Below, piece by piece: positions 1 through 64,000 of a stretch of 64,000 bases of DNA (positions within the stretch are counted from its first letter, which is position 1; each line of letters opens with the position of its first letter). This DNA is from Afipia birgiae 34632 (GTDB lineage Bacteria; Pseudomonadota; Alphaproteobacteria; Rhizobiales; Xanthobacteraceae). The translations under genes and the position numbers were made by a program. The stretch is from the NCBI RefSeq assembly GCF_000308295.2, contig NZ_HG326653.1, forward strand, positions 1-64,000, written 5' to 3'. The notes under the pieces are model-generated. The model was not told the origin of the DNA. It made no database searches and was given only the letters and a program-made list of their open reading frames with translations.

Positions 1-206
1 TATTAGATTAGGTGGTCCCGACATTGCTGATCGTTGGATATCCACCTCCGACTATCGCGGCACGCGGTGTTGCGCGAGCCCACGGGGCTTCCAACAACCA
101 GCGAGGCCGCGCGAAATTCTTGACTGCGTGAGCCGCTGCTCCAAAGGAACAGGAGAGCCGTCCCGGCGCAGACGGCTCGTGCAGCACGGAAATGGACCGA
201 CATCAT
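1..206 (-). pseudogene. Frameshifted PCu(A)C-type periplasmic copper chaperone remnant
   Basis: The open frame starts at 206, overlapping the end of the DUF411 gene, and encodes a signal-peptide-like start (about residues 1-28, ending SGSRSQ) followed by a low-complexity tail. Reading one base out of frame after ASLVVGSP gives SPWARATPRAAIVGGGYPT followed by ISNVGTT. That is the WARAT...GGYxTIxNxGT pattern of PCu(A)C copper chaperones. The shift falls in a run of four C near base 90. The shifted frame itself meets a stop at about 6-8, so the gene is broken at least twice or cut by rearrangement. Family role: delivering Cu(I) in the periplasm. A sequencing error in the C-run cannot be excluded. 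Confidence 0.5.
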
Positions 207-643
207 TCGACCGCATAGATTTTGGGTTGTGAGCTGTCTTTGAAGACCGCGTAAACCGTGAACGCTCCGCTCTTGCGTCCCGTCATCCCCGGGGAGCCCT
301 CAGGCATGCCCGGAAGTGTAATACCGGCGATTGCCGGCCGCTCCGAAAGCATCTTCCGCACGATGCTTATCGGGACATGCCCATCTACCACGTATCCCTC
401 GATGAACATCGTGTGGCAGCCTTGCAGATTATCAGGGACGCCTGCCTTGCGACTGATTTCACTCAGGTCGTTGGTCGCTTTGACGTCGACTATGAATCCA
501 TTTCGTCGAAGATACGCGGCGTAACCTTCGCAACAACTACATTGAGGATTTTTGTAGAGCACCGCACGCGGCGCGTCCGCCGCGCGAATCGGTGTCGCGG
601 CTAAGATTGAGATCAAACCGACACAGAACGTGCGCCGTTGCAT
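203..643 (-). CDS. DUF411 periplasmic metal-binding protein
   Basis: A protein of 146 residues starting at an ATG (643), with a signal peptide of about 21 residues (LISILAATPIRA). The mature part begins with the DUF411 signature YKNPQCSCCEGYAAYL, in which CxCC is a candidate metal or thioredoxin-like site, and continues with the conserved GCHTMFIEGYVVDGHVP and LPGMPEGSPGM segments. DUF411 proteins are regularly encoded beside multicopper oxidases and copper efflux systems and are thought to bind copper in the periplasm; the biochemical role is not settled. Here the gene follows the multicopper oxidase by 23 bases on the same strand, so the two are probably co-transcribed. Confidence 0.9.
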   Translation of the reverse strand: MQRRTFCVGLISILAATPIRAADAPRAVLYKNPQCSCCEGYAAYLRRNGFIVDVKATNDLSEISRKAGVPDNLQGCHTMFIEGYVVDGHVPISIVRKMLSERPAIAGITLPGMPEGSPGMTGRKSGAFTVYAVFKDSSQPKIYAVE

Positions 644-666
644 GGGATTCTCCTTTGCTAAACGCG

Positions 667-2097
667 CTACGCGACTCGCAGCAATGTCATCATCCCCGCG
701 ACTTGGTGATCAGTGACGTGGCAGTGGAACATCCAGTCACCAGGGTTGTCCGCGACGAAAGCCACATCGACAGTGTCGCGAGGCTCCAGAAGTACAGTAT
801 CCGCCCACTGACGGTATGGGACTGCCGCGCCATTTCGAGACAGAATACGAAAGCTGTGGCCGTGGAGATGCATCGGATGCCACCACGCGGTTTCGTTTTG
901 CAGCCTCAGAACGTATGGTTGTCCTCGCTGCAGCGTAAGTGAAGGCGGCATGCCCTCATGTCCATCACCCGTCATCGACGTTCCGTTGATGGCCCAAGTC
1001 GCCCCGTGGGACATCCCATGCATGCCGCCCATTCCGGCCATGTTGCCACCACCCATCATGCCACCCTGCAGCTTCAGGACATGTGTTTCGGCCCGGCCGA
1101 GGTCTGGTTCGGCGAGCGGATTGCGCGGCAAGGGAACAAGTGCGTTTGGACTCTTTCTGGGCGTATACTCGTCGCCGTAGGAGAGGACCGCGACGGCATA
1201 GCTCAGACCTTGGTAGAAATCGTCGATCACTTCGTACGCCCGCCCAGGTTCACCATTCAACTCGAGAAGAACGTCGGCTCGCATTGCAGGTCCCAGCAGA
1301 ACGCGACCGTTTTCCGGTTCGTGAGGTTCGCACGGTTGTCCATCCACCGCGATGATGATTGGCCTGTGCCCTTCAAAACGCAGGGCCATGATCCGAGCGA
1401 GAGCAGCGTTGATCAGGCGGAGCCGTAAGCGTTCTCCCGCTTGAACACGCTCTTTCGTGTGAAGGGCGCCATTGACGGTGACCGTGTTGCCCACCCGACC
1501 GGACATTGCAGCTTCCATTGCGTTGCCGAAGCCACCAACGAGTTGACCCTCCGACGTCAGCCGCCAATCGGAAATCACCCACGCAACGTCGCGCTCGATC
1601 CCGGGCGTTTCCGGCTCTTCGACAATCAGCGCACCGGCAAGACCTCGTCCGAGTTGTTGTAGCGTATTTGCATGGGGGTGGTACCAAAACGTGCCAGCGT
1701 CGGGCGGCGTAAATTCATAAGTGAATGTCTCGCCGGGTGCGATGGGCGCTTGAGTCAGCCCGGGCACTCCATCCATCGAAATCGGAAGCCGGATACCGTG
1801 CCAATGAACGGTCGTACCTTCGGCCAAGCGATTCTCCACCAAGATTCGCACCGGCACTCCCTGCCGGACTCGTATTTGCGGCCCGGGAATGGTCCCGTCG
1901 TACGCCCACACGTCTGTAGTAAAAGCGCGAGATCGGGTACCAAGGTCCCAAGTGGTCGGACGGACGAGTAATTTGAGAGTTCGTATATCAGGGGCGGCTT
2001 CGGCTAGCCTTGAACTGCTCGCCAGTAGAGCAAGACCTGCTCCCCTACGGAGAACATCCCGACGTGTAATCGATGGAGATGATTTCGAATACGCCAT
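667..2097 (-). CDS. Multicopper oxidase (CopA/CueO type), Tat-exported
   Basis: 476 residues from the ATG at 2097 (a GTG six bases upstream is possible). The N terminus carries a Tat signal, SITRRDVLRRGAGLALLA. All four copper-ligand blocks are present in order: HWHGIRL, WYHPHAN, HPMHLHGHSF and HCHVTDHQVAGMM, so the type 1, 2 and 3 copper sites should be intact. Between the second and third blocks is a Met/Gly-rich stretch (GGMMGGGNMAGMGGMHGM), as in CueO, where such Met-rich segments bind Cu(I). The expected role is oxidation of periplasmic Cu(I) to less toxic Cu(II). It lies next to DUF411 and downstream of the cus genes, in keeping with copper detoxification. Confidence 0.93.
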   Translation of the reverse strand: MAYSKSSPSITRRDVLRRGAGLALLASSSRLAEAAPDIRTLKLLVRPTTWDLGTRSRAFTTDVWAYDGTIPGPQIRVRQGVPVRILVENRLAEGTTVHWHGIRLPISMDGVPGLTQAPIAPGETFTYEFTPPDAGTFWYHPHANTLQQLGRGLAGALIVEEPETPGIERDVAWVISDWRLTSEGQLVGGFGNAMEAAMSGRVGNTVTVNGALHTKERVQAGERLRLRLINAALARIMALRFEGHRPIIIAVDGQPCEPHEPENGRVLLGPAMRADVLLELNGEPGRAYEVIDDFYQGLSYAVAVLSYGDEYTPRKSPNALVPLPRNPLAEPDLGRAETHVLKLQGGMMGGGNMAGMGGMHGMSHGATWAINGTSMTGDGHEGMPPSLTLQRGQPYVLRLQNETAWWHPMHLHGHSFRILSRNGAAVPYRQWADTVLLEPRDTVDVAFVADNPGDWMFHCHVTDHQVAGMMTLLRVA

Positions 2098-2112
2098 TCC
2101 CACTCACTCGTC

Positions 2113-2547
2113 CTAAGCTCTGAGCGCGAGATCGGTGAGTCCGCGCTCGCACTCTTTTGTCAGTTCAAGATTGGACCATACGATCTCACCATCAGAGTCG
2201 ACGATAAATCCGCTCCGAAAGTCCTGAACTTCCCGCAGCGCACATGCGCGCAGGATCGCCGCTTGGTTCGTGGGATGACACTCGCTTTGAAGCAGAACGC
2301 CGCAAATGCCTTCCGGCCGATACCAGTCAACGTCATCTGAATAGACCAGAGTCACAGGACCAAACTCATCACGTTGCCTCCAAATGCGTGCAAGTTCTCT
2401 ACACGCTAGTTCGGTCGTCCTTGGGATCGGGTTACGTCCGCTCTCCCAATGTTGGATGGTGCCACGGCTCACACCGAGTAATCCCGCAGCACCAAATTGC
2501 GATACTCGCAAAAGCCTGCGCCATTTCTTTAAATCCCAAGAGTCCAT
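2113..2547 (-). CDS. XRE-type helix-turn-helix protein
   Basis: 144 residues from the ATG at 2547. Residues about 5-55 form an HTH of the lambda-repressor type (WRRLLRVSQFGAAGLLGVSR followed by GTIQHWESGRNPIP). The remainder, about residues 60-144, has no domain I recognise; it contains WYRPEGICGVL and a segment FIVDSDGEIVWSNLEL that could be a small ligand-binding fold. It sits between the multicopper oxidase (16 bases downstream) and cusF on the same strand, so it may be a local regulator. The upstream frame can be extended to about 2607, but the ATG at 2547 places the HTH at the usual distance from the N terminus. Confidence 0.75.
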   Translation of the reverse strand: MDSWDLKKWRRLLRVSQFGAAGLLGVSRGTIQHWESGRNPIPRTTELACRELARIWRQRDEFGPVTLVYSDDVDWYRPEGICGVLLQSECHPTNQAAILRACALREVQDFRSGFIVDSDGEIVWSNLELTKECERGLTDLALRA

Positions 2548-2694
2548 CACCGGCCCGTTGCGGCGGGACTGGCCGATAAAGAGGCCGGCTTTGCTATGCG
2601 TTAGCATGAGGCCTACAGGTACGCTTTGGTCCCGGCAGGCGGTGCATCTCCGTCAGGATTGGGGAGCTTGCACCACCTGGGCCGGAAGCCGCTG

Positions 2695-3078
2695 TTATTG
2701 CCCGGGACTGACCGATTGGACCGTGTAGTTGTTGCCCGATCCCGTCACCGTAAACCGGACCTTGTCCCCGACCTTCACCTTCGAAAGATCGACTGAAGCC
2801 GCCGTCGGAAACTCCATCTTCATTGCCGGCCAATTGACTGCGGCGATCGGAGCATGATCGAGCGTGATTTTCTTGCCAGCCGCATTAAGTGCGGTGACGG
2901 TGCCGGTGCTCGATGCGGTCTTTTGCTCAGCCTTTTGGTCAGTCTTTCCCATGCCTGGCATGCTGTTCATCGATTGCGCCTGCGCATGGCCGATCGAGCC
3001 AACAAACCCGATAAGCCCGGCAAGCAGCGCCGCGGCAACGAAAGAGCGCTGGGGTTTGAGAGAACTACGGGACAACAT
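2695..3078 (-). CDS. cusF: CusF-like periplasmic copper-binding protein
   Basis: 127 residues from the ATG at 3078, which is preceded by a good AGGAG ribosome site. A signal peptide covers about residues 1-35 (AALLAGLIGFVGSIGHAQAQ). The mature protein shows the CusF_Ec fold pattern: GTVTALNAAGKKITLDHAPI, AVNWPAMKMEFPTA and VKVGDKVRFTVTGSGNNYTV. The NWPAMKMEF segment supplies the Met/Trp residues that cap Cu(I) in CusF. The family shuttles Cu(I) or Ag(I) to the CusBA efflux pump. The gene lies 126 bases downstream of cusA, in operon order. Confidence 0.9.
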   Translation of the reverse strand: MLSRSSLKPQRSFVAAALLAGLIGFVGSIGHAQAQSMNSMPGMGKTDQKAEQKTASSTGTVTALNAAGKKITLDHAPIAAVNWPAMKMEFPTAASVDLSKVKVGDKVRFTVTGSGNNYTVQSVSPGQ

Positions 3079-3203
3079 GGATCTCTTCTCCTGTGATTGC
3101 AGGACGAGAGACGATGACCTCACGCTGACCTCGCCTGCAATTTGGTCAGCTGAGGGATAGGTCCCTGCACGGCTCCGCGCCGTTGGGTATTCAAAACACG
3201 ACT

Positions 3204-6200
3204 TCACTTCGCCACCTCGGGGGCTATGTGCCGAGCAGTCTGTGGGGGCCCAGAAACAGTGCTGTGATCCGGTTCTGAATGCGATGTCGGCAACCGGTAG
3301 CCTTTGATGATCGCATAGATTGCGGGGATGACCACGAGCGTCAGTATCGTGGACGAGATCATTCCACCGATCATCGGCACTGCAATCCGCTGCATAACTT
3401 CGGAGCCGGCCCCACTACTCCACAAGATCGGCACCAGACCAGCCATGATGGCAACCACGGTCATCATCTTCGGCCGAACTCTGTCCACCGCTCCCAGCAT
3501 AATGGCTTGATAGAGATCGTTTCTTGTAAATGGACGTCCGGCAGCCGCGCATTCAGCTTTCAGCTCATCAAGCGCCTGTTCGAGATAGATCAGCATCACA
3601 ACGCCTGTCTCGGCCGCCACGCCAGCAAGCGCTATGAAGCCGACCGCCACTGCCACGCTCATGTTGAAGCCCAGCCACCACATCAGCCAAACTCCGCCGA
3701 CAAGTGAAAATGGCAACGAAAGCATCACGATGAGTGTTTCAGCAAGCTTGCGGAAGTTGAGATAGAGCAGCAGGAAGATGATGAGCAGGGTGATCGGCAC
3801 GACGATTTTCAGACGAGCCTCCGCTCTCTCCATGTATTCGAACTGGCCGCTCCAGGAAACGTAATATCCGGGTGGGAATTTGACCTCCTTTGCCACGGCC
3901 TCGCGCGCATCTGCGACGTATCCGCCAAGATCGCGACCGGTGATGTCGACAAAAATGTAAACCGCAAGCTGGCCGTTTTCAGTCCGAATTGACGTGGCAC
4001 CGCGCGTGAGTTTAACGCTGGCTACCTCACCGAGCGGCACGCTTCCGCCAGAGGCCAACGGAACCTGCACATCGGTCGCAATGGCCTGCGGGCTCGATCG
4101 AAGCTCGCGTGGGTAACGTACATTAACCGTGTATCGCTCGCGACCTTCGACAGTAGTCGTTACGGCCTCGCCGCCGAGCGCGGTCGATATCACGTTTTGC
4201 AGGTCCGCAACCATCAGGCCGTAGCGCCCGAGCGCGATGCGATCGGGAACCACTTCCAAGTAATAGCCCCCGATCACGCGTTCGGCGTAAGCACTTGAAG
4301 TGCCGGCCACGTTTCTAACAACGGCTTCAACCTGTCGCGCTAACCTGTCCATTTCCGCCAGGTCGGTACCGTATACCTTGATTCCGACCGGCGTGCGGAT
4401 GCCGGTAGAGAGCATGTCGATCCGTGCCCGTATTGGCATGGTCCACGCATTCGATACGCCCGGAAATTGAAGCGCCTTGTCCATTTCTGCCCGCAAACTG
4501 TCGATCGTGACACCTGGCCTCCACTCCGACTTCGGCTTCAAGTTAATGATGGTCTCGAACATTTCAGTTGGGGCCGGATCGGTTGCTGTGTTTGCCCGTC
4601 CTGCTTTTCCGTAGACCGATGCAACCTCAGGGAATGCCTTGATGATCCGATCCTGCATTTGCAACAGTTCTGCAGCCTTGGTGACCGATATACCCGGTAG
4701 TGTCGTGGGCATATACATCAAGGTGCCTTCGTTCAGCGTCGGCATGAACTCGCTGCCGAGTTGACGCGCAGGCACGATCGAAATCGCTAGAGCCACCAGT
4801 GCGAGGAGGATCGTCACTCCCTTTGCTCGTAGAACGCCGCGAATGACAGGGCGATAGATCCAGATGAGAAAGCGGTTCACCGGGTTTTTATGTTCAGGAA
4901 TGATCCGGCCCCGGACGAAGATCACCATTAGAGCGGGGACCAACGTGATAGAAAGGAAGGCGGCCGCGCCCATGGCGAATGTTTTAGTAAACGCCAGGGG
5001 TCCAAATAGCCGACCTTCCTGCGACTCCAGCGTAAAGATCGGGAGGAAGGAGACGGTAATCACGAGCAGGCTGAAAAACAGCGCTGGGCCTACCTCAGCG
5101 GCCGCGTCGACGAGGATTCGTATTCGAGGCTTGCCGGGCTTTGCTCGTTCGAGATGCTTGTGGGCATTTTCGATCATGACGATCGCGGCATCGATCATCG
5201 CTCCGACAGCGATGGCAATACCGCCAAGGCTCATGATGTTCGAGCCGAGGCCGATGTATTTCATTCCTGCAAACGCAATCAAGATGCCAACGGGCAGCAT
5301 AAGGATGGCAACCAAGGCACTGCGCAAGTGAAGCAGAAATACGATGCACACCAGGGCGACGATAATGCTTTCCTCGATCAGGGTGGTCTTGAGAGTTTCA
5401 ATCGCCGCCTTAATTAACTCCGAACGATCATAAACAGGTACGATTTCAACGCCTTTTGGGAGGCTCGAGGCAATCTCCGACAGGCGCGCCTTTACATTGT
5501 CGATAACTGTGAGGGCGTTAGCTCCAAATCGCTGAAGCGCGATACCGCTCGCGACCTCTCCGTCGCCATTGAGTTCTGTAATGCCCCGGCGCTCGTCCGG
5601 CCCCAGTTCAACGCTTGCGATATCGCGCAGCCGAAGCGGCGTGCCCGCGCTGGTCTTTAGAACAATATTTTCAATGTCCTCAATGCTTCGCAGATAGCCT
5701 CTGCCGCGCACAACAAACTCAAATTCCGATAGCTCGACTGTCCGCCCGCCGACGTCGATGTTGCTGGCGCGAATAGCGTCCCGGAGCGTTTGAAGGGAAA
5801 TGCCCTGCGACCGGAGTCGTCGAGGATCGACCACAACATTGTATTGCTTGACGAACCCACCGACGCTAGCCACCTCCGCCACGCCTTCGGCCTTCGAAAT
5901 GCCATAGCGGATCGTCCAGTCCTGCAGGGAACGCAGTTCGGCCAGGTTCATATCTTTGGCGAGGATGGCGTATTGATAGACCCAACCGACGCCGGTGGCG
6001 TCCGGCCCTAGACTAGGTGTTACGCCGGCCGGGAGCCTGCGCGTTGCTGCGTTCAAGTACTCCAGCACGCGACTCCTCGCCCAATAGGGGTCGGTGCCAT
6101 CTTCGAAAATCACATAGACGAAGGACACGCCAAAGAACGAGAACCCCCGCACGACCTTTGACTTCGGCACGGTCAGCATGGCGGTCGTCAGCGGATAGGT

Positions 6201-6395
6201 CACTTGATCTTCTATGACCTGCGGCGCTTGTCCGGGGTATTCCGTGTAGACGATCACCTGAACGTCGGAGAGATCCGGAATAGCGTCCAGTGGCAGAGTG
6301 CGAATTGCATACACGCCCGCCGCTACGGCAAAGACGGTACCGACGAAAACGAGCAGCAGATTATGCGCCGACCAGGCGATCAGCCGGGCGATCAT
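3204..6395 (-). CDS. cusA: Heavy-metal RND efflux pump (CusA/CzcA family)
   Basis: 1063 residues, the full length for an HME-type RND permease of the inner membrane. The start MIARLIAWSAHNLLLVFV is typical of the family. The first transmembrane helix is followed by the periplasmic loop TLPLDAIPDLSDVQVIVYTEYPGQAP, a CusA/CzcA hallmark, and the second repeat has SEFMPTLNEGTLMYMPTTLPG. The helices include GGIAIAVGAMIDAAIVMIENAHKH, with the acidic residues expected in the proton relay. The start overlaps the end of cusB by 4 bases. It exports Cu(I)/Ag(I) by proton antiport; specificity for copper is inferred from the neighbours (CusF, multicopper oxidase, CopA). No cusC/tolC-type outer-membrane gene is in the window. 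Confidence 0.95.
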   Translation of the reverse strand: MIARLIAWSAHNLLLVFVGTVFAVAAGVYAIRTLPLDAIPDLSDVQVIVYTEYPGQAPQVIEDQVTYPLTTAMLTVPKSKVVRGFSFFGVSFVYVIFEDGTDPYWARSRVLEYLNAATRRLPAGVTPSLGPDATGVGWVYQYAILAKDMNLAELRSLQDWTIRYGISKAEGVAEVASVGGFVKQYNVVVDPRRLRSQGISLQTLRDAIRASNIDVGGRTVELSEFEFVVRGRGYLRSIEDIENIVLKTSAGTPLRLRDIASVELGPDERRGITELNGDGEVASGIALQRFGANALTVIDNVKARLSEIASSLPKGVEIVPVYDRSELIKAAIETLKTTLIEESIIVALVCIVFLLHLRSALVAILMLPVGILIAFAGMKYIGLGSNIMSLGGIAIAVGAMIDAAIVMIENAHKHLERAKPGKPRIRILVDAAAEVGPALFFSLLVITVSFLPIFTLESQEGRLFGPLAFTKTFAMGAAAFLSITLVPALMVIFVRGRIIPEHKNPVNRFLIWIYRPVIRGVLRAKGVTILLALVALAISIVPARQLGSEFMPTLNEGTLMYMPTTLPGISVTKAAELLQMQDRIIKAFPEVASVYGKAGRANTATDPAPTEMFETIINLKPKSEWRPGVTIDSLRAEMDKALQFPGVSNAWTMPIRARIDMLSTGIRTPVGIKVYGTDLAEMDRLARQVEAVVRNVAGTSSAYAERVIGGYYLEVVPDRIALGRYGLMVADLQNVISTALGGEAVTTTVEGRERYTVNVRYPRELRSSPQAIATDVQVPLASGGSVPLGEVASVKLTRGATSIRTENGQLAVYIFVDITGRDLGGYVADAREAVAKEVKFPPGYYVSWSGQFEYMERAEARLKIVVPITLLIIFLLLYLNFRKLAETLIVMLSLPFSLVGGVWLMWWLGFNMSVAVAVGFIALAGVAAETGVVMLIYLEQALDELKAECAAAGRPFTRNDLYQAIMLGAVDRVRPKMMTVVAIMAGLVPILWSSGAGSEVMQRIAVPMIGGMISSTILTLVVIPAIYAIIKGYRLPTSHSEPDHSTVSGPPQTARHIAPEVAK

Positions 6396-7861
6396 TTGGG
6401 CGCATCTCCCGAAGACAACCCGCTTAATGCCGCCTTGAGATTGCTTTCCGCATCAATCAGGAAATTGGCCGCGGTGACGACCCGCTCGGTCTCGGATACG
6501 CCCTCTCGAATCTCCGCAAATCCGTTGCCGCGGATTCCGACCTTCACCGGCCGGGGCTCAAACCGTCCTTCCCCCTTGTCGATGATAACGACTTGGCGTG
6601 TGCCACTATCGATCACCGCGCTCTCGGGCACAGCTAAGACTGCGGCGCCACCACCCGTCGTGAGCTCCATGTCTGCATACATGTCCGGTCGCAGGAGGCC
6701 GTCAGGGTTCGCGAGCTCGACACGTAGACGCGCCGTGCGTGTTTCGGTGTTGATGCGTGGATAGATACGGGAGACTTTTCCTGTGAACACACGATCGGGA
6801 TAGCCACGAACCCGGACAGCGGCTGATTGTCCTTCTGCGACCAGAGCGAGTTCTCGCTCAGGGACGTCCGCCAGCGCCCAGACCACCGAGTGATCTGCAA
6901 TGCGAAACAACACCTGACCGGCGGGAGCTTTCATACCGGGGACGGCGTCGCGCTCCAAAACCAGGCCATTGCTTGGAGCAGACCACGTAATCGAAAGAGG
7001 TACTTTTCTGGTGCGCTCGATTTCGGCAATCACGTCGGCCGGTACATTGAGATTTTCGAGGCGTCGACGAGACCCTTCGAAGTCAGGGGCCGCCACAAGC
7101 TGTGCGCCGGCGGCAACAATGTCCGGCGAATAAAGCTGAAGAAGTGGCTGACCCGTTCGCACCATGTCGCCAGTGGTGACATTCTCCACGCGATCGATGA
7201 AGGCATCCGAGCGAGTGGCGACAACCGCGATGCGGCGTTCATCGAGTTGAATCGTGCCGGGCACTCGGAGAGTTCGGGTCAAGACCCGCCGTTCTACCGG
7301 TTCAGAGCGCACTCCGGTGCGTTGCAGCCGCCCAGGGGAAACCTTGACAGTGGAACTGTCCTGCTCCTCCCCCTCATAAACGGGCAGATAGTCCATCCCC
7401 ATGGAATCTTTTTTCGGGACGGGTGATGTGTCCGGCAATCCCATTGGATTGCGGTAATAGAGAATTCGCTTCTCCCCGGTCGCGGCAGCCGTTTGCGTCG
7501 CCGGCGGATCATCGAACGTCACGTCCTCGCTGGCGAGAACCGGCACAAATTCGCGACCATCCGCCGTTTTCTTGGGTTGCGCGGAGTAGGAAGGTTTTCC
7601 GTCGGGATCGCGGTAGTAAATCACGGAACCGGCGGGGGCACGGACAGCTTGACCCCCACCGAGCACAGCCGTTAGTTGCGAAGGCACCCATCCGGGGAAA
7701 GCCCCTTCGCTACGTCCTAATCGAAACCCGACCGCCAGGACACCGAGCATCAGGAAGGCAAAAAAGAGAATCAAAAAGATGCGTTTCAATGGCGATCTGC
7801 CCACGCTCGTGTGCCGTTTCTTAACACTTTCATAGGCATCGAGAGATGTTATCTGATCCAT
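6392..7861 (-). CDS. cusB: CusB-type periplasmic adaptor with two N-terminal metal-binding repeats
   Basis: 489 residues. A membrane anchor (IFLILFFAFLMLGVLAVGF) lies near residues 27-45. Two copies of a heavy-metal-binding motif follow: VIYYRDPDGKPSYSAQPKK and ILYYRNPMGLPDTSPVPKK, the second ending DSMGMDYLPVY. After them come the hairpin, barrel-sandwich and beta-barrel domains of an RND membrane-fusion protein (VSPGRLQRTGVRSEPV to the C terminus). It links the RND pump to an outer-membrane channel and takes copper from CusF. Four-base overlap with cusA and a one-base overlap with the preceding gene show tight operon packing. Confidence 0.93.
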   Translation of the reverse strand: MDQITSLDAYESVKKRHTSVGRSPLKRIFLILFFAFLMLGVLAVGFRLGRSEGAFPGWVPSQLTAVLGGGQAVRAPAGSVIYYRDPDGKPSYSAQPKKTADGREFVPVLASEDVTFDDPPATQTAAATGEKRILYYRNPMGLPDTSPVPKKDSMGMDYLPVYEGEEQDSSTVKVSPGRLQRTGVRSEPVERRVLTRTLRVPGTIQLDERRIAVVATRSDAFIDRVENVTTGDMVRTGQPLLQLYSPDIVAAGAQLVAAPDFEGSRRRLENLNVPADVIAEIERTRKVPLSITWSAPSNGLVLERDAVPGMKAPAGQVLFRIADHSVVWALADVPERELALVAEGQSAAVRVRGYPDRVFTGKVSRIYPRINTETRTARLRVELANPDGLLRPDMYADMELTTGGGAAVLAVPESAVIDSGTRQVVIIDKGEGRFEPRPVKVGIRGNGFAEIREGVSETERVVTAANFLIDAESNLKAALSGLSSGDAPK

Positions 7862-8262
7862 CAGTTCTTGGCCTTCAAAACGAGGCGGCTTTGAACGGTA
7901 TCCTTCTCTCCTTGGACCTTCGCTGCGAGAGAAAGGCGCCAGCTTCCCTCCATTCCCAAGGTAGTCCGATATCGGTAAATACCGGTCTCTTCCGATGGCA
8001 GCGCCTCTAGATCAGCCATCATGGTCGGCATGCCATCCGGGGCCATATCCAGTCGGGTAGCGAAGATAACAGCGTCGCCCACAGGCTTGCCGGTCGGCTT
8101 GTGCATCAGCCGCACGGAAATAATTGTGTCCTGCGCCAGCGGCAGCGCGTCTTGAACGAGTTGAAATTCATAGTCTTGGGGCGACGCGGAAACATTCTGG
8201 GCGGATATGACCGTCGCCAGAGCAACGGTCGCGCAGAACGACACTATGTGGGATTTCATCAT
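7861..8262 (-). CDS. FixH/YtkA-like exported protein, first gene of the cus operon
   Basis: 133 residues from the ATG at 8262. The N-terminal signal peptide is cleaved near NVSASPQ (about residue 25). The mature part (YEFQLVQDALPLAQDTIISV ... MHKPTGKPVGDAVIFATRLDMAPDGMP ... YRYRTTLGMEGSWRLSLAAKV) matches the immunoglobulin-like YtkA/FixH-type domain, often found fused to or beside CusB-type adaptors. It is exported and may help bind metal or assemble the pump. It is translationally coupled to cusB and is the first gene after a SigF-type promoter at 8326-8351. Confidence 0.8.
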   Translation of the reverse strand: MMKSHIVSFCATVALATVISAQNVSASPQDYEFQLVQDALPLAQDTIISVRLMHKPTGKPVGDAVIFATRLDMAPDGMPTMMADLEALPSEETGIYRYRTTLGMEGSWRLSLAAKVQGEKDTVQSRLVLKAKN

Positions 8263-8325
8263 TGCCAGGCTAGCCTCAAGATATCTACGGGCCGCCGAGG
8301 CAGCCGAGCTCTCACAATAGGGTAG

Positions 8326-8351
8326 TTCGTGTAGGGCGGCGGTCCGGTTAC
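8326..8351 (-). promoter_or_regulatory. SigF-type promoter of the cus operon
   Basis: On the minus strand GTAACC (8351-8346) is followed after exactly 16 bases by CGAA (8329-8326). The first start codon of the operon (8262) is about 60 bases downstream. The same two hexamer/tetramer elements at the same spacing occur three more times within 1.2 kb, including before the sigma factor gene. Confidence 0.8.
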
Positions 8352-8391
8352 AAGCCGCATTCAAAAAGGCTGCAGACCGGCTGCAGACGGG

Positions 8392-8640
8392 CTATCGTCG
8401 TCCCTTTCGGTCCTGGCGATCGGTGCTCTGCATCATCTTTTCACAGGCATCCATCATCTTGGTCATGCGGCCCATCATCGCGGACATGTCGCCGCCCATC
8501 ATCATTCCGTGATCCCCAGGCGCCGCCGGTTGGGCGGGTGCCGCAGGTTGTGCCGGTCGAGCGTCTTGGGCCAGCGCCATGGACGTTACTCCGCTGCCGA
8601 GCGTGGCGAATACGAGAGAGGCGGCAAGAAGTTTTCTCAT
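8392..8640 (-). CDS. Small exported Met-rich protein
   Basis: 82 residues from the ATG at 8640, preceded by a clear purine-rich ribosome site (AAGGAGAG). The signal peptide ends at about residue 24 (SMALAQDA). The rest is a Pro/Ala/Gln linker followed by a Met- and His-containing segment (DHGMMMGGDMSAMMGRMTKMMDACEKMM) that could coordinate Cu(I). I do not recognise a named family. It is 27 bases downstream of the 91-residue membrane protein gene and probably shares its SigF-type promoter. Confidence 0.75.
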   Translation of the reverse strand: MRKLLAASLVFATLGSGVTSMALAQDARPAQPAAPAQPAAPGDHGMMMGGDMSAMMGRMTKMMDACEKMMQSTDRQDRKGRR

Positions 8641-8666
8641 GTGAACTCTCCTTCTTTTTGAAGCGT

Positions 8667-8942
8667 TTATGGCTGGCTGTTGGGCTGCGAGGGCGGGCTC
8701 GAGTTATTCCCCTTGCCCATGGAACAAAGGTGCAGCGCGCACATCGCGAGACAAGGCAAGACGCCAAACAGGATCGGCAGGGCACCTGCCGCGACGAGCC
8801 AGTGCCAATTGAGCACGAGGCCCAGGACTATCAGCGCTGCGAGACCGACCCAGACGATGGGCTTTTGCCACCACAGCCGGAACGTCGAGGAACACGCGGC
8901 TCCATTGAACGCCGGACGCCTGGGCACCGGAAGTGTCGTCAT
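8667..8942 (-). CDS. Small two-helix membrane protein (DUF2933-like)
   Basis: 91 residues from the ATG at 8942. Two hydrophobic helices span about residues 23-66 (WWQKPIVWVGLAALIVLGLVL; HWLVAAGALPILFGVLPCLAMCALHLCSM). The second helix ends with Cys-Ala-Met-Cys-Ala-Leu-His-Leu-Cys-Ser-Met, a Cys/His/Met cluster at the membrane face that could bind metal. The short hydrophilic tail is Ser/Pro/Gln rich. The layout resembles DUF2933 proteins found in heavy-metal loci. It is the first gene downstream of the promoter at 8993-9018. Confidence 0.72.
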   Translation of the reverse strand: MTTLPVPRRPAFNGAACSSTFRLWWQKPIVWVGLAALIVLGLVLNWHWLVAAGALPILFGVLPCLAMCALHLCSMGKGNNSSPPSQPNSQP

Positions 8943-8992
8943 GTCAGTCCTCCTGCCACTGCCAAGGTTCCCGGCAGGGCCATAACGGTGAA

Positions 8993-9018
8993 TTCGGCGG
9001 TGCCGCAAGAGCGGTTAC
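8993..9018 (-). promoter_or_regulatory. SigF-type promoter of the small membrane-protein unit
   Basis: Minus-strand GTAACC (9018-9013), 16-base spacer, CGAA (8996-8993). The start codon of the 91-residue membrane protein (8942) is about 50 bases downstream. Confidence 0.8.
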
Positions 9019-9050
9019 AGGTTCACGGATCCGTGAACTGCGGCCCGCAA

Positions 9051-9302
9051 CTAGCGGCAGGTCCACAGATTGCTTTTTGGACCACCCTGGTAGGTGCAGC
9101 TCTTTTCACGAGGGGCTCGTTGCGAGGTTCTGCGTGGCGGCACTTGATTTGCGGCTGCGTAGGGACCGCCCTGCTGATAGGCAGAAGGCCCGACTTCGTT
9201 CGGCCAATAGCGCTTGTCGGTAATTGTTGGACCTGCTGCCGCTTGTCCCAACGACGCAGCGAGGAGGATAATTGACCCTGCAAGCGTAAGTTTCCATTTC
9301 AT
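9051..9302 (-). CDS. Small exported protein of unknown function
   Basis: 83 residues from the ATG at 9302, with a strong AAAGGAG ribosome site. The signal peptide is clear (LAGSIILLAASLGQAAAG). The mature part of about 60 residues is polar, rich in Gln, Pro, Tyr and Arg, and ends with two cysteines (SCTYQGGPKSNLWTCR) that could form a disulfide. I do not recognise it. Its own SigF-type promoter lies at 9349-9374 and is arranged back to back with the promoter of the sigma gene, so it should be a member of the same stress response. Confidence 0.7.
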   Translation of the reverse strand: MKWKLTLAGSIILLAASLGQAAAGPTITDKRYWPNEVGPSAYQQGGPYAAANQVPPRRTSQRAPREKSCTYQGGPKSNLWTCR

Positions 9303-9348
9303 GACCCGGCTCCTTTTTTGAGATGCTCAATGCGTCTCAATGAAGGAG

Positions 9349-9374
9349 TTCGGTCCGGCACGAAAATCGGTTAC
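9349..9374 (-). promoter_or_regulatory. SigF-type promoter of the 83-residue exported protein
   Basis: Minus-strand GTAACC (9374-9369), 16-base spacer, CGAA (9352-9349). The start codon at 9302 is about 46 bases downstream. Confidence 0.8.
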
Positions 9375-9451
9375 AGATCACAGGCGTGGTTTCGCCTGCA
9401 CCGCACTTGTTGATGCAGTCAAGCGCCGCGGCCAAAAAAAGGGCGCACCCT

Positions 9452-9477
9452 GTAACCGGAAGCCAGCGAGCTACGAA
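9452..9477 (+). promoter_or_regulatory. SigF-type autoregulatory promoter of the sigma/anti-sigma operon
   Basis: GTAACC at 9452-9457, 16 bases, CGAA at 9474-9477. This is the same element as in the three minus-strand promoters nearby, so the sigma factor should activate its own gene. The transcript is expected to start around 9484, which bears on which start codon is used. Confidence 0.8.
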
Positions 9478-9480
9478 CTC

Positions 9481-10047
9481 ATGAACACGGAGCATGCCAA
9501 GGAGCGTGAACTTCGGGCCTTGATGATCGCGGGCCTCAACGGCGACGCCGCGGCGCATCGCGCGTTGTTGTCGGCGCTGAGCGGGCACTTACGTGCGTAC
9601 TATCGAAACAAACTCGTCCGGTCGGGCCGCGGCCCTGAAGAGGCCGAAGATCTGGTTCAGGAAGCTTTGATGGCGATCCACACTCGGCGCGACACATATG
9701 ATCCTGCTGAACTTCTAACGCCATGGGTGTACGCTATCGCTCGGTATAAACTAATCGATCATCTTCGTCATAGTCGGTCCAAGCAAGCGAACGTGCCGAT
9801 CGAAGATGCGTTGGACGTGATGGCGGCCGACGATCGAGCGGCCACGGAGAGCAGTCTCGATCTGACAAAGTTGCTGGCGAAGCTGCCCGAAAAAGTCCGG
9901 TTGGCCATTCGTTACGTGAAGATTGAAGGTCTTAGCGTGGTCGAGGCCGCGGCTCGATGCGGAATCTCGGAGTCGGCCGTTAAGATAAACGTGCATCGCG
10001 GCCTTAAAGCATTAAGTGCCGCCATCGCTCAGGACAAAGCGAAATGA
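9481..10047 (+). CDS. sigF: ECF sigma factor, SigF/NrsF type
   Basis: 188 residues if the ATG at 9481 is used. Region 2 includes RALLSALSGHLRAYYRNKLV and the core contact AEDLVQEALMAIHTRR, then LTPWVYAIARYKLIDHLR. Region 4 is LLAKLPEKVRLAIRYVKIEG followed by the HTH LSVVEAAARCGISESAVKIN. Caulobacter SigF, paired with the membrane anti-sigma NrsF, responds to heavy-metal stress. The promoter CGAA ends only 3 bases before this ATG, so the message would be leaderless or begin inside the codon; the ATG at 9523 (TTG at 9520) still leaves a complete region 2 and may be the real start. The stop overlaps the anti-sigma start (ATGA). Confidence 0.92.
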   Translation: MNTEHAKERELRALMIAGLNGDAAAHRALLSALSGHLRAYYRNKLVRSGRGPEEAEDLVQEALMAIHTRRDTYDPAELLTPWVYAIARYKLIDHLRHSRSKQANVPIEDALDVMAADDRAATESSLDLTKLLAKLPEKVRLAIRYVKIEGLSVVEAAARCGISESAVKINVHRGLKALSAAIAQDKAK

Positions 10048-10685
10048 AAACCGATGAACTTATTGATGTGCTCAGCACGAATGTCGAGCGCGTCGACACC
10101 GGCAAGGTAAGCCGAAACCTTCAGCTTGCGATCGTCGGCGGCTTAATCCTTGCGTTGATCACAGGCCTGGCTGTTTTGGGCGTCCGATGTGACTTGAGAA
10201 ACCCAAGCGCCTTCGGGTTTTTGGTTCTCAAGGTCGGCTTTGGCGTCGCGGTGATTCTACTCGGATCGCACTATCTGCTCAAACACGCACGGCCTGGCGG
10301 CGAGATGCGCTCGTGGATATTTGTCACCACGATCCCTTTCGTAGCGGTGATGGCTTTAGCCGGTGTAAGTTTGATCTCTGCGCCCGCCTCCCATTGGGAC
10401 CATATGCTGATGGGAGACCGTTGGATCGAATGCCTGCTATCCATTCCCGTTATCGCAGTGGTACCTTTTGCAGTGATCATGTGGGCCGTTCGAATGGCGG
10501 CCCCCACGAACCTGGCAAGAACGGGAGCTCTCGCAGGCTTGGTCGCTGGCGGGATCAGCGCAGTAGCATACGCGCTTCATTGTACCGATGATTCCTTGCC
10601 TTTTGTTGCGGTGTGGTACGGAGGCACGATCGTCTTGTGCACGGTCGCTGGCGCCCTTTTAGGCCAGAAGCTACTTCGCTGGTGA
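10044..10685 (+). CDS. nrsF: NrsF-type (DUF1109) membrane anti-sigma factor
   Basis: 213 residues. The cytoplasmic N terminus (MKTDELIDVLSTNVERVD) is the DUF1109 sigma-binding part. It is followed by about six hydrophobic helices (LAIVGGLILALITGLAVLGV; FLVLKVGFGVAVILLGSHYLL; FVTTIPFVAVMALAGVSLIS; LLSIPVIAVVPFAVIMWAV; GALAGLVAGGISAVAYAL; FVAVWYGGTIVLCTVAGALL). Cys130 (DRWIEC) and Cys180 (ALHCTDD) match, almost residue for residue, the two conserved periplasmic cysteines reported for Caulobacter NrsF, proposed to sense metal or oxidation and release SigF. Translationally coupled to the sigma gene by a 4-base overlap. Confidence 0.92.
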   Translation: MKTDELIDVLSTNVERVDTGKVSRNLQLAIVGGLILALITGLAVLGVRCDLRNPSAFGFLVLKVGFGVAVILLGSHYLLKHARPGGEMRSWIFVTTIPFVAVMALAGVSLISAPASHWDHMLMGDRWIECLLSIPVIAVVPFAVIMWAVRMAAPTNLARTGALAGLVAGGISAVAYALHCTDDSLPFVAVWYGGTIVLCTVAGALLGQKLLRW

Positions 10686-10689
10686 GCCC

Positions 10690-10815
10690 GTTTTGGAAAC
10701 GTGGCGGACATCCGCTCCTTCGCCGGCTTGGTTTCGGAATAAGACCGAAGGACTCATAGTAACGGATCATCTTTGCGGATACGCCGGATCGCTCGGCTGC
10801 TCGATCTATGTTCAT
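10690..10815 (-). pseudogene. Truncated cueR (MerR-family copper sensor)
   Basis: From the ATG at 10815 the minus strand reads MNIDRAAERSGVSAKMIRYY followed by ESFGLIPKP, the start of the winged-helix HTH of CueR-type MerR regulators. After about residue 30 the resemblance stops (SRRRSGCPPRF instead of the expected AGYRVY segment). The frame then runs into the 3' end of the anti-sigma gene. The dimerisation helix and the metal-binding Cys loop are missing, so this cannot sense copper. The break probably marks a deletion that brought the sigma operon next to the CopA gene. Confidence 0.75.
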
Positions 10816-10837
10816 TAAGTGCAAATCCAACACGCTC

Positions 10838-10868
10838 TTGACCTTGCGACGGCTGGAAGGTCGAGAAC
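10838..10868 (+). promoter_or_regulatory. CueR-type operator/promoter of the Cu+ ATPase gene
   Basis: TTGACC (10838-10843) overlaps the imperfect dyad ACCTTGC-N7-GCTGGAAGGT (10841-10861), the layout of the E. coli copA promoter, where CueR untwists a 19-base spacer. The -10 position (10863-10868, GAGAAC) is poor, as expected for a MerR-activated promoter. The local cueR gene is destroyed, so a regulator from elsewhere would be needed. Confidence 0.65.
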
Positions 10869-10899
10869 AATCTTGAGTTTTTTCGAACGGAGGATAGTC

Positions 10900-13242
10900 A
10901 TGGCCGGCGCTACGGAACACATGCACCGCGAGCCGCGTTCGCACAAGCAAGGCGACGCCGAAACGGATCCCGTCTGCGGGATGTACATCGACCCCGGGAC
11001 GTCTCAACACAGCGCGGAACACAACGGCAAGCGATATCATTTCTGTTCGAGCGGCTGCCAGAAAAAGTTCGTTGGCGATCCCCAGCGATACCTTTCCGGC
11101 AACACACGATCGAAGGAAGGTGCACCCGAAGGTACGATTTATACCTGCCCAATGCACCCGCAAATCCGTCAAGTAGGGCCCGGGGTTTGCCCAATATGCG
11201 GGATGGCGCTCGAGCCTGAGATCGTGACCGCCGAAGCCGGTCCTAATGTCGAACTGATCGACATGAGGCGCAGATTCTGGACCGGACTTGCACTCACCAT
11301 TCCCGTTGTCGCGCTCGAGATGGGTGGTCACTTCCCTGATCTGCGCCGTGTCATCACTCCAGCCTTTTCCAACTGGCTGCAGCTTATCCTTGGCACTCCG
11401 GTGGTGTTGTGGGCGGGTTGGCCTTTCTTTGTCCGCGGTTGGCAATCGGTTGTCACACGCAATCTGAATATGTTCACGCTCATTGCCATCGGCGTCGGTA
11501 TGGCGTGGCTCTACAGCGTTGTAGCGGTGTTTGCCCCCCACATTTTCCCTCCAGCATTTCGCGGCGCAGAAGGCACCGTGGCAGTCTATTTTGAAGCCGC
11601 CGCGGTGATCACGGTGCTTGTGCTGCTCGGGCAGGTTCTCGAGTTGCGGGCCCGGGAGCAAACCTCGGGGGCGATCCGAGCGCTGCTCGACCTCGCTCCT
11701 AAGACCGCGCGCCGGATCAGTAATGCCGGTTTGGAAGAGGAGGTGCAGCTCGATCAGGTGCATGTCGGCGATCGCCTGCGCGTTCGCCCGGGCGAAAAGG
11801 TGCCGGTCGACGGGGTGGTGTTGGAAGGCCATAGCGCCGTCGACGAGTCGATGGTTACCGGCGAGTCCATGCCAGTCACGAAGGAAGTCGGCGGCAACGT
11901 CATCGGCGGAACGATGAATCAGTCCGGTGCACTGATCATCGAAGCCAAAAAGGTCGGGCGCGATACGATGCTGTCACAGATCGTGCAGCTCGTCGCCCAG
12001 GCACAACGGAGCCGTGCTCCGATCCAGCGCATGGCCGATAAAGTCTCGGGATGGTTCGTGCCTGCCGTGATCGTGATTGCCCTGCTTGCATTCGCGGCTT
12101 GGTCCATCTGGGGACCCGCGCCGCAGTTCTCCTACGGATTGGTCGCTGCGGTTGCAGTGCTCATCATTGCGTGTCCGTGTGCTCTCGGCCTTGCCACCCC
12201 CATGTCCATTATGGTCGGTGTCGGTCGTGGAGCGCAATCAGGCGTGCTGATCAAGAACGCGGAAGCGCTAGAACACATGGAAAAGGTCGACACCCTTGTG
12301 GTTGACAAGACAGGCACTCTGACGGAAGGCAAGCCCGCAGTCACAGCTATCGTGCCGGCGCCGAACTACACGGAGGCGGAGGTGCTGCGGATTGCGGCAA
12401 GCGTAGAGCGGGCGAGCGAACATCCACTAGCCGTCGCCATCGTTCGCGCTGCCGAAGAGCGGGGCATCTCGACCGCACAGGTGACGGATTTCGACTCGCC
12501 AACCGGCAAGGGTGCGCTGGGCAAGGTCGAGGGTAAAAGCATCGCGCTTGGAAATGCCAAGTTCCTTGCTGAGCTCGGCGTGAACGTAGCAGCGCTCGCG
12601 GCTCAGGCGGAGGATCTTCGGAAAGAAGGCGCGACGGCGATCTTCATGGCTGTGGATGGCGTCGTGGCAGGAGCACTCGCCATCGCCGATCCAGTCAAAT
12701 CGAGCACGCCTGAGGCGCTCAGAGGCCTCAAGGCGGAGGGGATTCGCATAGTCATGTTAACCGGCGACAATTGGACAACCGCAAAGGCCGTGGCTCGCCG
12801 GTTGGGGATCGACGATGTGGAAGCCGAGGTGCTTCCCCATCAGAAGAGCGCTGTCATTCAGCGCTATAAGGCGGCGGGGAAGGTGGTGGCGATGGCGGGG
12901 GACGGCGTGAACGATGCGCCTGCGCTCGCTGCGTCAGACGTCGGCATAGCCATGGGTACCGGGACGGACGTTGCCATGGAGAGTGCCGGCGTTACGCTCC
13001 TCAAGGGAGACCTAACGGGCATTGTTCGGGCACGCCGGCTCTCTCAAGTAGTAATGCGCAATATTCGCCAGAACCTTTTTTTCGCTTTCATCTACAATGC
13101 GCTGGGCGTGCCCGTGGCGGCAGGAGTGCTCTATCCGTTTTTCGGTATTCTCCTGTCCCCAATTATAGCCGCCGCCGCGATGGCGCTGTCTTCGGTCAGC
13201 GTCGTAGCGAATTCACTACGCCTTCGAAGAGTGCGACTCTAA
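10900..13242 (+). CDS. copA: Cu+-exporting P1B-type ATPase with YHS and heavy-metal-binding N-terminal domains
   Basis: 780 residues from the ATG at 10900 (GGAGGATAG ribosome site). The N terminus has a YHS domain ([20 protein letters not shown], then [19 protein letters not shown]) and a metal-binding segment ([20 protein letters not shown]), not the classic GMTCxxC domain. Downstream are the phosphatase loop TGES, the membrane CPC metal site ([11 protein letters not shown], about residue 425), the phosphorylation site DKTGTLTEG (about 468), the P1B histidine-proline motif SEHPLA, and [14 protein letters not shown] (about 667). It pumps Cu(I) out of the cytoplasm at the cost of ATP. A CueR-type operator precedes it. 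Confidence 0.95.
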
Positions 13243-13284
13243 CGAAGGGTGACGCATGTGATGATGGCGTGAGAGGCATGTGGC

Positions 13285-13365
13285 ATGGCTGCCATTTGGC
13301 TGTTGCTTGGCGTAGTGCTTATTCTCGCCACCGCAGCCCTCATCAAATATTTGTTTTGGCGCTGA
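13285..13365 (+). CDS. 26-residue single-helix membrane peptide
   Basis: The ATG at 13285 opens a 26-codon frame encoding MAAIWLLLGVVLILATAALI followed by KYLFWR: one transmembrane helix with a basic C-terminal end. A GAGAGG ribosome site lies upstream. It begins 43 bases after the copper ATPase gene and ends one base before the ATG of the broken cytochrome gene, the spacing of an operon member. I do not recognise it; small subunits of ATPases or cytochrome oxidases (FixS, CcoQ, CydX types) have similar shapes, so an accessory role for CopA is possible. Confidence 0.5.
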   Translation: MAAIWLLLGVVLILATAALIKYLFWR

Positions 13366-13366
13366 C

Positions 13367-13808
13367 ATGATCCGTGTTGCGGGGTTGGCGGCGCTAACCG
13401 CCCTTGCTTGTGGTGGCCTTTTGGCTTTTCGTTCGGGATCGCGCAGACCACGGCGCTGGCCGGAAATTGTACGTTGAGCATTGCGCCTCCTGTCACGGCG
13501 AAACGCTACAAGGACAGCCGGACTGGCAGACACCGAAGGAAAACGGCCGATTGCCCGCGCCGCCTCACGACGCCACAGGCCACACTTGGCATCATTCCGA
13601 TGCAAAATTGTTTGGCATCACCAAATACGGCATGTCTGCGGTCGTACCGGGACACGAGAGTGACATGCCCGGATTTGGTCCGATCCTTACCGACGAGCAA
13701 ATTGGGGCCAATCCGGTCGACAAACCAAGGATCAGGACAACCCGAACCTGTGCACGGACTTCGAATCCGTCAACGATGATTGGGACCAGATCAGCGGACA
13801 GCCATTAA
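13367..13808 (+). pseudogene. Frameshifted c-type cytochrome
   Basis: The ATG at 13367 encodes a signal-anchor start (MIRVAGLAALTALACGGLLA) but closes after about 36 codons. One base out of frame, from about 13420, the heme domain is intact: GRKLYVEHCASCHGETLQG (CxxCH heme site), LPAPPHDATGHTWHHSDAKL and ESDMPGFGPILTDEQI (Met ligand). The C-terminal helix expected after LTDEQI is replaced by unrelated sequence. Class I cytochromes of this kind are common in copper loci of Rhizobiales. At least one frameshift and a damaged 3' end make it a probable pseudogene. Confidence 0.6.
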
Positions 13809-14046
13809 GGCCCGCGCCTCATATGATCCGCACTATGAGGCCGGACAGATGACCGCAACGACCAAATGCTGTAACGTCAAAATAGTTCTTGCCATGTGGG
13901 TGTCATCCATTGATGCACAGGTGCGAGTTATGCAAATTTCTTCTTTCTTCTGCATTTCCATTCAAGATTGATGCATTATTTTGCATAGATTTGCAGAAGT
14001 CGAAGTGAGTCCCTATGTGAATCATGATGTAACAGGGGTCGTCCAG

Positions 14047-14595
14047 GTGCTGTCGAACAAGCAAATCGAGGCTGGTGCCAAAGCGATTGCCGAGGACATG
14101 ATGCTTCCCGGCGGCGGTCGAAAGAAGCTGGCCCGGCTTGTTAGCGACCATCTTGACTGGTTCGAGGCCGTGGAAGCCCGCGGCCTAACGTGGGGCGACA
14201 TGTCCCGGCTGCTGTTTGTAGCTGGCGCCTACGGCAGTGACGGCCGCGCAATCCCGGTCGGGACGCTCTCGTCAACCGTCTGGCGCAAGCGGTTGGATGC
14301 CGCGTCGCCGGCCTCCCCGGCCTCCAGCAAAACTCGCGCGGCCGGTCGGGCCTCCCCTCGAATGGGCCAAGCGGAGCGTACCCACGTTATTCCGAGCAAG
14401 CCGACGAACCACGTCGGCGACCAGAACTCGGTAGCGCGAACCAAAAGCCAGCGCGCGTCAAAGGCAAAGCAGCGAACCGCGCAACCAGTAAAGCCGGCGT
14501 CTCGGACTGCGCCGAGCGATGAGACGACGTCGAAAGCTCAGACGCTTGCCTTCATGAAGCGGGCGGCATCTATCAGACGCGGCCGGTCCGATTGA
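14047..14595 (+). CDS. Conserved-looking accessory protein of unknown function
   Basis: 182 residues from a GTG at 14047, chosen because AGGGG lies about 8 bases upstream; the frame is open to 13981 and other GTG codons are possible. Residues about 1-80 look folded (LSNKQIEAGAKAIAEDMM; KKLARLVSDHLDWFEAVEARG followed by LTWGDMSRLLFVAGA; AIPVGTLSSTVWRKR). Residues 85-182 are a Ser/Ala/Lys/Arg-rich, probably disordered tail that could contact DNA. No family recognised. The neighbours (XRE, ArdC, DUF736) are typical of integrative elements. A degraded fragment of a homologue lies at 33540-33668, across the hut island. Confidence 0.7.
   Translation: MLSNKQIEAGAKAIAEDMMLPGGGRKKLARLVSDHLDWFEAVEARGLTWGDMSRLLFVAGAYGSDGRAIPVGTLSSTVWRKRLDAASPASPASSKTRAAGRASPRMGQAERTHVIPSKPTNHVGDQNSVARTKSQRASKAKQRTAQPVKPASRTAPSDETTSKAQTLAFMKRAASIRRGRSD
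14266..14354 (+). repeat. 89-bp direct repeat, copy 1 (within the gene at 14047)
   Basis: This stretch matches 33564-33652 without gaps and with about 10 mismatches in 89. The reading frame is kept (LSSTVWRKR...AGRAS in both) and the first mismatch is silent, so the repeat reflects two related genes and not a recombination core. Confidence 0.85.
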
Positions 14596-14694
14596 AAGCG
14601 GACGCTCCGTCAGGCTTCGCCATTAATTCCAGTAGCCCAGCCGGTGCACGGCGGAGGCACGCATAGCCGGCAGTACCGCCAAGGCAGTGATCAG

Positions 14695-14928
14695 TTAGCG
14701 CGCCGTTCGATCAAAGAGGGCGGCTAGATCGATCCCAAGCGCAGATGCCAACCGGTCCAGCGATTCCAGCGTGGGATTTGCGGTTCCAACCTCGATCGCG
14801 CTAATGAGCGCCTGCCGAAGACCGGCCTCGGTCGCGAGGTCATCCTGCGACAGCGCCCGTTCGAGTCTCAGCCGCCGCAGATTGCGGGCCAGAACCCTTT
14901 TGGCCGATAGAATTTCCCGCTTCGCCAT
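14695..14928 (-). CDS. Small XRE-family repressor
   Basis: 77 residues, almost entirely one HTH_3 domain: ARNLRRLRLERALSQDDLAT followed by EAGLRQALISAIEVG, TANPTLESLDRLASALGI and a short LAALFDRTAR tail. A single-domain XRE protein of this length is typical of antitoxins and element-encoded repressors. A perfect 8-3-8 inverted repeat sits immediately before the start codon (14932-14950), which suggests autoregulation. No toxin gene is adjacent: the nearest same-strand gene is ardC, 215 bases upstream. Confidence 0.85.
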   Translation of the reverse strand: MAKREILSAKRVLARNLRRLRLERALSQDDLATEAGLRQALISAIEVGTANPTLESLDRLASALGIDLAALFDRTAR

Positions 14929-14931
14929 TCA

Positions 14932-14950
14932 TCAGGATGAACCATCCTGA
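14932..14950. promoter_or_regulatory. Perfect palindrome at the XRE start (likely autoregulatory operator)
   Basis: TCAGGATGAACCATCCTGA: 8-bp arms with a 3-base centre, ending three bases before the ATG at 14928. Position and symmetry fit the operator of a dimeric XRE repressor. Confidence 0.65.
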
Positions 14951-15142
14951 CGACTATCTCGCCACACGCTATAGCGTTTAATAAACGGCTTGGCGTATAG
15001 AGAAATAACTGCGCGGGTTCGAGTAGTATGCGATCGCCGGAAGCCATCAGGGCGCAGCGCGGAGACCTATGCGGTCAGAGTCCTCGTCGATTCGTCGCAG
15101 ACGATGGTCAGGTCGGGAATAAATTAGGCGCGTTGACGGAGC

Positions 15143-16057
15143 TCACCGGATACCGGTGAGCCAATCGACCGCCTTTTGGGCCAATGCAGCTGCAGTAAAG
15201 ATCGCGCGCTTATCTGATTTGAGCACAGCCAGCCAGTTGCCAAGGTAGGCGGCGTGGTCGGGTCGCGGCTCGAGCGTGATGGAGAGATCGGCACAGAGGA
15301 ACGCGGCACCGATTTCTGCAACCAGTTCCTCGCGCGCATAGGCGTGGTCGCCAAAGCGCTTGCCAAGATCGCGGTCGCAACGATGCGAGGGCGACGTCCA
15401 GTGAACCAGTTCGTGTAGTACTGTCGCGTAGTAGCCTTCGGCGGCACTCGCCGTAGGTGTGTCGATGAATTGCCCATAAGGCGGCATTTCGATGCGATCG
15501 GCGGACGGAATATAGCAGGCGCGGTTCCCCCTATGCACGATGGTTGCCCTGGTCGCTGCGATGAAAGCATCGGCGCGCTCGATCCGGGTGGACACGGACT
15601 CTGTGATCGCAGACGGCTGAGCCGGTGTCGCCACCGGCAGGCCATCGATCTGATCGGTGTTGAAGACAGTGTAGGCACGCAGCATGGGAATGCGCGTCAC
15701 CGCCTCGTCGCCGGTCGTGAGGTCGCCATCGATCCGCTCGATGGTCTTGGCGTAGACCACGGTTGCGCCGTGCTCGCCCTTGCGGACCTGCGCACCGAGG
15801 GCTTGGGCCTGGCGGTAGGTCATCCATGTCGAGGACGTGTAGCCGTGCTCGATCGCCTCGGACCAGAGAATCAGAACATTGATGCCGCGATAGGGTGTGC
15901 CATCGTGGCGAAGCGGTCGGATTGAATCCGAGTCTTTGGACGTTGTGGTCCAGGGCTTGGTCCACGAGCGGGTGCCCTGCTCCAGATCGCGGATGATGAT
16001 GTCGGTGACGCGCTGATAAATGTCGGCGCGCGGGTTCGCACTGAGATGCTTGCTCAT
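15143..16057 (-). CDS. ardC: ArdC-type antirestriction protein (ssDNA-binding plus zincin)
   Basis: 304 residues. The N-terminal ArdC ssDNA-binding domain covers about residues 1-125 (ADIYQRVTDIIIRDLEQGT; SWTKPW; PYRGINVLILW; GYTSSTWMTYRQAQALGAQV; RKGEHGATVVYAK). The C-terminal metallopeptidase-like domain has ATVLHELVHWTSPSHRC (HExxH) and YAREELVAEIGAAFLCADL, whose Glu would be the third zinc ligand. ArdC proteins of conjugative elements protect incoming ssDNA from restriction in the recipient. It is 52 bases upstream of, and probably not coupled to, the XRE gene, and follows the DUF736 gene by 66 bases on the same strand. Confidence 0.93.
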   Translation of the reverse strand: MSKHLSANPRADIYQRVTDIIIRDLEQGTRSWTKPWTTTSKDSDSIRPLRHDGTPYRGINVLILWSEAIEHGYTSSTWMTYRQAQALGAQVRKGEHGATVVYAKTIERIDGDLTTGDEAVTRIPMLRAYTVFNTDQIDGLPVATPAQPSAITESVSTRIERADAFIAATRATIVHRGNRACYIPSADRIEMPPYGQFIDTPTASAAEGYYATVLHELVHWTSPSHRCDRDLGKRFGDHAYAREELVAEIGAAFLCADLSITLEPRPDHAAYLGNWLAVLKSDKRAIFTAAALAQKAVDWLTGIR

Positions 16058-16123
16058 CGGTGACGCCTTCGATGTGAGGTGACGAGGACCAGCGCGGCCG
16101 GGAACGGCCGCGCCGGATGCGGC

Positions 16124-16435
16124 TCAGTCGGCGCTGCGGCGCGACCAGATCAGCGAGTGCACGCCGTCTTCACCTTCGATCAGATTTGCGTAGATCGGGC
16201 TGGAGAAGCTTGGGTCATCCAGCTTCACGCTGTAGAAAATCTTGCCACCGTCTTTTTGAGCGGGCTTTTTCCAAGCGGCACCGAGCTCGACAGAGCCTGC
16301 GAGGATGCGATAGTCAGGGGCCTTGTCGCTTTCCTTCTCGGTCGAGATGAATTTTGCCTCGATGTTGAGGCTGAGCGTTCTGACTGCGCCCGCAAAGCCG
16401 TTGTCGCTCTTGGTGAATGTTCCGATGGTTGCCAT
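16124..16435 (-). CDS. DUF736 family protein
   Basis: 103 residues from the ATG at 16435. The family pattern is complete: [62 protein letters not shown] ([20 protein letters not shown]). DUF736 genes are carried by conjugative and integrative elements of alphaproteobacteria, often next to ArdC; the function is unknown, and a small DNA-binding role has been suggested. Here DUF736 and ArdC lie in the usual order on the minus strand. Confidence 0.9.
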
Positions 16436-17399
16436 GATCGTCTCTCCGTTTGCTCTCGGGCTCGCGTGATTGCGGCCTCGATGACGGTCCTTGCGCCGGG
16501 CGGCGATCGACCTGCACCGGAGGCCAGAGCGAAGCGGAGGACGGCGGATAGGACGGCTTTTTTTGTCTTGCGCGAGGAGACACGCGTAGCGTGGCGGGGA
16601 AAAAAGCCGGACGCGCCGTTGCAGGGAAACGATCGGGGCCAAAAGGCCCTTTACCGCTCGGCGACACCGTCCATCGTCAGAGGCCGAACACCTGCGCGAC
16701 CACATCCTGCAAACGGACGACCGATCCCGACCATCGGTTTCACGACGGCGAATTCTTGTGGGCCGGACGTCGAGCGCTGAGACTGTCAAGCAAGCTGACC
16801 GAGCCGCAAAGGATCAAGATCACGATGACTTTGCCTCGCTGGCAATCGCGACGCGCCGCCCTGATAAACCCATGCAAAATGGACGGCCGGAATTCAGAGC
16901 CTTGCGCCTGACGAGCTTGGCCAGAGCGATGCAACTGCATCTTGATGATAGCGCACAGCGCCTGAGCTGGTGATCCGCGGCATCTTGGCCGTTGCAACGG
17001 CCCACAGTCGTTCTCGCCGTGTCGCACCGTTGTTCATAGCGACATGCGCCGATCCGCAGCGATCATGCGGACGTGAGCGCGACGACTGGCGGCGCATCCA
17101 TACCCGCTACGATTGATGTACCCACACGTTCATGTCCGCCATCTATATCGCAGCCGTCCTCATCTTCTGGCTCTGATCAATGAGTCCTGAGCCTTGTCAA
17201 CTATCTGCATACGATGATGGGTTGCGATAAATCTCCACTCGAACAACCCTTTTCGGCCGCGCCGCCCTACATCGGAGCACTAGATTGGAATATAGAAAGT
17301 TAGCCCTTGAAGCTTACAAGCATGCGATAATGTTCCCGTAATGATTCAACAAGAATGTCGCGTACTTTGTACTCTGCGCGAACCAAGAAGATGGTGAGA
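16436..17399. other. Gene-poor gap between the DUF736 gene and the GntR regulator
   Basis: I see no convincing gene here. An inverted repeat GGCTTTTTT (16555-16563) and AAAAAAGCC (16600-16608) could fold but has a long loop of about 36 bases. A 14-codon frame at 17131 encodes only a hydrophobic peptide (MSAIYIAAVLIFWL) without a clear ribosome site. The left part is probably the promoter region of DUF736-ardC and the right part that of the GntR gene. Confidence 0.5.
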
Positions 17400-18143
17400 A
17401 TGCCCAACAAGCCTAAGCTTGAATTGGAGCTCGACGGCGAAGGGCCGCTCTGGCAGCAGATCAGACGTGCGATCGCGCGGCCTATTCTACGCGGCACACT
17501 GCCGCCCGGGACGCGAATTCCTTCCGAAGAAGATATGATGAAGTTGACCGGCACCGCCAAAATGACGGTGCACAAGGCCATCCGCAGCCTCGCTAATGAT
17601 GGCCTGGTCGAGCGAAAACCCAAGCTCGGGACCATTGTCGCGCTGCGCGCTTCAGAACGACCCGTTTTCGAAATCTGGGATGTGGCCGCGCATATCCGTC
17701 AGGCGGGGGGCATCTACACCTACAAGCCGGAATCCTTCACGACGCACGCGGCCAGTCCGGACGATGCCGCGCTGATGCAAACAGAGGTGGGAGCGCCATT
17801 GCTCACGGTGGTCTGCCTTCATTACTCCGGCGAAGTGGTGTTTCAGGTCGAGGAACGCCTGATCAACCGCGCCGCCGTATCGGTCAAGCCAACCTTGTTC
17901 CGCAAGATACCTCCGAGTCGCTGGCTGCTCGACAATATTCCGTGGACCGAGGCCGAGCACATGATCTCCGCCAATGCCGCACGGGAGAAAATCGCCAAGC
18001 TCCTTGGCATTCGGCCTGGAGCCGCCTGCCTTGTGGTCGAGCGACGAACCTGGAACGAAAACGTTCCAATCACGTATGCCCGGCTATCGCATGCAGGCGA
18101 TCGCCACAAGCTGATCGGCCGTTTCAAGCCACCAAAAATCTAG
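17400..18143 (+). CDS. GntR/HutC-family transcriptional regulator
   Basis: 247 residues from the ATG at 17400 (AAGAAG about 10 bases upstream; an ATG at 17391 is also possible). Residues about 10-75 are the GntR winged helix (LWQQIRRAIARPILRGTLPP followed by GTRIPSEEDMMKLTGTAKMT and VHKAIRSLANDGLVERKPK). The rest is a UTRA ligand-binding domain of the HutC type (LTVVCLHYSGEVVFQVEERL followed by INRAAV, CLVVERRTWNENVPITYARL, and GRFKP at the end). It converges on the minus-strand catabolic operon and is a distant relative of the HutC at 26806, so the island has two HutC-like regulators. Confidence 0.88.
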   Translation: MPNKPKLELELDGEGPLWQQIRRAIARPILRGTLPPGTRIPSEEDMMKLTGTAKMTVHKAIRSLANDGLVERKPKLGTIVALRASERPVFEIWDVAAHIRQAGGIYTYKPESFTTHAASPDDAALMQTEVGAPLLTVVCLHYSGEVVFQVEERLINRAAVSVKPTLFRKIPPSRWLLDNIPWTEAEHMISANAAREKIAKLLGIRPGAACLVVERRTWNENVPITYARLSHAGDRHKLIGRFKPPKI

Positions 18144-18151
18144 CAGGCGCG

Positions 18152-19177
18152 TTATCGAAGACCGACGGCGAACCGATTGATCGCATCGCCACCGAGATAT
18201 CGATCCAGCATGACAAACCGGTCATTGCCGAAAAAGATCTTCCCATCGATGATAGCCGCCGGAACGCCAAACAGTCCGCTGGCGACAGCCTCGTTGGTAT
18301 TGCGCTCGATCTCTTCCTTCAAATTTGCATCGTTGGTGGCCGCCACAATGTCCTGAGGCGCGAGACCAACCTCTTCGCCAAGGCGGGCGAGAACATCGAC
18401 GTCCGAAATATCGGCGCCTTCGCCCCAATAGGCCTGCATCACGCGCACGACGAACGCCGACGCCTTGCCTGCGCGTTCCGCATACAGGCTGGCGCGGAGG
18501 GCGCGCGAAGGACGCAAGGGAAAGTTCGGATGGTAAGCGATCCTGATACCGTACAAATCTGCCCAGTCCTGCATGTCCTGCTTGTACCAGTTCAGGAAGG
18601 CAGGATTTTCATCCAGAACACGACGGCCATCGATCCGGTCAATGAGATTGGCCAAATGCAGAGGCCGCCAGACCACCCTGACGCCATGGCGCTGCGCCAG
18701 ATCCTCGATCCGCGTGGCGGCGAGATAGCTCCATGGACTATGGAAGTCGTACCAGAAACTCAGATCGCGCTTCGTGGCTGCCGTCGTCGCCGAAAGATCC
18801 GCAAAGCGATTGTTGAAGCGTGCGAGATCGACGATCGCGCGCTCATGACGCCCTTCCATGACCGTTCGCCCATCTTGCCTGGCGAGGACATCGAACACGA
18901 TATGCCTGCCCCGCACCGCGATCACACGGGACGCGGCTTCGAGAGAACGGCCCTGCACCGCGGCGTCGACATGCGCCACATCCACCCGGGTGCCGACCGA
19001 CATTTTCCCCTGTTCAAAATAGGGACGGATAGCCAGATGGCTCGCATGCTCGAGCAACCCAATCACAGCGGGCGTCGACACCACATTGACCCCAGGATTG
19101 CCGATCGCGGCGGCAAGATCATTGGGGCCCGGCATGATGCTGAACCGCGCCTGGGCACCGGGCGGGATAACCGTCAT
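18152..19177 (-). CDS. Fusion of FlK-like thioesterase and DsbA-family (HCCA isomerase) domains
   Basis: 341 residues from the ATG at 19177, which overlaps the stop of the upstream ligase gene (ATGA). Residues about 1-130 are a hot-dog thioesterase of the fluoroacetyl-CoA (FlK) type: NVVSTPAVIGLLEHASHLAI, KMSVGTRVDVAHVDAAVQGR, VFDVLARQDGRTVMEGRHER, with Thr, Glu and His at the places of the FlK triad. Residues about 140-341 match 2-hydroxychromene-2-carboxylate isomerase/DsbA-like proteins: RDLSFWYDFHSPWSYLAATR, LNWYKQDMQDWADLYGI, GVPAAIIDGKIFFGNDR. The Ser of SPWSY replaces the DsbA Cys, as in the GST-kappa/isomerase group. The pairing with an acyl-CoA synthetase suggests chemistry on a CoA ester. 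Substrate unknown. Confidence 0.82.
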   Translation of the reverse strand: MTVIPPGAQARFSIMPGPNDLAAAIGNPGVNVVSTPAVIGLLEHASHLAIRPYFEQGKMSVGTRVDVAHVDAAVQGRSLEAASRVIAVRGRHIVFDVLARQDGRTVMEGRHERAIVDLARFNNRFADLSATTAATKRDLSFWYDFHSPWSYLAATRIEDLAQRHGVRVVWRPLHLANLIDRIDGRRVLDENPAFLNWYKQDMQDWADLYGIRIAYHPNFPLRPSRALRASLYAERAGKASAFVVRVMQAYWGEGADISDVDVLARLGEEVGLAPQDIVAATNDANLKEEIERNTNEAVASGLFGVPAAIIDGKIFFGNDRFVMLDRYLGGDAINRFAVGLR

Positions 19178-20793
19178 GACATCACGTCCATGGATTTTCC
19201 GGCGAACTGCTCCTGCAATTCTCTTTTGCGAATCTTTCCACTCGCGGTCAGCGGGAATTGCTCCACGCTGCAAAAGGTTGCCGGCACCTTGAAGCGCGCA
19301 ATCCTGGCGTGACAGAACTCCGCCAGTTCGGCGGACGTCACCGGCGCATCGAGACGGATCGCCGCTACCGGAACTTCTCCGTAATAGGAGTCCTTCGCCG
19401 CGAACACCGCCACTTCGCCCACCGCGGGATGCTGGATCAGCACGTTCTCTATTTCCACGGGATAGATATTCTCCCCACCCCGGATGATCATGTCACGCAA
19501 ACGACCGCCCGCCATGACAACACGGCCGCCCGTCGTCAGGAGACCGAGATCGCCGGTTTGCAGCCATCCGTCGGCATCGATGGTTGCCTCCGTTTCATCA
19601 GGCCTCTCGAAATAGCCGTGCATGACCATATCGCCACGCACTTCGATCTGCCCGACCTCGCCGTCCGGCAGCGGGGCGCGCGTATCCGGGTCGGTGACGC
19701 GAACGTCATATCCGGGCAACGGCTGGCCCGCCGTATCGAAGCGTTCGGGATCGTCGAACGCCGGGCATGAGATAATCGTGCTCGCTTCCGTTTGCCCGTA
19801 GAGCTGCACCAGATGCGGCTGGGGAAAGGCCGCCGCGCATTCCTTCAGCACGTCCGGATTGCAGTCCGCTCCGCCGCACGTTCCCGTCCGCAGGGAAGAA
19901 ATATCGTAACGAGAGCGGGCCGGATGCTGCAACATGGCAAGGTACGACGTCGGAACGCCGGACATCGCGGTGCATTGCTCCGCCTCGATGAGGCGGAGCA
20001 TCGCTTCCGCGTCGAACGCGGAGACACCTATATACGCCGCTCCACGCTGCAACGCTCCGAGGATACACATAATGCATCCGGCGCAATGAAAGAGCGGGAT
20101 GATCGAGGTCCAGCGATCTCCCTGTCGAATACCGAGGCGTCCGCTGGTCTCCCAGGCGTTGCGCATCATGCCTGCATGCGTCAGTAACGCGCCCTTCGGA
20201 AACCCGGTGGTGCCAGAGGTGTATTGAAGTGAGGCGATCGCTAGGGATTCGACGTCGGGCAGAATTGTCGTGGATGCCTTTCCGGCCGCGAGCAGATCGT
20301 CGAAGGAGTGCTCCGGCCCGCTACCGTCCAGCACGATTATCTCGCGCAGCAGAGGCAGCTCGTCGCGAAGCTTGCGAACCATCTCTAGGTAGGCATTCGA
20401 CCTGAATCGCTCGGAAAGAATGATCACTTCGGAACGCGACTGCACCAGCGCATAGCGCAGATCGTCGATCCGATAATGTGTATTCAGAGGAACGAAAGTT
20501 GCACCAGCGAGCGCAATACCGACCTGCGCGACCGGCCATTCGACGCGGCTTTCCGCAAGCAGCGCGACGTGAGAGCCGGGCCGCACGCCCAGATCGACGA
20601 GACCGCGAGCGACGGCGGTTGACTGCTCATACCATCCGGCAAAAGTCAACCGGCCACCGCTTTCCGGAAAGGCCAAAGCCTCGGATTCGCCGATCGCCTC
20701 GGCCTGCGCGCGAAGCGCAGCACCGGGCGTCGGGAAGAACCCTGTCGAGAAGAGCGGCGCGCGGCCGCTCTCCATTGTTGAGTGAACCGACAT
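19174..20793 (-). CDS. AMP-forming acyl-CoA synthetase/ligase
   Basis: 539 residues, usual length for the ANL superfamily. The P-loop is intact (YTSGTTGFPKGALLTHAGM), followed by the gate motif YGQTEAS, the ATP-binding LQTGDLG, and the hinge and catalytic region RDMIIRGGENIYPVEIENVL with the C-terminal ASGKIRKRELQEQF carrying the catalytic Lys. It activates a carboxylic acid to its CoA thioester; the sequence does not tell which. It lies 18 bases downstream of the Liv-type binding-protein gene and is coupled to the thioesterase/isomerase fusion, so the imported compound may be its substrate. Confidence 0.9.
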   Translation of the reverse strand: MSVHSTMESGRAPLFSTGFFPTPGAALRAQAEAIGESEALAFPESGGRLTFAGWYEQSTAVARGLVDLGVRPGSHVALLAESRVEWPVAQVGIALAGATFVPLNTHYRIDDLRYALVQSRSEVIILSERFRSNAYLEMVRKLRDELPLLREIIVLDGSGPEHSFDDLLAAGKASTTILPDVESLAIASLQYTSGTTGFPKGALLTHAGMMRNAWETSGRLGIRQGDRWTSIIPLFHCAGCIMCILGALQRGAAYIGVSAFDAEAMLRLIEAEQCTAMSGVPTSYLAMLQHPARSRYDISSLRTGTCGGADCNPDVLKECAAAFPQPHLVQLYGQTEASTIISCPAFDDPERFDTAGQPLPGYDVRVTDPDTRAPLPDGEVGQIEVRGDMVMHGYFERPDETEATIDADGWLQTGDLGLLTTGGRVVMAGGRLRDMIIRGGENIYPVEIENVLIQHPAVGEVAVFAAKDSYYGEVPVAAIRLDAPVTSAELAEFCHARIARFKVPATFCSVEQFPLTASGKIRKRELQEQFAGKSMDVMS

Positions 20794-20810
20794 TGTCGTT
20801 GATCAGCCTT

Positions 20811-21965
20811 CTACTTCCAGCTTTTCAGAACTTCGAGCTTTCCATTCTTCCACTTCGCAAGTCCATACGAGCTGATGCCGGCATGATTGTCAGCGCTGTA
20901 CGAGATCGGAGGGAAGATGTCGCTGCGGAAATCCTTCAGCTTTTCGAGTTCCGCGATGATCGCCGCGCGGGTCGGCTCGGGGCCGGAACGCTTCAGCGCC
21001 TCGACGAACAACATCATACCGATCATTCCGTTATAGACAAAATATCCCGGACGGGTCTGCGACGTGTACTTCGCCAGGATCTCGTTGGCCTTCGCTGATT
21101 CCGGCATGTTGGGCAGCGCCACATCGAAGACGATGTTGATGTCGTCTGCGTTCTTCGCCGCGAGTTCGGCCATCAGAGGATCCGAAATCGGCGACGATCC
21201 GACATACTTCGGCTGCCAGCCCTGCTTGGCGGCCTCGTTGACGAACAGCGAAACCGGCTTCGGAATGCCCGCCAGCACGACCACATCAGGATCGGCCGCG
21301 CGCAACTTGGCGACCTGACTGCTCATGTCGATATCGTTCGGCTCATAGGACGTTTCGCCGACGATGGACTGGCCAACGGCTTTCAACTGCTCCTTGACGC
21401 CGTCGCGAAGGTCTTTTCCAAAATCATCATTCTGAAAGAAGACCGCGATCTTCTTGCCGGCCATTCCTTCCACGGCATGCTTCGCGACAGCCTGGCCCCG
21501 GCGAATGCCGCTCGGCAACACCCCGAACACTTCCCGCTCTTTCGGCTCAAGAAGCCTGGGACTGCCGGCAACGGGGCCGATCATCGGAATTTTCTTCTGT
21601 GCAACATACGGTAGAACGGCAAGTCCCGTCGCCGTGCCGAGCGGGGAGACAATCGCGAAGATCCCGTCGCGCTCAACCAGCTTCTTGGTAACCGCGACGG
21701 CCTGCTGCGGGTTGTATGAATCGTTCTCAAAGAGCCAGCGCAGCTTGCGGCCGTTGACGCCGCCATTTTCGTTGATGTGCTGGACATACGCCAGCGCGCC
21801 GTCCCTCACCTGGGCAGCGCCCCCCGCCAGCCCGCTCTGGAGCGGCAGAAACGCGCCAATCAGAACCTCGGTTTTCGTGACGCCCGAATCCTGCGCATAA
21901 AGTGCTGTCCCGGACATGGCAACAGCCAGTCCGCAGGCAATAGCGATATTCCTCAGCATGGTCAT
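20811..21965 (-). CDS. ABC transporter periplasmic binding protein (LivK/HAAT family)
   Basis: 384 residues with a signal peptide (LRNIAIACGLAVAMSGTALYAQ). The mature protein has the Peripla_BP_6 pattern: EVLIGAFLPLQSGLAGGAAQ, YVQHINENGGVNGRKLRWLF, NDSYNPQQAVAVTKKLVERD, and in the second lobe KIAVFFQNDDFGKDLRDGVK. It binds the substrate for the LivHMGF complex encoded just upstream. Proteins of this family bind branched-chain amino acids, but also many aromatic and heterocyclic acids. The hut genes make urocanate or a related imidazole acid a candidate (inference). Confidence 0.9.
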   Translation of the reverse strand: MTMLRNIAIACGLAVAMSGTALYAQDSGVTKTEVLIGAFLPLQSGLAGGAAQVRDGALAYVQHINENGGVNGRKLRWLFENDSYNPQQAVAVTKKLVERDGIFAIVSPLGTATGLAVLPYVAQKKIPMIGPVAGSPRLLEPKEREVFGVLPSGIRRGQAVAKHAVEGMAGKKIAVFFQNDDFGKDLRDGVKEQLKAVGQSIVGETSYEPNDIDMSSQVAKLRAADPDVVVLAGIPKPVSLFVNEAAKQGWQPKYVGSSPISDPLMAELAAKNADDINIVFDVALPNMPESAKANEILAKYTSQTRPGYFVYNGMIGMMLFVEALKRSGPEPTRAAIIAELEKLKDFRSDIFPPISYSADNHAGISSYGLAKWKNGKLEVLKSWK

Positions 21966-22694
21966 CTATTTCTCCCCTTGGTTGGTTGGTTTCCCCGAAC
22001 CGCCCAGATAGGCGGCCGTTATTTTTGGATCATCGATAAGCGTGGCGGCTGGGCCCGCCGTCGTCAGGCGCCCCTTCTCGAGAACGAAGGCCTGCGTCGC
22101 AATCCGTAGCGCCTGTCTGGCGTTCTGCTCGACCAGGAATATCGTCGTGCCACTGGCATGAATCGTCGAGATCAGCTTCATGACCTCTCGCACAAAGATC
22201 GGCGCGAGGCCGAGCGAAGGCTCGTCGAGCAGGAGCAGCTTCGGTCGCGACATCAATGCCCGGCCAATGGCTACCATCTGTTGTTCGCCCCCCGACAATG
22301 TCTTCGCAAGCTGGCGGCGGCGTTCGGCGAGCCGCGGGAACAGCGCGAGGATTTCGACGAGGTCTTTGCTCCAGTCGTCGCGACGGAGGTACGCTCCTAT
22401 CCGGAGGTTTTCCTCGACGGTGAGGTCGCCAAAAAGTTGACGACCTTCCGGGGAGAGAACCATGCCTGCTGAAACAATCTGATCGGTGGGAAGCCCAAGA
22501 GTTTCGCGCCCGTCGAAGCTGATCCGACCTTCGACATCCGCGACCTGCCCCATAAGCGCGTTGAGAAGCGTCGATTTCCCGGCGCCATTGGCTCCCAAAA
22601 GGCAAGCGACACTGCCACGCTCGATTGTAAGACTCACGTCAGCGAGCGCGACCACGCCACCGTACCGTGCCGTCATGCGCTCAATGGAGAGCAT
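21966..22694 (-). CDS. livF: ABC transporter ATPase (LivF family)
   Basis: 242 residues from the ATG at 22694, which overlaps the end of livG by 14 bases. Walker A (LLGANGAGKSTLLNALMG), signature (LSGGEQQMVAIGRALMSRPK) and Walker B (LLLLDEPSLGLAP) are intact. The GRETLGLPTDQIVSAGMVLS and EGRQLFGDLTVEENLRIGAY segments are typical of LivF. It powers uptake with LivG. Confidence 0.92.
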   Translation of the reverse strand: MLSIERMTARYGGVVALADVSLTIERGSVACLLGANGAGKSTLLNALMGQVADVEGRISFDGRETLGLPTDQIVSAGMVLSPEGRQLFGDLTVEENLRIGAYLRRDDWSKDLVEILALFPRLAERRRQLAKTLSGGEQQMVAIGRALMSRPKLLLLDEPSLGLAPIFVREVMKLISTIHASGTTIFLVEQNARQALRIATQAFVLEKGRLTTAGPAATLIDDPKITAAYLGGSGKPTNQGEK

Positions 22695-23460
22695 CGCCAC
22701 CCTCCTCGCCGAGATACGCTTCAACAACGCGCGGATCGTTGGCGACCGCCGCCGGTTCGCCTTCACAAATTTTTGCGCCATGATCAAGAACCACGACGTG
22801 ATCGCAGATTCCCATCACCAATGGCATGTCATGCTCAATAAGCAGAACCGAGACGCCGCGCTCGTCGCGCAAACGGCGGATCAGTTCGCCAAGCTCGTGG
22901 CTTTCCGTCGGGTTCGCGCCGGCAGCAGGCTCGTCGAGTAGCATCAGCTTGGGCTTGCCCACCAGTGCCCGCGCCAGTTCGGTGCGCTTCTGAAGGCCGT
23001 ATGACAGGTCTTTCACCACGGTGTCCGCCACATCCAGCAAGCCTAGAGCGGCCAGTTCGCGGTCGACTTCCTTGTTCGCTTCCCGCGCGGCCCGTCGCGC
23101 CGAAGGACCGGCGAAGAGATCGGACAGCAAGCTGGAGCGAAAGCGGTAGTCACATCCGACCAGGACATTCTCGCGAACTGTCGCATCGCCAAACAGTTCG
23201 AGATTCTGAAATGTTCGCGCCACGCCCAGCGAGGCAAGCCGATGGGTAGGAGTCTGGACGAGATCTAGACCTCCAAAGGAAATCTTGCCGGCGCTAGGCC
23301 GATAGATTCCTGAAAGACAATTGAGAAGCGTGCTCTTGCCAGCTCCATTGGGTCCGATCAGCCCAACGATGGATCGTTCCGGCACCGTCAGATCAATGTC
23401 ATTCAGCGCCACAAGACCGCCAAAGCGCCGAGTTAGCCCCTGAATGCTCAACACGCTCAT
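22681..23460 (-). CDS. livG: ABC transporter ATPase (LivG family)
   Basis: 259 residues. Walker A (LIGPNGAGKSTLLNCLSGIY), the LivG-type ARTFQNLELFGDATVRENVL, signature LSYGLQKRTELARALVGKPK and Walker B LMLLDEPAAGANP are present. Start overlaps livM by 4 bases (ATGA). LivG and LivF form the nucleotide-binding pair on the cytoplasmic face. Confidence 0.92.
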   Translation of the reverse strand: MSVLSIQGLTRRFGGLVALNDIDLTVPERSIVGLIGPNGAGKSTLLNCLSGIYRPSAGKISFGGLDLVQTPTHRLASLGVARTFQNLELFGDATVRENVLVGCDYRFRSSLLSDLFAGPSARRAAREANKEVDRELAALGLLDVADTVVKDLSYGLQKRTELARALVGKPKLMLLDEPAAGANPTESHELGELIRRLRDERGVSVLLIEHDMPLVMGICDHVVVLDHGAKICEGEPAAVANDPRVVEAYLGEEGGDALH

Positions 23461-24419
23461 GACGAGACCTCCGAGGAGGGCAGCTTCTTCGAGCGGCGCA
23501 GAAGGCGACCCAGTTGAGCCGGCACGCCGACAAGGCCCGAAGGCAAGAACATCACAACCAAAATCAGAATGACCCCGTAGATCACCATCTGGCCGTCACC
23601 GAGTCCTCTTAGAATTTCGGGCGCCAACGTCAGGAACAACGCCCCGAGCACGGCCCCGGCGATGCGCGACGTTCCACCGATCACGACCATCGTCAGGAAG
23701 GACAGCGAGGTTCCAAGCGAAAAGCTCGATACGCTGAGATAACCGACGAGATGCGCATAAAGGCCGCCCGAGACGCCGGTCAACGCGGCGCTCAACCCAA
23801 ACGCAATTACGATGCTGGTGCGGCGATCGACACCGCAGCACTGCGCGGCGGTCGGGCTCATGCGCAGGGCCATCAGCGCGCGCCCGGTTCGTGACCGCGC
23901 AAGATTCCAGGTGATCCACGCAAGCCCGACACATATCGCCAGCAGCAGATAGAAATACTGACGATCATCACTAATCTCAAAGCCCAGGATCTGCGGACGC
24001 GGCACGAAAATCCCCGCGCGGCCTCCGGTCAGGCTTTCCCATTCGTGAAGCACCTGCTGCACGAACAGCGCAAAGGCCAGCGTGGCGATCGCCAGATAGT
24101 GTCCCTGTATTCGCAGAGCGGGCAACGCGACCAGCAAACCAACGAGCCCCGCGACGATTCCAGCGACCGGGATCCCGGCCAGGAACGGCAGGCCAAGCTT
24201 GGTGACGACCACAGCCGAGCTATAGGCCCCCAATGCCCAGAATGCGGCGTGCCCGATCGAAATCTGGCCGGCAATCCCGATCAGGATATTGAGCGAAAGC
24301 GCCACGATGAAATACACCGCAGCGCTACACAGCAAGAACCAAAGATATCCCTGCCCGAGGAAGGGAACGAGCGCCGCGCAGACGATGAAAACGAAAGCTG
24401 CAAGGAACGTGTTGCGCAT
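23457..24419 (-). CDS. livM: ABC transporter permease (LivM family)
   Basis: 320 residues with about eight to ten hydrophobic helices. The conserved LNILIGIAGQISIGHAAFWA and GAYSSA segment near residues 43-70 and SPTAAQCCGVDRRTSIVIAF fit LivM (BPD_transp_2). Four bases separate it from livH. Confidence 0.92.
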   Translation of the reverse strand: MRNTFLAAFVFIVCAALVPFLGQGYLWFLLCSAAVYFIVALSLNILIGIAGQISIGHAAFWALGAYSSAVVVTKLGLPFLAGIPVAGIVAGLVGLLVALPALRIQGHYLAIATLAFALFVQQVLHEWESLTGGRAGIFVPRPQILGFEISDDRQYFYLLLAICVGLAWITWNLARSRTGRALMALRMSPTAAQCCGVDRRTSIVIAFGLSAALTGVSGGLYAHLVGYLSVSSFSLGTSLSFLTMVVIGGTSRIAGAVLGALFLTLAPEILRGLGDGQMVIYGVILILVVMFLPSGLVGVPAQLGRLLRRSKKLPSSEVSS

Positions 24420-24423
24420 GATC

Positions 24424-25293
24424 TCAAACCTTCTTGATCGCCGGCATCCCGAAGAGACCTTCCGGCCGCACCATCAAGACCGCCACGATAATCAGGAACG
24501 CAAAGACATCCTTGAACTCCGACGAAATGTAGTATCCTCCGAGAGTTTCCGTGACGCCGACGAGGATGCCGCCGACGATAGCGCCCGGCAAGGACGTGAA
24601 CCCTCCGAGGACCGCGCCTGCGATGGCCTTCAGAAGCACGAGAAACATCATGTCGACGTCGACGAAGGTCATCGGCGCGACCAGGATTCCGGCAACCATG
24701 CTGATTCCGCCTCCCAAGCCCCACGCCCATGCCGACACGCGCCCGGTGCGAATTCCCATCAAGCGGGCGGCGCGCGCATTCATGCTCGCTGCGCGCATGG
24801 CAATGCCTTCGCGGGAAAATTCGAAGAAGAGATAGAAGCCGACTAGCAGTGCGCCGGCCACCAGCGCGATCACGATGCTGTACGGCGCGACGCGAATGCC
24901 CGCGATATCGATCGGCACGTCGCTAACAAGCGACGGAAAGCGGAACGGATCGAAGCCCCAGATCCAGCCCGCGCCATAGTGAAAGACCATCCACAGACCG
25001 ATCGTCGCGATCAGCGCGTTGATCGGAGCGCCACCCGCAAGCGGACGTATCGCAATTCGTTCAGTGACTGCGCCGATCAGTCCTCCGATGGGAAAGGCAA
25101 GCGCCAGAACAACGATCATCGGAAGCCCGAGATCACGATTCAGCGCGAGAGCCACGAAAGCGCCGAACATCGCCATTTCGCCTTGCGCGAAATTGACAAC
25201 ATCGGTCGACTTGTTGATGAGCACGAGCGCCAGCGCGATCAATCCATAGACGCAGCCGATCGCGATTCCGGAGACTAGAACCTGAACAAGCAT
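24424..25293 (-). CDS. livH: ABC transporter permease (LivH family)
   Basis: 289 residues from the ATG at 25293. The N terminus VLVSGIAIGCVYGLIALALV followed by VNFAQGEMAMFGAFVAL is the LivH signature, as is GIRTGRVSAWAWGLGGGISM with VAGIL. The 165-base gap to the upstream dehydrogenase gene contains AT-rich sequence with TTGACC and TATACT-like elements (about 25385-25412, minus strand) that could be a separate promoter. Confidence 0.92.
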   Translation of the reverse strand: MLVQVLVSGIAIGCVYGLIALALVLINKSTDVVNFAQGEMAMFGAFVALALNRDLGLPMIVVLALAFPIGGLIGAVTERIAIRPLAGGAPINALIATIGLWMVFHYGAGWIWGFDPFRFPSLVSDVPIDIAGIRVAPYSIVIALVAGALLVGFYLFFEFSREGIAMRAASMNARAARLMGIRTGRVSAWAWGLGGGISMVAGILVAPMTFVDVDMMFLVLLKAIAGAVLGGFTSLPGAIVGGILVGVTETLGGYYISSEFKDVFAFLIIVAVLMVRPEGLFGMPAIKKV

Positions 25294-25458
25294 AATGGCC
25301 TCGTTGCCGCGAAGAACTCTTGCGCCGCTTTGCACACAGGCGAACTTCCGCTCGGTAACATTTGGGTCTCTCTCTCGATTTCTATTAGTATATGGTATTC
25401 AGGTCAACACGCGGCCCGGGACTTATTTGACGGTCGACGCTGCGGCGGCTCGGCTCTT

Positions 25459-26718
25459 TCAAGGGAACAACCCTCGCGTCAGCTTGGCCGACCGCACCTT
25501 CTCCACCCCGATCGCCAGCGCCGCAGCGCGAAACGAGATTTTCTCTGAAGCCGCGCGCGTGACGACGCGGGAGAATGTGCGATCGAGAATGTCGTAAAGC
25601 TGTTGCAAAACTTGCTCCTTGCCCCAGAGGAATTGCTGCTGGCCCTGGAGCCACTCGAAATAACTCACGATGACGCCACCTGAATTGCAGAGAATGTCGG
25701 GTATGACGAACACCTCGTCGCGGCGCAGATCGAGCAGCGCGTCCGCTTCGGGCGTGGTCGGACCATTCGCACCCTCGGCGAGAATCCGGCATTTGAGTTT
25801 TGCGACATTGTTCTCTGTAATCACGCGCTCGAGTGCGGCGGGAACGAGCACGTCACAGGTCTGGAGAAGAAGCTGATCGGGCGCGATCTCCAGTTCGCTC
25901 GAGAAGCCCGATAGCCGGCCATGCTGCACGGCGTGTTTCAGCGCCGACGCGATATCGAGACCGCGAGGATCGAAATAGGCCGCCGAGTGATCGCCGATTC
26001 CGATGATCTTCAGGCCACGCTCGCACAAGGCCACCGCCGCAACGGAGCCAACGTTGCCAAAGCCTTGAATGATGGCGGTCGAGCCGCTCGCGGCGATCCC
26101 CAGCCGATCAAGCGCGCGACCAACGAGATGCGCGACGCCGAGACCCGTTGCCTCCCGGCGCCCTTCAGTCCCACCGGACGCAACCGGCTTGCCGGTCACA
26201 ATCTCGTTGACCGTATGGCCCTGGTACATCGAATATGTATCCATGAACCAGGCCATGACCTGTTCATTCGTACCCATATCCGGCGCCATGATGTCCGTTC
26301 GCGGTCCGACAAACGGAATCATCTCGACCATGTACCGGCGCGACAGAGCTTCGAGCTCACGCGCCGAAAGCGATGCAGCATCCACAGTGACGCCTCCCTT
26401 TGCCCCGCCATAAGGCAGGCCTGCAAGCGCGCACTTCCAGCTCATCCACACCGCAAGGGCTGCGACTTCACCAATATCGACATGCTGCGAGAAGCGCGTG
26501 CCACCCTTCGTCGGGCCCAGCGTCAAATGATGCTGGACCCGATAGCCTTCGAATACCGCGATCGATCCGTCATCCCTATGAATAGGACAGGAGACCGCAA
26601 TTGCCCTTTTGGGATAAAGAAGGCGGCGACGTTCATCCTCGGGAATCGACAGATAGTCGGCGGTGATATCGAACTGCCGTTTGCACATATCGAAGACTGG
26701 ACCGGAGTAAATGGTCAT
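25459..26718 (-). CDS. Glu/Leu/Phe/Val dehydrogenase (probably glutamate dehydrogenase)
   Basis: 419 residues from the ATG at 26718; an upstream ATG at 26787 would add 23 residues. The catalytic region has LPYGGAKGGVTVDAASLSAR (active-site Lys) and VGPRTDIMAPDMGTNEQVMA; the Rossmann part has STAIIQGFGNVGSVAAVALC; the C terminus contains ILCNSGGVIVSYFEWLQ. These features fit hexameric glutamate dehydrogenases. Set directly downstream of hutF-hutC, it would oxidise the glutamate made by histidine-type catabolism to 2-oxoglutarate and ammonia. The cofactor cannot be told with certainty. Confidence 0.9.
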   Translation of the reverse strand: MTIYSGPVFDMCKRQFDITADYLSIPEDERRRLLYPKRAIAVSCPIHRDDGSIAVFEGYRVQHHLTLGPTKGGTRFSQHVDIGEVAALAVWMSWKCALAGLPYGGAKGGVTVDAASLSARELEALSRRYMVEMIPFVGPRTDIMAPDMGTNEQVMAWFMDTYSMYQGHTVNEIVTGKPVASGGTEGRREATGLGVAHLVGRALDRLGIAASGSTAIIQGFGNVGSVAAVALCERGLKIIGIGDHSAAYFDPRGLDIASALKHAVQHGRLSGFSSELEIAPDQLLLQTCDVLVPAALERVITENNVAKLKCRILAEGANGPTTPEADALLDLRRDEVFVIPDILCNSGGVIVSYFEWLQGQQQFLWGKEQVLQQLYDILDRTFSRVVTRAASEKISFRAAALAIGVEKVRSAKLTRGLFP

Positions 26719-26805
26719 ACTTTCTTGCCTCTGAACGAGATCGCGAAATGATTTTGCTGCGTACGCATCAAGTGCTGCGCATGTCACTGCCAGTTGACCG
26801 GATCT

Positions 26806-27552
26806 TCACGTTGGCGATGGGCTAAAGCGGGCAACGAGTTTGTATCCGTTGCCAGGGTACGAGAGCGTGACGTGAGTGATGGCCTGACCCGCGTATTGCG
26901 TTCGCCGCTCTACGACCAGGCAGGCATCGCCCTCAATAATCTTGAGCTGCGCCGCGACGTCCTTATTCGCGTTCGCCGCCCGGATGTGATGCTCGGCCTG
27001 GCTCCACGGCACTTTCCTTAGCAGCCAGCTTCCCGGCGACGTCACGTTGAAATCAACTTGCGTTACCGAAGGCACGGCATCGAGATTGATCAGGCGATCC
27101 TCCGCCACCACCGGTTCCTCGTCCGCGAAATGCACGCATTTCACCGCAAGCACCCGCGTCGGCAGCGGCATATTCAGGCGAGCTGCATCGTGTTTCGTAG
27201 CGTTACGTTCCGTCCTGGACAGCACCTTGATGCGATAGGATTTGCCCTCGCGGCGAATTTCTTCCTCGGTGTCATGGATCTGAAGGACGTTCTTCTCGGC
27301 TTCGGGCTTGGCGACAAAGCTGCCCGAACGCCGGCGGCGCACGATCAGCCCCGAGGCCGCGAGCGCGCTCAACGCCTTGTTGACCGTCATGCGCGAGCAT
27401 GCATAGCGCTTCAACAGTTCCTGCTCGGAAGGCACACGAGCGCCCGGCGGCCAGTCGCCGGAAAAGATCGCCGCCTCAAGCGCGCGCTGGATCTCGGCGT
27501 AGCGCGCAACTCCCGTCGGCCCCGTGCGCTGGGACACCCGAAGTTCAGACAT
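26806..27552 (-). CDS. hutC: HutC-type GntR-family repressor of the hut genes
   Basis: 248 residues. The winged helix is EIQRALEAAIFSGDWPPGAR followed by VPSEQELLKRYACSRMTVNK and ALSALAASGLIVRRRRSGSF. The UTRA domain ends with CLVVERRTQYAGQAITHVTL and GYKLVARFSP, the HutC pattern that binds urocanate. The start overlaps the 3' end of hutF by 8 bases. Two TTGT-N4-ACAA-type sites in the hutF/hutI divergent region (28982-29025) are its likely operators. Confidence 0.92.
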   Translation of the reverse strand: MSELRVSQRTGPTGVARYAEIQRALEAAIFSGDWPPGARVPSEQELLKRYACSRMTVNKALSALAASGLIVRRRRSGSFVAKPEAEKNVLQIHDTEEEIRREGKSYRIKVLSRTERNATKHDAARLNMPLPTRVLAVKCVHFADEEPVVAEDRLINLDAVPSVTQVDFNVTSPGSWLLRKVPWSQAEHHIRAANANKDVAAQLKIIEGDACLVVERRTQYAGQAITHVTLSYPGNGYKLVARFSPSPT

Positions 27553-28954
27553 CGACCAACCTCCTGAGAACGGAGCGATATCGCGCGGCAATCTTATCAC
27601 GCCGGATATGACGTCCCTCATCCACGACCTTCGCGCCGCCGACGAACACCGACTGTATGGCCGGACACCCCGGAACAAAAATCCACGCATCCAGCCAATG
27701 ACGGCTGTCGGTCGTTGCAAAACTCGTATGCTCGGCATCGAGCACCACGATATCCGCGCGGCGACCGACTGCGATGGCGCCCACCGGCCGCGCCAGCGCC
27801 TGCGCGCCACCGGCAAGAGCGGACGTGAAAAGCCGCTGACCGGTCGACTCCCCCGGCTCCGTGGTCATCACATTGCGAGCGCGCTGGCCGAGACGCTGAC
27901 TGTATTCAAGAAGCCTGAGCTCGCCCGCCGCATCGATCTCGACGTTGGAGTCCGACCCCACGCCGTAGCGTCCGCCGGCAATCAGAAAGTCCGGGCCGTT
28001 AAAGATGCCGTCGCCCAGCGATGCCTCAGTGATGGGACAAAGCCCCACCACTGCGCCCGATACGGCAACCCGGCGCGCCTCGTCGGACGTCATATGGGTG
28101 GCGTGAATGAGACACCAGCGCTCATCGACGATCACATTGTCTAGCAGCCATTGCACCGGCCTGCGCGCCGACCACGCGATGCAATCGGCGACCTCCTTGA
28201 CCTGCTCGGCGACATGAATGTGGACAGGCCCTGCTCCCGCCTGACCTATCACCATACGCAGCGATTCAGGCGTGACTGCACGCAGCGAATGTGGCGCTAT
28301 TCCAACCTGCGCTGAAGGCAGCGAAGCCGTCACGGCGCGAGTCCGCTCAACAAGCTTCAGGAAGCGTTCGGGATCGTTCAGAAAACGACGTTGAGCAGCG
28401 CCCGGCGCCGCGCCCCCAAAACCGCCGTTCACATACAACGCAGGAAGCAGCGTCAATCCGATCTCGCTCTCGGCAGCTGCCGCCACGATACGCGCCGCCA
28501 TCTCGCCCAGATCGTCATAGGGTGAGCCGTTTGCATCATGATGTAGATAATGAAACTCGCCGACCGAGGTGAAACCGCGCTCAAGCATTTCGGCGTAGGC
28601 AAAAGCCGCGATCGCCTCCACATCGTCAGGCGAAAGACGACCGAGAAAGCGATACATCACATCGCGCCAGGTCCAGAAGCTGTCGTCGCCCACTCCGCGA
28701 CGCTCGGCGAGTCCGGCCATTCCGCGCTGAAACGTATGACAGTGAAGATTGGGAAGGCCCGGCAGTGCGATGCCCTTCACATGCCCGCTGCCGCCACAGC
28801 TAACTCCGACCTCGACCTGCGCGATGACACCACCCTCGATCGAGAGTCTGACATCGCGCGCCCAGCCGTCGGGCAGAAACGCATGATCAAAAAACAGAGA
28901 GCTCACGCCCATCTCTCGCTTCGCATCCGTTGCGCCGGGGATTCGCGATGTCAT
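27545..28954 (-). CDS. hutF: Formimidoylglutamate deiminase
   Basis: 469 residues from the ATG at 28954, chosen for its GGAGACAGG ribosome site over the later ATG at 28912. It is an amidohydrolase with LPNLHCHTFQRGMAGLAERR (metal His pair), QVGIAPHSLRAVTPESLRMV, HIHVAEQVKEVADC and VGLCPITEASLGDG and GSDSNVEIDA. The enzyme converts N-formimidoyl-L-glutamate to N-formyl-L-glutamate and ammonia, the step before HutG. HutF plus HutG is the five-step route of the pathway. Confidence 0.93.
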   Translation of the reverse strand: MTSRIPGATDAKREMGVSSLFFDHAFLPDGWARDVRLSIEGGVIAQVEVGVSCGGSGHVKGIALPGLPNLHCHTFQRGMAGLAERRGVGDDSFWTWRDVMYRFLGRLSPDDVEAIAAFAYAEMLERGFTSVGEFHYLHHDANGSPYDDLGEMAARIVAAAAESEIGLTLLPALYVNGGFGGAAPGAAQRRFLNDPERFLKLVERTRAVTASLPSAQVGIAPHSLRAVTPESLRMVIGQAGAGPVHIHVAEQVKEVADCIAWSARRPVQWLLDNVIVDERWCLIHATHMTSDEARRVAVSGAVVGLCPITEASLGDGIFNGPDFLIAGGRYGVGSDSNVEIDAAGELRLLEYSQRLGQRARNVMTTEPGESTGQRLFTSALAGGAQALARPVGAIAVGRRADIVVLDAEHTSFATTDSRHWLDAWIFVPGCPAIQSVFVGGAKVVDEGRHIRRDKIAARYRSVLRRLVDV

Positions 28955-28981
28955 TCGAACCTGTCTCCGCTCCGATTTCTT

Positions 28982-28993
28982 TTGTATAGACAA
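28982..28993. promoter_or_regulatory. HutC-type operator, copy 1
   Basis: TTGTATAGACAA, with TTGT and ACAA as inverted half-sites, 28 bases upstream of the hutF start. A second copy lies 32 bases further towards hutI. Confidence 0.65.
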
Positions 28994-29013
28994 TTGAAAG
29001 CTTGCAGGCAATT

Positions 29014-29025
29014 ATGTATAGACAA
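29014..29025. promoter_or_regulatory. HutC-type operator, copy 2
   Basis: ATGTATAGACAA, identical to copy 1 except for the first base and shared in the same orientation (core TGTATAGACAATT in both). It lies 47 bases before hutI, so one repressor could control both divergent arms. Confidence 0.65.
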
Positions 29026-29072
29026 TTAATCGCCATGCCGGGGAAGCAGGATCGATATCCTGCGGAGAGACG

Positions 29073-30275
29073 ATGCAGTTCGATAAAATTTGGCTCGACG
29101 CGCGACTGGTGACCCTCAAGCCAGCAGAGACTGGGCTCGGCATCATCGAAAATGGTGCCATCGCCACAAAGGATGGCCGGATCGCCTTTGCAGGCCTGTT
29201 ATCTGAATTACCGGGAAACTGGAGCGCGCGGGAAACGGTGCGGCTCGACGGTCGCTGGGTGACTCCCGGATTGGTCGATTGCCATACGCATCTCGTCTAC
29301 GGCGGCAACCGGGCCCACGAGTTTGAATTGCGCCTCGCCGGTGCAAGCTATGAAGAGATCGCGCGATCTGGCGGCGGCATCCTGTCAACAGTCAAGGCGA
29401 CGCGAGCGGCCAGCGAGGACGACTTGGTCAACGCCTCGCTGCCAAGACTCGATCATTTGATCGCTGAAGGCGTCACCACGATCGAGATCAAATCCGGCTA
29501 CGGCCTTGATCGCGACAGCGAATTTCGCGTGCTCCGGGCCGCACGACGACTGGCACGCGAGCGCCCGATCGAGGTCGCGACGACGTTCCTTGGTGCGCAC
29601 GCGCTGCCTCCGGAATATGCCGATCGTGATCGCTACATCGACTACGTCTGCGACATGATCCCCGCCATCGCGCGCGATCATCTGGCCGATGCAGTAGATG
29701 CGTTTTGCGAAGGGATCGCTTTCTCGCCCGAACAAACGGCGCGGGTGTTTAAAGCCGCGAAGACGGCCGGGCTCGCGGTCAAGTTGCATGCGGATCAATT
29801 GTCGAACCTGCACGGCGCGCGGCTGGCGGCGGAATACGGCGCGTTGTCCGCGGATCATCTCGAATACACCGATGAGGATGGCGCTATCGCCATGGCGAAG
29901 GCCGGAACCACCGCCGTGCTGCTGCCGGGCGCATTTTACATGCTGCGCGAAAAGCAGATGCCGCCGCTGGACGCCTTTCGCCGACATGGCGTGAAAATCG
30001 CGGTCGCAACCGATTGCAATCCGGGCACGTCGCCGCTGACCTCGCTGTTGCTGACCATGAATATGGGAGCCACGCTGTTTCGGCTGACTGTGGACGAGTT
30101 GATCGCAGGCGTCACGCGGGAAGCTGCACGCGCCCTCGGTCGCTTGCACGAGGTCGGAACGCTAGAAACGGGCAAGTGGTGTGATCTCGCCATCTGGGAT
30201 GTCGAGCGCCCCGCCGAACTGGTCTATCGCATCGGGTTCAACCCGCTGTTTCAGCGCGTTTGGAGGGGAGCATGA
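29073..30275 (+). CDS. hutI: Imidazolonepropionase
   Basis: 400 residues. Amidohydrolase fold with metal site [20 protein letters not shown], then [41 protein letters not shown] and [11 protein letters not shown], all standard for HutI. It hydrolyses 4-imidazolone-5-propionate to N-formimidoyl-L-glutamate. First gene of the plus-strand hut arm; overlaps hutG by 4 bases. Confidence 0.95.
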
Positions 30276-31093
30276 CGTCTTGGCTGACGGTTCACCGGGG
30301 GAACGCGCCGCTGGTCGTTTCCTTTCCTCACACCGGCACCCATATTCCGGCGGAGTTCGAAGACCGTCTGGTTTCGCCATGGATGGCCCGCAAGGATGCC
30401 GACTGGTGGATCGACAAACTTTACGACTTCGCCTCGGATCTCGGAGCGACAGTGGTTCACACCGCGATTTCGCGCACGGTGATCGACGTCAATCGCGATC
30501 CATCCGGAGTGACGCTTTATCCCGGCCAGCAAACCACAGGACTTTGTCCGACCACCACATTCGACGGCGAGCCTCTTTACAAGAACGGTTCGGAGCTGAT
30601 GGCCGAGGAGATTCCAGGTCGGCGCGCGCAATTTTTCGATCCCTACCATGCCGCGCTGGATGACGAGATCGCGCATCTTCGCAAGACCCATCCCACGGTG
30701 GTTCTCTACGACTGTCATTCGATCCGCACGGTGATACCCCGCCTGTTCGAAGGTGAGCTTCCGAACTTCAACATCGGGACCAATTCCGGCATAAGTTGCG
30801 ATCCGTCCCTGACGGCGGCGGTGGAAGCAATTTGCGCAGAGACTGCTTTCACGCGCACCACCAACGGTCGCTTTACCGGCGGCTGGATAACGCGCCGGCT
30901 CGGCAATCCGCGCAACGGTCTGCATGCCATCCAGATGGAGCTTGCCTGCCGCGGTTACATGCATGAACAGCCCGGACCCGTGACCGATCACACGTGGCCG
31001 GCCCCCTATGACCCCGCCTATGCCCTGCCGATGCGCGACGCGCTCATCCGCATCCTGAAATCCTGCCTAAGCTTCGCCAGTCCGTCGGCGTAA
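30272..31093 (+). CDS. hutG: N-formylglutamate deformylase
   Basis: 273 residues from the ATG at 30272 (GGAGGGGAGC ribosome site). The family pattern is [56 protein letters not shown] and FNIGTNSG, with [12 protein letters not shown] [14 protein letters not shown] near the end. The enzyme cleaves N-formyl-L-glutamate to formate and glutamate, completing the HutF route. Confidence 0.94.
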
Positions 31094-31107
31094 TCGAGGA
31101 ATATCTT

Positions 31108-32772
31108 ATGACCCGTATCGACAACACCCGCGTCATCCGTTCGCCGCGCGGATCCGAAATCTCCGCCAAGAGCTGGCTGACTGAGGCGCCGCTGCGCATG
31201 CTGATGAACAATCTTGATCCGGATGTCGCCGAAAAGCCTAGCGAACTTGTGGTGTATGGCGGCATCGGCCGCGCGGCGCGCAACTGGGAAAGCTTCGACC
31301 GCATTGTCGCGGCGCTACGCGAGCTCGGCGATGACGAAACGCTGATCGTGCAATCCGGAAAGCCGGTCGGTGTTTTCCGCACGCATGCGGACGCGCCGCG
31401 CGTACTTATCGCGAACTCAAACCTCGTGCCGCACTGGGGCAACTGGGATCATTTCCATGAGCTCGATCGCAAAGGCCTGATGATGTACGGCCAAATGACG
31501 GCCGGTTCGTGGATTTACATCGGCTCTCAAGGGATCGTGCAAGGAACTTACGAGACCTTCGTGGAAATTGGCCGCCAGCATTACGGAGGCAGCCTTGCAG
31601 GAAAATGGATCCTGACCGCCGGACTCGGTGGCATGGGCGGCGCTCAGCCACTGGCCGCGACCATGGCCGGCGCTTCGTGCCTCGCCGTCGAATGCCAGCC
31701 GAGCCGCATCGAGATGCGGCTGCGCACGGGCTATCTCGATGTTCAGGCGAAGGACATCAAGGACGCGCTCAAGATCATCGAGACGTCCTGCAAGGAGAAG
31801 AAGCCGGTTTCCGTGGGTCTGCTTGGCAACGCCGCCGACATCTTTCCGGAGCTGGTTCGCCTGGGCGTGCGGCCTGACGTGGTCACCGACCAGACATCAG
31901 CACACGATCCCGTCAACGGCTACTTGCCGAAAGGCTGGAGCCTCTCGGACTGGGAATCGAAGCGTGAATCCGATCCGAAGGTCGTCGAGGGCGCCGCAAA
32001 GCGCTCCATGGTCGACCACGTGCGCGCGATGCTCGATTTTCACAAGATGGGCGTACCCACGCTCGATTACGGAAACAACATCCGCCAGATGGCCAAGGAA
32101 GAGGGCCTGCACAACGCCTTCGATTTTCCCGGATTCGTGCCGGCCTATATCCGTCCGCTGTTCTGCCGCGGCATTGGCCCGTTCCGCTGGGCTGCACTCT
32201 CCGGCGATCCGGAAGATATTTACAAGACCGATGCGAAAGTGAAGGAACTGCTGCCCGACAACACGCATTTGCACAACTGGTTGGACATGGCACGCGAGCG
32301 CATTCAGTTTCAGGGACTGCCGGCGCGGATCTGCTGGGTCGGGCTCGGCGACCGCCACCGTATCGGCGTTGCCTTCAACGAAATGGTAGCGCGCGGAGAA
32401 TTGAAGGCGCCGATCGTCATCGGGCGCGATCATCTCGACTCGGGAAGCGTCGCGAGTCCGAACCGCGAAACCGAAGCAATGAAGGACGGCTCGGACGCCG
32501 TTTCGGACTGGCCGCTCCTCAACGCGCTGATCAATTGCGCCAGCGGCGCGACATGGGTCTCGCTTCACCACGGCGGCGGCGTCGGCATCGGCTATTCCCA
32601 GCACGCCGGCATGGTGATCGTCGCCGACGGCACCCCCGAGGCAGCCAAGCGGCTGGAGCGCGTTCTCTGGAACGATCCTGCATCCGGCGTCATGCGCCAT
32701 GCGGATGCCGGCTACGACATCGCGATCCAATGCGCCAAGGACAACAACCTAAAGCTTCCAAGCGTGGCGTAA
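31108..32772 (+). CDS. hutU: Urocanate hydratase (urocanase)
   Basis: 554 residues, full length. It shows [56 protein letters not shown], the nucleotide-binding [36 protein letters not shown], and [18 protein letters not shown]. Urocanase uses tightly bound NAD+ as an electrophile to make 4-imidazolone-5-propionate from urocanate. Its presence in an otherwise complete hut set that lacks hutH indicates that urocanate, not histidine, may be the entry compound. Confidence 0.96.
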
Positions 32773-32775
32773 TCG

Positions 32776-33441
32776 ATGCGCACACAGCGCGAGGCCAACT
32801 ATCGGCGAATGCCGTGGAAGAATGGCGGCGGCGAGACCATCGAAATGATGGTTTCGCCCGCAGGCGCGTCCTTCGACACGTTCGACTGGCGCGTCAGCAT
32901 GGCCTATGTCGGCGAGCCAGGGCCTTTCTCGCTATTCCCGAACATCGATCGCACCTTGAGTGTGATCGATGGACATGGCCTTTCGCTCACGCTTCATGGT
33001 GAAGAGCTCATATCTATCAATCGGCAATCTGAACCATTCGAATTTTCAGGCGATCTAAAGGTCGAAAGCACACTCGTTGATGGGCCAATCCATGATCTCA
33101 ATGTCATGACCCGCCGGCACCGCTACAGGCATCGCGTCTTGCGATACCCGCTTGCCTCGCCGACCCAACTCGAATGGCAGGGAGATGCAGGCATCGTCGT
33201 CGCCATCGGAAACGGTATCAACATCCAGGCTGAGAAACATATCGTCACTCTCGCGCAAAGGGACGCGTTAGTTTTCAGCCCTGACGATCCAAGAGTGTTC
33301 ACTGCGTCACCGCTCGATAACGTAGATCTGTTCCTGATTGAAATCTGGCAACTGACTGCAATAGAAACTGATGCACTAAAGCGACGACTAAATCCGCCCA
33401 ACACAGATCGGCGAATGCACGATCGGGGCCCTCCAGAATAA
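32776..33441 (+). CDS. hutD: HutD family cupin protein
   Basis: 221 residues. MPWKNGGGETIEMMVSPAGA followed by FDWRVSMAYVGEPGPFSLFP, then IDRTLSVIDGHGLSLTLHG, is the HutD signature; the fold is a double cupin. HutD is needed for good growth on urocanate in Pseudomonas fluorescens and has been proposed to limit hut overexpression by binding a small product. It starts four bases after the hutU stop and is the last hut gene. Confidence 0.92.
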   Translation: MRTQREANYRRMPWKNGGGETIEMMVSPAGASFDTFDWRVSMAYVGEPGPFSLFPNIDRTLSVIDGHGLSLTLHGEELISINRQSEPFEFSGDLKVESTLVDGPIHDLNVMTRRHRYRHRVLRYPLASPTQLEWQGDAGIVVAIGNGINIQAEKHIVTLAQRDALVFSPDDPRVFTASPLDNVDLFLIEIWQLTAIETDALKRRLNPPNTDRRMHDRGPPE

Positions 33442-33539
33442 ACCGGTTACAGTGATCGGGTCTAACTTAGTCCATAAGGAAGCTGTTCAATCGCTTAGTT
33501 GGCCAGCACCAGTTGAAACGTCTAGTTGCGTTCCACTGA

Positions 33540-33668
33540 AATGTGCGTCAAGTGCGCCTCCACCTCTCGTCAACCGTATGGCGCAAGCGGCCGGCTGCCG
33601 CGTCGCCGGCCTCCCCGGCGGCCATCAAAACTCGAAGGGCCGGTCGGGCCTCACCTGCGTATAATTAG
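33540..33668 (+). pseudogene. Fragment of a homologue of the gene at 14047
   Basis: Between stops at 33537 and 33666 the frame reads LSSTVWRKRPAAASPASPAA followed by IKTRRAGRASPAYN. This matches about residues 74-104 of the protein at 14047. There is no start codon or N-terminal domain and the tail is short. It is therefore a broken copy from a related element. Confidence 0.6.
33564..33652 (+). repeat. 89-bp direct repeat, copy 2
   Basis: Ungapped match to 14266-14354 with about 10 mismatches. The two copies flank the XRE-ardC-DUF736 genes and the hut/liv island (about 19.2 kb between them). Confidence 0.85.
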
Positions 33669-34344
33669 CGCTTTGGCGTATAGACATTATGGGCGCAGAG
33701 CGCACCTCGCGCCTGCGCCCTGCCCGTCGGCGAGACCGGGGTAGCAAGGGCAAGGGCGGCCGGGGCGGAGGGGGATCACCCGGCCTGCACAAGCGATTTG
33801 GGTCGTGAGAATTTTCGCAGCGGGTCCGCGCGGAAGGTCGGGGAGACCGCCCCGGTCGGTCCCGGATCTTCCGGGCTTCACCCTTGCCCGCGCGAGGGCG
33901 GAGCCATTAGCTCTCAAACAGAGAATGCCGCCTGTGCCGTAACGAAGCGAAGGTCAGTCGGCAGTTGCGAGACCGGTCAAAAAGGCACCCGCAGGAGGGT
34001 CAGCATAGCGCCGCCGGCGTGCCAACGGCGGCGGGACCCGGGACCGAGTGCCTCCGGCGAGGGACACCGAATGATTTTGCACCAGCTTGCCCACGTTCTG
34101 AACCCATGCCTCCGCCTAACGGCGAAGATAAGCCACGCCTTCGCAATCGTCGTGCGAGGCAGTGACCCCGTTCGCGCGGCATCAGAAATCGTTGGGAAGG
34201 CCCTCGCCCTCCGTGACAAAAAGACAAAGAGAGCGCCTTTCAGGCGAAGGCTAATATCTCCAGTCAAGCGAATTCAAAAAATCAAATGTGCTGCGTCGCG
34301 AGGTCTCGATGATACGGCTAGACGCGATGGGGACGGCGCGGTCG
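33669..34344. other. Gene-poor GC-rich stretch after the hut island
   Basis: About 680 bases with no gene I can support. Open frames here are Arg/Pro/Ser-rich and lack ribosome sites. The stretch follows the broken gene copy and probably consists of decayed mobile DNA joining the hut island to the mobilisation module. Confidence 0.5.
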
Positions 34345-34530
34345 TCACCTCTTGTAGTTGTGCCCGTGTCGTCGGATGGCTTCTTCAACCTCGGTCAGGC
34401 TCAATTTGAATTTCTTCGCGATATCCTCTGGATCGTCGCCTCGCGCCCACAACAAAGCGAGCAACTCATCCGGCTCACCAATTCGAAACTTCGGCTTGGC
34501 ATGTTCCTTTGTCTCGTCCTTCTTCTCCAT
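34345..34530 (-). CDS. Small acidic HTH-like protein
   Basis: 61 residues with a near-ideal ribosome site (AGAGGAG, 7 bases before the ATG at 34530). The N terminus is charged (MEKKDETKEHAKPKF), followed by EPDELLALLWARGDDPEDIA and KKFKLSLTEVEEAIRRHG, a pattern of two or three helices with an HTH-like DDPEDIAKKFKLSLTEVEEA. It might bind DNA. It is divergent from the gene at 34784, and the dyad at 34625-34654 lies between them. No family recognised. Confidence 0.6.
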   Translation of the reverse strand: MEKKDETKEHAKPKFRIGEPDELLALLWARGDDPEDIAKKFKLSLTEVEEAIRRHGHNYKR

Positions 34531-34624
34531 GTCATCTCCTCTGTGATCACTTAAGGGGCCGTGCGCTCCGGAATGGTCCGCGGCTCAGATCTCATGCAAT
34601 ATACGTCTCGACCTCTTATCTCCG

Positions 34625-34654
34625 GGTTTCAAATATAGAGAAATTTTTGAAACC
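34625..34654. promoter_or_regulatory. Operator-like dyad GGTTTCA-N16-TGAAACC, copy 1
   Basis: The arms are perfect and extend to nine bases here (GGTTTCAAA and TTTGAAACC). The whole dyad is 30 bases and AT-rich in the middle. It lies 95 bases before the minus-strand HTH-like gene and 130 before the gene at 34784. An identical-spacing copy is at 35659-35688. Confidence 0.6.
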
Positions 34655-34783
34655 TTTCCTGATCAATCAACCCTTAATATTGCAATCAGTTTTCGAATTA
34701 TCGTGAGCGGAAGTCCTTAACAGAATTGAGAGCACCTGCTCATCGGCAATTACCCATAAACTAAAAGGCGTAACCGCTTGACG

Positions 34784-35515
34784 ATGCAAATTGATCAACG
34801 TCCTAACGTCGGCGACGAATGCGCGGAATTTGTCCGCATTCCAGTACTAGATATCACCAGCTATGAGGCAGCTGCCAAATTGCTCGCTGTCCTGGCCTAT
34901 CCTGACGACAAGAAAGCGCGCACCAGGTTCGAGCACGCGGCGTATTTCAAGATCATCGAACACTTGTCAAAACATCCGGGGTGGAAGAATTCCAACCAAT
35001 GGCTTCGGCCGGACTACCTCCTATTGGACAGAAAGATGGCCGAGACCGAATACAAACGCGGAATCCGACTCATTCGATACTCCCGGATGATCGCCGCGAA
35101 GATGGCAGCACCAACGGATTGCTGCTTCTTCGCGTTTGAAAAGGGACGAGACAGCCGAGGTGCTGGCGGCAAGCTTGCAGAGTACGGGTATTTTGCGCCA
35201 ACCAGCGCTGAGTGGATAGCGGAGGTTTCGATGGATCTGGATAGGCTCCGCAAGAAAGATACCACTGCAAATAAGGGAAATATTACAGAACGATGCTGGA
35301 CGCCAAGCAAGCCCGTTTTGCATCTTTGCCTGGCTCTGCAATCCATTTTCAACGCAGGCGATGAGATGACTTATCTGGATCTTCCGTTCGAGACGCTTTT
35401 CAATGATCCAGGCATGATCATGATCGTCATTAACAAGGCTCGATACTATCGCAACTTTACATCGGGCATATTTGACATTCCCAGAAGCCAGCAGATCGAC
35501 CTCGACTGGCGCTGA
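34784..35515 (+). CDS. Hypothetical protein, 243 residues
   Basis: From the ATG at 34784 (upstream AAAGGCG is a weak ribosome site). No family recognised. The protein is mixed alpha/beta by appearance, with no signal peptide or membrane helix. Notable segments are TSYEAAAKLLAVLAYPDDKK, RFEHAAYFKIIEHLSKHPGW, and a C-terminal FETLFNDPGMIMIVINKARY. Codon use is less GC-biased than in the backbone genes, in keeping with transfer. It stands alone between two copies of the GGTTTCA dyad. Confidence 0.65.
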   Translation: MQIDQRPNVGDECAEFVRIPVLDITSYEAAAKLLAVLAYPDDKKARTRFEHAAYFKIIEHLSKHPGWKNSNQWLRPDYLLLDRKMAETEYKRGIRLIRYSRMIAAKMAAPTDCCFFAFEKGRDSRGAGGKLAEYGYFAPTSAEWIAEVSMDLDRLRKKDTTANKGNITERCWTPSKPVLHLCLALQSIFNAGDEMTYLDLPFETLFNDPGMIMIVINKARYYRNFTSGIFDIPRSQQIDLDWR

Positions 35516-35658
35516 AGCATGAGCTCTCCTCTTAGAACACGCGCGCTCGTTATTTTCGGCTCAACGGCAATTCTGCGTGACCGCGGACAAAGATTGGGAT
35601 GACCTGACTTCGTCAGGAGTGGCACAGAATCAACGACTCGTCCGTATCCGACACTGCA

Positions 35659-35688
35659 GGTTTCAAAAATACTTCAGCGAATGAAACC
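35659..35688. promoter_or_regulatory. Operator-like dyad GGTTTCA-N16-TGAAACC, copy 2
   Basis: Arms GGTTTCA and TGAAACC (eight bases when the flanking A and T are counted), same 16-base spacer as copy 1, about 94 bases before the start at 35782. The sequence of the spacer differs between copies, which argues for a protein-binding site and not simple duplication. Confidence 0.6.
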
Positions 35689-35781
35689 TCGATTCGGCCG
35701 TCAGCGAGGCACTATCCGCCTGTGCATAGCAGCACCCCAGGCAGCATTCCGCTCCTTGGCTCCCAGAAGGATAGACCTCCC

Positions 35782-36312
35782 ATGGACCACTTCGCCTTTG
35801 CCCGCTCTGTCCCGCACGTTCCCGACTCGCTGATGGCCAAATTGGCCAACTCGGCCGTCCTCTCCGATGAGGAGGACCAGCTGCACGAACGCATCTGCGG
35901 TGTCGCCCCCGGCTTTCCCGAAGCCTATGCCTCCAGTGAGGCGCGGGATGCAGCGCTGGGCCTCTTCGGTCCGTACGTGAAGTTCGTCCCGGCCACTTGG
36001 GGCGAGGCCGAAGTCGGCGGCTTCCCGATCTCCAGCGTGGCCATCGGCCATGCCCTCGGCGACGCTGCTTTTGCCGAGGTGGCGCCCACGATCCTGGATG
36101 CGGTCACAAGCCGTCTGCGGGATGACGACGCTCACGATGTCATCATCCACCGCACTCGCTACGTCGTCCGCCGCCTCGCCAACGGCAGCGTGAAGACTTA
36201 CGGCTGGGTAACAGAGTTCGATGGTGCCCCCATCGAGGTCAAGGACGCCTTGGAGACGGCGGCATACTTGGATCGCGCGCTCAACCAGCGCTTCGCGAAT
36301 AACGATCGCTAA
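35782..36312 (+). CDS. Hypothetical protein, 176 residues
   Basis: From the ATG at 35782, with AGAAGGA some 13 bases upstream; the frame is open from 35722. The sequence is soluble, acidic and rich in Ala, with SLMAKLANSAVLSDEEDQLH, YVKFVPATWGEAEVGGFPIS, and RTRYVVRRLANGSVKTYGWV. I do not recognise a family. It is preceded by the second GGTTTCA dyad. Confidence 0.65.
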   Translation: MDHFAFARSVPHVPDSLMAKLANSAVLSDEEDQLHERICGVAPGFPEAYASSEARDAALGLFGPYVKFVPATWGEAEVGGFPISSVAIGHALGDAAFAEVAPTILDAVTSRLRDDDAHDVIIHRTRYVVRRLANGSVKTYGWVTEFDGAPIEVKDALETAAYLDRALNQRFANNDR

Positions 36313-36614
36313 GCGAGGCGGGAGTTGGCCACTGTGCCGCTGGCCAACTCCTCTCAACCTCAGTCACGAACGGCATCGAGACGAACCCTATGTTGCAAGA
36401 AGAAGTTTGCGGACAAGTCCAGACTAGTCTAGCGGCGAATAACGAAGGTCCGCGGGATCAGACGGCGCACGACGGCGGAGAACAGGCTGACAGGCTTGTC
36501 ACGAAAATCACGGCGGAACGTCGCCGGCCGGACGTGTAAGCCAATACTTAACGATAGTGGGGGGTGTCCAAGCCAATATTTCGAGAAAGAGAAACAACGA
36601 CTGTCGTCATACGG

Positions 36615-37316
36615 ATGCAATCAACAACCACTACGAAGGAAAATTCGGTGTTTGAACATTTAATTGACGCGGTAGAATTAGCTTTTCAAAACTTCCTCGG
36701 CCAGCGGGAGCTTCAGAGGCGATACAATCACATCCAGCAGCACCTGGATGTCAGGGGTGCACGCATTCAGCTTTCCACTATTGATAATGCTGGCTTCCGA
36801 GAGTTGCTAGAGCGGCTTGACGATCTGAATATTATCGTCGGTGCTGATGCGCTTTTGCCAGCCGACGCTGCGCAAGCTCTCCCTAGATTCGGGCTGACGC
36901 TGGTTATTCCTGGGCGACCGCCGCTGATCTGGCTTAACCTATTGAAGCATTCAGATTCGATGGAGCTTGTCGACACCGTCGCGCATGAAGCGATTCACGC
37001 AACGGTCAACCTGCTCGGACGCCATCCGCAAACCCCACAGCCGACAAACGAACTCGCCTATCACGCCGAGGAAATCGTAGCGCTCTACGGTGCGAACTGG
37101 ATATTGAACCAGATCGAGATTCCTGCCCATCGCCAGATCGAACAGAACCTTGCCACCATCAACCAGCCCGCAGATATCCTGATCCGGCTCGGGCGTAGCC
37201 CGGAGTTTCTTCAGCAGAAAGATGCGGAGGGCGACGTCGCCGCAAAATTTCTGCTGGAGTCGCATCTCATTGAGATCGCCGCTCCAACCTTGGCCGAGGT
37301 GAACGCGCCTCGATAG
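36615..37316 (+). CDS. HExxH zincin-like protein (ArdC C-terminal-domain-like)
   Basis: 233 residues from the ATG at 36615; the frame is open from 36564 and the exact start is uncertain. The key region, about residues 115-160, is LVDTVAHEAIHATVNLLGRH followed about 19 residues later by ELAYHAEEIVALYGANWIL. This combines an HExxH zinc site with a downstream EEIVA...GA segment resembling EELVAEIGAAF of ArdC. It lacks the ArdC ssDNA-binding N terminus; residues 1-110 are unlike anything I know. It may be an antirestriction or host-takeover protease of the mobile element. Confidence 0.6.
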   Translation: MQSTTTTKENSVFEHLIDAVELAFQNFLGQRELQRRYNHIQQHLDVRGARIQLSTIDNAGFRELLERLDDLNIIVGADALLPADAAQALPRFGLTLVIPGRPPLIWLNLLKHSDSMELVDTVAHEAIHATVNLLGRHPQTPQPTNELAYHAEEIVALYGANWILNQIEIPAHRQIEQNLATINQPADILIRLGRSPEFLQQKDAEGDVAAKFLLESHLIEIAAPTLAEVNAPR

Positions 37317-37342
37317 GCCATTTGTCTTTCCGTCTTTTACAG

Positions 37343-37366
37343 AAATTCTTCGTTCCTGAAATTTCA
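37343..37366 (+). promoter_or_regulatory. Repeated upstream motif TTCGTTCCTGAAATTT, copy 1
   Basis: The motif at about 37349-37364 with flanking AAAT and CA lies 47 bases before the gene at 37413. The part TGAAATTTCA is a perfect 10-base palindrome. Near-identical copies precede two other gene groups of the transfer module. Confidence 0.65.
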
Positions 37367-37412
37367 ACGGGGACCTTAGGCCACCATGCGTGGATGAAAT
37401 GCGAGGCCCTTC

Positions 37413-38609
37413 ATGAGCAATTTCCCGACCATCAGACTGGTTACCCTGCAATGCGCGATCGAGGATGTTAACGAGCACCCTCGCCCCTTCGTTGTCGTCA
37501 ACACCGGATGCCACACCACTGAATATATCGAATTTCCATCTCAGATATTTGCAATGCTGCCCGACGGATTTACCGGCGACCTCCTCGTGGTGCCGACAAC
37601 TCTGGGAGGGCTCCACGGCGTCGGGATACCCCTCGGACGCCATCGAGAGCAGTTTCTCGCAGGTGAATTTGTCCTGGTCTTTGCCGACGTGCTGCATAAA
37701 ATCCAGGAACGCGCGCACGGCGGCCAGACCGTCGGGGACTTGGAGGAGCGCGCCCGCGATGGCCTGTGGGTGACCATGACGTTGGCGACGGAGAGGCTAC
37801 GAGCGTGCCTTGATTTACGGGAGCATCGCAAACTTAACACAGAGACGCGTCGTGGTGAGATTTTTACGCGCCTCGAACCATATTTAGCTGGGTTCACGGC
37901 GATCAACACTTTTCGCGAGGGCCAGGAACTCATCAAGAAATGGTATCCCGGCAAGACGTCGTACCGAACGATGAAATCGGCCTATATGAGCGTCGCAACC
38001 TTGCCGGGCGCCAAATTGGGACGGGTGAATCTTGTCGATATCGAAGACGAGCAGGTCGACCTCGTTCGCACTGCGGGCTCTATCTATAGCAAAACGCTTG
38101 CCTTCCTCGCTGCTCAACATGAAATGTCGGACATGCTGCGCGAACTGGAAGAAAGCGCCGAGTTTAAGAATGCTACGGGCGAGGAGCAGCACGTCATGAT
38201 GGCCGGACTGCTGCGCGAGAAGGGCCCAGCCCAGCACCAGACGCTCGCACATGACGAGCAGCGCAGCCCTTCGCTTATCCAGTTGATGCGTGCCGCGAAT
38301 GGTATGAACTTCAATCCGGCATGGGTTTTCCTGAACGTGCGTGCTTACACAAGCGAATTCGATTGCGCTATGTTGCTTGGGTGTGCGGAGCGCGGCATCG
38401 GCGCGACATTTGAGCCGGAGCAGATTGCGAGGCTCAAGCGGTTCATGGCATTGGGCGAAGCCACCGGCGAACGAGCCAATGCCAATGCGGAAGTTCAAGC
38501 GGCAAGGGTCCTGCGAGAGCAGGCGTTGCGCGTGAAGCTGCAGGCGGGATGGGATGAGTTATTTGCGGCGAATGACGGCGGGTCGCCGTGGGTAACCAAA
38601 GCGCTGTAA
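37413..38609 (+). CDS. Conserved-looking protein of unknown function, 398 residues
   Basis: ATG at 37413. No family recognised. The N-terminal half is beta-rich (TIRLVTLQCAIEDVNEHPRP followed by FVVVNTGCHTTEYIEFPSQI, and LLVVPTTLGGLHGVGIPLGR). The C-terminal half is helical and charged (MSDMLRELEESAEFKNATGE, ARLKRFMALGEATGERANAN, AARVLREQALRVKLQAGWDE). It is soluble. The same upstream motif precedes this gene, the ATPase gene and the relaxase gene, so it belongs to the transfer regulon. It could be a DNA-processing accessory factor, but nothing in the sequence proves this. Confidence 0.7.
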   Translation: MSNFPTIRLVTLQCAIEDVNEHPRPFVVVNTGCHTTEYIEFPSQIFAMLPDGFTGDLLVVPTTLGGLHGVGIPLGRHREQFLAGEFVLVFADVLHKIQERAHGGQTVGDLEERARDGLWVTMTLATERLRACLDLREHRKLNTETRRGEIFTRLEPYLAGFTAINTFREGQELIKKWYPGKTSYRTMKSAYMSVATLPGAKLGRVNLVDIEDEQVDLVRTAGSIYSKTLAFLAAQHEMSDMLRELEESAEFKNATGEEQHVMMAGLLREKGPAQHQTLAHDEQRSPSLIQLMRAANGMNFNPAWVFLNVRAYTSEFDCAMLLGCAERGIGATFEPEQIARLKRFMALGEATGERANANAEVQAARVLREQALRVKLQAGWDELFAANDGGSPWVTKAL

Positions 38610-38627
38610 CGACGGCCCCGCACGAAT

Positions 38628-38651
38628 AAATCTTCGTTCCTGAAATTTTCA
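38628..38651 (+). promoter_or_regulatory. Repeated upstream motif TTCGTTCCTGAAATTT, copy 2
   Basis: Identical over AAAT-CTTCGTTCCTGAAATTT apart from one extra T at the end. It lies 75 bases before the start of the ATPase-membrane protein-coupling protein operon at 38726. Confidence 0.65.
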
Positions 38652-38725
38652 GGGCACCTTCGGCTTATTGAGACGGCTCCGCAGCAATCCCGACAGATGC
38701 ACTGTCGGGATCAAAGGAGTTCAGT

Positions 38726-39574
38726 ATGGCAAAACCTGTTCCTCTAGCTTCTGTTTCGCACGCTCCGCTCTTGATGGTGGTCGATGGTGACGTTGGCGGG
38801 GTCGGAAAGTCGACTCTCGCCACCCTCATCGCCATGTGCTGTGCGCTTGTCGATGTGGAACTCGACGTTTTCGAGCTCGATGAGCAGGGCAAGCTCGCGC
38901 GCTTCTTAGGGAATGACAATGTCGTCAGTCTTCATGGCGCGATTCTTAATGCCGATGCGGACGGTGAACGCGACTTGGTGCCGGTCTTCGCGCCGCTTCA
39001 TCGTGCCCTCATTGCCATGTCCACCACCAAGCGCTCTGCACTGCTGGAGGTCGGGGGCGCATTGACCGGTGTCTGGAACAGTTTTATTCGCGAGGCCGAT
39101 CTTGAGGAAGATCTGGTGGCCGTGGCCATCCCCCTCGTTGTTTTTCTGGTGCTGATCGCGAGCGAGGAATCGGCGCGCCAGGTCCTGGGCCAGATCAAAG
39201 AGCTGCGCCGCACATTGCCTTCGGCAAAACTCGTCATCGTCCGTAACGAGCGAGATGGCTGTCCAGCTACCGAGGCCAAGGAACTACCGGCGGATTTGCG
39301 CAAAGCTCTGGAGCAGGCACTTAAGCTCTATCCCTCGATCCGCATGCCCAGGCTGCGCCTGAAGTCGCGCCGGATTTATGAAAAGTTGGGACTACCGCCG
39401 TCGGCCATCATCGCCTGGCACCGCGACCACTATCGTGAGGCCATCGCCCGGACGGGCCGGCCACTGCTTGAAGCCAAGCGACTGGTCAAAGACATCGCGG
39501 CATGGTCGGAAAGTGTGCGTGCCGAACTCGTCGGCCTGCTGCCGTTCCTGGGAGGCAATGACCGCGATGAGTAA
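38726..39574 (+). CDS. ParA/MinD-like P-loop ATPase (StbB-like)
   Basis: 282 residues with GGAG about 10 bases before the ATG at 38726. The P-loop near residues 23-32, GDVGGVGKST, is that of deviant Walker A ATPases, but Asp-Val replaces the signature Lys-Gly, so the usual second lysine is missing. VELDVFELDEQGKLARFLGN and LPSAKLVIVRNERDGCPATE are the expected following strands. In plasmid R388, StbB, a ParA-like ATPase, is encoded next to trwABC and assists conjugation. The place of this gene before a TrwB-like and a TrwC-like gene is the same. Overlaps the next gene by 8 bases. Confidence 0.72.
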   Translation: MAKPVPLASVSHAPLLMVVDGDVGGVGKSTLATLIAMCCALVDVELDVFELDEQGKLARFLGNDNVVSLHGAILNADADGERDLVPVFAPLHRALIAMSTTKRSALLEVGGALTGVWNSFIREADLEEDLVAVAIPLVVFLVLIASEESARQVLGQIKELRRTLPSAKLVIVRNERDGCPATEAKELPADLRKALEQALKLYPSIRMPRLRLKSRRIYEKLGLPPSAIIAWHRDHYREAIARTGRPLLEAKRLVKDIAAWSESVRAELVGLLPFLGGNDRDE

Positions 39575-40184
39575 GCTCGATGAATTCTTGAAGGATGTCG
39601 AAAGCGCGACGGCCAAGGCGAACGCCGCCGACGCTGAAATGGTCGGGAAACTGAAGACACTCTCGGCGGAAGATTTTGCTCGCCTGCCACGGTCACTCCT
39701 GAACAATCTCTCCGGCCGGCAATATCAGGAGATCGTTCACTCGATTGCGCCTACCGTCACCCTAAAACGGGAGCCGGCGCTGACCCGCTCCAGCCGACCA
39801 GGCACGAAACGCAATTTGTTCAGCAATTGGATCCCACGGCCGGTGATTGCAGCGAGCCTTGCAATCGTGGCGGGTCTTCTGGTTCTGATCGCTGGTGTCG
39901 GCGCAGGGCCAACGTTTGAATGGTTGTCGTATGGCAAGCCGCTGGTCCGCGCGGCCTCAATCGCAGGATGGCCGCGTTGTCCGAGCCTAACGAGATGGAC
40001 AGACGGCTGCGTCTATCGCGTTGTCAAAGGCCTGGATTGGAGCGACGCCGCCCACGATCTCGCGCTTCCCGAGAGCTATTTGCGAAAGCTGAACCACCAT
40101 ATTCCATCGCAATCTATTCCCGCCGAATCCGACCTGATTGTCTGGCGCGAGCGATTTCCGCTGCAGGGGGAACGCATTCAATGA
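39567..40184 (+). CDS. Single-pass membrane protein with LysM-like C terminus
   Basis: 205 residues from the ATG at 39567, inside the end of the ATPase gene. The cytoplasmic N terminus (residues 1-85) is helical and acidic (MSKLDEFLKDVESATAKANA). One transmembrane helix follows (VIAASLAIVAGLLVLIAGVG, about 89-108). The C-terminal part, about 145-195, has YRVVKGLDWSDAAHDLALPE followed by SYLRKLNHHIPSQSIPAESD, which resembles a LysM fold and could contact peptidoglycan. The stop overlaps the coupling-protein start (ATGA). A possible cell-envelope adaptor for the coupling protein; no known family. Confidence 0.7.
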   Translation: MSKLDEFLKDVESATAKANAADAEMVGKLKTLSAEDFARLPRSLLNNLSGRQYQEIVHSIAPTVTLKREPALTRSSRPGTKRNLFSNWIPRPVIAASLAIVAGLLVLIAGVGAGPTFEWLSYGKPLVRAASIAGWPRCPSLTRWTDGCVYRVVKGLDWSDAAHDLALPESYLRKLNHHIPSQSIPAESDLIVWRERFPLQGERIQ

Positions 40185-41986
40185 ACCTGGCAAAATATGA
40201 ACAGCGTTCGACCCACGCGGCAACGCGTATCTCGCTGTTGGTGAGCATCCTAGTCGGAACGATCGCGTGCATTGTCGCGCTGGAACTCTCTCCTCTTGTG
40301 ATCTGGGTCGACGACCATGCGCAGTTCGTGACTGCAGCCTGGTTGACGCAAGCATGGCAGCATCACTTCGAGATCGCCTTCAGGGCGGTGTTGAGGTCTG
40401 ACGACGTTGTCGCCACGATGAGCTCGACCTTTGTCGCATCGCTTGTAGCCACGGCTGAATGGATCTGGAATGGCGCCGTGATGATGGCCCTGGGGCGAAC
40501 GATAGCGCTTGTGCTGATGGCTGTTGTCACCGCCGCATCGATTTCCTACGCCATGATGATCGCAGGCGCACCGATCATCGATATCAGAGAGCATGTCGAC
40601 GGCCTGCGTCTATTACGGGGCAAAGAGGGTCTTGGTCATCTGCGCGCTGTCATGGCAAGGGAAACCGCCGGGCAGCCAGCGGGACTTGAGATCGCGCCGA
40701 ACATTCCGTTGGCGAAGCTGCGCGAGATTCGCGGCACGTTGATTTTGGGTGCGATCGGCAGCGGCAAAACCCGCATCCTCCTTTATATTTTGGATCGTAT
40801 TCTCGATGCGATCAAGACTAAGCCTGAGCGGCGAATTCGCCTGTTGGTCCACGACACCACAGGCGAGTTACTGGACGGATTGCCGCTTGAAGACAACCAA
40901 TTCGCGGCCATGCATGGCGCACGCCCCGGCGGTTGGGCCTGGGCGATCGGCCGTGATGTCTTGACTGCTTCTGATGCCGAGTCAGTGGCAGATGCGATGG
41001 CGCCGAAAACCAGCGACATGTGGGGCGCCGGCGCTTCGATCTTTCTGGCTGCCGCGCAAGTCAAATGCCAATACGAGCACAGCACGTCCTGGGGAATAGC
41101 GGAATTCTACGACAATCTGTTGGAAGACCCGATTACGCTGAAACCACTGTATGAAAAGATTTACCCGGTCGCCGCCTCGCTGATCGAAATCGATCCGGCC
41201 ACCGGCGCACTGTCGAAAACGACGGTGTCGTTCTTGCTCACGTTTCGAGCGGCGGTTTTGCGCTACCTGCGGCCACTTGCCGAAAACTGGCGAGACATTC
41301 CACTCGAAAGACAGTTCTCCTTCATTGAATGGCTGGAGGGCTCCAATGCGGCGTATCCCGCGGTGGTTGTGCTACAGCGTGCGGGAAAATATCCGCAAAT
41401 GTCGGCCGCCTGGATTGGTGCCGTCGTCGACACCATCGCGGGGCACGTCAATGACGCCTCCTTCCCGAACTCACAAGATCGGCGCGTTTTCCTCGCTCTT
41501 GAGGAACTTGCGACGCTCGGCAAATTGAAAAATCTCAGCACCTTGCTGGACACCGGCAGAAACAAAGGCATTGGCGTATTCGCATCCGTTCAAGAACCGG
41601 AGCAGCTCACGATTCACTACGGTAACGAGGAAGCGAAGACCATCCTCAAACGCTTCCGAACGAAAATCGTCTGTCAGCAGGTCCTGGATGCAGACACTGA
41701 CGACTTTTCGATGGCTCATATCGGCAAGCGAACCATCATCGAGACGACCGAAACAAAATCCACCACGACAGTCAAAGGCGTTACGACGACCGCGGTCACC
41801 CGCAACGAAACCAACAAGGAAGTTCCGAGCATTCGCGGAGAACGCCTTGCCTACGATCTCGGAGTGCACGGCGACCGGGTAAGGGCGATTATCGCAGGCA
41901 TGGAAGACCCCGTCGAAGTCGAATGGCCCCTGACCATCTGGCCGCGCCGCCGTAATCTTACAATCGGCAAGCCTCAAGGCAGATAA
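40181..41986 (+). CDS. Type IV coupling protein (TrwB/TraD family)
   Basis: 601 residues from the ATG at 40181, which overlaps the previous stop. Two N-terminal helix regions (ISLLVSILVGTIACIVALEL; TIALVLMAVVTAASISYAMM) anchor it in the inner membrane. The motor domain has Walker A LGAIGSGKTR (about residue 190) and Walker B-like RRVFLALEELATLGKLKNLS (about 436), followed by LLDTGRNKGIGVFASVQEPE, typical of TraD/TrwB DNA-transport ATPases. It would deliver the relaxosome to a secretion channel. The catalytic acid pair is EE where TrwB has DE. No channel genes are encoded nearby. Confidence 0.85.
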   Translation: MNLAKYEQRSTHAATRISLLVSILVGTIACIVALELSPLVIWVDDHAQFVTAAWLTQAWQHHFEIAFRAVLRSDDVVATMSSTFVASLVATAEWIWNGAVMMALGRTIALVLMAVVTAASISYAMMIAGAPIIDIREHVDGLRLLRGKEGLGHLRAVMARETAGQPAGLEIAPNIPLAKLREIRGTLILGAIGSGKTRILLYILDRILDAIKTKPERRIRLLVHDTTGELLDGLPLEDNQFAAMHGARPGGWAWAIGRDVLTASDAESVADAMAPKTSDMWGAGASIFLAAAQVKCQYEHSTSWGIAEFYDNLLEDPITLKPLYEKIYPVAASLIEIDPATGALSKTTVSFLLTFRAAVLRYLRPLAENWRDIPLERQFSFIEWLEGSNAAYPAVVVLQRAGKYPQMSAAWIGAVVDTIAGHVNDASFPNSQDRRVFLALEELATLGKLKNLSTLLDTGRNKGIGVFASVQEPEQLTIHYGNEEAKTILKRFRTKIVCQQVLDADTDDFSMAHIGKRTIIETTETKSTTTVKGVTTTAVTRNETNKEVPSIRGERLAYDLGVHGDRVRAIIAGMEDPVEVEWPLTIWPRRRNLTIGKPQGR

Positions 41987-42015
41987 ACGGAGACATTCGC
42001 GGGGTGTTCCGGCAA

Positions 42016-42039
42016 AAATCTTCATTCCTGAAATTTGCA
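42016..42039 (+). promoter_or_regulatory. Repeated upstream motif TTCATTCCTGAAATTT, copy 3
   Basis: One base differs from the other copies (A for G in TTCNTTCC). It lies 45 bases before the relaxase start at 42084. Confidence 0.65.
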
Positions 42040-42083
42040 AGTCAGTTCGGGCGTAGTTGGAAGGCCTCATCACCGAGGTTTTC

Positions 42084-44840
42084 ATGGTCACGCGCCCGAA
42101 CAAGGTCTTCTCCGCGACGTACTTTACCCAGGAGCTGGAGTCCGCGCGGTATTTTCTGGCGGATTCCAACGTCAGTGCCTTCTGGCTGACGGGCGATGCG
42201 CGGTTTGGTGTGCAAGCAGGCGCCGCACTCGATCCTGCTCATTTCGAACGGCTGTTCGAAGGCCGGGACGAAAACGGTCAGTCACTGCTGCTGCAGAACA
42301 CTGGTCTCAAGAAGCGCGTAAGCGCCTACGAACTATCGGTCGGCGTGAGCAAGTCGGTCTCGGCGGCGTGGGCGTTGGCATCCCCGCAAGACCGTAAAGC
42401 GATCGAGCGAGCTTTTGCTAAATCTCTCGAAGCTGTGGCCCACCACGTCGAGCGCAACGCGTTTACGCGGCTTGGAGCCAACGGGAACGTCTTCCTGTCG
42501 GTTCAGCCAAATATCTCGTGCTTCATTCAACCGGACACGCGCCCCGTTTTGCAACCCAACGGCACCGTGGGAATACAGCCCCAGCTGCATGCACATTTGG
42601 TAATTCCAAATCTGGTTGCAATTCAGCCCCGCGAACTGACCCTATCGGAGCGAAATCGCGCGCCATACGCTCAGAGCACATCGGGTGAGATTCCGCTGCG
42701 CTATCTCACTCGCTCGCTGGACGGCCAGCCGTTGTATCACGGCGCCAAAAGCTGGGGGGCTGTGCAGCATCTGGCATTCTCGTCTGAGCTGCAAAAGCTT
42801 GGCTATCACATCGGTGAGATCGGCAAAAACGGTACGTTCGAGGTGCTTCCGCCAGCTCATGAGCAGGAGGCAGATCGGCGACTGCGAGAGCACTGGAGTT
42901 CACGTAGGGCTGAAATTGTCGAGAAACTTCGTGAAACGGGCCTGACAACTGGTGAGGCGCCCGCACTCGCTGCCAAGGTTGCAGTCGCCACGCGTAGAGC
43001 CAAGATCGCAACCTCGGAAGATGCTTTCGCGCGCTGGCGTAATGAAGCTGTCGCGCTCGGGATCGACATCGAGCATTATATCGATAATCGCCTCGGCTTC
43101 GAGATGCCGACGCCGGAAATCCGCGACGCGGAGATCGCTTCGCGGATGGTCGGGCTCCCAGCCCGCCTCACCGAGTTTGAGACTACCTTTGACCATCACG
43201 ATTTGGTTCGCGAGGTGGCATCCGTGCTGGTCGGCACCGGTGTGGGAGTCTCACGGCTCGACGAAGAAATCGCGAAACTCTCCGAGAGCGGTGCGATTGT
43301 TGAGATCGGACGGACCGAACGAGAACGCATCTTCTCCACGCAGGAGATGATCCGCTTGGAGCGGGAAGTGGTCAAGGCGTCCGCCCGCCTTGCGGAAAAA
43401 CCATGGCATCCCATCGATCGCAATCGTCTGATGGATTTCTGTTTGTCGGCAAACCTTTCGGACGAGCAGACGGCGGCCGTGCTCGGCGTCGCCAACCGCC
43501 GTTCGATCGACTTCATCGAAGGCCGAGCCGGGACCGGCAAGACCACAACCCTGCAGCCACTATGCCGCGCACTTGAGAAAAATTTCCGAATTATCGCAAC
43601 GGGGGTAAGTTGGCGCACGGCGCGCATGCTTGAAGATGAACTGTCCGGTCCTGACCCACGTTCACATGTTGAGGCCAGGGCTCTCGATTCCTGGCTGGCG
43701 TTAGACAAAGCCGGCGGCCACTTCTGCGATGGACGCACGCTCCTCCTGGTGGACGAAAGTTCGCAGATTGGCGTTCGCGCCATGCACAACCTGCTGACCG
43801 AGGTCGAACGCTCGGGAGCTTGCGCTTTATTTTTGGGCGACCGCGCTCAAACATTAGCTGTGTCGGCCGGGTCAGGCATCGAGCTTGTCGCCCGCACCGT
43901 TGAGGCTGCGGAAATCTCGAAAGTCGTTCGCCAGAGCGACCCGCAACTGCGCCTGGTAGTCGAACAGCTGGCGAGGGGTGATGTCGTCACCGCGTTGGAA
44001 ACGATGGCCGACCGCGACTGCATCATCGAGGCAGACGGTCAGGCTGCGACCGTCAAAACAGCGGTCGACAATCTCTTCGCACAGCGTGCCGCCGCCCCTG
44101 AAAAATCGCACCTGTTGATCTGCAAATCCAACGCCACGCGTCTAGCACTCGACTCCGAGGTTCGCCGTCGCCTGCGCGCCGAAGGCCTCTTAACCGGAGA
44201 AGACGTTAGAATTGATGCCGTAACCCCCTCCGGACGGGCCTACCGCCTGTCGCTCGCCAAAGGTGACCGAATCCGTTTCGGCATCCGTTGCGACATCTCC
44301 GATCATCGTGTGATCAACGGCACTATCGGAAAGATCAGCGATATCGTCGCGGAGGAGGACGGCCACGCGCTGATCGCGGCAGACGTCGATGGACACGAAC
44401 TGCTTTTCTCGTCGCGCGAAATTGTGGATGACCGCGGGCGAGTCCGCCTCGCGACCGATTACGCCAGCACCATCTGGTCGTCCCAAGGACTTACCAGCCA
44501 TTCCGCGACCATCGTCACCGACGCCGCTTTCGACCGTAGAGACATCTATGTAGCCCTCAGCCGGGCAAAACAGCAATCGACCCTTTGCGTCGATTCGCGC
44601 GCCCTGAATTTTGCTATCCGCGCGGAAACCGGTTTCGATCGGTCCGCAGACGAAATCACGGTCGAAGAACGGCGCGAGCATCTGGTGCGGCAGATGTCAC
44701 GTTGGCGCACGAAAACTTCGACGCTCGACTTTGTATCCGATTGCTCTGCCTTGGAGAGCAAGGAGCACCTTCAAGACGAACGAGCGTTCACCAGCCGACG
44801 CGCACGCGGCCTCCAAGCCGAGGCGGAGGTTGGGCTGTGA
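42084..44840 (+). CDS. MobF-family relaxase-helicase (TrwC/TraI type)
   Basis: 918 residues from the ATG at 42084 (GAGG five bases upstream). The relaxase domain covers about residues 1-290: FSATYFTQELESARYFLADS provides candidate nicking tyrosines Tyr13 and Tyr23, YELSVGVSKSVSAAWALASP is the TrwC core, and GIQPQLHAHLVIPN (His169, His171) is the metal-binding motif. The helicase part has Walker A EGRAGTGKTTTLQPLCR (about residue 480), LLVDESSQIG, LFLGDRAQTLAVSAGS and a C-terminal YASTIWSSQGLTSHSATIVT and YVALSRAKQQ, a RecD2/TraI pattern. It nicks oriT, stays bound to the strand and unwinds it. The usual oriT location would be near the relaxase operon. Confidence 0.92.
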   Translation: MVTRPNKVFSATYFTQELESARYFLADSNVSAFWLTGDARFGVQAGAALDPAHFERLFEGRDENGQSLLLQNTGLKKRVSAYELSVGVSKSVSAAWALASPQDRKAIERAFAKSLEAVAHHVERNAFTRLGANGNVFLSVQPNISCFIQPDTRPVLQPNGTVGIQPQLHAHLVIPNLVAIQPRELTLSERNRAPYAQSTSGEIPLRYLTRSLDGQPLYHGAKSWGAVQHLAFSSELQKLGYHIGEIGKNGTFEVLPPAHEQEADRRLREHWSSRRAEIVEKLRETGLTTGEAPALAAKVAVATRRAKIATSEDAFARWRNEAVALGIDIEHYIDNRLGFEMPTPEIRDAEIASRMVGLPARLTEFETTFDHHDLVREVASVLVGTGVGVSRLDEEIAKLSESGAIVEIGRTERERIFSTQEMIRLEREVVKASARLAEKPWHPIDRNRLMDFCLSANLSDEQTAAVLGVANRRSIDFIEGRAGTGKTTTLQPLCRALEKNFRIIATGVSWRTARMLEDELSGPDPRSHVEARALDSWLALDKAGGHFCDGRTLLLVDESSQIGVRAMHNLLTEVERSGACALFLGDRAQTLAVSAGSGIELVARTVEAAEISKVVRQSDPQLRLVVEQLARGDVVTALETMADRDCIIEADGQAATVKTAVDNLFAQRAAAPEKSHLLICKSNATRLALDSEVRRRLRAEGLLTGEDVRIDAVTPSGRAYRLSLAKGDRIRFGIRCDISDHRVINGTIGKISDIVAEEDGHALIAADVDGHELLFSSREIVDDRGRVRLATDYASTIWSSQGLTSHSATIVTDAAFDRRDIYVALSRAKQQSTLCVDSRALNFAIRAETGFDRSADEITVEERREHLVRQMSRWRTKTSTLDFVSDCSALESKEHLQDERAFTSRRARGLQAEAEVGL

Positions 44841-45157
44841 GATCCGCTTTACCATCGTCACGGCGTCAGCGCACCGGGTCAGCTCAACAGAGCTTGGCCG
44901 TGGCCAGGGCAAAAAGCACCCACCAGCGACGCAAGCCTTGCGCGCCCGACCTGGCTCAGCCCGAGTACGGCCCGATCACGGGCGGCACAATCGATGAACC
45001 GAGCGTGCTCGACGATCTGCCCGAGTTGATTCCAGTTACCGGGCCAGAGTTGGATGTCATCGAAACCTACCTCGGCAACCTCATCGACCAGTTTCTTCTG
45101 GACGCCGCCTCCGACGCTTCTACCTCCACTGGGTTCCCCGCCCTAGATCGCGACTAG
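44837..45157 (+). CDS. Small hypothetical protein coupled to the relaxase
   Basis: 106 residues from a GTG that overlaps the relaxase stop (GTGA). The N terminus is basic and Ser/Arg/Gln-rich (RSALPSSRRQRTGSAQQSLA). The C-terminal half is acidic (TIDEPSVLDDLPELIPVTGP followed by ELDVIETYLGNLIDQFLLDA). No family recognised; the tight coupling supports that it is translated and related to transfer. Confidence 0.6.
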   Translation: MRSALPSSRRQRTGSAQQSLAVARAKSTHQRRKPCAPDLAQPEYGPITGGTIDEPSVLDDLPELIPVTGPELDVIETYLGNLIDQFLLDAASDASTSTGFPALDRD

Positions 45158-45164
45158 TCACGCC

Positions 45165-45830
45165 ATGTGCCCGCCTGACCGCGCAAACGAAGAACCCGAC
45201 GAGTGTGACGCCAGCGAGGGAGCTGGCAACAGCACTAACGCTGCCCAAGAGAAGAATAACGTCGTGGGCCCACTGACGGACGAGGAGCTGCAGGTCGGCG
45301 GCATGGATCGCATTGTGGCCTTCATTCGAACAAAACGGTCGAAGGAGGCACTTCGGAAGGAAAAGCAGCGAAAAAAGCAGCACGCCAACGGCACACGTCA
45401 AATTAACCTCGACGTTCCCAATAATGACCGTTCGCGCGCCACCATGCGGGGCGCGGCAATCGCGATCAAAGACGAGGTGTCGCACCAGGCTCTCGAATTG
45501 CTGCTGGCTAACGAGGACTTGCCCGCCCTGATCGTCGGCGTTGCCGCTCGCCCCGAGCTCCACGAAATAGTCGACCTTATCCAGCAGCGACCGGCAACAC
45601 CAAATTCGCTGAACGCCGCGAGACTCGTTATCACTGATCCGGCCATTGCCGAACTGGTAGATAGGGCGACTACGACTAGCCGCGTGCGAGAGGCCATAGA
45701 ATTGGCAGCCGCCAATCCGGAATTTGTGTTTTTTGGTCGCAACGCCGCCACTCAGCGCAGCCTCTGCGCATGGCTGGCCCGGCTCTTGCTCAGGATTCGC
45801 AAAGTCCGTCACGTCGAGAACGCCCCGTAG
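45165..45830 (+). CDS. Hypothetical protein, 221 residues, end of the transfer operon
   Basis: ATG at 45165, eight bases after the previous stop. The central part is highly basic (FIRTKRSKEALRKEKQRKKQ), then comes a helical region (HQALELLLANEDLPALIVGV and RVREAIELAAANPEFVFFGR). It looks like a small DNA-binding or relaxosome accessory protein, but I recognise no family. In the same direction as the relaxase and probably co-transcribed. Confidence 0.65.
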   Translation: MCPPDRANEEPDECDASEGAGNSTNAAQEKNNVVGPLTDEELQVGGMDRIVAFIRTKRSKEALRKEKQRKKQHANGTRQINLDVPNNDRSRATMRGAAIAIKDEVSHQALELLLANEDLPALIVGVAARPELHEIVDLIQQRPATPNSLNAARLVITDPAIAELVDRATTTSRVREAIELAAANPEFVFFGRNAATQRSLCAWLARLLLRIRKVRHVENAP

Positions 45831-45997
45831 CGCTGCGCTGAAACGGTGACGTCTATTCGGGGCGGAGGTGCGCGTAGCAACGCTCAGGAAAAATCCTCAA
45901 GCGACAACGAAAAGCAGTGAACTACCCGGAAAATAAGGCTTTGCGGCGGCTTCCTGACCTGCAAGACTCGTCCCAATTCTTTCAAACTGGAAAGCGT

Positions 45998-47665
45998 ATG
46001 AGCAACCGTAAGCGTCAAGCAAAACCCGTCGTTGGGACCAATAGGACCCGCGTGGCTCTGTATCTGCGCGTCTCAACGGATCGACAGCGGCAGCACGATT
46101 TGTCGATCCCGGATCAGAGGACGCAAATTTTGTCTTGGTGCGAAACCCAAGGCCATCAGACCGTGACGGAGTTTGTCGAAGGAGGAGCGACAGGGACTGA
46201 CGACAAGCGACCGGTATTCCAGCAAATGATCGAACGGGCTTGCGATGGCGACCATGCATTCGATGTCATCGCCGTGCACAGCTATAGCCGTTTCTTTCGC
46301 GACGCGTTCGGCCAGGAATTCTATCTTCGTAAACTGGCCAAACAGGGCGTCAAGCTCGTCTCGATCACTCAACCGCTTGGCGACGACGATGATCCGGCGC
46401 AGGCGATGATGCGCAAAGTCATTGCGCTGTTCGATGAATATCAGTCCAAAGAGAATGCAAAACACGTTCTACGCAACATGAAGCTGAACGCCCAGCAGGG
46501 CTTCTGGAACGGTTCCCCCGTCCCTCTTGGCTATGTGCTTGTCGAGGTCGAGAAGCGCGGCACCAAGATCAAGAAAACCCTGGCCATCGACCCCGTCGAT
46601 GCCGAAACCGTGCAGCTCATCTTCAAGCTCTATCTCCATGGTGACGGCACGTCGGGGGCGCTTGGCGTCAAAGAAGTCGTCAAATGGCTCAACAGCCGCG
46701 GCTATCGCACGCGCAAGGGCAAAACGTTTGGCGTCGGTACCATCTACAAGATCCTCACCAACACGACCTATAAGGGTGAGTGGAAATTCAACCGGATGTC
46801 GTCCCGCACCGGCAAATGGAAGCCTGATGAAGAGGTCGTCACGTCAGCAGTTCCGGCGATCATCGAACCTCACCTGTTTGAACAGGTCCAACGCCAGCTT
46901 CATGCCCGCAGTCCCAAGGTCGCTGCGCCGCGCGTGACGACGGGACCTATCCTGCTCACCGGTCTCGCCGTATGCGCAACCTGCAACGGCGGAATGACGC
47001 TGCGGACCGGCACCTCGAAGACCGGCGCCGTCCATCGGTATTATACGTGCTCGACCTGCGCCCGAAAGGGCAAGACAGTCTGCAAGGGCCGGTCGATACC
47101 GATGGACAAGCTCGACAATCTCGTCACCGCCCACATGACCGAACGGCTGTTTCAGCCGGAACGTCTGGCCATGATCTTGTCCTCGCTCTCGTCACGGCGC
47201 TCGGAAAAGGCCGACGCCGTGAATGCCCGCGTGATCGCTTTGCAGCGAGAGGCCACCGACGCCGACGACAAGCTCAAGCGGCTCTATCGACTGGTCGAGG
47301 ACGGCATGACCGAAATGGACGACGTCCTGAAGGATCGCCTCAACTCCCTGAAGGCCGATCGGGATCGCGCCAAGGCCGCGCTTGAACGCGCCAAATCGCA
47401 ATCATCACATGCCATCCGGATCGACCCAGCGTTGCTGGAACAGTTCGGTCGCAGCATGCGTGAGAACATCACCTCCGGATCGATTCCGTTCCGCAAGGCC
47501 TATCTGCAGTCCCTCATCGACGTGGTCGAGGTCGACGATGCCCAAGTTCGGATCAAAGGCAGCAAGGACGTGCTCGAAAGAGCGGTCTTGGCCAGCCGGA
47601 ATGGGTCCAATCCGGGTTCGCAGATGAGTACTGAGTGGCGCGCCCGAAGAGATTCGAACTCCTGA
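45998..47665 (+). CDS. Large serine recombinase (integrase of the element)
   Basis: 555 residues from the ATG at 45998. The resolvase domain is at residues 1-150 with RVALYLRVSTDRQRQHDLSI (catalytic Ser in RVS) and FDVIAVHSYSRFFRDAFGQE. The recombinase domain is at about 165-280 (WNGSPVPLGYVLVEVEKRGT; GVKEVVKWLNSRGYRTRKGK; TIYKILTNTTYKGEWKFN). A zinc ribbon follows (VCATCNGGMTLRTG...YTCSTCARKGKTVCKG), then a coiled coil (about 400-480). The C terminus RARRDSNS is read from the tRNA-Arg gene. Large serine recombinases integrate and excise elements; this one probably uses the tRNA 3' end as attB. Confidence 0.92.
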   Translation: MSNRKRQAKPVVGTNRTRVALYLRVSTDRQRQHDLSIPDQRTQILSWCETQGHQTVTEFVEGGATGTDDKRPVFQQMIERACDGDHAFDVIAVHSYSRFFRDAFGQEFYLRKLAKQGVKLVSITQPLGDDDDPAQAMMRKVIALFDEYQSKENAKHVLRNMKLNAQQGFWNGSPVPLGYVLVEVEKRGTKIKKTLAIDPVDAETVQLIFKLYLHGDGTSGALGVKEVVKWLNSRGYRTRKGKTFGVGTIYKILTNTTYKGEWKFNRMSSRTGKWKPDEEVVTSAVPAIIEPHLFEQVQRQLHARSPKVAAPRVTTGPILLTGLAVCATCNGGMTLRTGTSKTGAVHRYYTCSTCARKGKTVCKGRSIPMDKLDNLVTAHMTERLFQPERLAMILSSLSSRRSEKADAVNARVIALQREATDADDKLKRLYRLVEDGMTEMDDVLKDRLNSLKADRDRAKAALERAKSQSSHAIRIDPALLEQFGRSMRENITSGSIPFRKAYLQSLIDVVEVDDAQVRIKGSKDVLERAVLASRNGSNPGSQMSTEWRARRDSNS

Positions 47666-47712
47666 CCCCCAGATTCGTAGTCTGGTGCTCTATCCAGCTG
47701 AGCTACGGGCGC
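47636..47712 (-). tRNA. tRNA-Arg (anticodon ACG), CCA encoded
   Basis: On the minus strand the 77-base gene folds with a 7-bp acceptor stem GCGCCCG/CGGGCGC, D-arm AGCTCAGCTGGATAGAGC, anticodon arm CCAGACTACGAATCTGG (anticodon ACG), T-arm GGAGTTCGAATCTC and an encoded CCA end. It is intact. The 3' end faces the recombinase gene, which overlaps it by 30 bases, the arrangement expected if the element integrated into the tRNA 3' end and restored it. Confidence 0.95.
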
Positions 47713-47832
47713 GCGTTTCGCGAGACATATAAAGGCCGGAGGCCATGCCGCGAAAGAGCGCCATAGCTACCGGCTCCGGAACGGCTTTGCAAGATCGATG
47801 CGACATCGATTTCAGGCCAAAATGGCAGTTTT

Positions 47833-49311
47833 TCAGGCCCGGACCCGTGCATCCCGCACCCGGTGAAGCTCCACGGCGCGATCCGGAATCATGATTCGGA
47901 AGGTGGCGCCGAGAGTGCCGTCCACCAGATTCAGTTCGCCGCCGTGGGCCCGCACCAGTTCCGCGGCGATGGCAAGGCCGAGCCCGGTACCGCCGTCCCG
48001 CGATGAGCCCTGAAAAGCCTCGAACAGATGCGCCTTTGCCTTTTCCGGGATGCCGGGCCCCGTATCGGAGATTTCCAGAATCGTTACTGCGCCCTCGCGC
48101 CGTCCGGTGACACGGATCTGCCGCGCAACCCCGGCGCCGGATTTCTCGCTCTCGAGCGCCTGCGCGGCGTTGCGGACCAGATTGAGCAGCACCCGGAACA
48201 ACTGATCCGGATCAGCATCAACGGTAAGCCCGCGCTCGATGGCGTTGATCCATTCGATCGAGGTGTCGGATGCAAGTCCGGCCGATTCGCGCACCTCGTT
48301 CACCACCGGTTCGATCAGGACCATGCGCCGGTCGGGCGCGGCTTCCTGCGCCTTGCCATAGGAAAGAGTCGACTGGCAGAACGCGATGGCGCGCTCCAGC
48401 GAGCGCATCAGCTTCGGCGCAAACCGCTGCACGCGCGGATCGGGCACACTGGCGAGCTGGTCGGACAGAAGTTGCGACGACGCCAGCAGATTGCGCAGAT
48501 CGTGGTTGATTTTCGAGACCGCGAGGCCAAGCGCTGCAAGATGGCTTTTCTGATGCAGCATCGACACCAGATCGCGCTGCATGTCCGAGAGTTCGCGCTC
48601 TGCAACGCCGATCTCGTCGGCACGCTTCGACGGCTCGATGATGCGCGCGGTGCTTTCCGGATTCTCGTGGAAGGCGACGAGATTGGCGGTGACCCGCCGC
48701 ATCGGCCGCACGAACAGGTGATGCAGGGCATAATAGATCAGGCCTGCGGTAATGCTCGTCATGACCAGCGACAACAGCAACACGTTGCGCGAGAAGCGGA
48801 ACATCGCGTCGCGCAGCGGCTTCTCGTCGGCCACCACCTCGATGAACTGACCGCTGCCGGGCGCCGGACCAAGAATGCGCATGACCTCGTCGCCGCTGTC
48901 GAGCATCACCCGGAAAGCATCGAAGATGGCCGATCCGACGCCGATCTCGCGCATATCAACGTCATGGTCGATTTTCTTTGGCATGTCCGCCGCCGCCAGC
49001 AACCTTCGCTGCTGACCGCTCTTGATGGCGACGGCCCGCGCCCCGATGCTGGCGAGAATCTGCCGTGCCAGCGCGTCCGGAACCATGCCGCTCGGCGCGG
49101 CATCCAGCACCAGGGCCGCAGTACTCGCAGCCGCCAGGCGGTCGTTGAGGCGATTCACCCTGAAATTGGCGATGGAGGGAACGTAAATCAGGACTTCGAC
49201 GATCAGGATCAGCGGAATCGTCAGCAACAACAGCTTTCCGGACAGCCCGAACCGCAGCCCGGGCCGGGGCTTTGCCATCGTCCGATCAGGTTCCTGGCCG
49301 GATACCGCCAT
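47833..49311 (-). CDS. Membrane sensor histidine kinase
   Basis: 492 residues from the ATG at 49311. First transmembrane helix at about 25-45 (SGKLLLLTIPLILIVEVLIY), a periplasmic sensor of about 130 residues, a second helix (RNVLLLSLVMTSITAGLIYY), then a HAMP-like segment (HHLFVRPMRRVTANLVAFHE). The kinase core has the phospho-acceptor LGLAVSKINHDLRNLLASSQ (His in HDLRN), N box LLNLVRNAAQALE, G1 ISDTGPGIPEKAK and G2 GGTGLGLAIAAELV. HDLRN-type kinases often lack an adjacent regulator, as here. Signal unknown. It is the first backbone gene after the tRNA. Confidence 0.9.
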   Translation of the reverse strand: MAVSGQEPDRTMAKPRPGLRFGLSGKLLLLTIPLILIVEVLIYVPSIANFRVNRLNDRLAAASTAALVLDAAPSGMVPDALARQILASIGARAVAIKSGQQRRLLAAADMPKKIDHDVDMREIGVGSAIFDAFRVMLDSGDEVMRILGPAPGSGQFIEVVADEKPLRDAMFRFSRNVLLLSLVMTSITAGLIYYALHHLFVRPMRRVTANLVAFHENPESTARIIEPSKRADEIGVAERELSDMQRDLVSMLHQKSHLAALGLAVSKINHDLRNLLASSQLLSDQLASVPDPRVQRFAPKLMRSLERAIAFCQSTLSYGKAQEAAPDRRMVLIEPVVNEVRESAGLASDTSIEWINAIERGLTVDADPDQLFRVLLNLVRNAAQALESEKSGAGVARQIRVTGRREGAVTILEISDTGPGIPEKAKAHLFEAFQGSSRDGGTGLGLAIAAELVRAHGGELNLVDGTLGATFRIMIPDRAVELHRVRDARVRA

Positions 49312-49449
49312 CAATTGATCGCCTGCCCGTTATAGTGATTTGCCGCCGCAGGATGCGCCCGCCAGCGACCGGGGTCAAACCCCCGGAACTGTTATGGTTT
49401 AAGCCCGCAGCGGCGCCGTGCGGCTGAAGCGCCAAACCAAACCCCAAGA

Positions 49450-49478
49450 TTGACGAAAACAGACCACTCCCGTATAAG
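49450..49478 (+). promoter_or_regulatory. Housekeeping promoter of rpmH
   Basis: TTGACG (49450-49455), a 17-base spacer and TATAAG (49473-49478), close to the sigma-70 consensus. rpmH starts about 155 bases downstream, leaving a long leader with two hairpins. Confidence 0.75.
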
Positions 49479-49498
49479 CCGCGCCAACTGTCCTCGAT

Positions 49499-49517
49499 GG
49501 CCCGGCTCGACCGGGCC
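49499..49517 (+). other. Hairpin in the rpmH leader
   Basis: GGCCCGG-CTCGA-CCGGGCC forms a perfect 7-bp stem 15-20 bases after the expected transcript start. A second small stem, GGACC-GAAATA-GGTCC, follows at about 49528-49543. Without a T-run after the first stem these look like leader structures, not terminators. Confidence 0.5.
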
Positions 49518-49638
49518 GGTTCATTTTGGACCGAAATAGGTCCACTTCAGGGCCGACATCGCAGGATTTCATCTCATTTATCGGCGAATTGCCTTCGACG
49601 AGCCCGTCGGATGAGCTTTTCGGCAGCGGAGAACGACC

Positions 49639-49773
49639 GTGAAGCGGACCTATCAACCCAGCAAACTGGTGCGCAAGCGCCGTCACGGCTTCCGTGCCCG
49701 TCTCGCGACCGCCGGCGGCCGCAAGGTTCTCGCCGCCCGCCGCGCGCGTGGCCGCAAGCGTCTGAGCGCCTGA
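49639..49773 (+). CDS. rpmH: 50S ribosomal protein L34
   Basis: 44 residues, starting with [23 protein letters not shown], then [20 protein letters not shown], ending LSA. This is the complete L34 sequence pattern. It stands directly before rnpA, the universal gene order. The region between the kinase and this gene holds its promoter. Confidence 0.97.
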
Positions 49774-49816
49774 GCGGACCTCACCCGAGACCCCTTCCCA
49801 TGCGCCGGTTGAGATC

Positions 49817-50203
49817 ATGGACCGGTTAAGGCAGCGCGCGGACTTTGTCGCCGCGGCCAGTGGACCGCGCATGGCCAGCCCCGCCTTTGTGGTGCAAAGC
49901 CGCCCGCGCAACGACAATGGCCCGGTGCGTGTCGGTTTTACCGTTACGAAAAAGGTCGGCACCGCCACGGAGCGCAACCGCGTCCGCCGCCGGCTTCGCG
50001 AATTGGTGAAGCGGCTGGATGTCATATCCATGCGACCGCACCATGATTATGTGATAGTGGGCCGTCGAGCCGCGCTGGACCGCGGCTTTGAAACCATGTT
50101 CAACGATCTGCGCTCGGCGCTCAGCCGCCTCGAGCGCCAGACGCCAAGACAGCCCAGCGACCTAAAGCCACATGCCGATCCCCGAACCCGCACGGTCGAA
50201 TGA
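49817..50203 (+). CDS. rnpA: Ribonuclease P protein component
   Basis: 128 residues. MDRLRQRADFVAAASGPRMA, VRVGFTVTKKVGTATERNRV and RRRLRELVKRLD show the RNR-type RNA-binding motif (ERNRVRRRLRE). It assists the catalytic RNA in 5' maturation of tRNAs. Follows rpmH by 43 bases. Confidence 0.96.
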   Translation: MDRLRQRADFVAAASGPRMASPAFVVQSRPRNDNGPVRVGFTVTKKVGTATERNRVRRRLRELVKRLDVISMRPHHDYVIVGRRAALDRGFETMFNDLRSALSRLERQTPRQPSDLKPHADPRTRTVE

Positions 50204-50232
50204 CGCGACCTGAACGATGCGAGCCCTAGATA

Positions 50233-52074
50233 ATGACTGACAATCGCAACACCATCCTCGCCGTCATCCTGTCGGGCCTTGTGCTGATCGCGTGGCAATA
50301 TTTCTACAATATCCCCACCATGGAAAAGCAGCGCGCGGCGCAGCAGGCTGAACTGGCGCAGAAGCAGGCTGCCAATCCAGCGACAACAACGCCGGGCGCG
50401 AACCAGCCCGCCGGAACCACGCCAGCGGCTCCCGCGCAGCAGACCGGCGCACCGGCGACACCGGCGGCGGCCGCGCCTGTGCAGCCCCGCCCCACCGTCA
50501 TCGCAGCCTCGCCGCGCGTGAAGATCGAAACGCCCAGCATCAGCGGCAGCATCGCGCTGACCGGCGCTCGCATCGACGACGTCGCGCTGGTGAAATTCCG
50601 GGAAACCGTCGACCCGAAGTCGCCTGCCATCGAACTGTTCTCGCCTTCGGGCACCAAGGAGCCGTTCTACGCCGAGTTCGGTTTCGTGCCGTCGGCAGGC
50701 TCGACAATCAAGATGCCGACCAAGGATACCGTCTGGGCACAGGAAGGCACGGGCGCGCTGACACCGGCGAAGCCGGTCACCCTGACCTGGAACAACGGTC
50801 AGGGTCTCACCTTCAAGCGCACCATCTCGATCGACGACAAGTATCTGTTCACGATCAAGGACGACGTTTCGAACGTCGGCGACACACCGGTCACGCTGTA
50901 TCCGTTCGGCCTGATTTCGCGTCACGGCGCTCCGCCGGTGTCGGGCTACTACATTCTGCATGAAGGCCTGATCGGCGTTCTCGGCGAAAAGGGCCTGCAG
51001 GAGTACGGCTACAAGGCCATCGACGAAGCCAAGGCGGTCGAATTCAAGGTCACCAATGCGTGGCTCGGCATCACCGACAAGTACTGGGCAGGCACACTGC
51101 TGCCGAGCCCGACGGCCAACGTGCAGGCGCGGTTCTCGTCGAACCTGGTCGGCACGCTGCGCACCTATCAGACCGATTACCTGCTCGACCCGATGACGGT
51201 TGCGATCGGCGGCACTGCCACGACCACGACCCACCTGTTTGCCGGCGCCAAGGAAAACGCCGTGGTCGATACCTACGACAGGCAACTCGGTCTCAACAAG
51301 TTCGACCGTCTGATCGACTGGGGCTGGTTCTACTTCATCACCAAGCCGATGTTCTTCCTGATCGACTGGTTCTTCCACATCGTCGGCAACTTCGGCGTCG
51401 CGATCCTGCTGGTGACCGTGCTGGTCAAGCTGGTCTTCTTCCCGCTCGCCAGCAAGTCCTACGCCTCGATGGCAAAGATGAAGGCCGTGCAGCCGCAGCT
51501 CGCCGCGCTCAAGGACAAGTATCCTGACGACAAGGTGAAGCAGCAGCAGGAGATGATGGAGATCTACAAGAAGGAGAAGATCAACCCGATCGCGGGCTGT
51601 CTTCCGATTCTGATCCAGATTCCGGTGTTCTTCTCGCTCTACAAGGTTCTGTTCGTCACCATCGAAATGCGGCATGCGCCGTTCTTCGGATGGATCAAGG
51701 ACCTGTCGGCGCCCGATCCGACCAACCTGTTCAACCTGTTCGGCCTGCTGGCGTTCGATCCGACGCAGCTTCCGGTTCTCGGCTATTACCTGCATCTCGG
51801 CATCTGGCCGATCATCATGGGCATCACGATGTGGTTCCAGATGAAGCTGAATCCGACGCCGCCGGATCCGACGCAAAAAATGATCTTCGACTGGATGCCG
51901 CTGATCTTCACCTTCATGCTGGCGGGCTTCCCGGCCGGTCTCGTGATCTACTGGGCCTGGAACAACCTGCTGTCGGTGCTGCAGCAGAGCTACATCATGC
52001 GCAAGAACGGCGCGAAGGTGGAGCTGTTCGACAACGTGAAGGCCGTCTTCGCCGGCTCGAAGAAAACCACCTGA
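50233..52074 (+). CDS. yidC: Membrane protein insertase YidC
   Basis: 613 residues. The N-terminal helix (NTILAVILSGLVLIAWQYFY) is followed by an Ala/Pro/Thr/Gln-rich linker, the large periplasmic beta domain (about 90-370), and the conserved C-terminal 60KD_IMP region (NFGVAILLVTVLVKLVFFPL; GCLPILIQIPVFFSLYKVLF; FPAGLVIYWAWNNLLSVLQQ). It inserts inner-membrane proteins alone or with Sec. Confidence 0.97.
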   Translation: MTDNRNTILAVILSGLVLIAWQYFYNIPTMEKQRAAQQAELAQKQAANPATTTPGANQPAGTTPAAPAQQTGAPATPAAAAPVQPRPTVIAASPRVKIETPSISGSIALTGARIDDVALVKFRETVDPKSPAIELFSPSGTKEPFYAEFGFVPSAGSTIKMPTKDTVWAQEGTGALTPAKPVTLTWNNGQGLTFKRTISIDDKYLFTIKDDVSNVGDTPVTLYPFGLISRHGAPPVSGYYILHEGLIGVLGEKGLQEYGYKAIDEAKAVEFKVTNAWLGITDKYWAGTLLPSPTANVQARFSSNLVGTLRTYQTDYLLDPMTVAIGGTATTTTHLFAGAKENAVVDTYDRQLGLNKFDRLIDWGWFYFITKPMFFLIDWFFHIVGNFGVAILLVTVLVKLVFFPLASKSYASMAKMKAVQPQLAALKDKYPDDKVKQQQEMMEIYKKEKINPIAGCLPILIQIPVFFSLYKVLFVTIEMRHAPFFGWIKDLSAPDPTNLFNLFGLLAFDPTQLPVLGYYLHLGIWPIIMGITMWFQMKLNPTPPDPTQKMIFDWMPLIFTFMLAGFPAGLVIYWAWNNLLSVLQQSYIMRKNGAKVELFDNVKAVFAGSKKTT

Positions 52075-52091
52075 AGTCTCTGCAACTCCTG

Positions 52092-52117
52092 CGCCCGGCG
52101 GACCGCCGGGCGTTTCT
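52092..52117 (+). terminator. Hairpin after yidC, possible terminator
   Basis: CGCCCGGC-GGACC-GCCGGGCG with an 8-bp GC stem, followed by TTTCT. The T-run is short, and engB begins 19 bases further on, so it may act as an attenuator or message-stabilising structure. Confidence 0.5.
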
Positions 52118-52135
52118 ACATCCGAGTGCCTTCGC

Positions 52136-52801
52136 ATGACCGATAAAACCGATGCGGAGCTGATCGAAGCCGGGCGAAAGATCTTCGCCGGCGACTGGCA
52201 ATTCTTCTGGGCGTCGCCATCGATCGAAGCGCTGCCGCCGATGAAGGGCGTCGAGGTCGCGTTCGCGGGCCGTTCCAACGTCGGCAAATCCAGCCTCATC
52301 AACGCACTGACGGGCCGCAACGGGCTGGCGCGCACCTCGCACACGCCGGGGCGCACCCAGGAACTGATCTTCTTCGAAGGCCCGACGCCTGCGGACGGCA
52401 AGGACGCAGGGCTTCGGCTGGTGGATATGCCGGGCTACGGCTACGCCTCCGCCCCGAAAACCAAGGTCGCCTCGTGGACCACCCTGATTCATAAATTCCT
52501 GCAGGGCCGCGCCAATCTCGCCCGCGTCTATGTGCTGATCGACTCGCGCCACGGCTTCAAGGACGCCGACCACGACGTGCTGAAGACGCTCGACAGATCT
52601 GCGGTGAGCTATCAGGTGGTGCTGACCAAATCCGATCAGGTGAAAAAAGCCGAGCTTGAAGAAACGCTCGCGGCAACCATCGCCGCGCTCTCGAAGCATC
52701 CGGCGGCGTTTCCGGAGGTGCTGGTGACATCGTCACGGACCGGCGGCGGCATGCCCGAATTGCGCGCCGCCATGATCCGTCTGCTCAGGGAGCGAATTTG
52801 A
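52136..52801 (+). CDS. engB: Ribosome-biogenesis GTPase EngB/YihA
   Basis: 221 residues with the TrmE-Era-EngA-EngB-type GTPase: G1 GRSNVGKSSLINALTG, G2 HTPGRTQ, G3 DMPGYGYA, G4 LTKSDQ. It acts in large ribosomal subunit assembly. Usual neighbour of yidC in this group. Confidence 0.95.
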   Translation: MTDKTDAELIEAGRKIFAGDWQFFWASPSIEALPPMKGVEVAFAGRSNVGKSSLINALTGRNGLARTSHTPGRTQELIFFEGPTPADGKDAGLRLVDMPGYGYASAPKTKVASWTTLIHKFLQGRANLARVYVLIDSRHGFKDADHDVLKTLDRSAVSYQVVLTKSDQVKKAELEETLAATIAALSKHPAAFPEVLVTSSRTGGGMPELRAAMIRLLRERI

Positions 52802-53181
52802 TGACTCAAAATGGCGCGCTCCGTATCGCAGGGATCCTCGCCGGGCTGATGGGCGCGGCCGGTGTTGCGCTGGCGGCAGCTTCCGCGCACCAGCCCGATG
52901 CATCGCGGCTGGCTTCCGCCTCATCGATGCTGCTGTTCCACGCCAGCGCAGTCATCGGCGCGGCACTGCTGACCGGGCACGGCATCGCCCAGCGCCCCCT
53001 CGGCCTCACCGCGACCTTTGGCTTTGTTGCCGGCGCTGCGCTGTTCGCGGGCGATCTGGCGATGCGCCAGTATGCCGGTCACGGATTGTTCACAATGGCC
53101 GCGCCGACCGGCGGCACGCTGCTGATCCTGAGCTGGCTGGTACTGGCGGCTGCCACAGCGTGGCCGCGCCGCGCAGGCTGA
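52801..53181 (+). CDS. DUF423 small membrane protein
   Basis: 126 residues from the ATG at 52801, sharing one base with the engB stop. Four hydrophobic helices (GILAGLMGAAGVALAAASAH; LLFHASAVIGAALLTGHGIA; TATFGFVAGAALFAGDLAMR; AAPTGGTLLILSWLVLAAAT). The pattern ASSMLLFHA, GALLFAGDL-like and TPIGGTLLI-like (APTGGTLLILSW) is that of DUF423. Function unknown. Confidence 0.8.
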   Translation: MTQNGALRIAGILAGLMGAAGVALAAASAHQPDASRLASASSMLLFHASAVIGAALLTGHGIAQRPLGLTATFGFVAGAALFAGDLAMRQYAGHGLFTMAAPTGGTLLILSWLVLAAATAWPRRAG

Positions 53182-53259
53182 TCCGCTGCGCGGGAGCTTT
53201 GCACGCCTCGCGCCAATCGGTTAAACCCCTGCCACCCGCGCGTGAACGAGATTTCCCCC

Positions 53260-54159
53260 ATGATGGATCTGCCGACGAATATCAGCCCGCAGGATCAGGC
53301 CCGCATCCTGTCGGAAGCACTGCCGCACATGCAGCAGTACGATGAAGAAACCATCGTCATCAAATACGGCGGTCATGCCATGGGCGAGGAAAACCTTGCC
53401 CGGCAGTTCGCCCGCGACATCGTTCTTTTGGAGCAGACCGCGATCAATCCGGTGGTCGTGCACGGCGGCGGACCGCAAATCGCGGCGATGCTGACCCGGC
53501 TCGGCATCAAGTCGGAATTCGCCTCCGGCCTGCGCATCACTGACGCGGCGACCATCGAGATCGTCGAGATGGTGCTGGCGGGGTCGATCAACAAGCAGAT
53601 CGTCAGCCACATCAACGAAGCCGGCGGCAAGGCCGTGGGCCTGTGCGGCAAGGACGGCAACATGGTCACCGCCACCAAGGCGACCCGCACCATGGTCGAT
53701 CCCGGCTCCAACATCGAGAAGGTGGTGGATCTCGGCTTCGTCGGCGAGCCTGACAAGGTCGATCTCACGCTGCTGAACCAGCTCATCGGCTATGAACTGA
53801 TCCCGGTGCTGGCGCCGCTGGCATCATCCGCCAATGGCCAGACTTTCAACGTCAACGCCGACACCTTTGCAGGGGCCGTCGCCGGCGCGCTGAAGGCTAA
53901 ACGTCTCTTGTTGTTGACCGACGTTCCCGGCGTGCTCGACAAATCGAAGAAGCTCATTCCGGAACTGTCGATCAAGGACGCGCGCAAGCTGATCGCCGAC
54001 GGCACCATTTCGGGCGGTATGATCCCGAAGGTCGAGACCTGCATCTACTCGCTGGAAGCCGGCGTCGAAGGCGTGGTCATCATCGACGGCAAGACGCCGC
54101 ACGCGGTGCTGCTCGAACTGTTCACCAATCAGGGCACGGGAACGCTGATCCACAAGTGA
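53260..54159 (+). CDS. argB: Acetylglutamate kinase
   Basis: 299 residues from the ATG at 53260; ATG 53263 or GTG 53242 are alternatives. Motifs: [82 protein letters not shown] and [10 protein letters not shown]. Second step of arginine synthesis, phosphorylation of N-acetylglutamate. Confidence 0.96.
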
Positions 54160-55202
54160 TGCGACGCTCGCGACACGCTGCATTCGCCGGTCGCTTCGGT
54201 CTTCGGAGCAAGGCCTCGCTTGCAGCGGCGCTGCTGACATCGTGCGTCGCACTCGCAAGCGAAGCCCGCGCCGACCTGAAAATCTGCAACCGTATGAGCT
54301 ACGTGGTCGAGGCCGCCATCGGCATCGATGACAAATCCGCCACCGCGACACGCGGCTGGTTCCGGATCGATCCGGCAGCTTGTCGCGTGGTGGCGCAGGG
54401 AAGCATCACAGCGGAGCGCATTCTTCTCCACGCGCGATCGCTGCCGGTTTACGGCGCATCGCCAGCGCCGCAGAACGGCACCGATAATCTCTGCATCGCG
54501 CCGAAGGATTTCGTGATTGCCGGACGGCAATGCCGCGGCGGCCAGACCGCAGTGGCCTTTACCGAGATCAAACCGAGCACCGGCGAGGACGGCCATCAGG
54601 TGGCATATCTGGCCGAGGGCGCGGAGTATGACGACGAGCAGGCGCGGCTCGCCGCGATCCAGCGGCTACTGGTGATCGCGGGCTATGACGCGGCGCCGAT
54701 CGACGGCGTCGATGGACCGAAGACGCAAAACGCGCTGGCCGCGTTCCTGAAGGCGCGAGGTCTCGGCGCCAATGCCGCACAGGCGCCCAATTTCTTCGAA
54801 ACCATGATCGCAGCAGTGGAAGCCCCGTCTGCGACCGGCCTTACCTGGTGCAACGACACGCAGTATCGCGTGATGGCCTCCATCGCGACGGACGACGGCA
54901 AGGCCGTCACCAGCCGAGGCTGGTATCGCATCGAGCCGGGCAAGTGCTTACATCCCGACGTGAGCGGACAACCGCGCCGGATTTTCAGTTTCGCCGAAGC
55001 GGTCGACGGCACCGGCCGCACCATCAAGATCAACAGCCGGCCGCTGAACTGGGGCGGCACGACCACGCTCTGCACCCGCGAGGCGCAGTTCGAATTCACC
55101 GAACAGGGCGATTGCGGTCCGCGCGGGCTGAATGCGAATGGTTATGAGCGCATTGAGATGACCGCAGGCACGGGAAAAACCATCCGGTTCGGAATGCCAT
55201 GA
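54159..55202 (+). CDS. Exported protein with two DUF1036 domains and a peptidoglycan-binding-like middle
   Basis: 347 residues from the ATG at 54159, overlapping argB by one base. The signal peptide ends near ASEARADLK. Two DUF1036 copies flank the centre: LKICNRMSYVVEAAIGIDDK...RGWFRIDPAACRVV (about 40-150) and LTWCNDTQYRVMASIATDDG...RGWYRIEPGKCLHP (about 228-340). Between them, AIQRLLVIAGYDAAPIDGVD followed by GPKTQNALAAFLKARG resembles a PG_binding_1 repeat. The role is not known; it should sit in the periplasm or cell wall. The stop overlaps the next start (ATGA). Confidence 0.8.
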   Translation: MRRSRHAAFAGRFGLRSKASLAAALLTSCVALASEARADLKICNRMSYVVEAAIGIDDKSATATRGWFRIDPAACRVVAQGSITAERILLHARSLPVYGASPAPQNGTDNLCIAPKDFVIAGRQCRGGQTAVAFTEIKPSTGEDGHQVAYLAEGAEYDDEQARLAAIQRLLVIAGYDAAPIDGVDGPKTQNALAAFLKARGLGANAAQAPNFFETMIAAVEAPSATGLTWCNDTQYRVMASIATDDGKAVTSRGWYRIEPGKCLHPDVSGQPRRIFSFAEAVDGTGRTIKINSRPLNWGGTTTLCTREAQFEFTEQGDCGPRGLNANGYERIEMTAGTGKTIRFGMP

Positions 55203-55912
55203 CCCAAAAGAACATGACCCAGAAACAAAACCGCACCTTCGCCCATGTCGAGACCTGGGTGTTCGATCTCGACAACACGCTTTATCCGCATCACGTCAAT
55301 CTGTGGCAGCAGGTCGATGTGCGGATTCGTGATTTCGTCGCGCAGTATCTGAATGTCCCCAAGGAAGAAGCGTTCAAGATTCAGAAGGACTATTACCGAC
55401 GCTACGGCACCACCATGCGCGGCATGATGACCGAGCACGGCCTGCGTGCAGACGATTTTCTTGCCTACGTTCATGAAATCGATCACTCGCCGCTCGAGCC
55501 CAACCCCACGATGGGCGCTGCGATCGAAAAACTTCCCGGCCGAAAACTGATTCTCACCAACGGCTCGCGCGCCCATGCCGGCGCAGTTCTGGAGCGCCTC
55601 GGTATCGGCAGCCATTTCGAGGACGTGTTCGACATCGTCGCCGCGGAACTGGAGCCGAAACCGGCGCGGCAGACCTACATGAAGTTTCTCAAGCTGCACG
55701 GCGTCGACCCCGCGAAAGCAGCAATGTTCGAGGACTTGGCGCGCAATCTGGTGACGCCGCACGATCTCGGCATGACCACGGTCCTTGTGGTGCCCGACGG
55801 CACCAAGAACGTGGTCCGTGAGGACTGGGAGCTGGAAGGCCGTGACGCCGCCTATGTCGATCACATCACCGACGATCTGACGGGTTTTTTGGCGGCGATA
55901 GGGGCTCGATAG
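55199..55912 (+). CDS. HAD-family pyrimidine 5'-nucleotidase-like phosphatase
   Basis: 237 residues. HAD motif I is WVFDLDNTLYPHHVNLWQQV, motif II LILTNGSRAHA and motif III/IV AAMFEDLARNLVTPHDLGMT. The cap resembles that of Sdt1/PpyS-type nucleotidases (IRDFVAQYLNVPKEEAFKIQ; YYRRYGTTMRGMM). Probably a pyrimidine nucleotidase; substrate unproven. Confidence 0.88.
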   Translation: MTQKNMTQKQNRTFAHVETWVFDLDNTLYPHHVNLWQQVDVRIRDFVAQYLNVPKEEAFKIQKDYYRRYGTTMRGMMTEHGLRADDFLAYVHEIDHSPLEPNPTMGAAIEKLPGRKLILTNGSRAHAGAVLERLGIGSHFEDVFDIVAAELEPKPARQTYMKFLKLHGVDPAKAAMFEDLARNLVTPHDLGMTTVLVVPDGTKNVVREDWELEGRDAAYVDHITDDLTGFLAAIGAR

Positions 55913-55915
55913 ACA

Positions 55916-56047
55916 TCACCCCACCCGACCGGCCTTCGGCCGGCCACCCTCCCCATCAAGGGGAGGGATAACCAAGGGCAGCATCATATCTTCCTTCTCC
56001 CTCCCCCTTGTGGGGAGGGTCGGCGCAAGGCGCCGGGGTGGGGGTAA
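55916..56047. repeat. Paired inverted REP-like element
   Basis: Two GC-rich units in opposite orientation. The first (about 55916-55967) includes CACCCGACCGGCCTTCGGCC and the hairpin CCCTCCCC-ATCAA-GGGGAGGG. The second (about 55999-56047) includes the hairpin CCCTCCCCCTTGTGGGGAGGG-type stem and CGGCGCAAGGCGCCGGGGTG. Elements of this kind are scattered between genes in Bradyrhizobium relatives. Confidence 0.75.
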
Positions 56048-56186
56048 ATTCCCGCACATATCCTATGCGTAAGGCGCGCCAGCTCAGCTTGACTCGATAC
56101 CCGCAAAACCGACAAAAGACGTATGCAGATTGTCAACATACATACCGACAATCAACAAATCCGACCGCACTCCCCAAGGAACACCG

Positions 56187-57032
<846 letters not shown>

Positions 57033-57066
57033 TGCTTCGGTCTCGCTCGCACACAAAGAAGGCCTG

Positions 57067-58224
57067 ATGTCGACCGACGCCCTCTCCATCGCCCGCGATC
57101 TTCTGCGCTGTCCCTCCGTTACGCCAGCGGATGCCGGCGCACTCGGCGTGCTGGAGAATCTGCTGGGTGACGCCGGATTCGAGGTGAATCGCGTCACCTT
57201 CTCCGAGCCCGGCGCGGCCGACATCGATAATCTCTACGCGCGCATCGGCACCGGTTCGCCGCACATCACCTTCGCGGGTCACACCGACGTGGTGCCCGCA
57301 GGCGACGAGACAAGATGGACGCACGGCGCCTTCGCCGGCGACGTCAAGGACGGCATGCTGTACGGCCGCGGTGCTGTGGACATGAAGGGCGGCATCGCCT
57401 GCTCCGTCGCCGCCACGCTTGAATATCTCGCCGCGAACGGCGGCAAGCCGAATGGGTCAATCTCGTTCGTGATCACCGGCGACGAGGAAGACATCGCCGT
57501 CAATGGCACCGTCAAGCTGCTGAAATGGGCGGCGGAGCGCGGCGAAAAGTTCGATCATTGCCTGCTCGGTGAGCCCAGCAACGTCAACGAGATCGGCGAC
57601 ACCATCAAGGCCGGACGGCGCGGCTCGCAGTCCGGCACCATCATTGTCGATGGCGTGCAGGGCCATGTCGCCTATCCGCATCGCGCGTCCAATCCGGTGC
57701 CGGACATCGCGGCGATCATTGCTGCGCTCAGCGGCGATCCGCTGGACAAGGGCACCGAACACTTTCAGCCGTCAAATCTCGAGTTCACCTCGGTGGATGT
57801 CGGCAATCCGGCCTGGAACGTCATCCCGGCGCAGGCACGGGCGCGTTTCAACATCCGTTACAACGACTGTCATACCCGCGAGTCCCTGCGTGCGCTGATC
57901 GAGGAACGTGTGGCCAAGGCGAGCGGCAACCGCATCAAGGCGCATGTCGCATGGGAGCCGTCGAACGCCGACGTGTTCCGGACCAAGCCCGGCCCGTTCA
58001 CCGATCTTGTGTCTGCGGCCATCGAAGACGTGACCGGCCGCAGGCCCGAGCTGAACACCGGCGGCGGCACCTCGGACGCGCGTTTCATCACGCACTACTG
58101 CCCGGTGCTGGAATTCGGCCTTGTCGGCCAGACCATGCACCAGATCGATGAACGTACGCCGGTCACCGATCTCGACAAGCTCACGAAAATCTATCGCGGC
58201 GTGCTGGATCGTTATTTCGCATGA
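57067..58224 (+). CDS. dapE: Succinyl-diaminopimelate desuccinylase
   Basis: 385 residues, M20 metallopeptidase. Motifs: [40 protein letters not shown] (metal His and catalytic Asp), [33 protein letters not shown] and [13 protein letters not shown]. Next step after DapC in the same pathway. 35 bases after dapD. Confidence 0.95.
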
Positions 58225-58234
58225 GTGCTGAAAC

Positions 58235-58792
58235 ATGAGCGGCCACGTTGTCATCCTCACCGCCATCGATACTGAGCTGAACAAGGCGCGCGCGCCGGAA
58301 GGCGCCGAGGTGATCTACACCGGAGTCGGCAAGGTCAATGCAGCGAGCATCGCGACGCTGGCGGTGATGGCGCTGCAACCGAAACTCATCGTCAACTACG
58401 GCACCGCCGGCAAGATCGCCCATATCCATAATGGTCTTGTAGAGGTCGCACATACTGTTCAGCGTGACATGGCGGCGATGCCGCTGGCGCCGCGCGGACG
58501 TACTCCGTTTTCACCGGAGATCGACCGGCTGTCGTCCGGTCATGGCACCGTCGTCTGCGGCACCGGCGACAGTTTCGTTACATCAATCGATCCCTGGCTG
58601 GTCGAGAACAACATCGACATCGTCGACATGGAGCTGTTCGCCATCGCGCATGTCTGCCAGCGCCACGGCGTGCCGTGGCGGGCGTTCAAGTTCATCACTG
58701 ATGCCGCCGATGAAAACGCCGCCGACCACTGGAACGAAAACGTCGCCAACGGCGAGGATTTGTTCTGGGATGTGATGAAGACATTATCCTAA
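58235..58792 (+). CDS. Purine nucleosidase/phosphorylase-superfamily protein (MTA/SAH nucleosidase-like)
   Basis: 185 residues from the ATG at 58235. VVILTAIDTELNKARAPEGA, YTGVGKVNAASIATLAVMAL, LIVNYGTAGKI, TVVCGTGDSFV, IVDMELFAIAHVCQRHGVPW and FKFITDAADENA fit the nucleoside phosphorylase fold; DMEL and TDAAD carry the substrate-binding Glu and catalytic Asp. It is shorter than typical MTA/SAH nucleosidases (about 230 residues). Probable role in methylthioadenosine or S-adenosylhomocysteine recycling. Confidence 0.82.
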   Translation: MSGHVVILTAIDTELNKARAPEGAEVIYTGVGKVNAASIATLAVMALQPKLIVNYGTAGKIAHIHNGLVEVAHTVQRDMAAMPLAPRGRTPFSPEIDRLSSGHGTVVCGTGDSFVTSIDPWLVENNIDIVDMELFAIAHVCQRHGVPWRAFKFITDAADENAADHWNENVANGEDLFWDVMKTLS

Positions 58793-58798
58793 CGGGGA

Positions 58799-59185
58799 AT
58801 GCCCATGCAGCGCCGCAACGTCAACGCCGCCAACGCTCCGCAACCTTTCGGCTACGCGCAGGTCTGCGAGATCAGCGGCGCCCAGCGTCTCGCCTTCGTC
58901 AGCGGACAGATTCCGCAGACCGTGGACGGCACCGTGCCGGACACATTCGAGGCGCAGTGCCGGCTGATCTGGGCCAATATCGAAAGCCAGCTCAAGGCGG
59001 TCGACATGACCCTCGCCGATGTCATCAAGGTCACGGTGTTTCTGTCGGACCGCAAATACGCTCTTGAGAATCGCACCGTTCGCCAGAGCGTTCTCGGCAC
59101 CCTCGCCCCAGCCATGACGGTGATCATTGCCGGCATTTTCGACAGCAAGTGGCTGCTGGAAATCGAAGCCACCGCGGCGGCTTAA
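58799..59185 (+). CDS. RidA/YjgF-family protein
   Basis: 128 residues. FGYAQVCEISGAQRLAFVSG followed by QIPQ, FEAQCRLIWANIESQLKAVD, MTLADVIKVTVFLSDRKYAL and TVIIAGIFDSKWLLEIEATA give the YjgF/RidA layout. The usual RidA arginine of the C-terminal RxxVEI-type motif is replaced (KWLLEIEA), so enamine deaminase activity is uncertain. Confidence 0.85.
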   Translation: MPMQRRNVNAANAPQPFGYAQVCEISGAQRLAFVSGQIPQTVDGTVPDTFEAQCRLIWANIESQLKAVDMTLADVIKVTVFLSDRKYALENRTVRQSVLGTLAPAMTVIIAGIFDSKWLLEIEATAAA

Positions 59186-59189
59186 GCGC

Positions 59190-59927
59190 TCAGTATTCGA
59201 CGCGCACCAGGTAAAGTCCGTCCGGCGGCGCGACGGGGCCACACGCAGCCCGATCGCGGGCCTCAAGCGCGCGCCGCATGTCCTCGGCGGTCCAGCGCCC
59301 GTGACCGACCCACACCAGCGAACCGACCATCGAACGCACCTGGCTGTGCAGGAATGACCGCGCCGACGTGATGATGTTCACATCATTGCCGTCGCGCGTC
59401 ACGTCGAGCGCATCGAGCGTCTTCTCCGGTGACTTCGCCTGACATTCGGTATCGCGGAACGTCGTGAAGTCGTGTTTGCCGACCAGCACCTGGGCCGCTT
59501 CCTGCATGGCATCGACATTCAGCGGCCGCGCCACGCGCCACGCATGCCCGACCTTGAGCGCGAGATTGGCCCGGTGGTTGACGATGCGGTAGATATAGTG
59601 ACGCTTGGTCGCGGAGAACCGCGCATCGAACGTCTCCGGCACGATCTCCGCCGACAGTACGCCGATCGGATTTGGCCGCAGATGCGCATTGAGCGCATCG
59701 CGTACGCGATCCGCCTTGTAGTCTTTCACAAGATCGATATGCGCGACCTGTCCGAGCGCATGGACGCCAGCGTCCGTGCGGCCCGCGCCGTTGACCCGCA
59801 CGTCATCGCCGGTCATCGCTTTAACAGCAGCCTCCAGTGCGCCCTGCACCGATGGCCCATTGTCCTGATACTGCCAGCCGCAGTAGGGCGTGCCGTCATA
59901 CTCGATGATGAGCTTGTAGCGGGGCAT
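59190..59927 (-). CDS. truA: tRNA pseudouridine synthase A
   Basis: 245 residues: [40 protein letters not shown] (catalytic Asp in GRTDAGVHA), [20 protein letters not shown] and [20 protein letters not shown]. Modifies positions 38-40 of tRNA anticodon stems. Start shares one base with the fmt stop. Confidence 0.96.
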
Positions 59928-60859
59928 CAGCTCACACGCAGCGGCGGCTTGAGCGGCGTACCGTTCAGGAAGGCATCAGCCTTCATCAGCGGCTTTCCGG
60001 CGCGCTGCAATTCCAGAATCCGGATTGCACCATCTCCGCAGGCAATGGTGAGCTTGTCGTCCAGCAGATCGCCCGGCGCGCCCGAGCCCTTGGCCAACTC
60101 ACAGCGCAGCACCTTGATGCGCACCGGCTCGCCGTCGATGACGATCTCGAACCATGCACCGGGAAACGGCGACAGGCCGTGGATATGCCGCAGCACCTCG
60201 CGCGCGGATTTGGCCCAGTCGATCCGCGCCTCGGCCTTGTCGATCTTTGCGGCGTAAGTGACGCCCTGCTCACTTTGCTTGGTCAGTTGCAGGCCGCCGC
60301 GCGACAGCCCGCCCATTGCGCGCACCATCAGGTCTGCGCCCAGCGGCGCCAGCGCGTCGTGCAGATCGCTTGCCGTCATCGTGTCGGTGATCGGCAGGCG
60401 CTCCGCCATCGCGACGTCGCCGGTATCGAGTCCGACATCCATCTTCATCACCATGACGCCGGACTCGTCATCGCCTGCCATGATGGCGCGGTTGATCGGC
60501 GCGGCGCCGCGCCAGCGCGGCAACAACGACGCATGCAGATTGAAACAGCCGAGTGGCACGGCTTCGAGAATGTTCTGCGGCAGGATCATGCCATAGGCCA
60601 CAACAACGGCCGCATCGGCATTGTGAGAACGAAACTCCGCTTCGGCTTCGGGCGTCCTCAGAGTCTTCGGCGTCAGCACCGGAATGCCCAGTTGGCGCGC
60701 GGCCTGCTCCACCGGTGTCGCCTGCAGCTTCATGCCGCGCCCCGCCGGCTTCGGCGCACGCGTATACACCGCCGCGATCTCGTGACCGTGGTCCGCGAGC
60801 GTCAGCAGCGTCGGCACCGCGAAGTCCGGCGTACCCATGAAGATCAGACGAAGCGGCAT
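59927..60859 (-). CDS. fmt: Methionyl-tRNA formyltransferase
   Basis: 310 residues from the ATG at 60859. [74 protein letters not shown] ([12 protein letters not shown] motif) and [20 protein letters not shown]. Formylates initiator Met-tRNA. In an operon def-fmt-truA. Confidence 0.96.
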
Positions 60860-60872
60860 CAAAAGCTCCGGC

Positions 60873-61388
60873 CTATTTCGCCGCGAGCTTGGCGGCCTTG
60901 GTGAACTTCTTCATCACACGGTCGCGCTTGAGCTTGGAGAGATAATCCACGAACAGCACGCCGTTGAGATGATCGATCTCGTGCTGGATGCAGGTAGCAT
61001 AAAGCCCCTCGGCGTCCTCTTCGTGGATCTTGCCGTCGATGTCCATGAAGCGCACGCGCACCCGCGCCGGCCGCTCGACCTCTTCGTAGTATTCCGGGAT
61101 CGAGAGACAGCCCTCTTCGTAGACCGAGAGCTCTTCGGACGACGACAAGATTTCGGGATTGATGAAGACGCGCGGTTCCTTTTCCCCCTCCTTCTTGGAA
61201 AGGTCCATGGTGATCAGCCGCAGCGGCACCGCGACCTGGATCGCGGCCAGGCCGATGCCCGGCGCATCATACATGGTTTCGAACATGTCGTCGGCGAGCG
61301 CCCGGATCTCCGGCGTGATCTTTTCAACGGGCTTTGAGATCAGCCGCAGTTGCTTGTCGGGAAGGATGATGATGTCGCGATTGGCCAT
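60873..61388 (-). CDS. def: Peptide deformylase
   Basis: 171 residues. Motif 1 GIGLAAIQV (GxGLAAxQ), motif 2 [17 protein letters not shown] (EGCLS) and motif 3 [19 protein letters not shown] (QHExDH) are complete, so Fe/Zn binding and catalysis should be normal. Removes the formyl group from nascent proteins. First gene of def-fmt-truA. Confidence 0.97.
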
Positions 61389-61560
61389 GGGCGCGATGTA
61401 ATGGGAGCGCTCGCCGCGGTCAAACCCGTTGTGGCGTCAGACGCTTGACCCGAAGCGAATGCCGTTAATCGACGATTAACCATGAAAATCAAGGAGTTGT
61501 TAACCATAATACGTTCCCTATTCGTTCGCATTTCGCCACGAATCGCGCTACAAAGGCGGC

Positions 61561-62775
61561 ATGAACGAGATCCTTTTCATGGCCGGCGATGTGCCGGTTC
61601 GCGTGGGCGCCGCCCTGATCGCATTCGGCGCGCTGGCGCTGCTGTTGCTGCTGGCTATCGCCATCGTCATCGCCCGCTCTGGCCGCAAGGGTGCGGAGGC
61701 CGCCATGGCGCAGGCGGTACGCGCCGACGAACTGGAGGAAAGGCTCGCCGAAGTCCTGCGCATGCAGAACGAATCCACCGGCCGTGTCGCGGAAATGGGT
61801 CAGGCGCTGGTGGGACGTCAGGCGGAAATGTCGCGCGCCGTCAACGAACGGCTGGATTCGGTGACCCACAAGGTCGGCCAGTCCATGGAACAGACCACGC
61901 GCAGCACGATGGACAGTCTCCGCGTCCTGCACGAACGCCTCGGCATCATCGACAACGCCCACAAGAATCTTACCGACCTCACCTCGCAGGTCACGACCCT
62001 GCGCGACGTGCTCGCCAACAAGCAGTCGCGCGGCGCATTCGGGCAGGCGCGTATGGAAGCCATCGTGCAGGACGGCATGCCGAAGGGCTCCTTCGCATTC
62101 CAGCACACGCTGTCCAACAACAAGCGGCCGGATTGCGTGATATTCCTGCCCGACCAGCGGCCGCTGTGCGTCGATGCGAAATTTCCGCTTGAAGCCGTGA
62201 CCGCCCTGCGCGATGCGCGCAGCGACGACGAGAAGAAATACGCCACGCAGCGGCTGCGGCAGGACGTGATGAAGCACGTCACCGACATCGCCGACAAATA
62301 TCTCATTCCGGGCGAAACGCAGGACACCGCCCTGATGTTCGTGCCGTCGGAGTCGGTTTATGCGGAAATTCACGACGGCTTCGACGACGTGATCCAGAAG
62401 GCCTATCGCGCACGGATCGTGCTGGTGTCGCCGTCGCTGCTGATGCTGGCGATCCAGGTGATGCAGCAGATCCTGAAGGACGCGCGGATGCGCGACGCCG
62501 CCGACCTGATCCGCACCGAAGTCATGCACATGTCGGACGATCTCGGACGGCTGCGTGAGCGTGTGCTCAAGCTGCAGAAAGATTTCGGCAATGTGAACGA
62601 GGACGTGCGGCAGATCCTGATTTCCGCGGACAAGATCGAAAAGCGCGCCGGCCGCATCAAGGAACTGGATTTCAGCAAGGGCAGCGAGCCGACTGACGCG
62701 CCGCGTGTCGTTGCGTCCGGCGGCACCGATCTGTTCCCGGCCCATCCGCTCCGCAAGCTGCAGGCGGGGGAATAA
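61561..62775 (+). CDS. rmuC: DNA recombination protein RmuC family
   Basis: 404 residues. An N-terminal transmembrane helix (VGAALIAFGALALLLLLAIA) is followed by a coiled coil (about 45-150) and the RmuC nuclease-like domain: QARMEAIVQDGMPKGSFAFQ, RPDCVIFLPDQRPLCVDAKF, PLEAVTALRDA and IVLVSPSLLMLAIQVMQQIL. RmuC limits inversions at short inverted repeats. Divergent from def. Confidence 0.93.
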   Translation: MNEILFMAGDVPVRVGAALIAFGALALLLLLAIAIVIARSGRKGAEAAMAQAVRADELEERLAEVLRMQNESTGRVAEMGQALVGRQAEMSRAVNERLDSVTHKVGQSMEQTTRSTMDSLRVLHERLGIIDNAHKNLTDLTSQVTTLRDVLANKQSRGAFGQARMEAIVQDGMPKGSFAFQHTLSNNKRPDCVIFLPDQRPLCVDAKFPLEAVTALRDARSDDEKKYATQRLRQDVMKHVTDIADKYLIPGETQDTALMFVPSESVYAEIHDGFDDVIQKAYRARIVLVSPSLLMLAIQVMQQILKDARMRDAADLIRTEVMHMSDDLGRLRERVLKLQKDFGNVNEDVRQILISADKIEKRAGRIKELDFSKGSEPTDAPRVVASGGTDLFPAHPLRKLQAGE

Positions 62776-62847
62776 TTTCGTCTGCGATCGCCCGCGACAC
62801 CCACCACATATGCGATGTCGTCCCCTTGAAGGCGGGATACATCACGC

Positions 62848-62984
62848 GCTTTCCTCACCTCTCCCCGCGTGCGGGAAGAGGTCGACGCCTGAGCGCAGCG
62901 AAAGCGTCGGGTGAGGGGCTTCTTCGTGATCTCGCCCCTCACCCCGACCCTCTCCCCGTAAGAACGGGGAGAGGGAGAAGCGGC
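62848..62984. repeat. Paired inverted REP-like element
   Basis: First unit: CTCTCCCCGCGTGCGGGAAGAG with GACGCCTGAGCGCAGCGAAA and GCGTCGGGTGAGGGG. Second, opposite unit: CCCCTCACCCCGACCCTCTC followed by CCCGTAAGAACGGGGAGAGG. Each has a strong hairpin with a CCTCTCCCCG/CGGGGAGAGG-type stem. It lies between rmuC and the transporter gene. Confidence 0.75.
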
Positions 62985-63006
62985 CCGAATCTGCTAACAC
63001 CCCTGC

Positions 63007-64000
63007 ATGACAGCACCTGAAGCCGCCCAAATGACCCCTGCTCCCCGCGCCTCGTGGCGTGAGGCGCTGGCCGTTTATCTGCAAAAGCGCGTGCTCATCG
63101 TGCTGTTTCTCGGCTTCTCGTCGGGGCTGCCGCTGGCGCTGTCCGGCTCGACGCTGCTGGTATGGATGCGCGAATCCGGTGTCGATCTCGGCACCATCGG
63201 CCTGTTCGCCCTGGTCGGCACGCCCTACACACTGAAATTTCTCTGGGCGCCGCTGGTGGACGCGCTGCATGTGCCGCTGCTGACGCGCCTCCTTGGACGG
63301 CGACGCGGCTGGCTGGTGTTCGCGCAACTGTTGCTGATCGGAGCGATCCTGCTGCTGGCGCTGACCGACCCGGCGCGCTCGCCGTTCTATGTCGCCCTCG
63401 GCGCATTGCTGGTCGCCGCCGCCTCGGCGACGCAAGACATTGTGGTCGATGCTTTCCGTGTCGAGAGCCTGCCCGAGAGAGAGCAGGCTGCCGGCATGGC
63501 GTCCTATGTCGCGGCCTATCGCGTCGGGATGCTGATCTCGACCGCCGGCGCGCTGTTTCTGGTCAGCGGATTTGAGGCCACCGGCCTGACCAAATCCATC
63601 GCCTGGATGTGGGGCTACATCGCAATGGCCGCGATGGTGCTGATCGGAATGATCGCAGCCCTCGTCGCCACCGAACCCGAACAGTCGCGCCGCGCCGAGG
63701 AAGCCACCAGCGGCGAGAGCGCGATCACCCGCGTTATCGCTGCGGCCGTCGGCGCCTTCACCGAATTCCTGACCCGGAAAGACGTCTGGGCGGTTCTCGC
63801 GTTTGTCATTCTCTACAAGTTCACGGATTCATTTTCCGGCACCATGACGGCGCCGTTCGTGATCGATCTCGGCTTCACCCGCAACGATTACGCCGCCATC
63901 GTCAAAGGCGTCGGGCTCGCCGCGACACTGATCGGCGGATTCGCCGGAGGCTTTCTCGCGCGCGCGTGGTCGCTGGAAGCATGTCTCTGGACCGGAGGCG
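63007..64000 (+). CDS. ampG: AmpG-like MFS transporter (cut by the window end)
   Basis: About 331 residues are visible from the ATG at 63007; the gene runs off the edge. KRVLIVLFLGFSSGLPLALS, STLLVWMRESGVDLGTIGLF, VGTPYTLKFLWAPLVDAL and QDIVVDAFRVESLPEREQAA are typical of AmpG muropeptide permeases (GlcNAc-anhydroMurNAc uptake for wall recycling). About nine transmembrane helices are seen. The substrate is from family knowledge. Confidence 0.85.
   Translation, partial: MTAPEAAQMTPAPRASWREALAVYLQKRVLIVLFLGFSSGLPLALSGSTLLVWMRESGVDLGTIGLFALVGTPYTLKFLWAPLVDALHVPLLTRLLGRRRGWLVFAQLLLIGAILLLALTDPARSPFYVALGALLVAAASATQDIVVDAFRVESLPEREQAAGMASYVAAYRVGMLISTAGALFLVSGFEATGLTKSIAWMWGYIAMAAMVLIGMIAALVATEPEQSRRAEEATSGESAITRVIAAAVGAFTEFLTRKDVWAVLAFVILYKFTDSFSGTMTAPFVIDLGFTRNDYAAIVKGVGLAATLIGGFAGGFLARAWSLEACLWTGG

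Follow-up and report, generated by a model that had tools for sequence, protein, structure and literature searches.

Can one sigma factor switch on its own gene, a copper-efflux pump and several small envelope proteins at once? The question is raised by a stretch of 64,000 nucleotides from Afipia birgiae 34632 (the window, meaning the whole stretch of DNA analysed), for which an initial annotation had proposed a SigF regulon for copper defence with four identically spaced GTAACC-N16-CGAA promoters. Judging from the sequence, we consider it highly probable that the window holds a local, copper-triggered regulon that an ECF16-type sigma factor governs and that includes the cus operon. The promoter and regulon part of this reading appears strongly supported, the motif, its spacer and its position being conserved in related loci, while copper as the signal is what we infer.

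Promoter sites in the window

An exact search bore out the positions of all four sites, and 0.10 such sites are expected in shuffled versions of the window. It also returned a fifth copy that had been overlooked, within an XRE-type open reading frame (2113-2607, minus strand). In the following list, the extended motif is TGTAACC-N-CGAAYT, that is, the bare motif together with neighbouring positions (T before it; C or T and then T after it) learnt from relatives.

9452-9477, plus strand: SigF-type promoter of the sigma/anti-sigma operon; exact motif, extended as TGTAACC-N16-CGAACT.
9349-9374, minus strand: SigF-type promoter of an 83-residue exported protein (P83); exact and extended motif.
8993-9018, minus strand: SigF-type promoter of the unit for a 91-aa membrane protein and a Met-rich protein; exact and extended motif.
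8326-8351, minus strand: SigF-type promoter of the cus operon; exact and extended motif.
2410-2435, minus strand: fifth copy, probably no promoter; exact motif without the preceding T, not extended.

As had been claimed, each of the four sites stands ahead of a transcription unit, the distance from CGAA to the start being 46 (P83), 50 (91-aa protein), 63 (YtkA-CusB-CusA) and 3 (sigF) bases. When spacers of 13-19 were permitted, the window contained no GTAACC/CGAA site beyond those with spacer 16. The Poisson probability of four sites in 1152 bases is ~7e-13 at 9.5 sites per spacer (the mean of spacers 14, 15, 17 and 18), a figure that serves as a guide only, because the region was chosen for its sites. 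A T precedes GTAACC in 97% of 174 distinct sites and is absent from the copy at 2410. This copy was considered as a promoter of the multicopper oxidase gene and rejected: it lies within the XRE-type frame, 306 bases ahead of the oxidase, lacks the T and has no extended match.

The bare motif occurs 54 times in the genome (5.33 Mb), with 10, 11, 16, 13 and 4 copies at spacers 14 to 18, and its backwards-read control occurs 55 times. Isolated copies are therefore background, and clustering is the signal. The extended motif, with spacers 13-19 permitted, gave seven sites in the genome and none for the backwards control. Spacer 16 is common to all seven, and each is situated at an nrsF locus: four are in the window and three at two other such loci (contig C2, ~317-318 kb; contig C1, ~6.3 kb). 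No remote regulon member was found in this genome by the extended motif. The proposed genome scan of spacer 16 against its neighbours thus favours spacer 16 with the extended motif (7/7) and fails to do so with the bare one, where spacers 15, 16 and 17 gave 11, 16 and 13.

Conservation of motif and spacer in relatives

A PF06532 search returned matches in 38 of 61 genomes (A. birgiae and relatives), four of the copies being in A. birgiae, and 74 loci around these matches were used, with the exclusion of G006's partial matches and those from G019 contig C2. In the 74 loci together with 22 kb of the window (1.31 Mb), GTAACC-N-CGAA was found 3, 1, 2, 17, 99, 1, 0, 0 and 1 times at spacers 12 to 20, and reversed or scrambled motifs produced no peak at spacer 16. 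The corresponding counts for the named loci (the best 80 of 94, from Bradyrhizobium, Afipia, Nitrobacter, Tardiphaga, Microvirga, Methylobacterium and others) were 2, 2, 2, 4, 186, 1, 4, 0 and 2; the two sets overlap, with some records common to both. In a scan of 149 genomes of the family, 93 matches to the extended motif turned up in 55 genomes, distributed as 23, 3, 49, 12 and 6 over spacers 14 to 18. The backwards control was commoner (~157, added up by hand), so that what counts in favour is solely how the spacers are distributed and where the sites lie. Several of the matches with spacer 14 are nearly alike in their spacer sequence and seem to be inherited stretches. Two sites picked at random differ at a mean of 10.9 of the 16 spacer positions, a divergence which argues that the sites are not a copied repeat.

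We then recorded what the sites precede in 83 loci, namely the 80 named ones (best 80 of 94), the window, and two further loci of its own genome (L065 and L066). A site no more than 350 bases upstream was present for 68 of 82 sigma genes, the exact motif being missing ahead of the other 14, and for 60 of 64 P83 genes; the counts were 8 of 22 for the 91-aa gene, 5 of 56 for CusB and 2 of 53 for YtkA. Spacers 14, 15, 17 and 18 placed no site within this distance of the surveyed genes in the same loci. Within 2.5 kb on the same strand, again in loci that include the best 80 of 94, a site was found upstream of 22 of 56 CusB genes and of none of the other 34, and upstream of 11 of 14 Met-rich, 4 of 10 CusF, 4 of 7 multicopper oxidase, 3 of 5 copA and 8 of 37 DUF411-type genes, figures that reflect distance only and do not imply operons. 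These counts make the sigma operon and P83 the constant targets, and the pump a target in a minority of loci, in several arrangements. Direct control of the pump would accordingly be typical of loci like the window rather than universal: the claim that the module drives CusBA probably holds for the window, with its site 63 bases ahead of the cus operon, and falls as a general rule.

Where sites precede Cus genes, gene order varies. The Cus genes may follow nrsF (L125) or diverge from sigF (L181), and the site lies directly ahead of CusB in L130, L141, L142, L152 and L153, of which L152 and L153 look near-identical. SigF-type sites also precede a gene for an OpgC-like acyltransferase (L130, L133, L152 and L153) and one for a membrane protein (L133, L141, L152, L153 and L188) whose apparent match in L217 is annotated as a methyltransferase, both names being given by comparison.

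Two other loci of the A. birgiae genome are of note. L065 (contig C2, ~317-324 kb) is a second sigF-nrsF-P83 locus with YtkA-CusB-CusA genes (CusA 77% identical) that have no site. L066 5597-6613 (contig C1) contains nrsF, followed by a SigF-type site and P83; tblastn detected no sigma gene upstream, and this nrsF is possibly an orphan anti-sigma gene. On plasmid pMR68 of Pseudomonas sp. K-62 (L218), a sigma/NrsF pair (NrsF 51% identical) lies beside a MerT-like gene, with GTAACC-N16-CGAA after nrsF at 8735, and a link of this pair to mercury is possible.

The sigma factor and its anti-sigma protein

9481-10047, plus strand: ECF sigma factor, 188 aa from ATG 9481; Pfam Sigma70_r2 and Sigma70_r4_2 over cut-off, NCBIfam NF009191 299 bits (cut-off 171).
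10044-10685, plus strand: NrsF/DUF1109 membrane anti-sigma protein with Cys130 and Cys180; Pfam NrsF PF06532 over the full profile, E 1.4e-61.

The two frames overlap by 4 bases, and the pair is of the ECF16 type. The window sites agree with the ECF16 promoter consensus tGTAACc-N16-CGAA, as quoted in PMC3420878. The anti-sigma protein has the cysteines at 130 and 180 that the initial annotation reported, conserved in 65/65 and 62/65 aligned copies, respectively, and hydropathy alone predicts six membrane segments if overlapping ones are merged.

Against the Caulobacter-type NrsF equivalog NF042994 the protein scores 107.6 bits, below the cut-off of 300. In a tree of 68 NrsF proteins, which does not include the NrsF of Caulobacter and whose long branches leave the deep joins unsure, the window's copy falls in a clade of 23 (support 99/98), a set defined in advance by an identity of 50% or more to this copy and not by neighbouring genes. 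Separate from it is a clade of nine distinct rows (95/90), labelled bufferin-linked because 10 of the 11 loci have MNIO genes no further than ~10 kb away. The other 36 rows, labelled EcfF-like, form no single clade, and six of them branch with the window's clade; one EcfF-like row (L114), in neither of the two clades, has an MNIO gene 1.2 kb away. A search of the A. birgiae genome for MNIO (DUF692, PF05114) bufferin-type genes gave no match. The likening to Caulobacter SigF/NrsF consequently stands for the promoter type and not as plain identity, in view of the NF042994 score and of an NrsF clade apart from the copies near MNIO genes. An EcfF-like copy in the same genome (L067) has GTAACA-N15-CGA ahead of its sigma gene, and 24 of 29 EcfF-like loci examined have GTAAC(A/G)-N15-CG(A/T) at this place, in line with the EcfF consensus given in PMC3420878. 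Since the L067 promoter differs, the two sigma systems of this genome look separated.

The start codon of sigF poses a difficulty. Its ATG (9481) lies 3 bases past CGAA, and the next in-frame starts are TTG 9520 and ATG 9523. The two nearest relatives (L125 and L126) likewise have an ATG 3 bases past CGAA. Among 18 other site-bearing loci, 17 have an ATG 14-21 bases past CGAA, one of them (L189) with an additional ATG 2 bases past it, and L154 has no ATG in that stretch. Transcript 5' ends had been expected about 7 bases after CGAA, which is impossible for an ordinary sigF message: with the ATG so close, a message whose 5' end lies 6-7 bases past CGAA would begin inside the open reading frame. 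Either there is no leader on the sigF message, its start codon being unusually near the promoter, or the protein starts at 9520 or 9523. The same clash was met by primer extension at ecfF of Bradyrhizobium, where it was read as a downstream start (PMC3420878).

The cus operon and its neighbours

7861-8262, minus strand: YtkA-like periplasmic protein, first gene of the cus operon; Pfam YtkA E 1.1e-17.
6392-7861, minus strand: CusB-like adaptor; Pfam HlyD_D23 E 8e-66.
3204-6395, minus strand: CusA/CzcA-family RND pump; TIGR00914 1228 bits (cut-off 701).
2695-3078, minus strand: CusF-like copper-binding protein, start chosen by hand; Pfam CusF_Ec E 9.9e-25 on the longer frame 2695-3207.
667-2103, minus strand: multicopper oxidase, possibly in the same long unit as the cus genes; TIGR01480 187.6 bits, below the cut-off of 479.
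203-643, minus strand: DUF411-type protein, last gene of the possible long cus unit; L084 has a relative with 68% identity in matching gene order, at the same place as in pOC167, where PLSDB annotates DUF411.

The pump (TIGR00914), the adaptor (HlyD_D23) and CusF (CusF_Ec) all score over their cut-offs, and the stricter CusB model NF007303 is not reached by the adaptor (200.6 of 390). No CusC outer-membrane channel was seen among the genes identified between 8262 and 203. The gaps that follow CusA, ahead of the CusF, XRE-type, multicopper oxidase and DUF411-type genes, measure 125, 87, 9 and 23 bases; being so small, they suggest that the cus unit may extend to the last three of these genes, beyond the extent first annotated.

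On the other side of the sigma operon, the stretch 10686-10862 holds a remnant of the start of a MerR/CueR-type regulator gene (minus strand), ending near the end of nrsF. A dyad GACCTT...AAGGTC at 10840-10862 precedes copA, which probably starts at ATG 10900, and we take this dyad to resemble a CueR site. Membership of copA in the nrsF operon was considered and set aside, a separate regulator being more likely with a CueR-like dyad in front.

Small envelope proteins

9051-9302, minus strand: 83-aa exported protein P83, with C-x-Y-x-G-G-P-K-x3-W-x-C at the C-terminus; export judged by eye from the N-terminus.
8667-8942, minus strand: 91-aa membrane protein with a hydrophobic middle and a Cys-rich end (LPCLAMCALHLC).
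8392-8640, minus strand: 82-aa exported Met-rich protein, with 11 Met in the last 57 residues; N-terminus signal-peptide-like by eye.

None of the three proteins matches a Pfam or NCBIfam family over cut-off; the Met-rich protein, whose gene lies 26 bases downstream of the 91-aa gene, has a weak Spy match far below the cut-off. Among 24 distinct sequences of the P83 family, 22 have Y-x-G-G-P-K close to the C-terminus and 7 have a flanking Cys pair (both judged by eye). A search for this family gave 23 matches in 17 of 149 genomes, with a site just upstream of 13, including the 11 best; the ten matches without a site all rank below these 11. The profile was made from eight sequences found behind sites and includes four of the 13 site-bearing matches, so that the count becomes 9 of 19 when these are excluded. 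A class-wide search, whose first pass scored at most 14 candidates per genome, placed matches in at least 2 of 385 genomes, that of A. birgiae and one marginal. Plasmid records gave no P83 match, which says little, because pOC167 carries a distant copy (L084).

Possible mobility of the module

The window also holds genes for an ArdC-type protein, a conjugative coupling protein, a TrwC-type relaxase and a resolvase (15143-16057, 39920-44840 and 45998-47665). Histidine-breakdown genes (HutF-like amidohydrolase, urocanase) lie at 27545-32772, between the ArdC-type and relaxase genes. Relatives of NrsF, including distant ones, occur in 18 plasmid records, 11 of which are typed conjugative. Sites stand ahead of sigF and CusB at like places on two plasmids typed conjugative, pOC167 of Afipia carboxidovorans and plasmid 2 of Nitrobacter hamburgensis; on pOC167 the 91-aa gene and, in divergent orientation, P83 also have one.

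A model and its alternatives

We propose that the membrane anti-sigma protein NrsF would hold the sigma factor until NrsF itself is acted on by surplus envelope copper, probably by way of Cys130 and Cys180. The freed sigma factor would then start transcription at TGTAACC-N16-CGAA(C/T)T, and four units would be switched on at once: sigF-nrsF, P83, the membrane and Met-rich proteins, and YtkA-CusB-CusA-CusF. The transcript of the cus operon perhaps reads through to the multicopper oxidase and DUF411 genes.

That the sites are chance occurrences, or a repeated element unrelated to promoters, has a negligible probability in our judgement. The bare motif taken alone would allow it, as eight spacer-16 copies are left once the window and other nrsF loci are set aside, about as many as other spacers yield, and the backwards control is equally common, but four sites with a single spacer in 1152 bases, the confinement of all seven extended sites to nrsF loci and the diverged spacers speak against it. 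The sigma factor might, alternatively, drive only itself, P83 and the small-protein unit, with the Cus pump mainly under another copper regulator (CusRS- or CueR-like) and the site at 8326 of minor importance. Such a division would fit the 34 of 56 Cus operons with no same-strand SigF-type site within 2.5 kb upstream (loci including the best 80 of 94 named), among them the other Cus copy in A. birgiae (L065). We nevertheless hold it to be improbable, given that the window's cus site lies so close to its first gene and has the full extended motif, and that 5 of the 80 named loci (best 80 of 94) have a site within 350 bases of CusB.

The nature of the inducer raises a further alternative, which we rate as rather unlikely: thiol-reactive or oxidative stress (chromate, cadmium, hydrogen peroxide or hypochlorite) would be the signal, and the copper genes would be passengers of a general envelope-stress switch. 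Related systems are indeed described as responding to chromium and cadmium (PMC3511200), hydrogen peroxide (PMC3420878) and hypochlorite (PMC8315932), and a Met-rich protein accompanies the hypochlorite system too. However, the targets in the window include copper genes (CusBA, CusF), and the SigF regulon of Caulobacter is reported to be copper-induced and needed for copper tolerance (PMC8224329). A copper-triggered regulon that includes the pump thus stays our preferred reading.

More tentatively, and with considerable doubt, we suggest that this distinct ECF16 branch is a portable private copper switch, whose regulon is its own copper island on conjugative DNA and whose most constant target is the small exported Y-x-G-G-P-K family, not the pump; this family may buffer periplasmic copper where bufferins are absent. 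If the preferred reading is true, a sigma factor directly controls Cus-type RND copper efflux in a group of bacteria that comprises soil dwellers and nitrifiers, and the module, which plasmids also carry, serves as an inducible switch. Three small protein families, P83 above all, are singled out as likely parts of copper defence.

Comparison with known systems

CnrYXH-CnrCBA of Cupriavidus is a precedent for an ECF sigma factor driving a heavy-metal RND pump; it concerns nickel and cobalt, and its ECF group and sensor proteins differ from those of the window. SigF/NrsF of Caulobacter crescentus (ECF16) has the same order of a sigma gene and a DUF1109/NrsF anti-sigma gene, two conserved cysteines (131/181 there; PMC3511200), and similar promoters ahead of the sigma operon and its targets, with a copper-responsive regulon (PMC3511200, PMC8224329); a sigF mutant is copper-sensitive (PMC8224329). 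Its targets include DUF692/DUF2282 (bufferin-type), DoxX and MsrPQ-like proteins (PMC8224329), whereas those in the window are CusBA, P83, the 91-aa and the Met-rich proteins. Two findings in Caulobacter speak against our model: in chromium stress the SigF targets were found to lack the gene classes that reduce metal inside the cell, and sigF has no strong autoregulation (PMC3511200).

EcfF/OsrA of Bradyrhizobium (ECF16) shares a DUF1109 anti-sigma protein with Cys129/179 and a transcription start that overlaps the annotated sigma start codon, but uses the promoter GTAAC(g,a)-N14-15-(c,t)CG(t,a) and is peroxide-induced (PMC3420878). BcrS/AbcS of Brucella (ECF16) drives an operon whose first gene encodes a Met-rich protein and whose promoter accords with (T/C)GTAAC-N17-CGAA; this system confers hypochlorite resistance, not copper efflux (PMC8315932). 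RpoQ/RsqA of Cupriavidus metallidurans pairs an ECF sigma factor with a predicted membrane anti-sigma protein, divergent from the copper- and gold-induced gigPABT genes, which include one for a small periplasmic Cys/Met protein; the other gig genes encode metal-binding, DUF2063 and DoxX-like proteins, unlike those of the window, and Cus is separate there (PMC10304878). The authors of that study obtained no direct evidence of RpoQ driving gig. The closest case in the literature searched is SigAb of Acinetobacter, another ECF sigma factor, whose control of a CusA-family pump is described as mostly indirect (PMC12153292).

Among the top-ranked papers that searches of the open-access literature returned, none places Cus genes under an ECF16 sigma factor or describes its direct wiring to P83. 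The ECF16 promoter consensus and the copper role of SigF are already in print (the latter in PMC8224329), and the newest elements are the wiring of the Cus genes and the small exported-protein family of P83.
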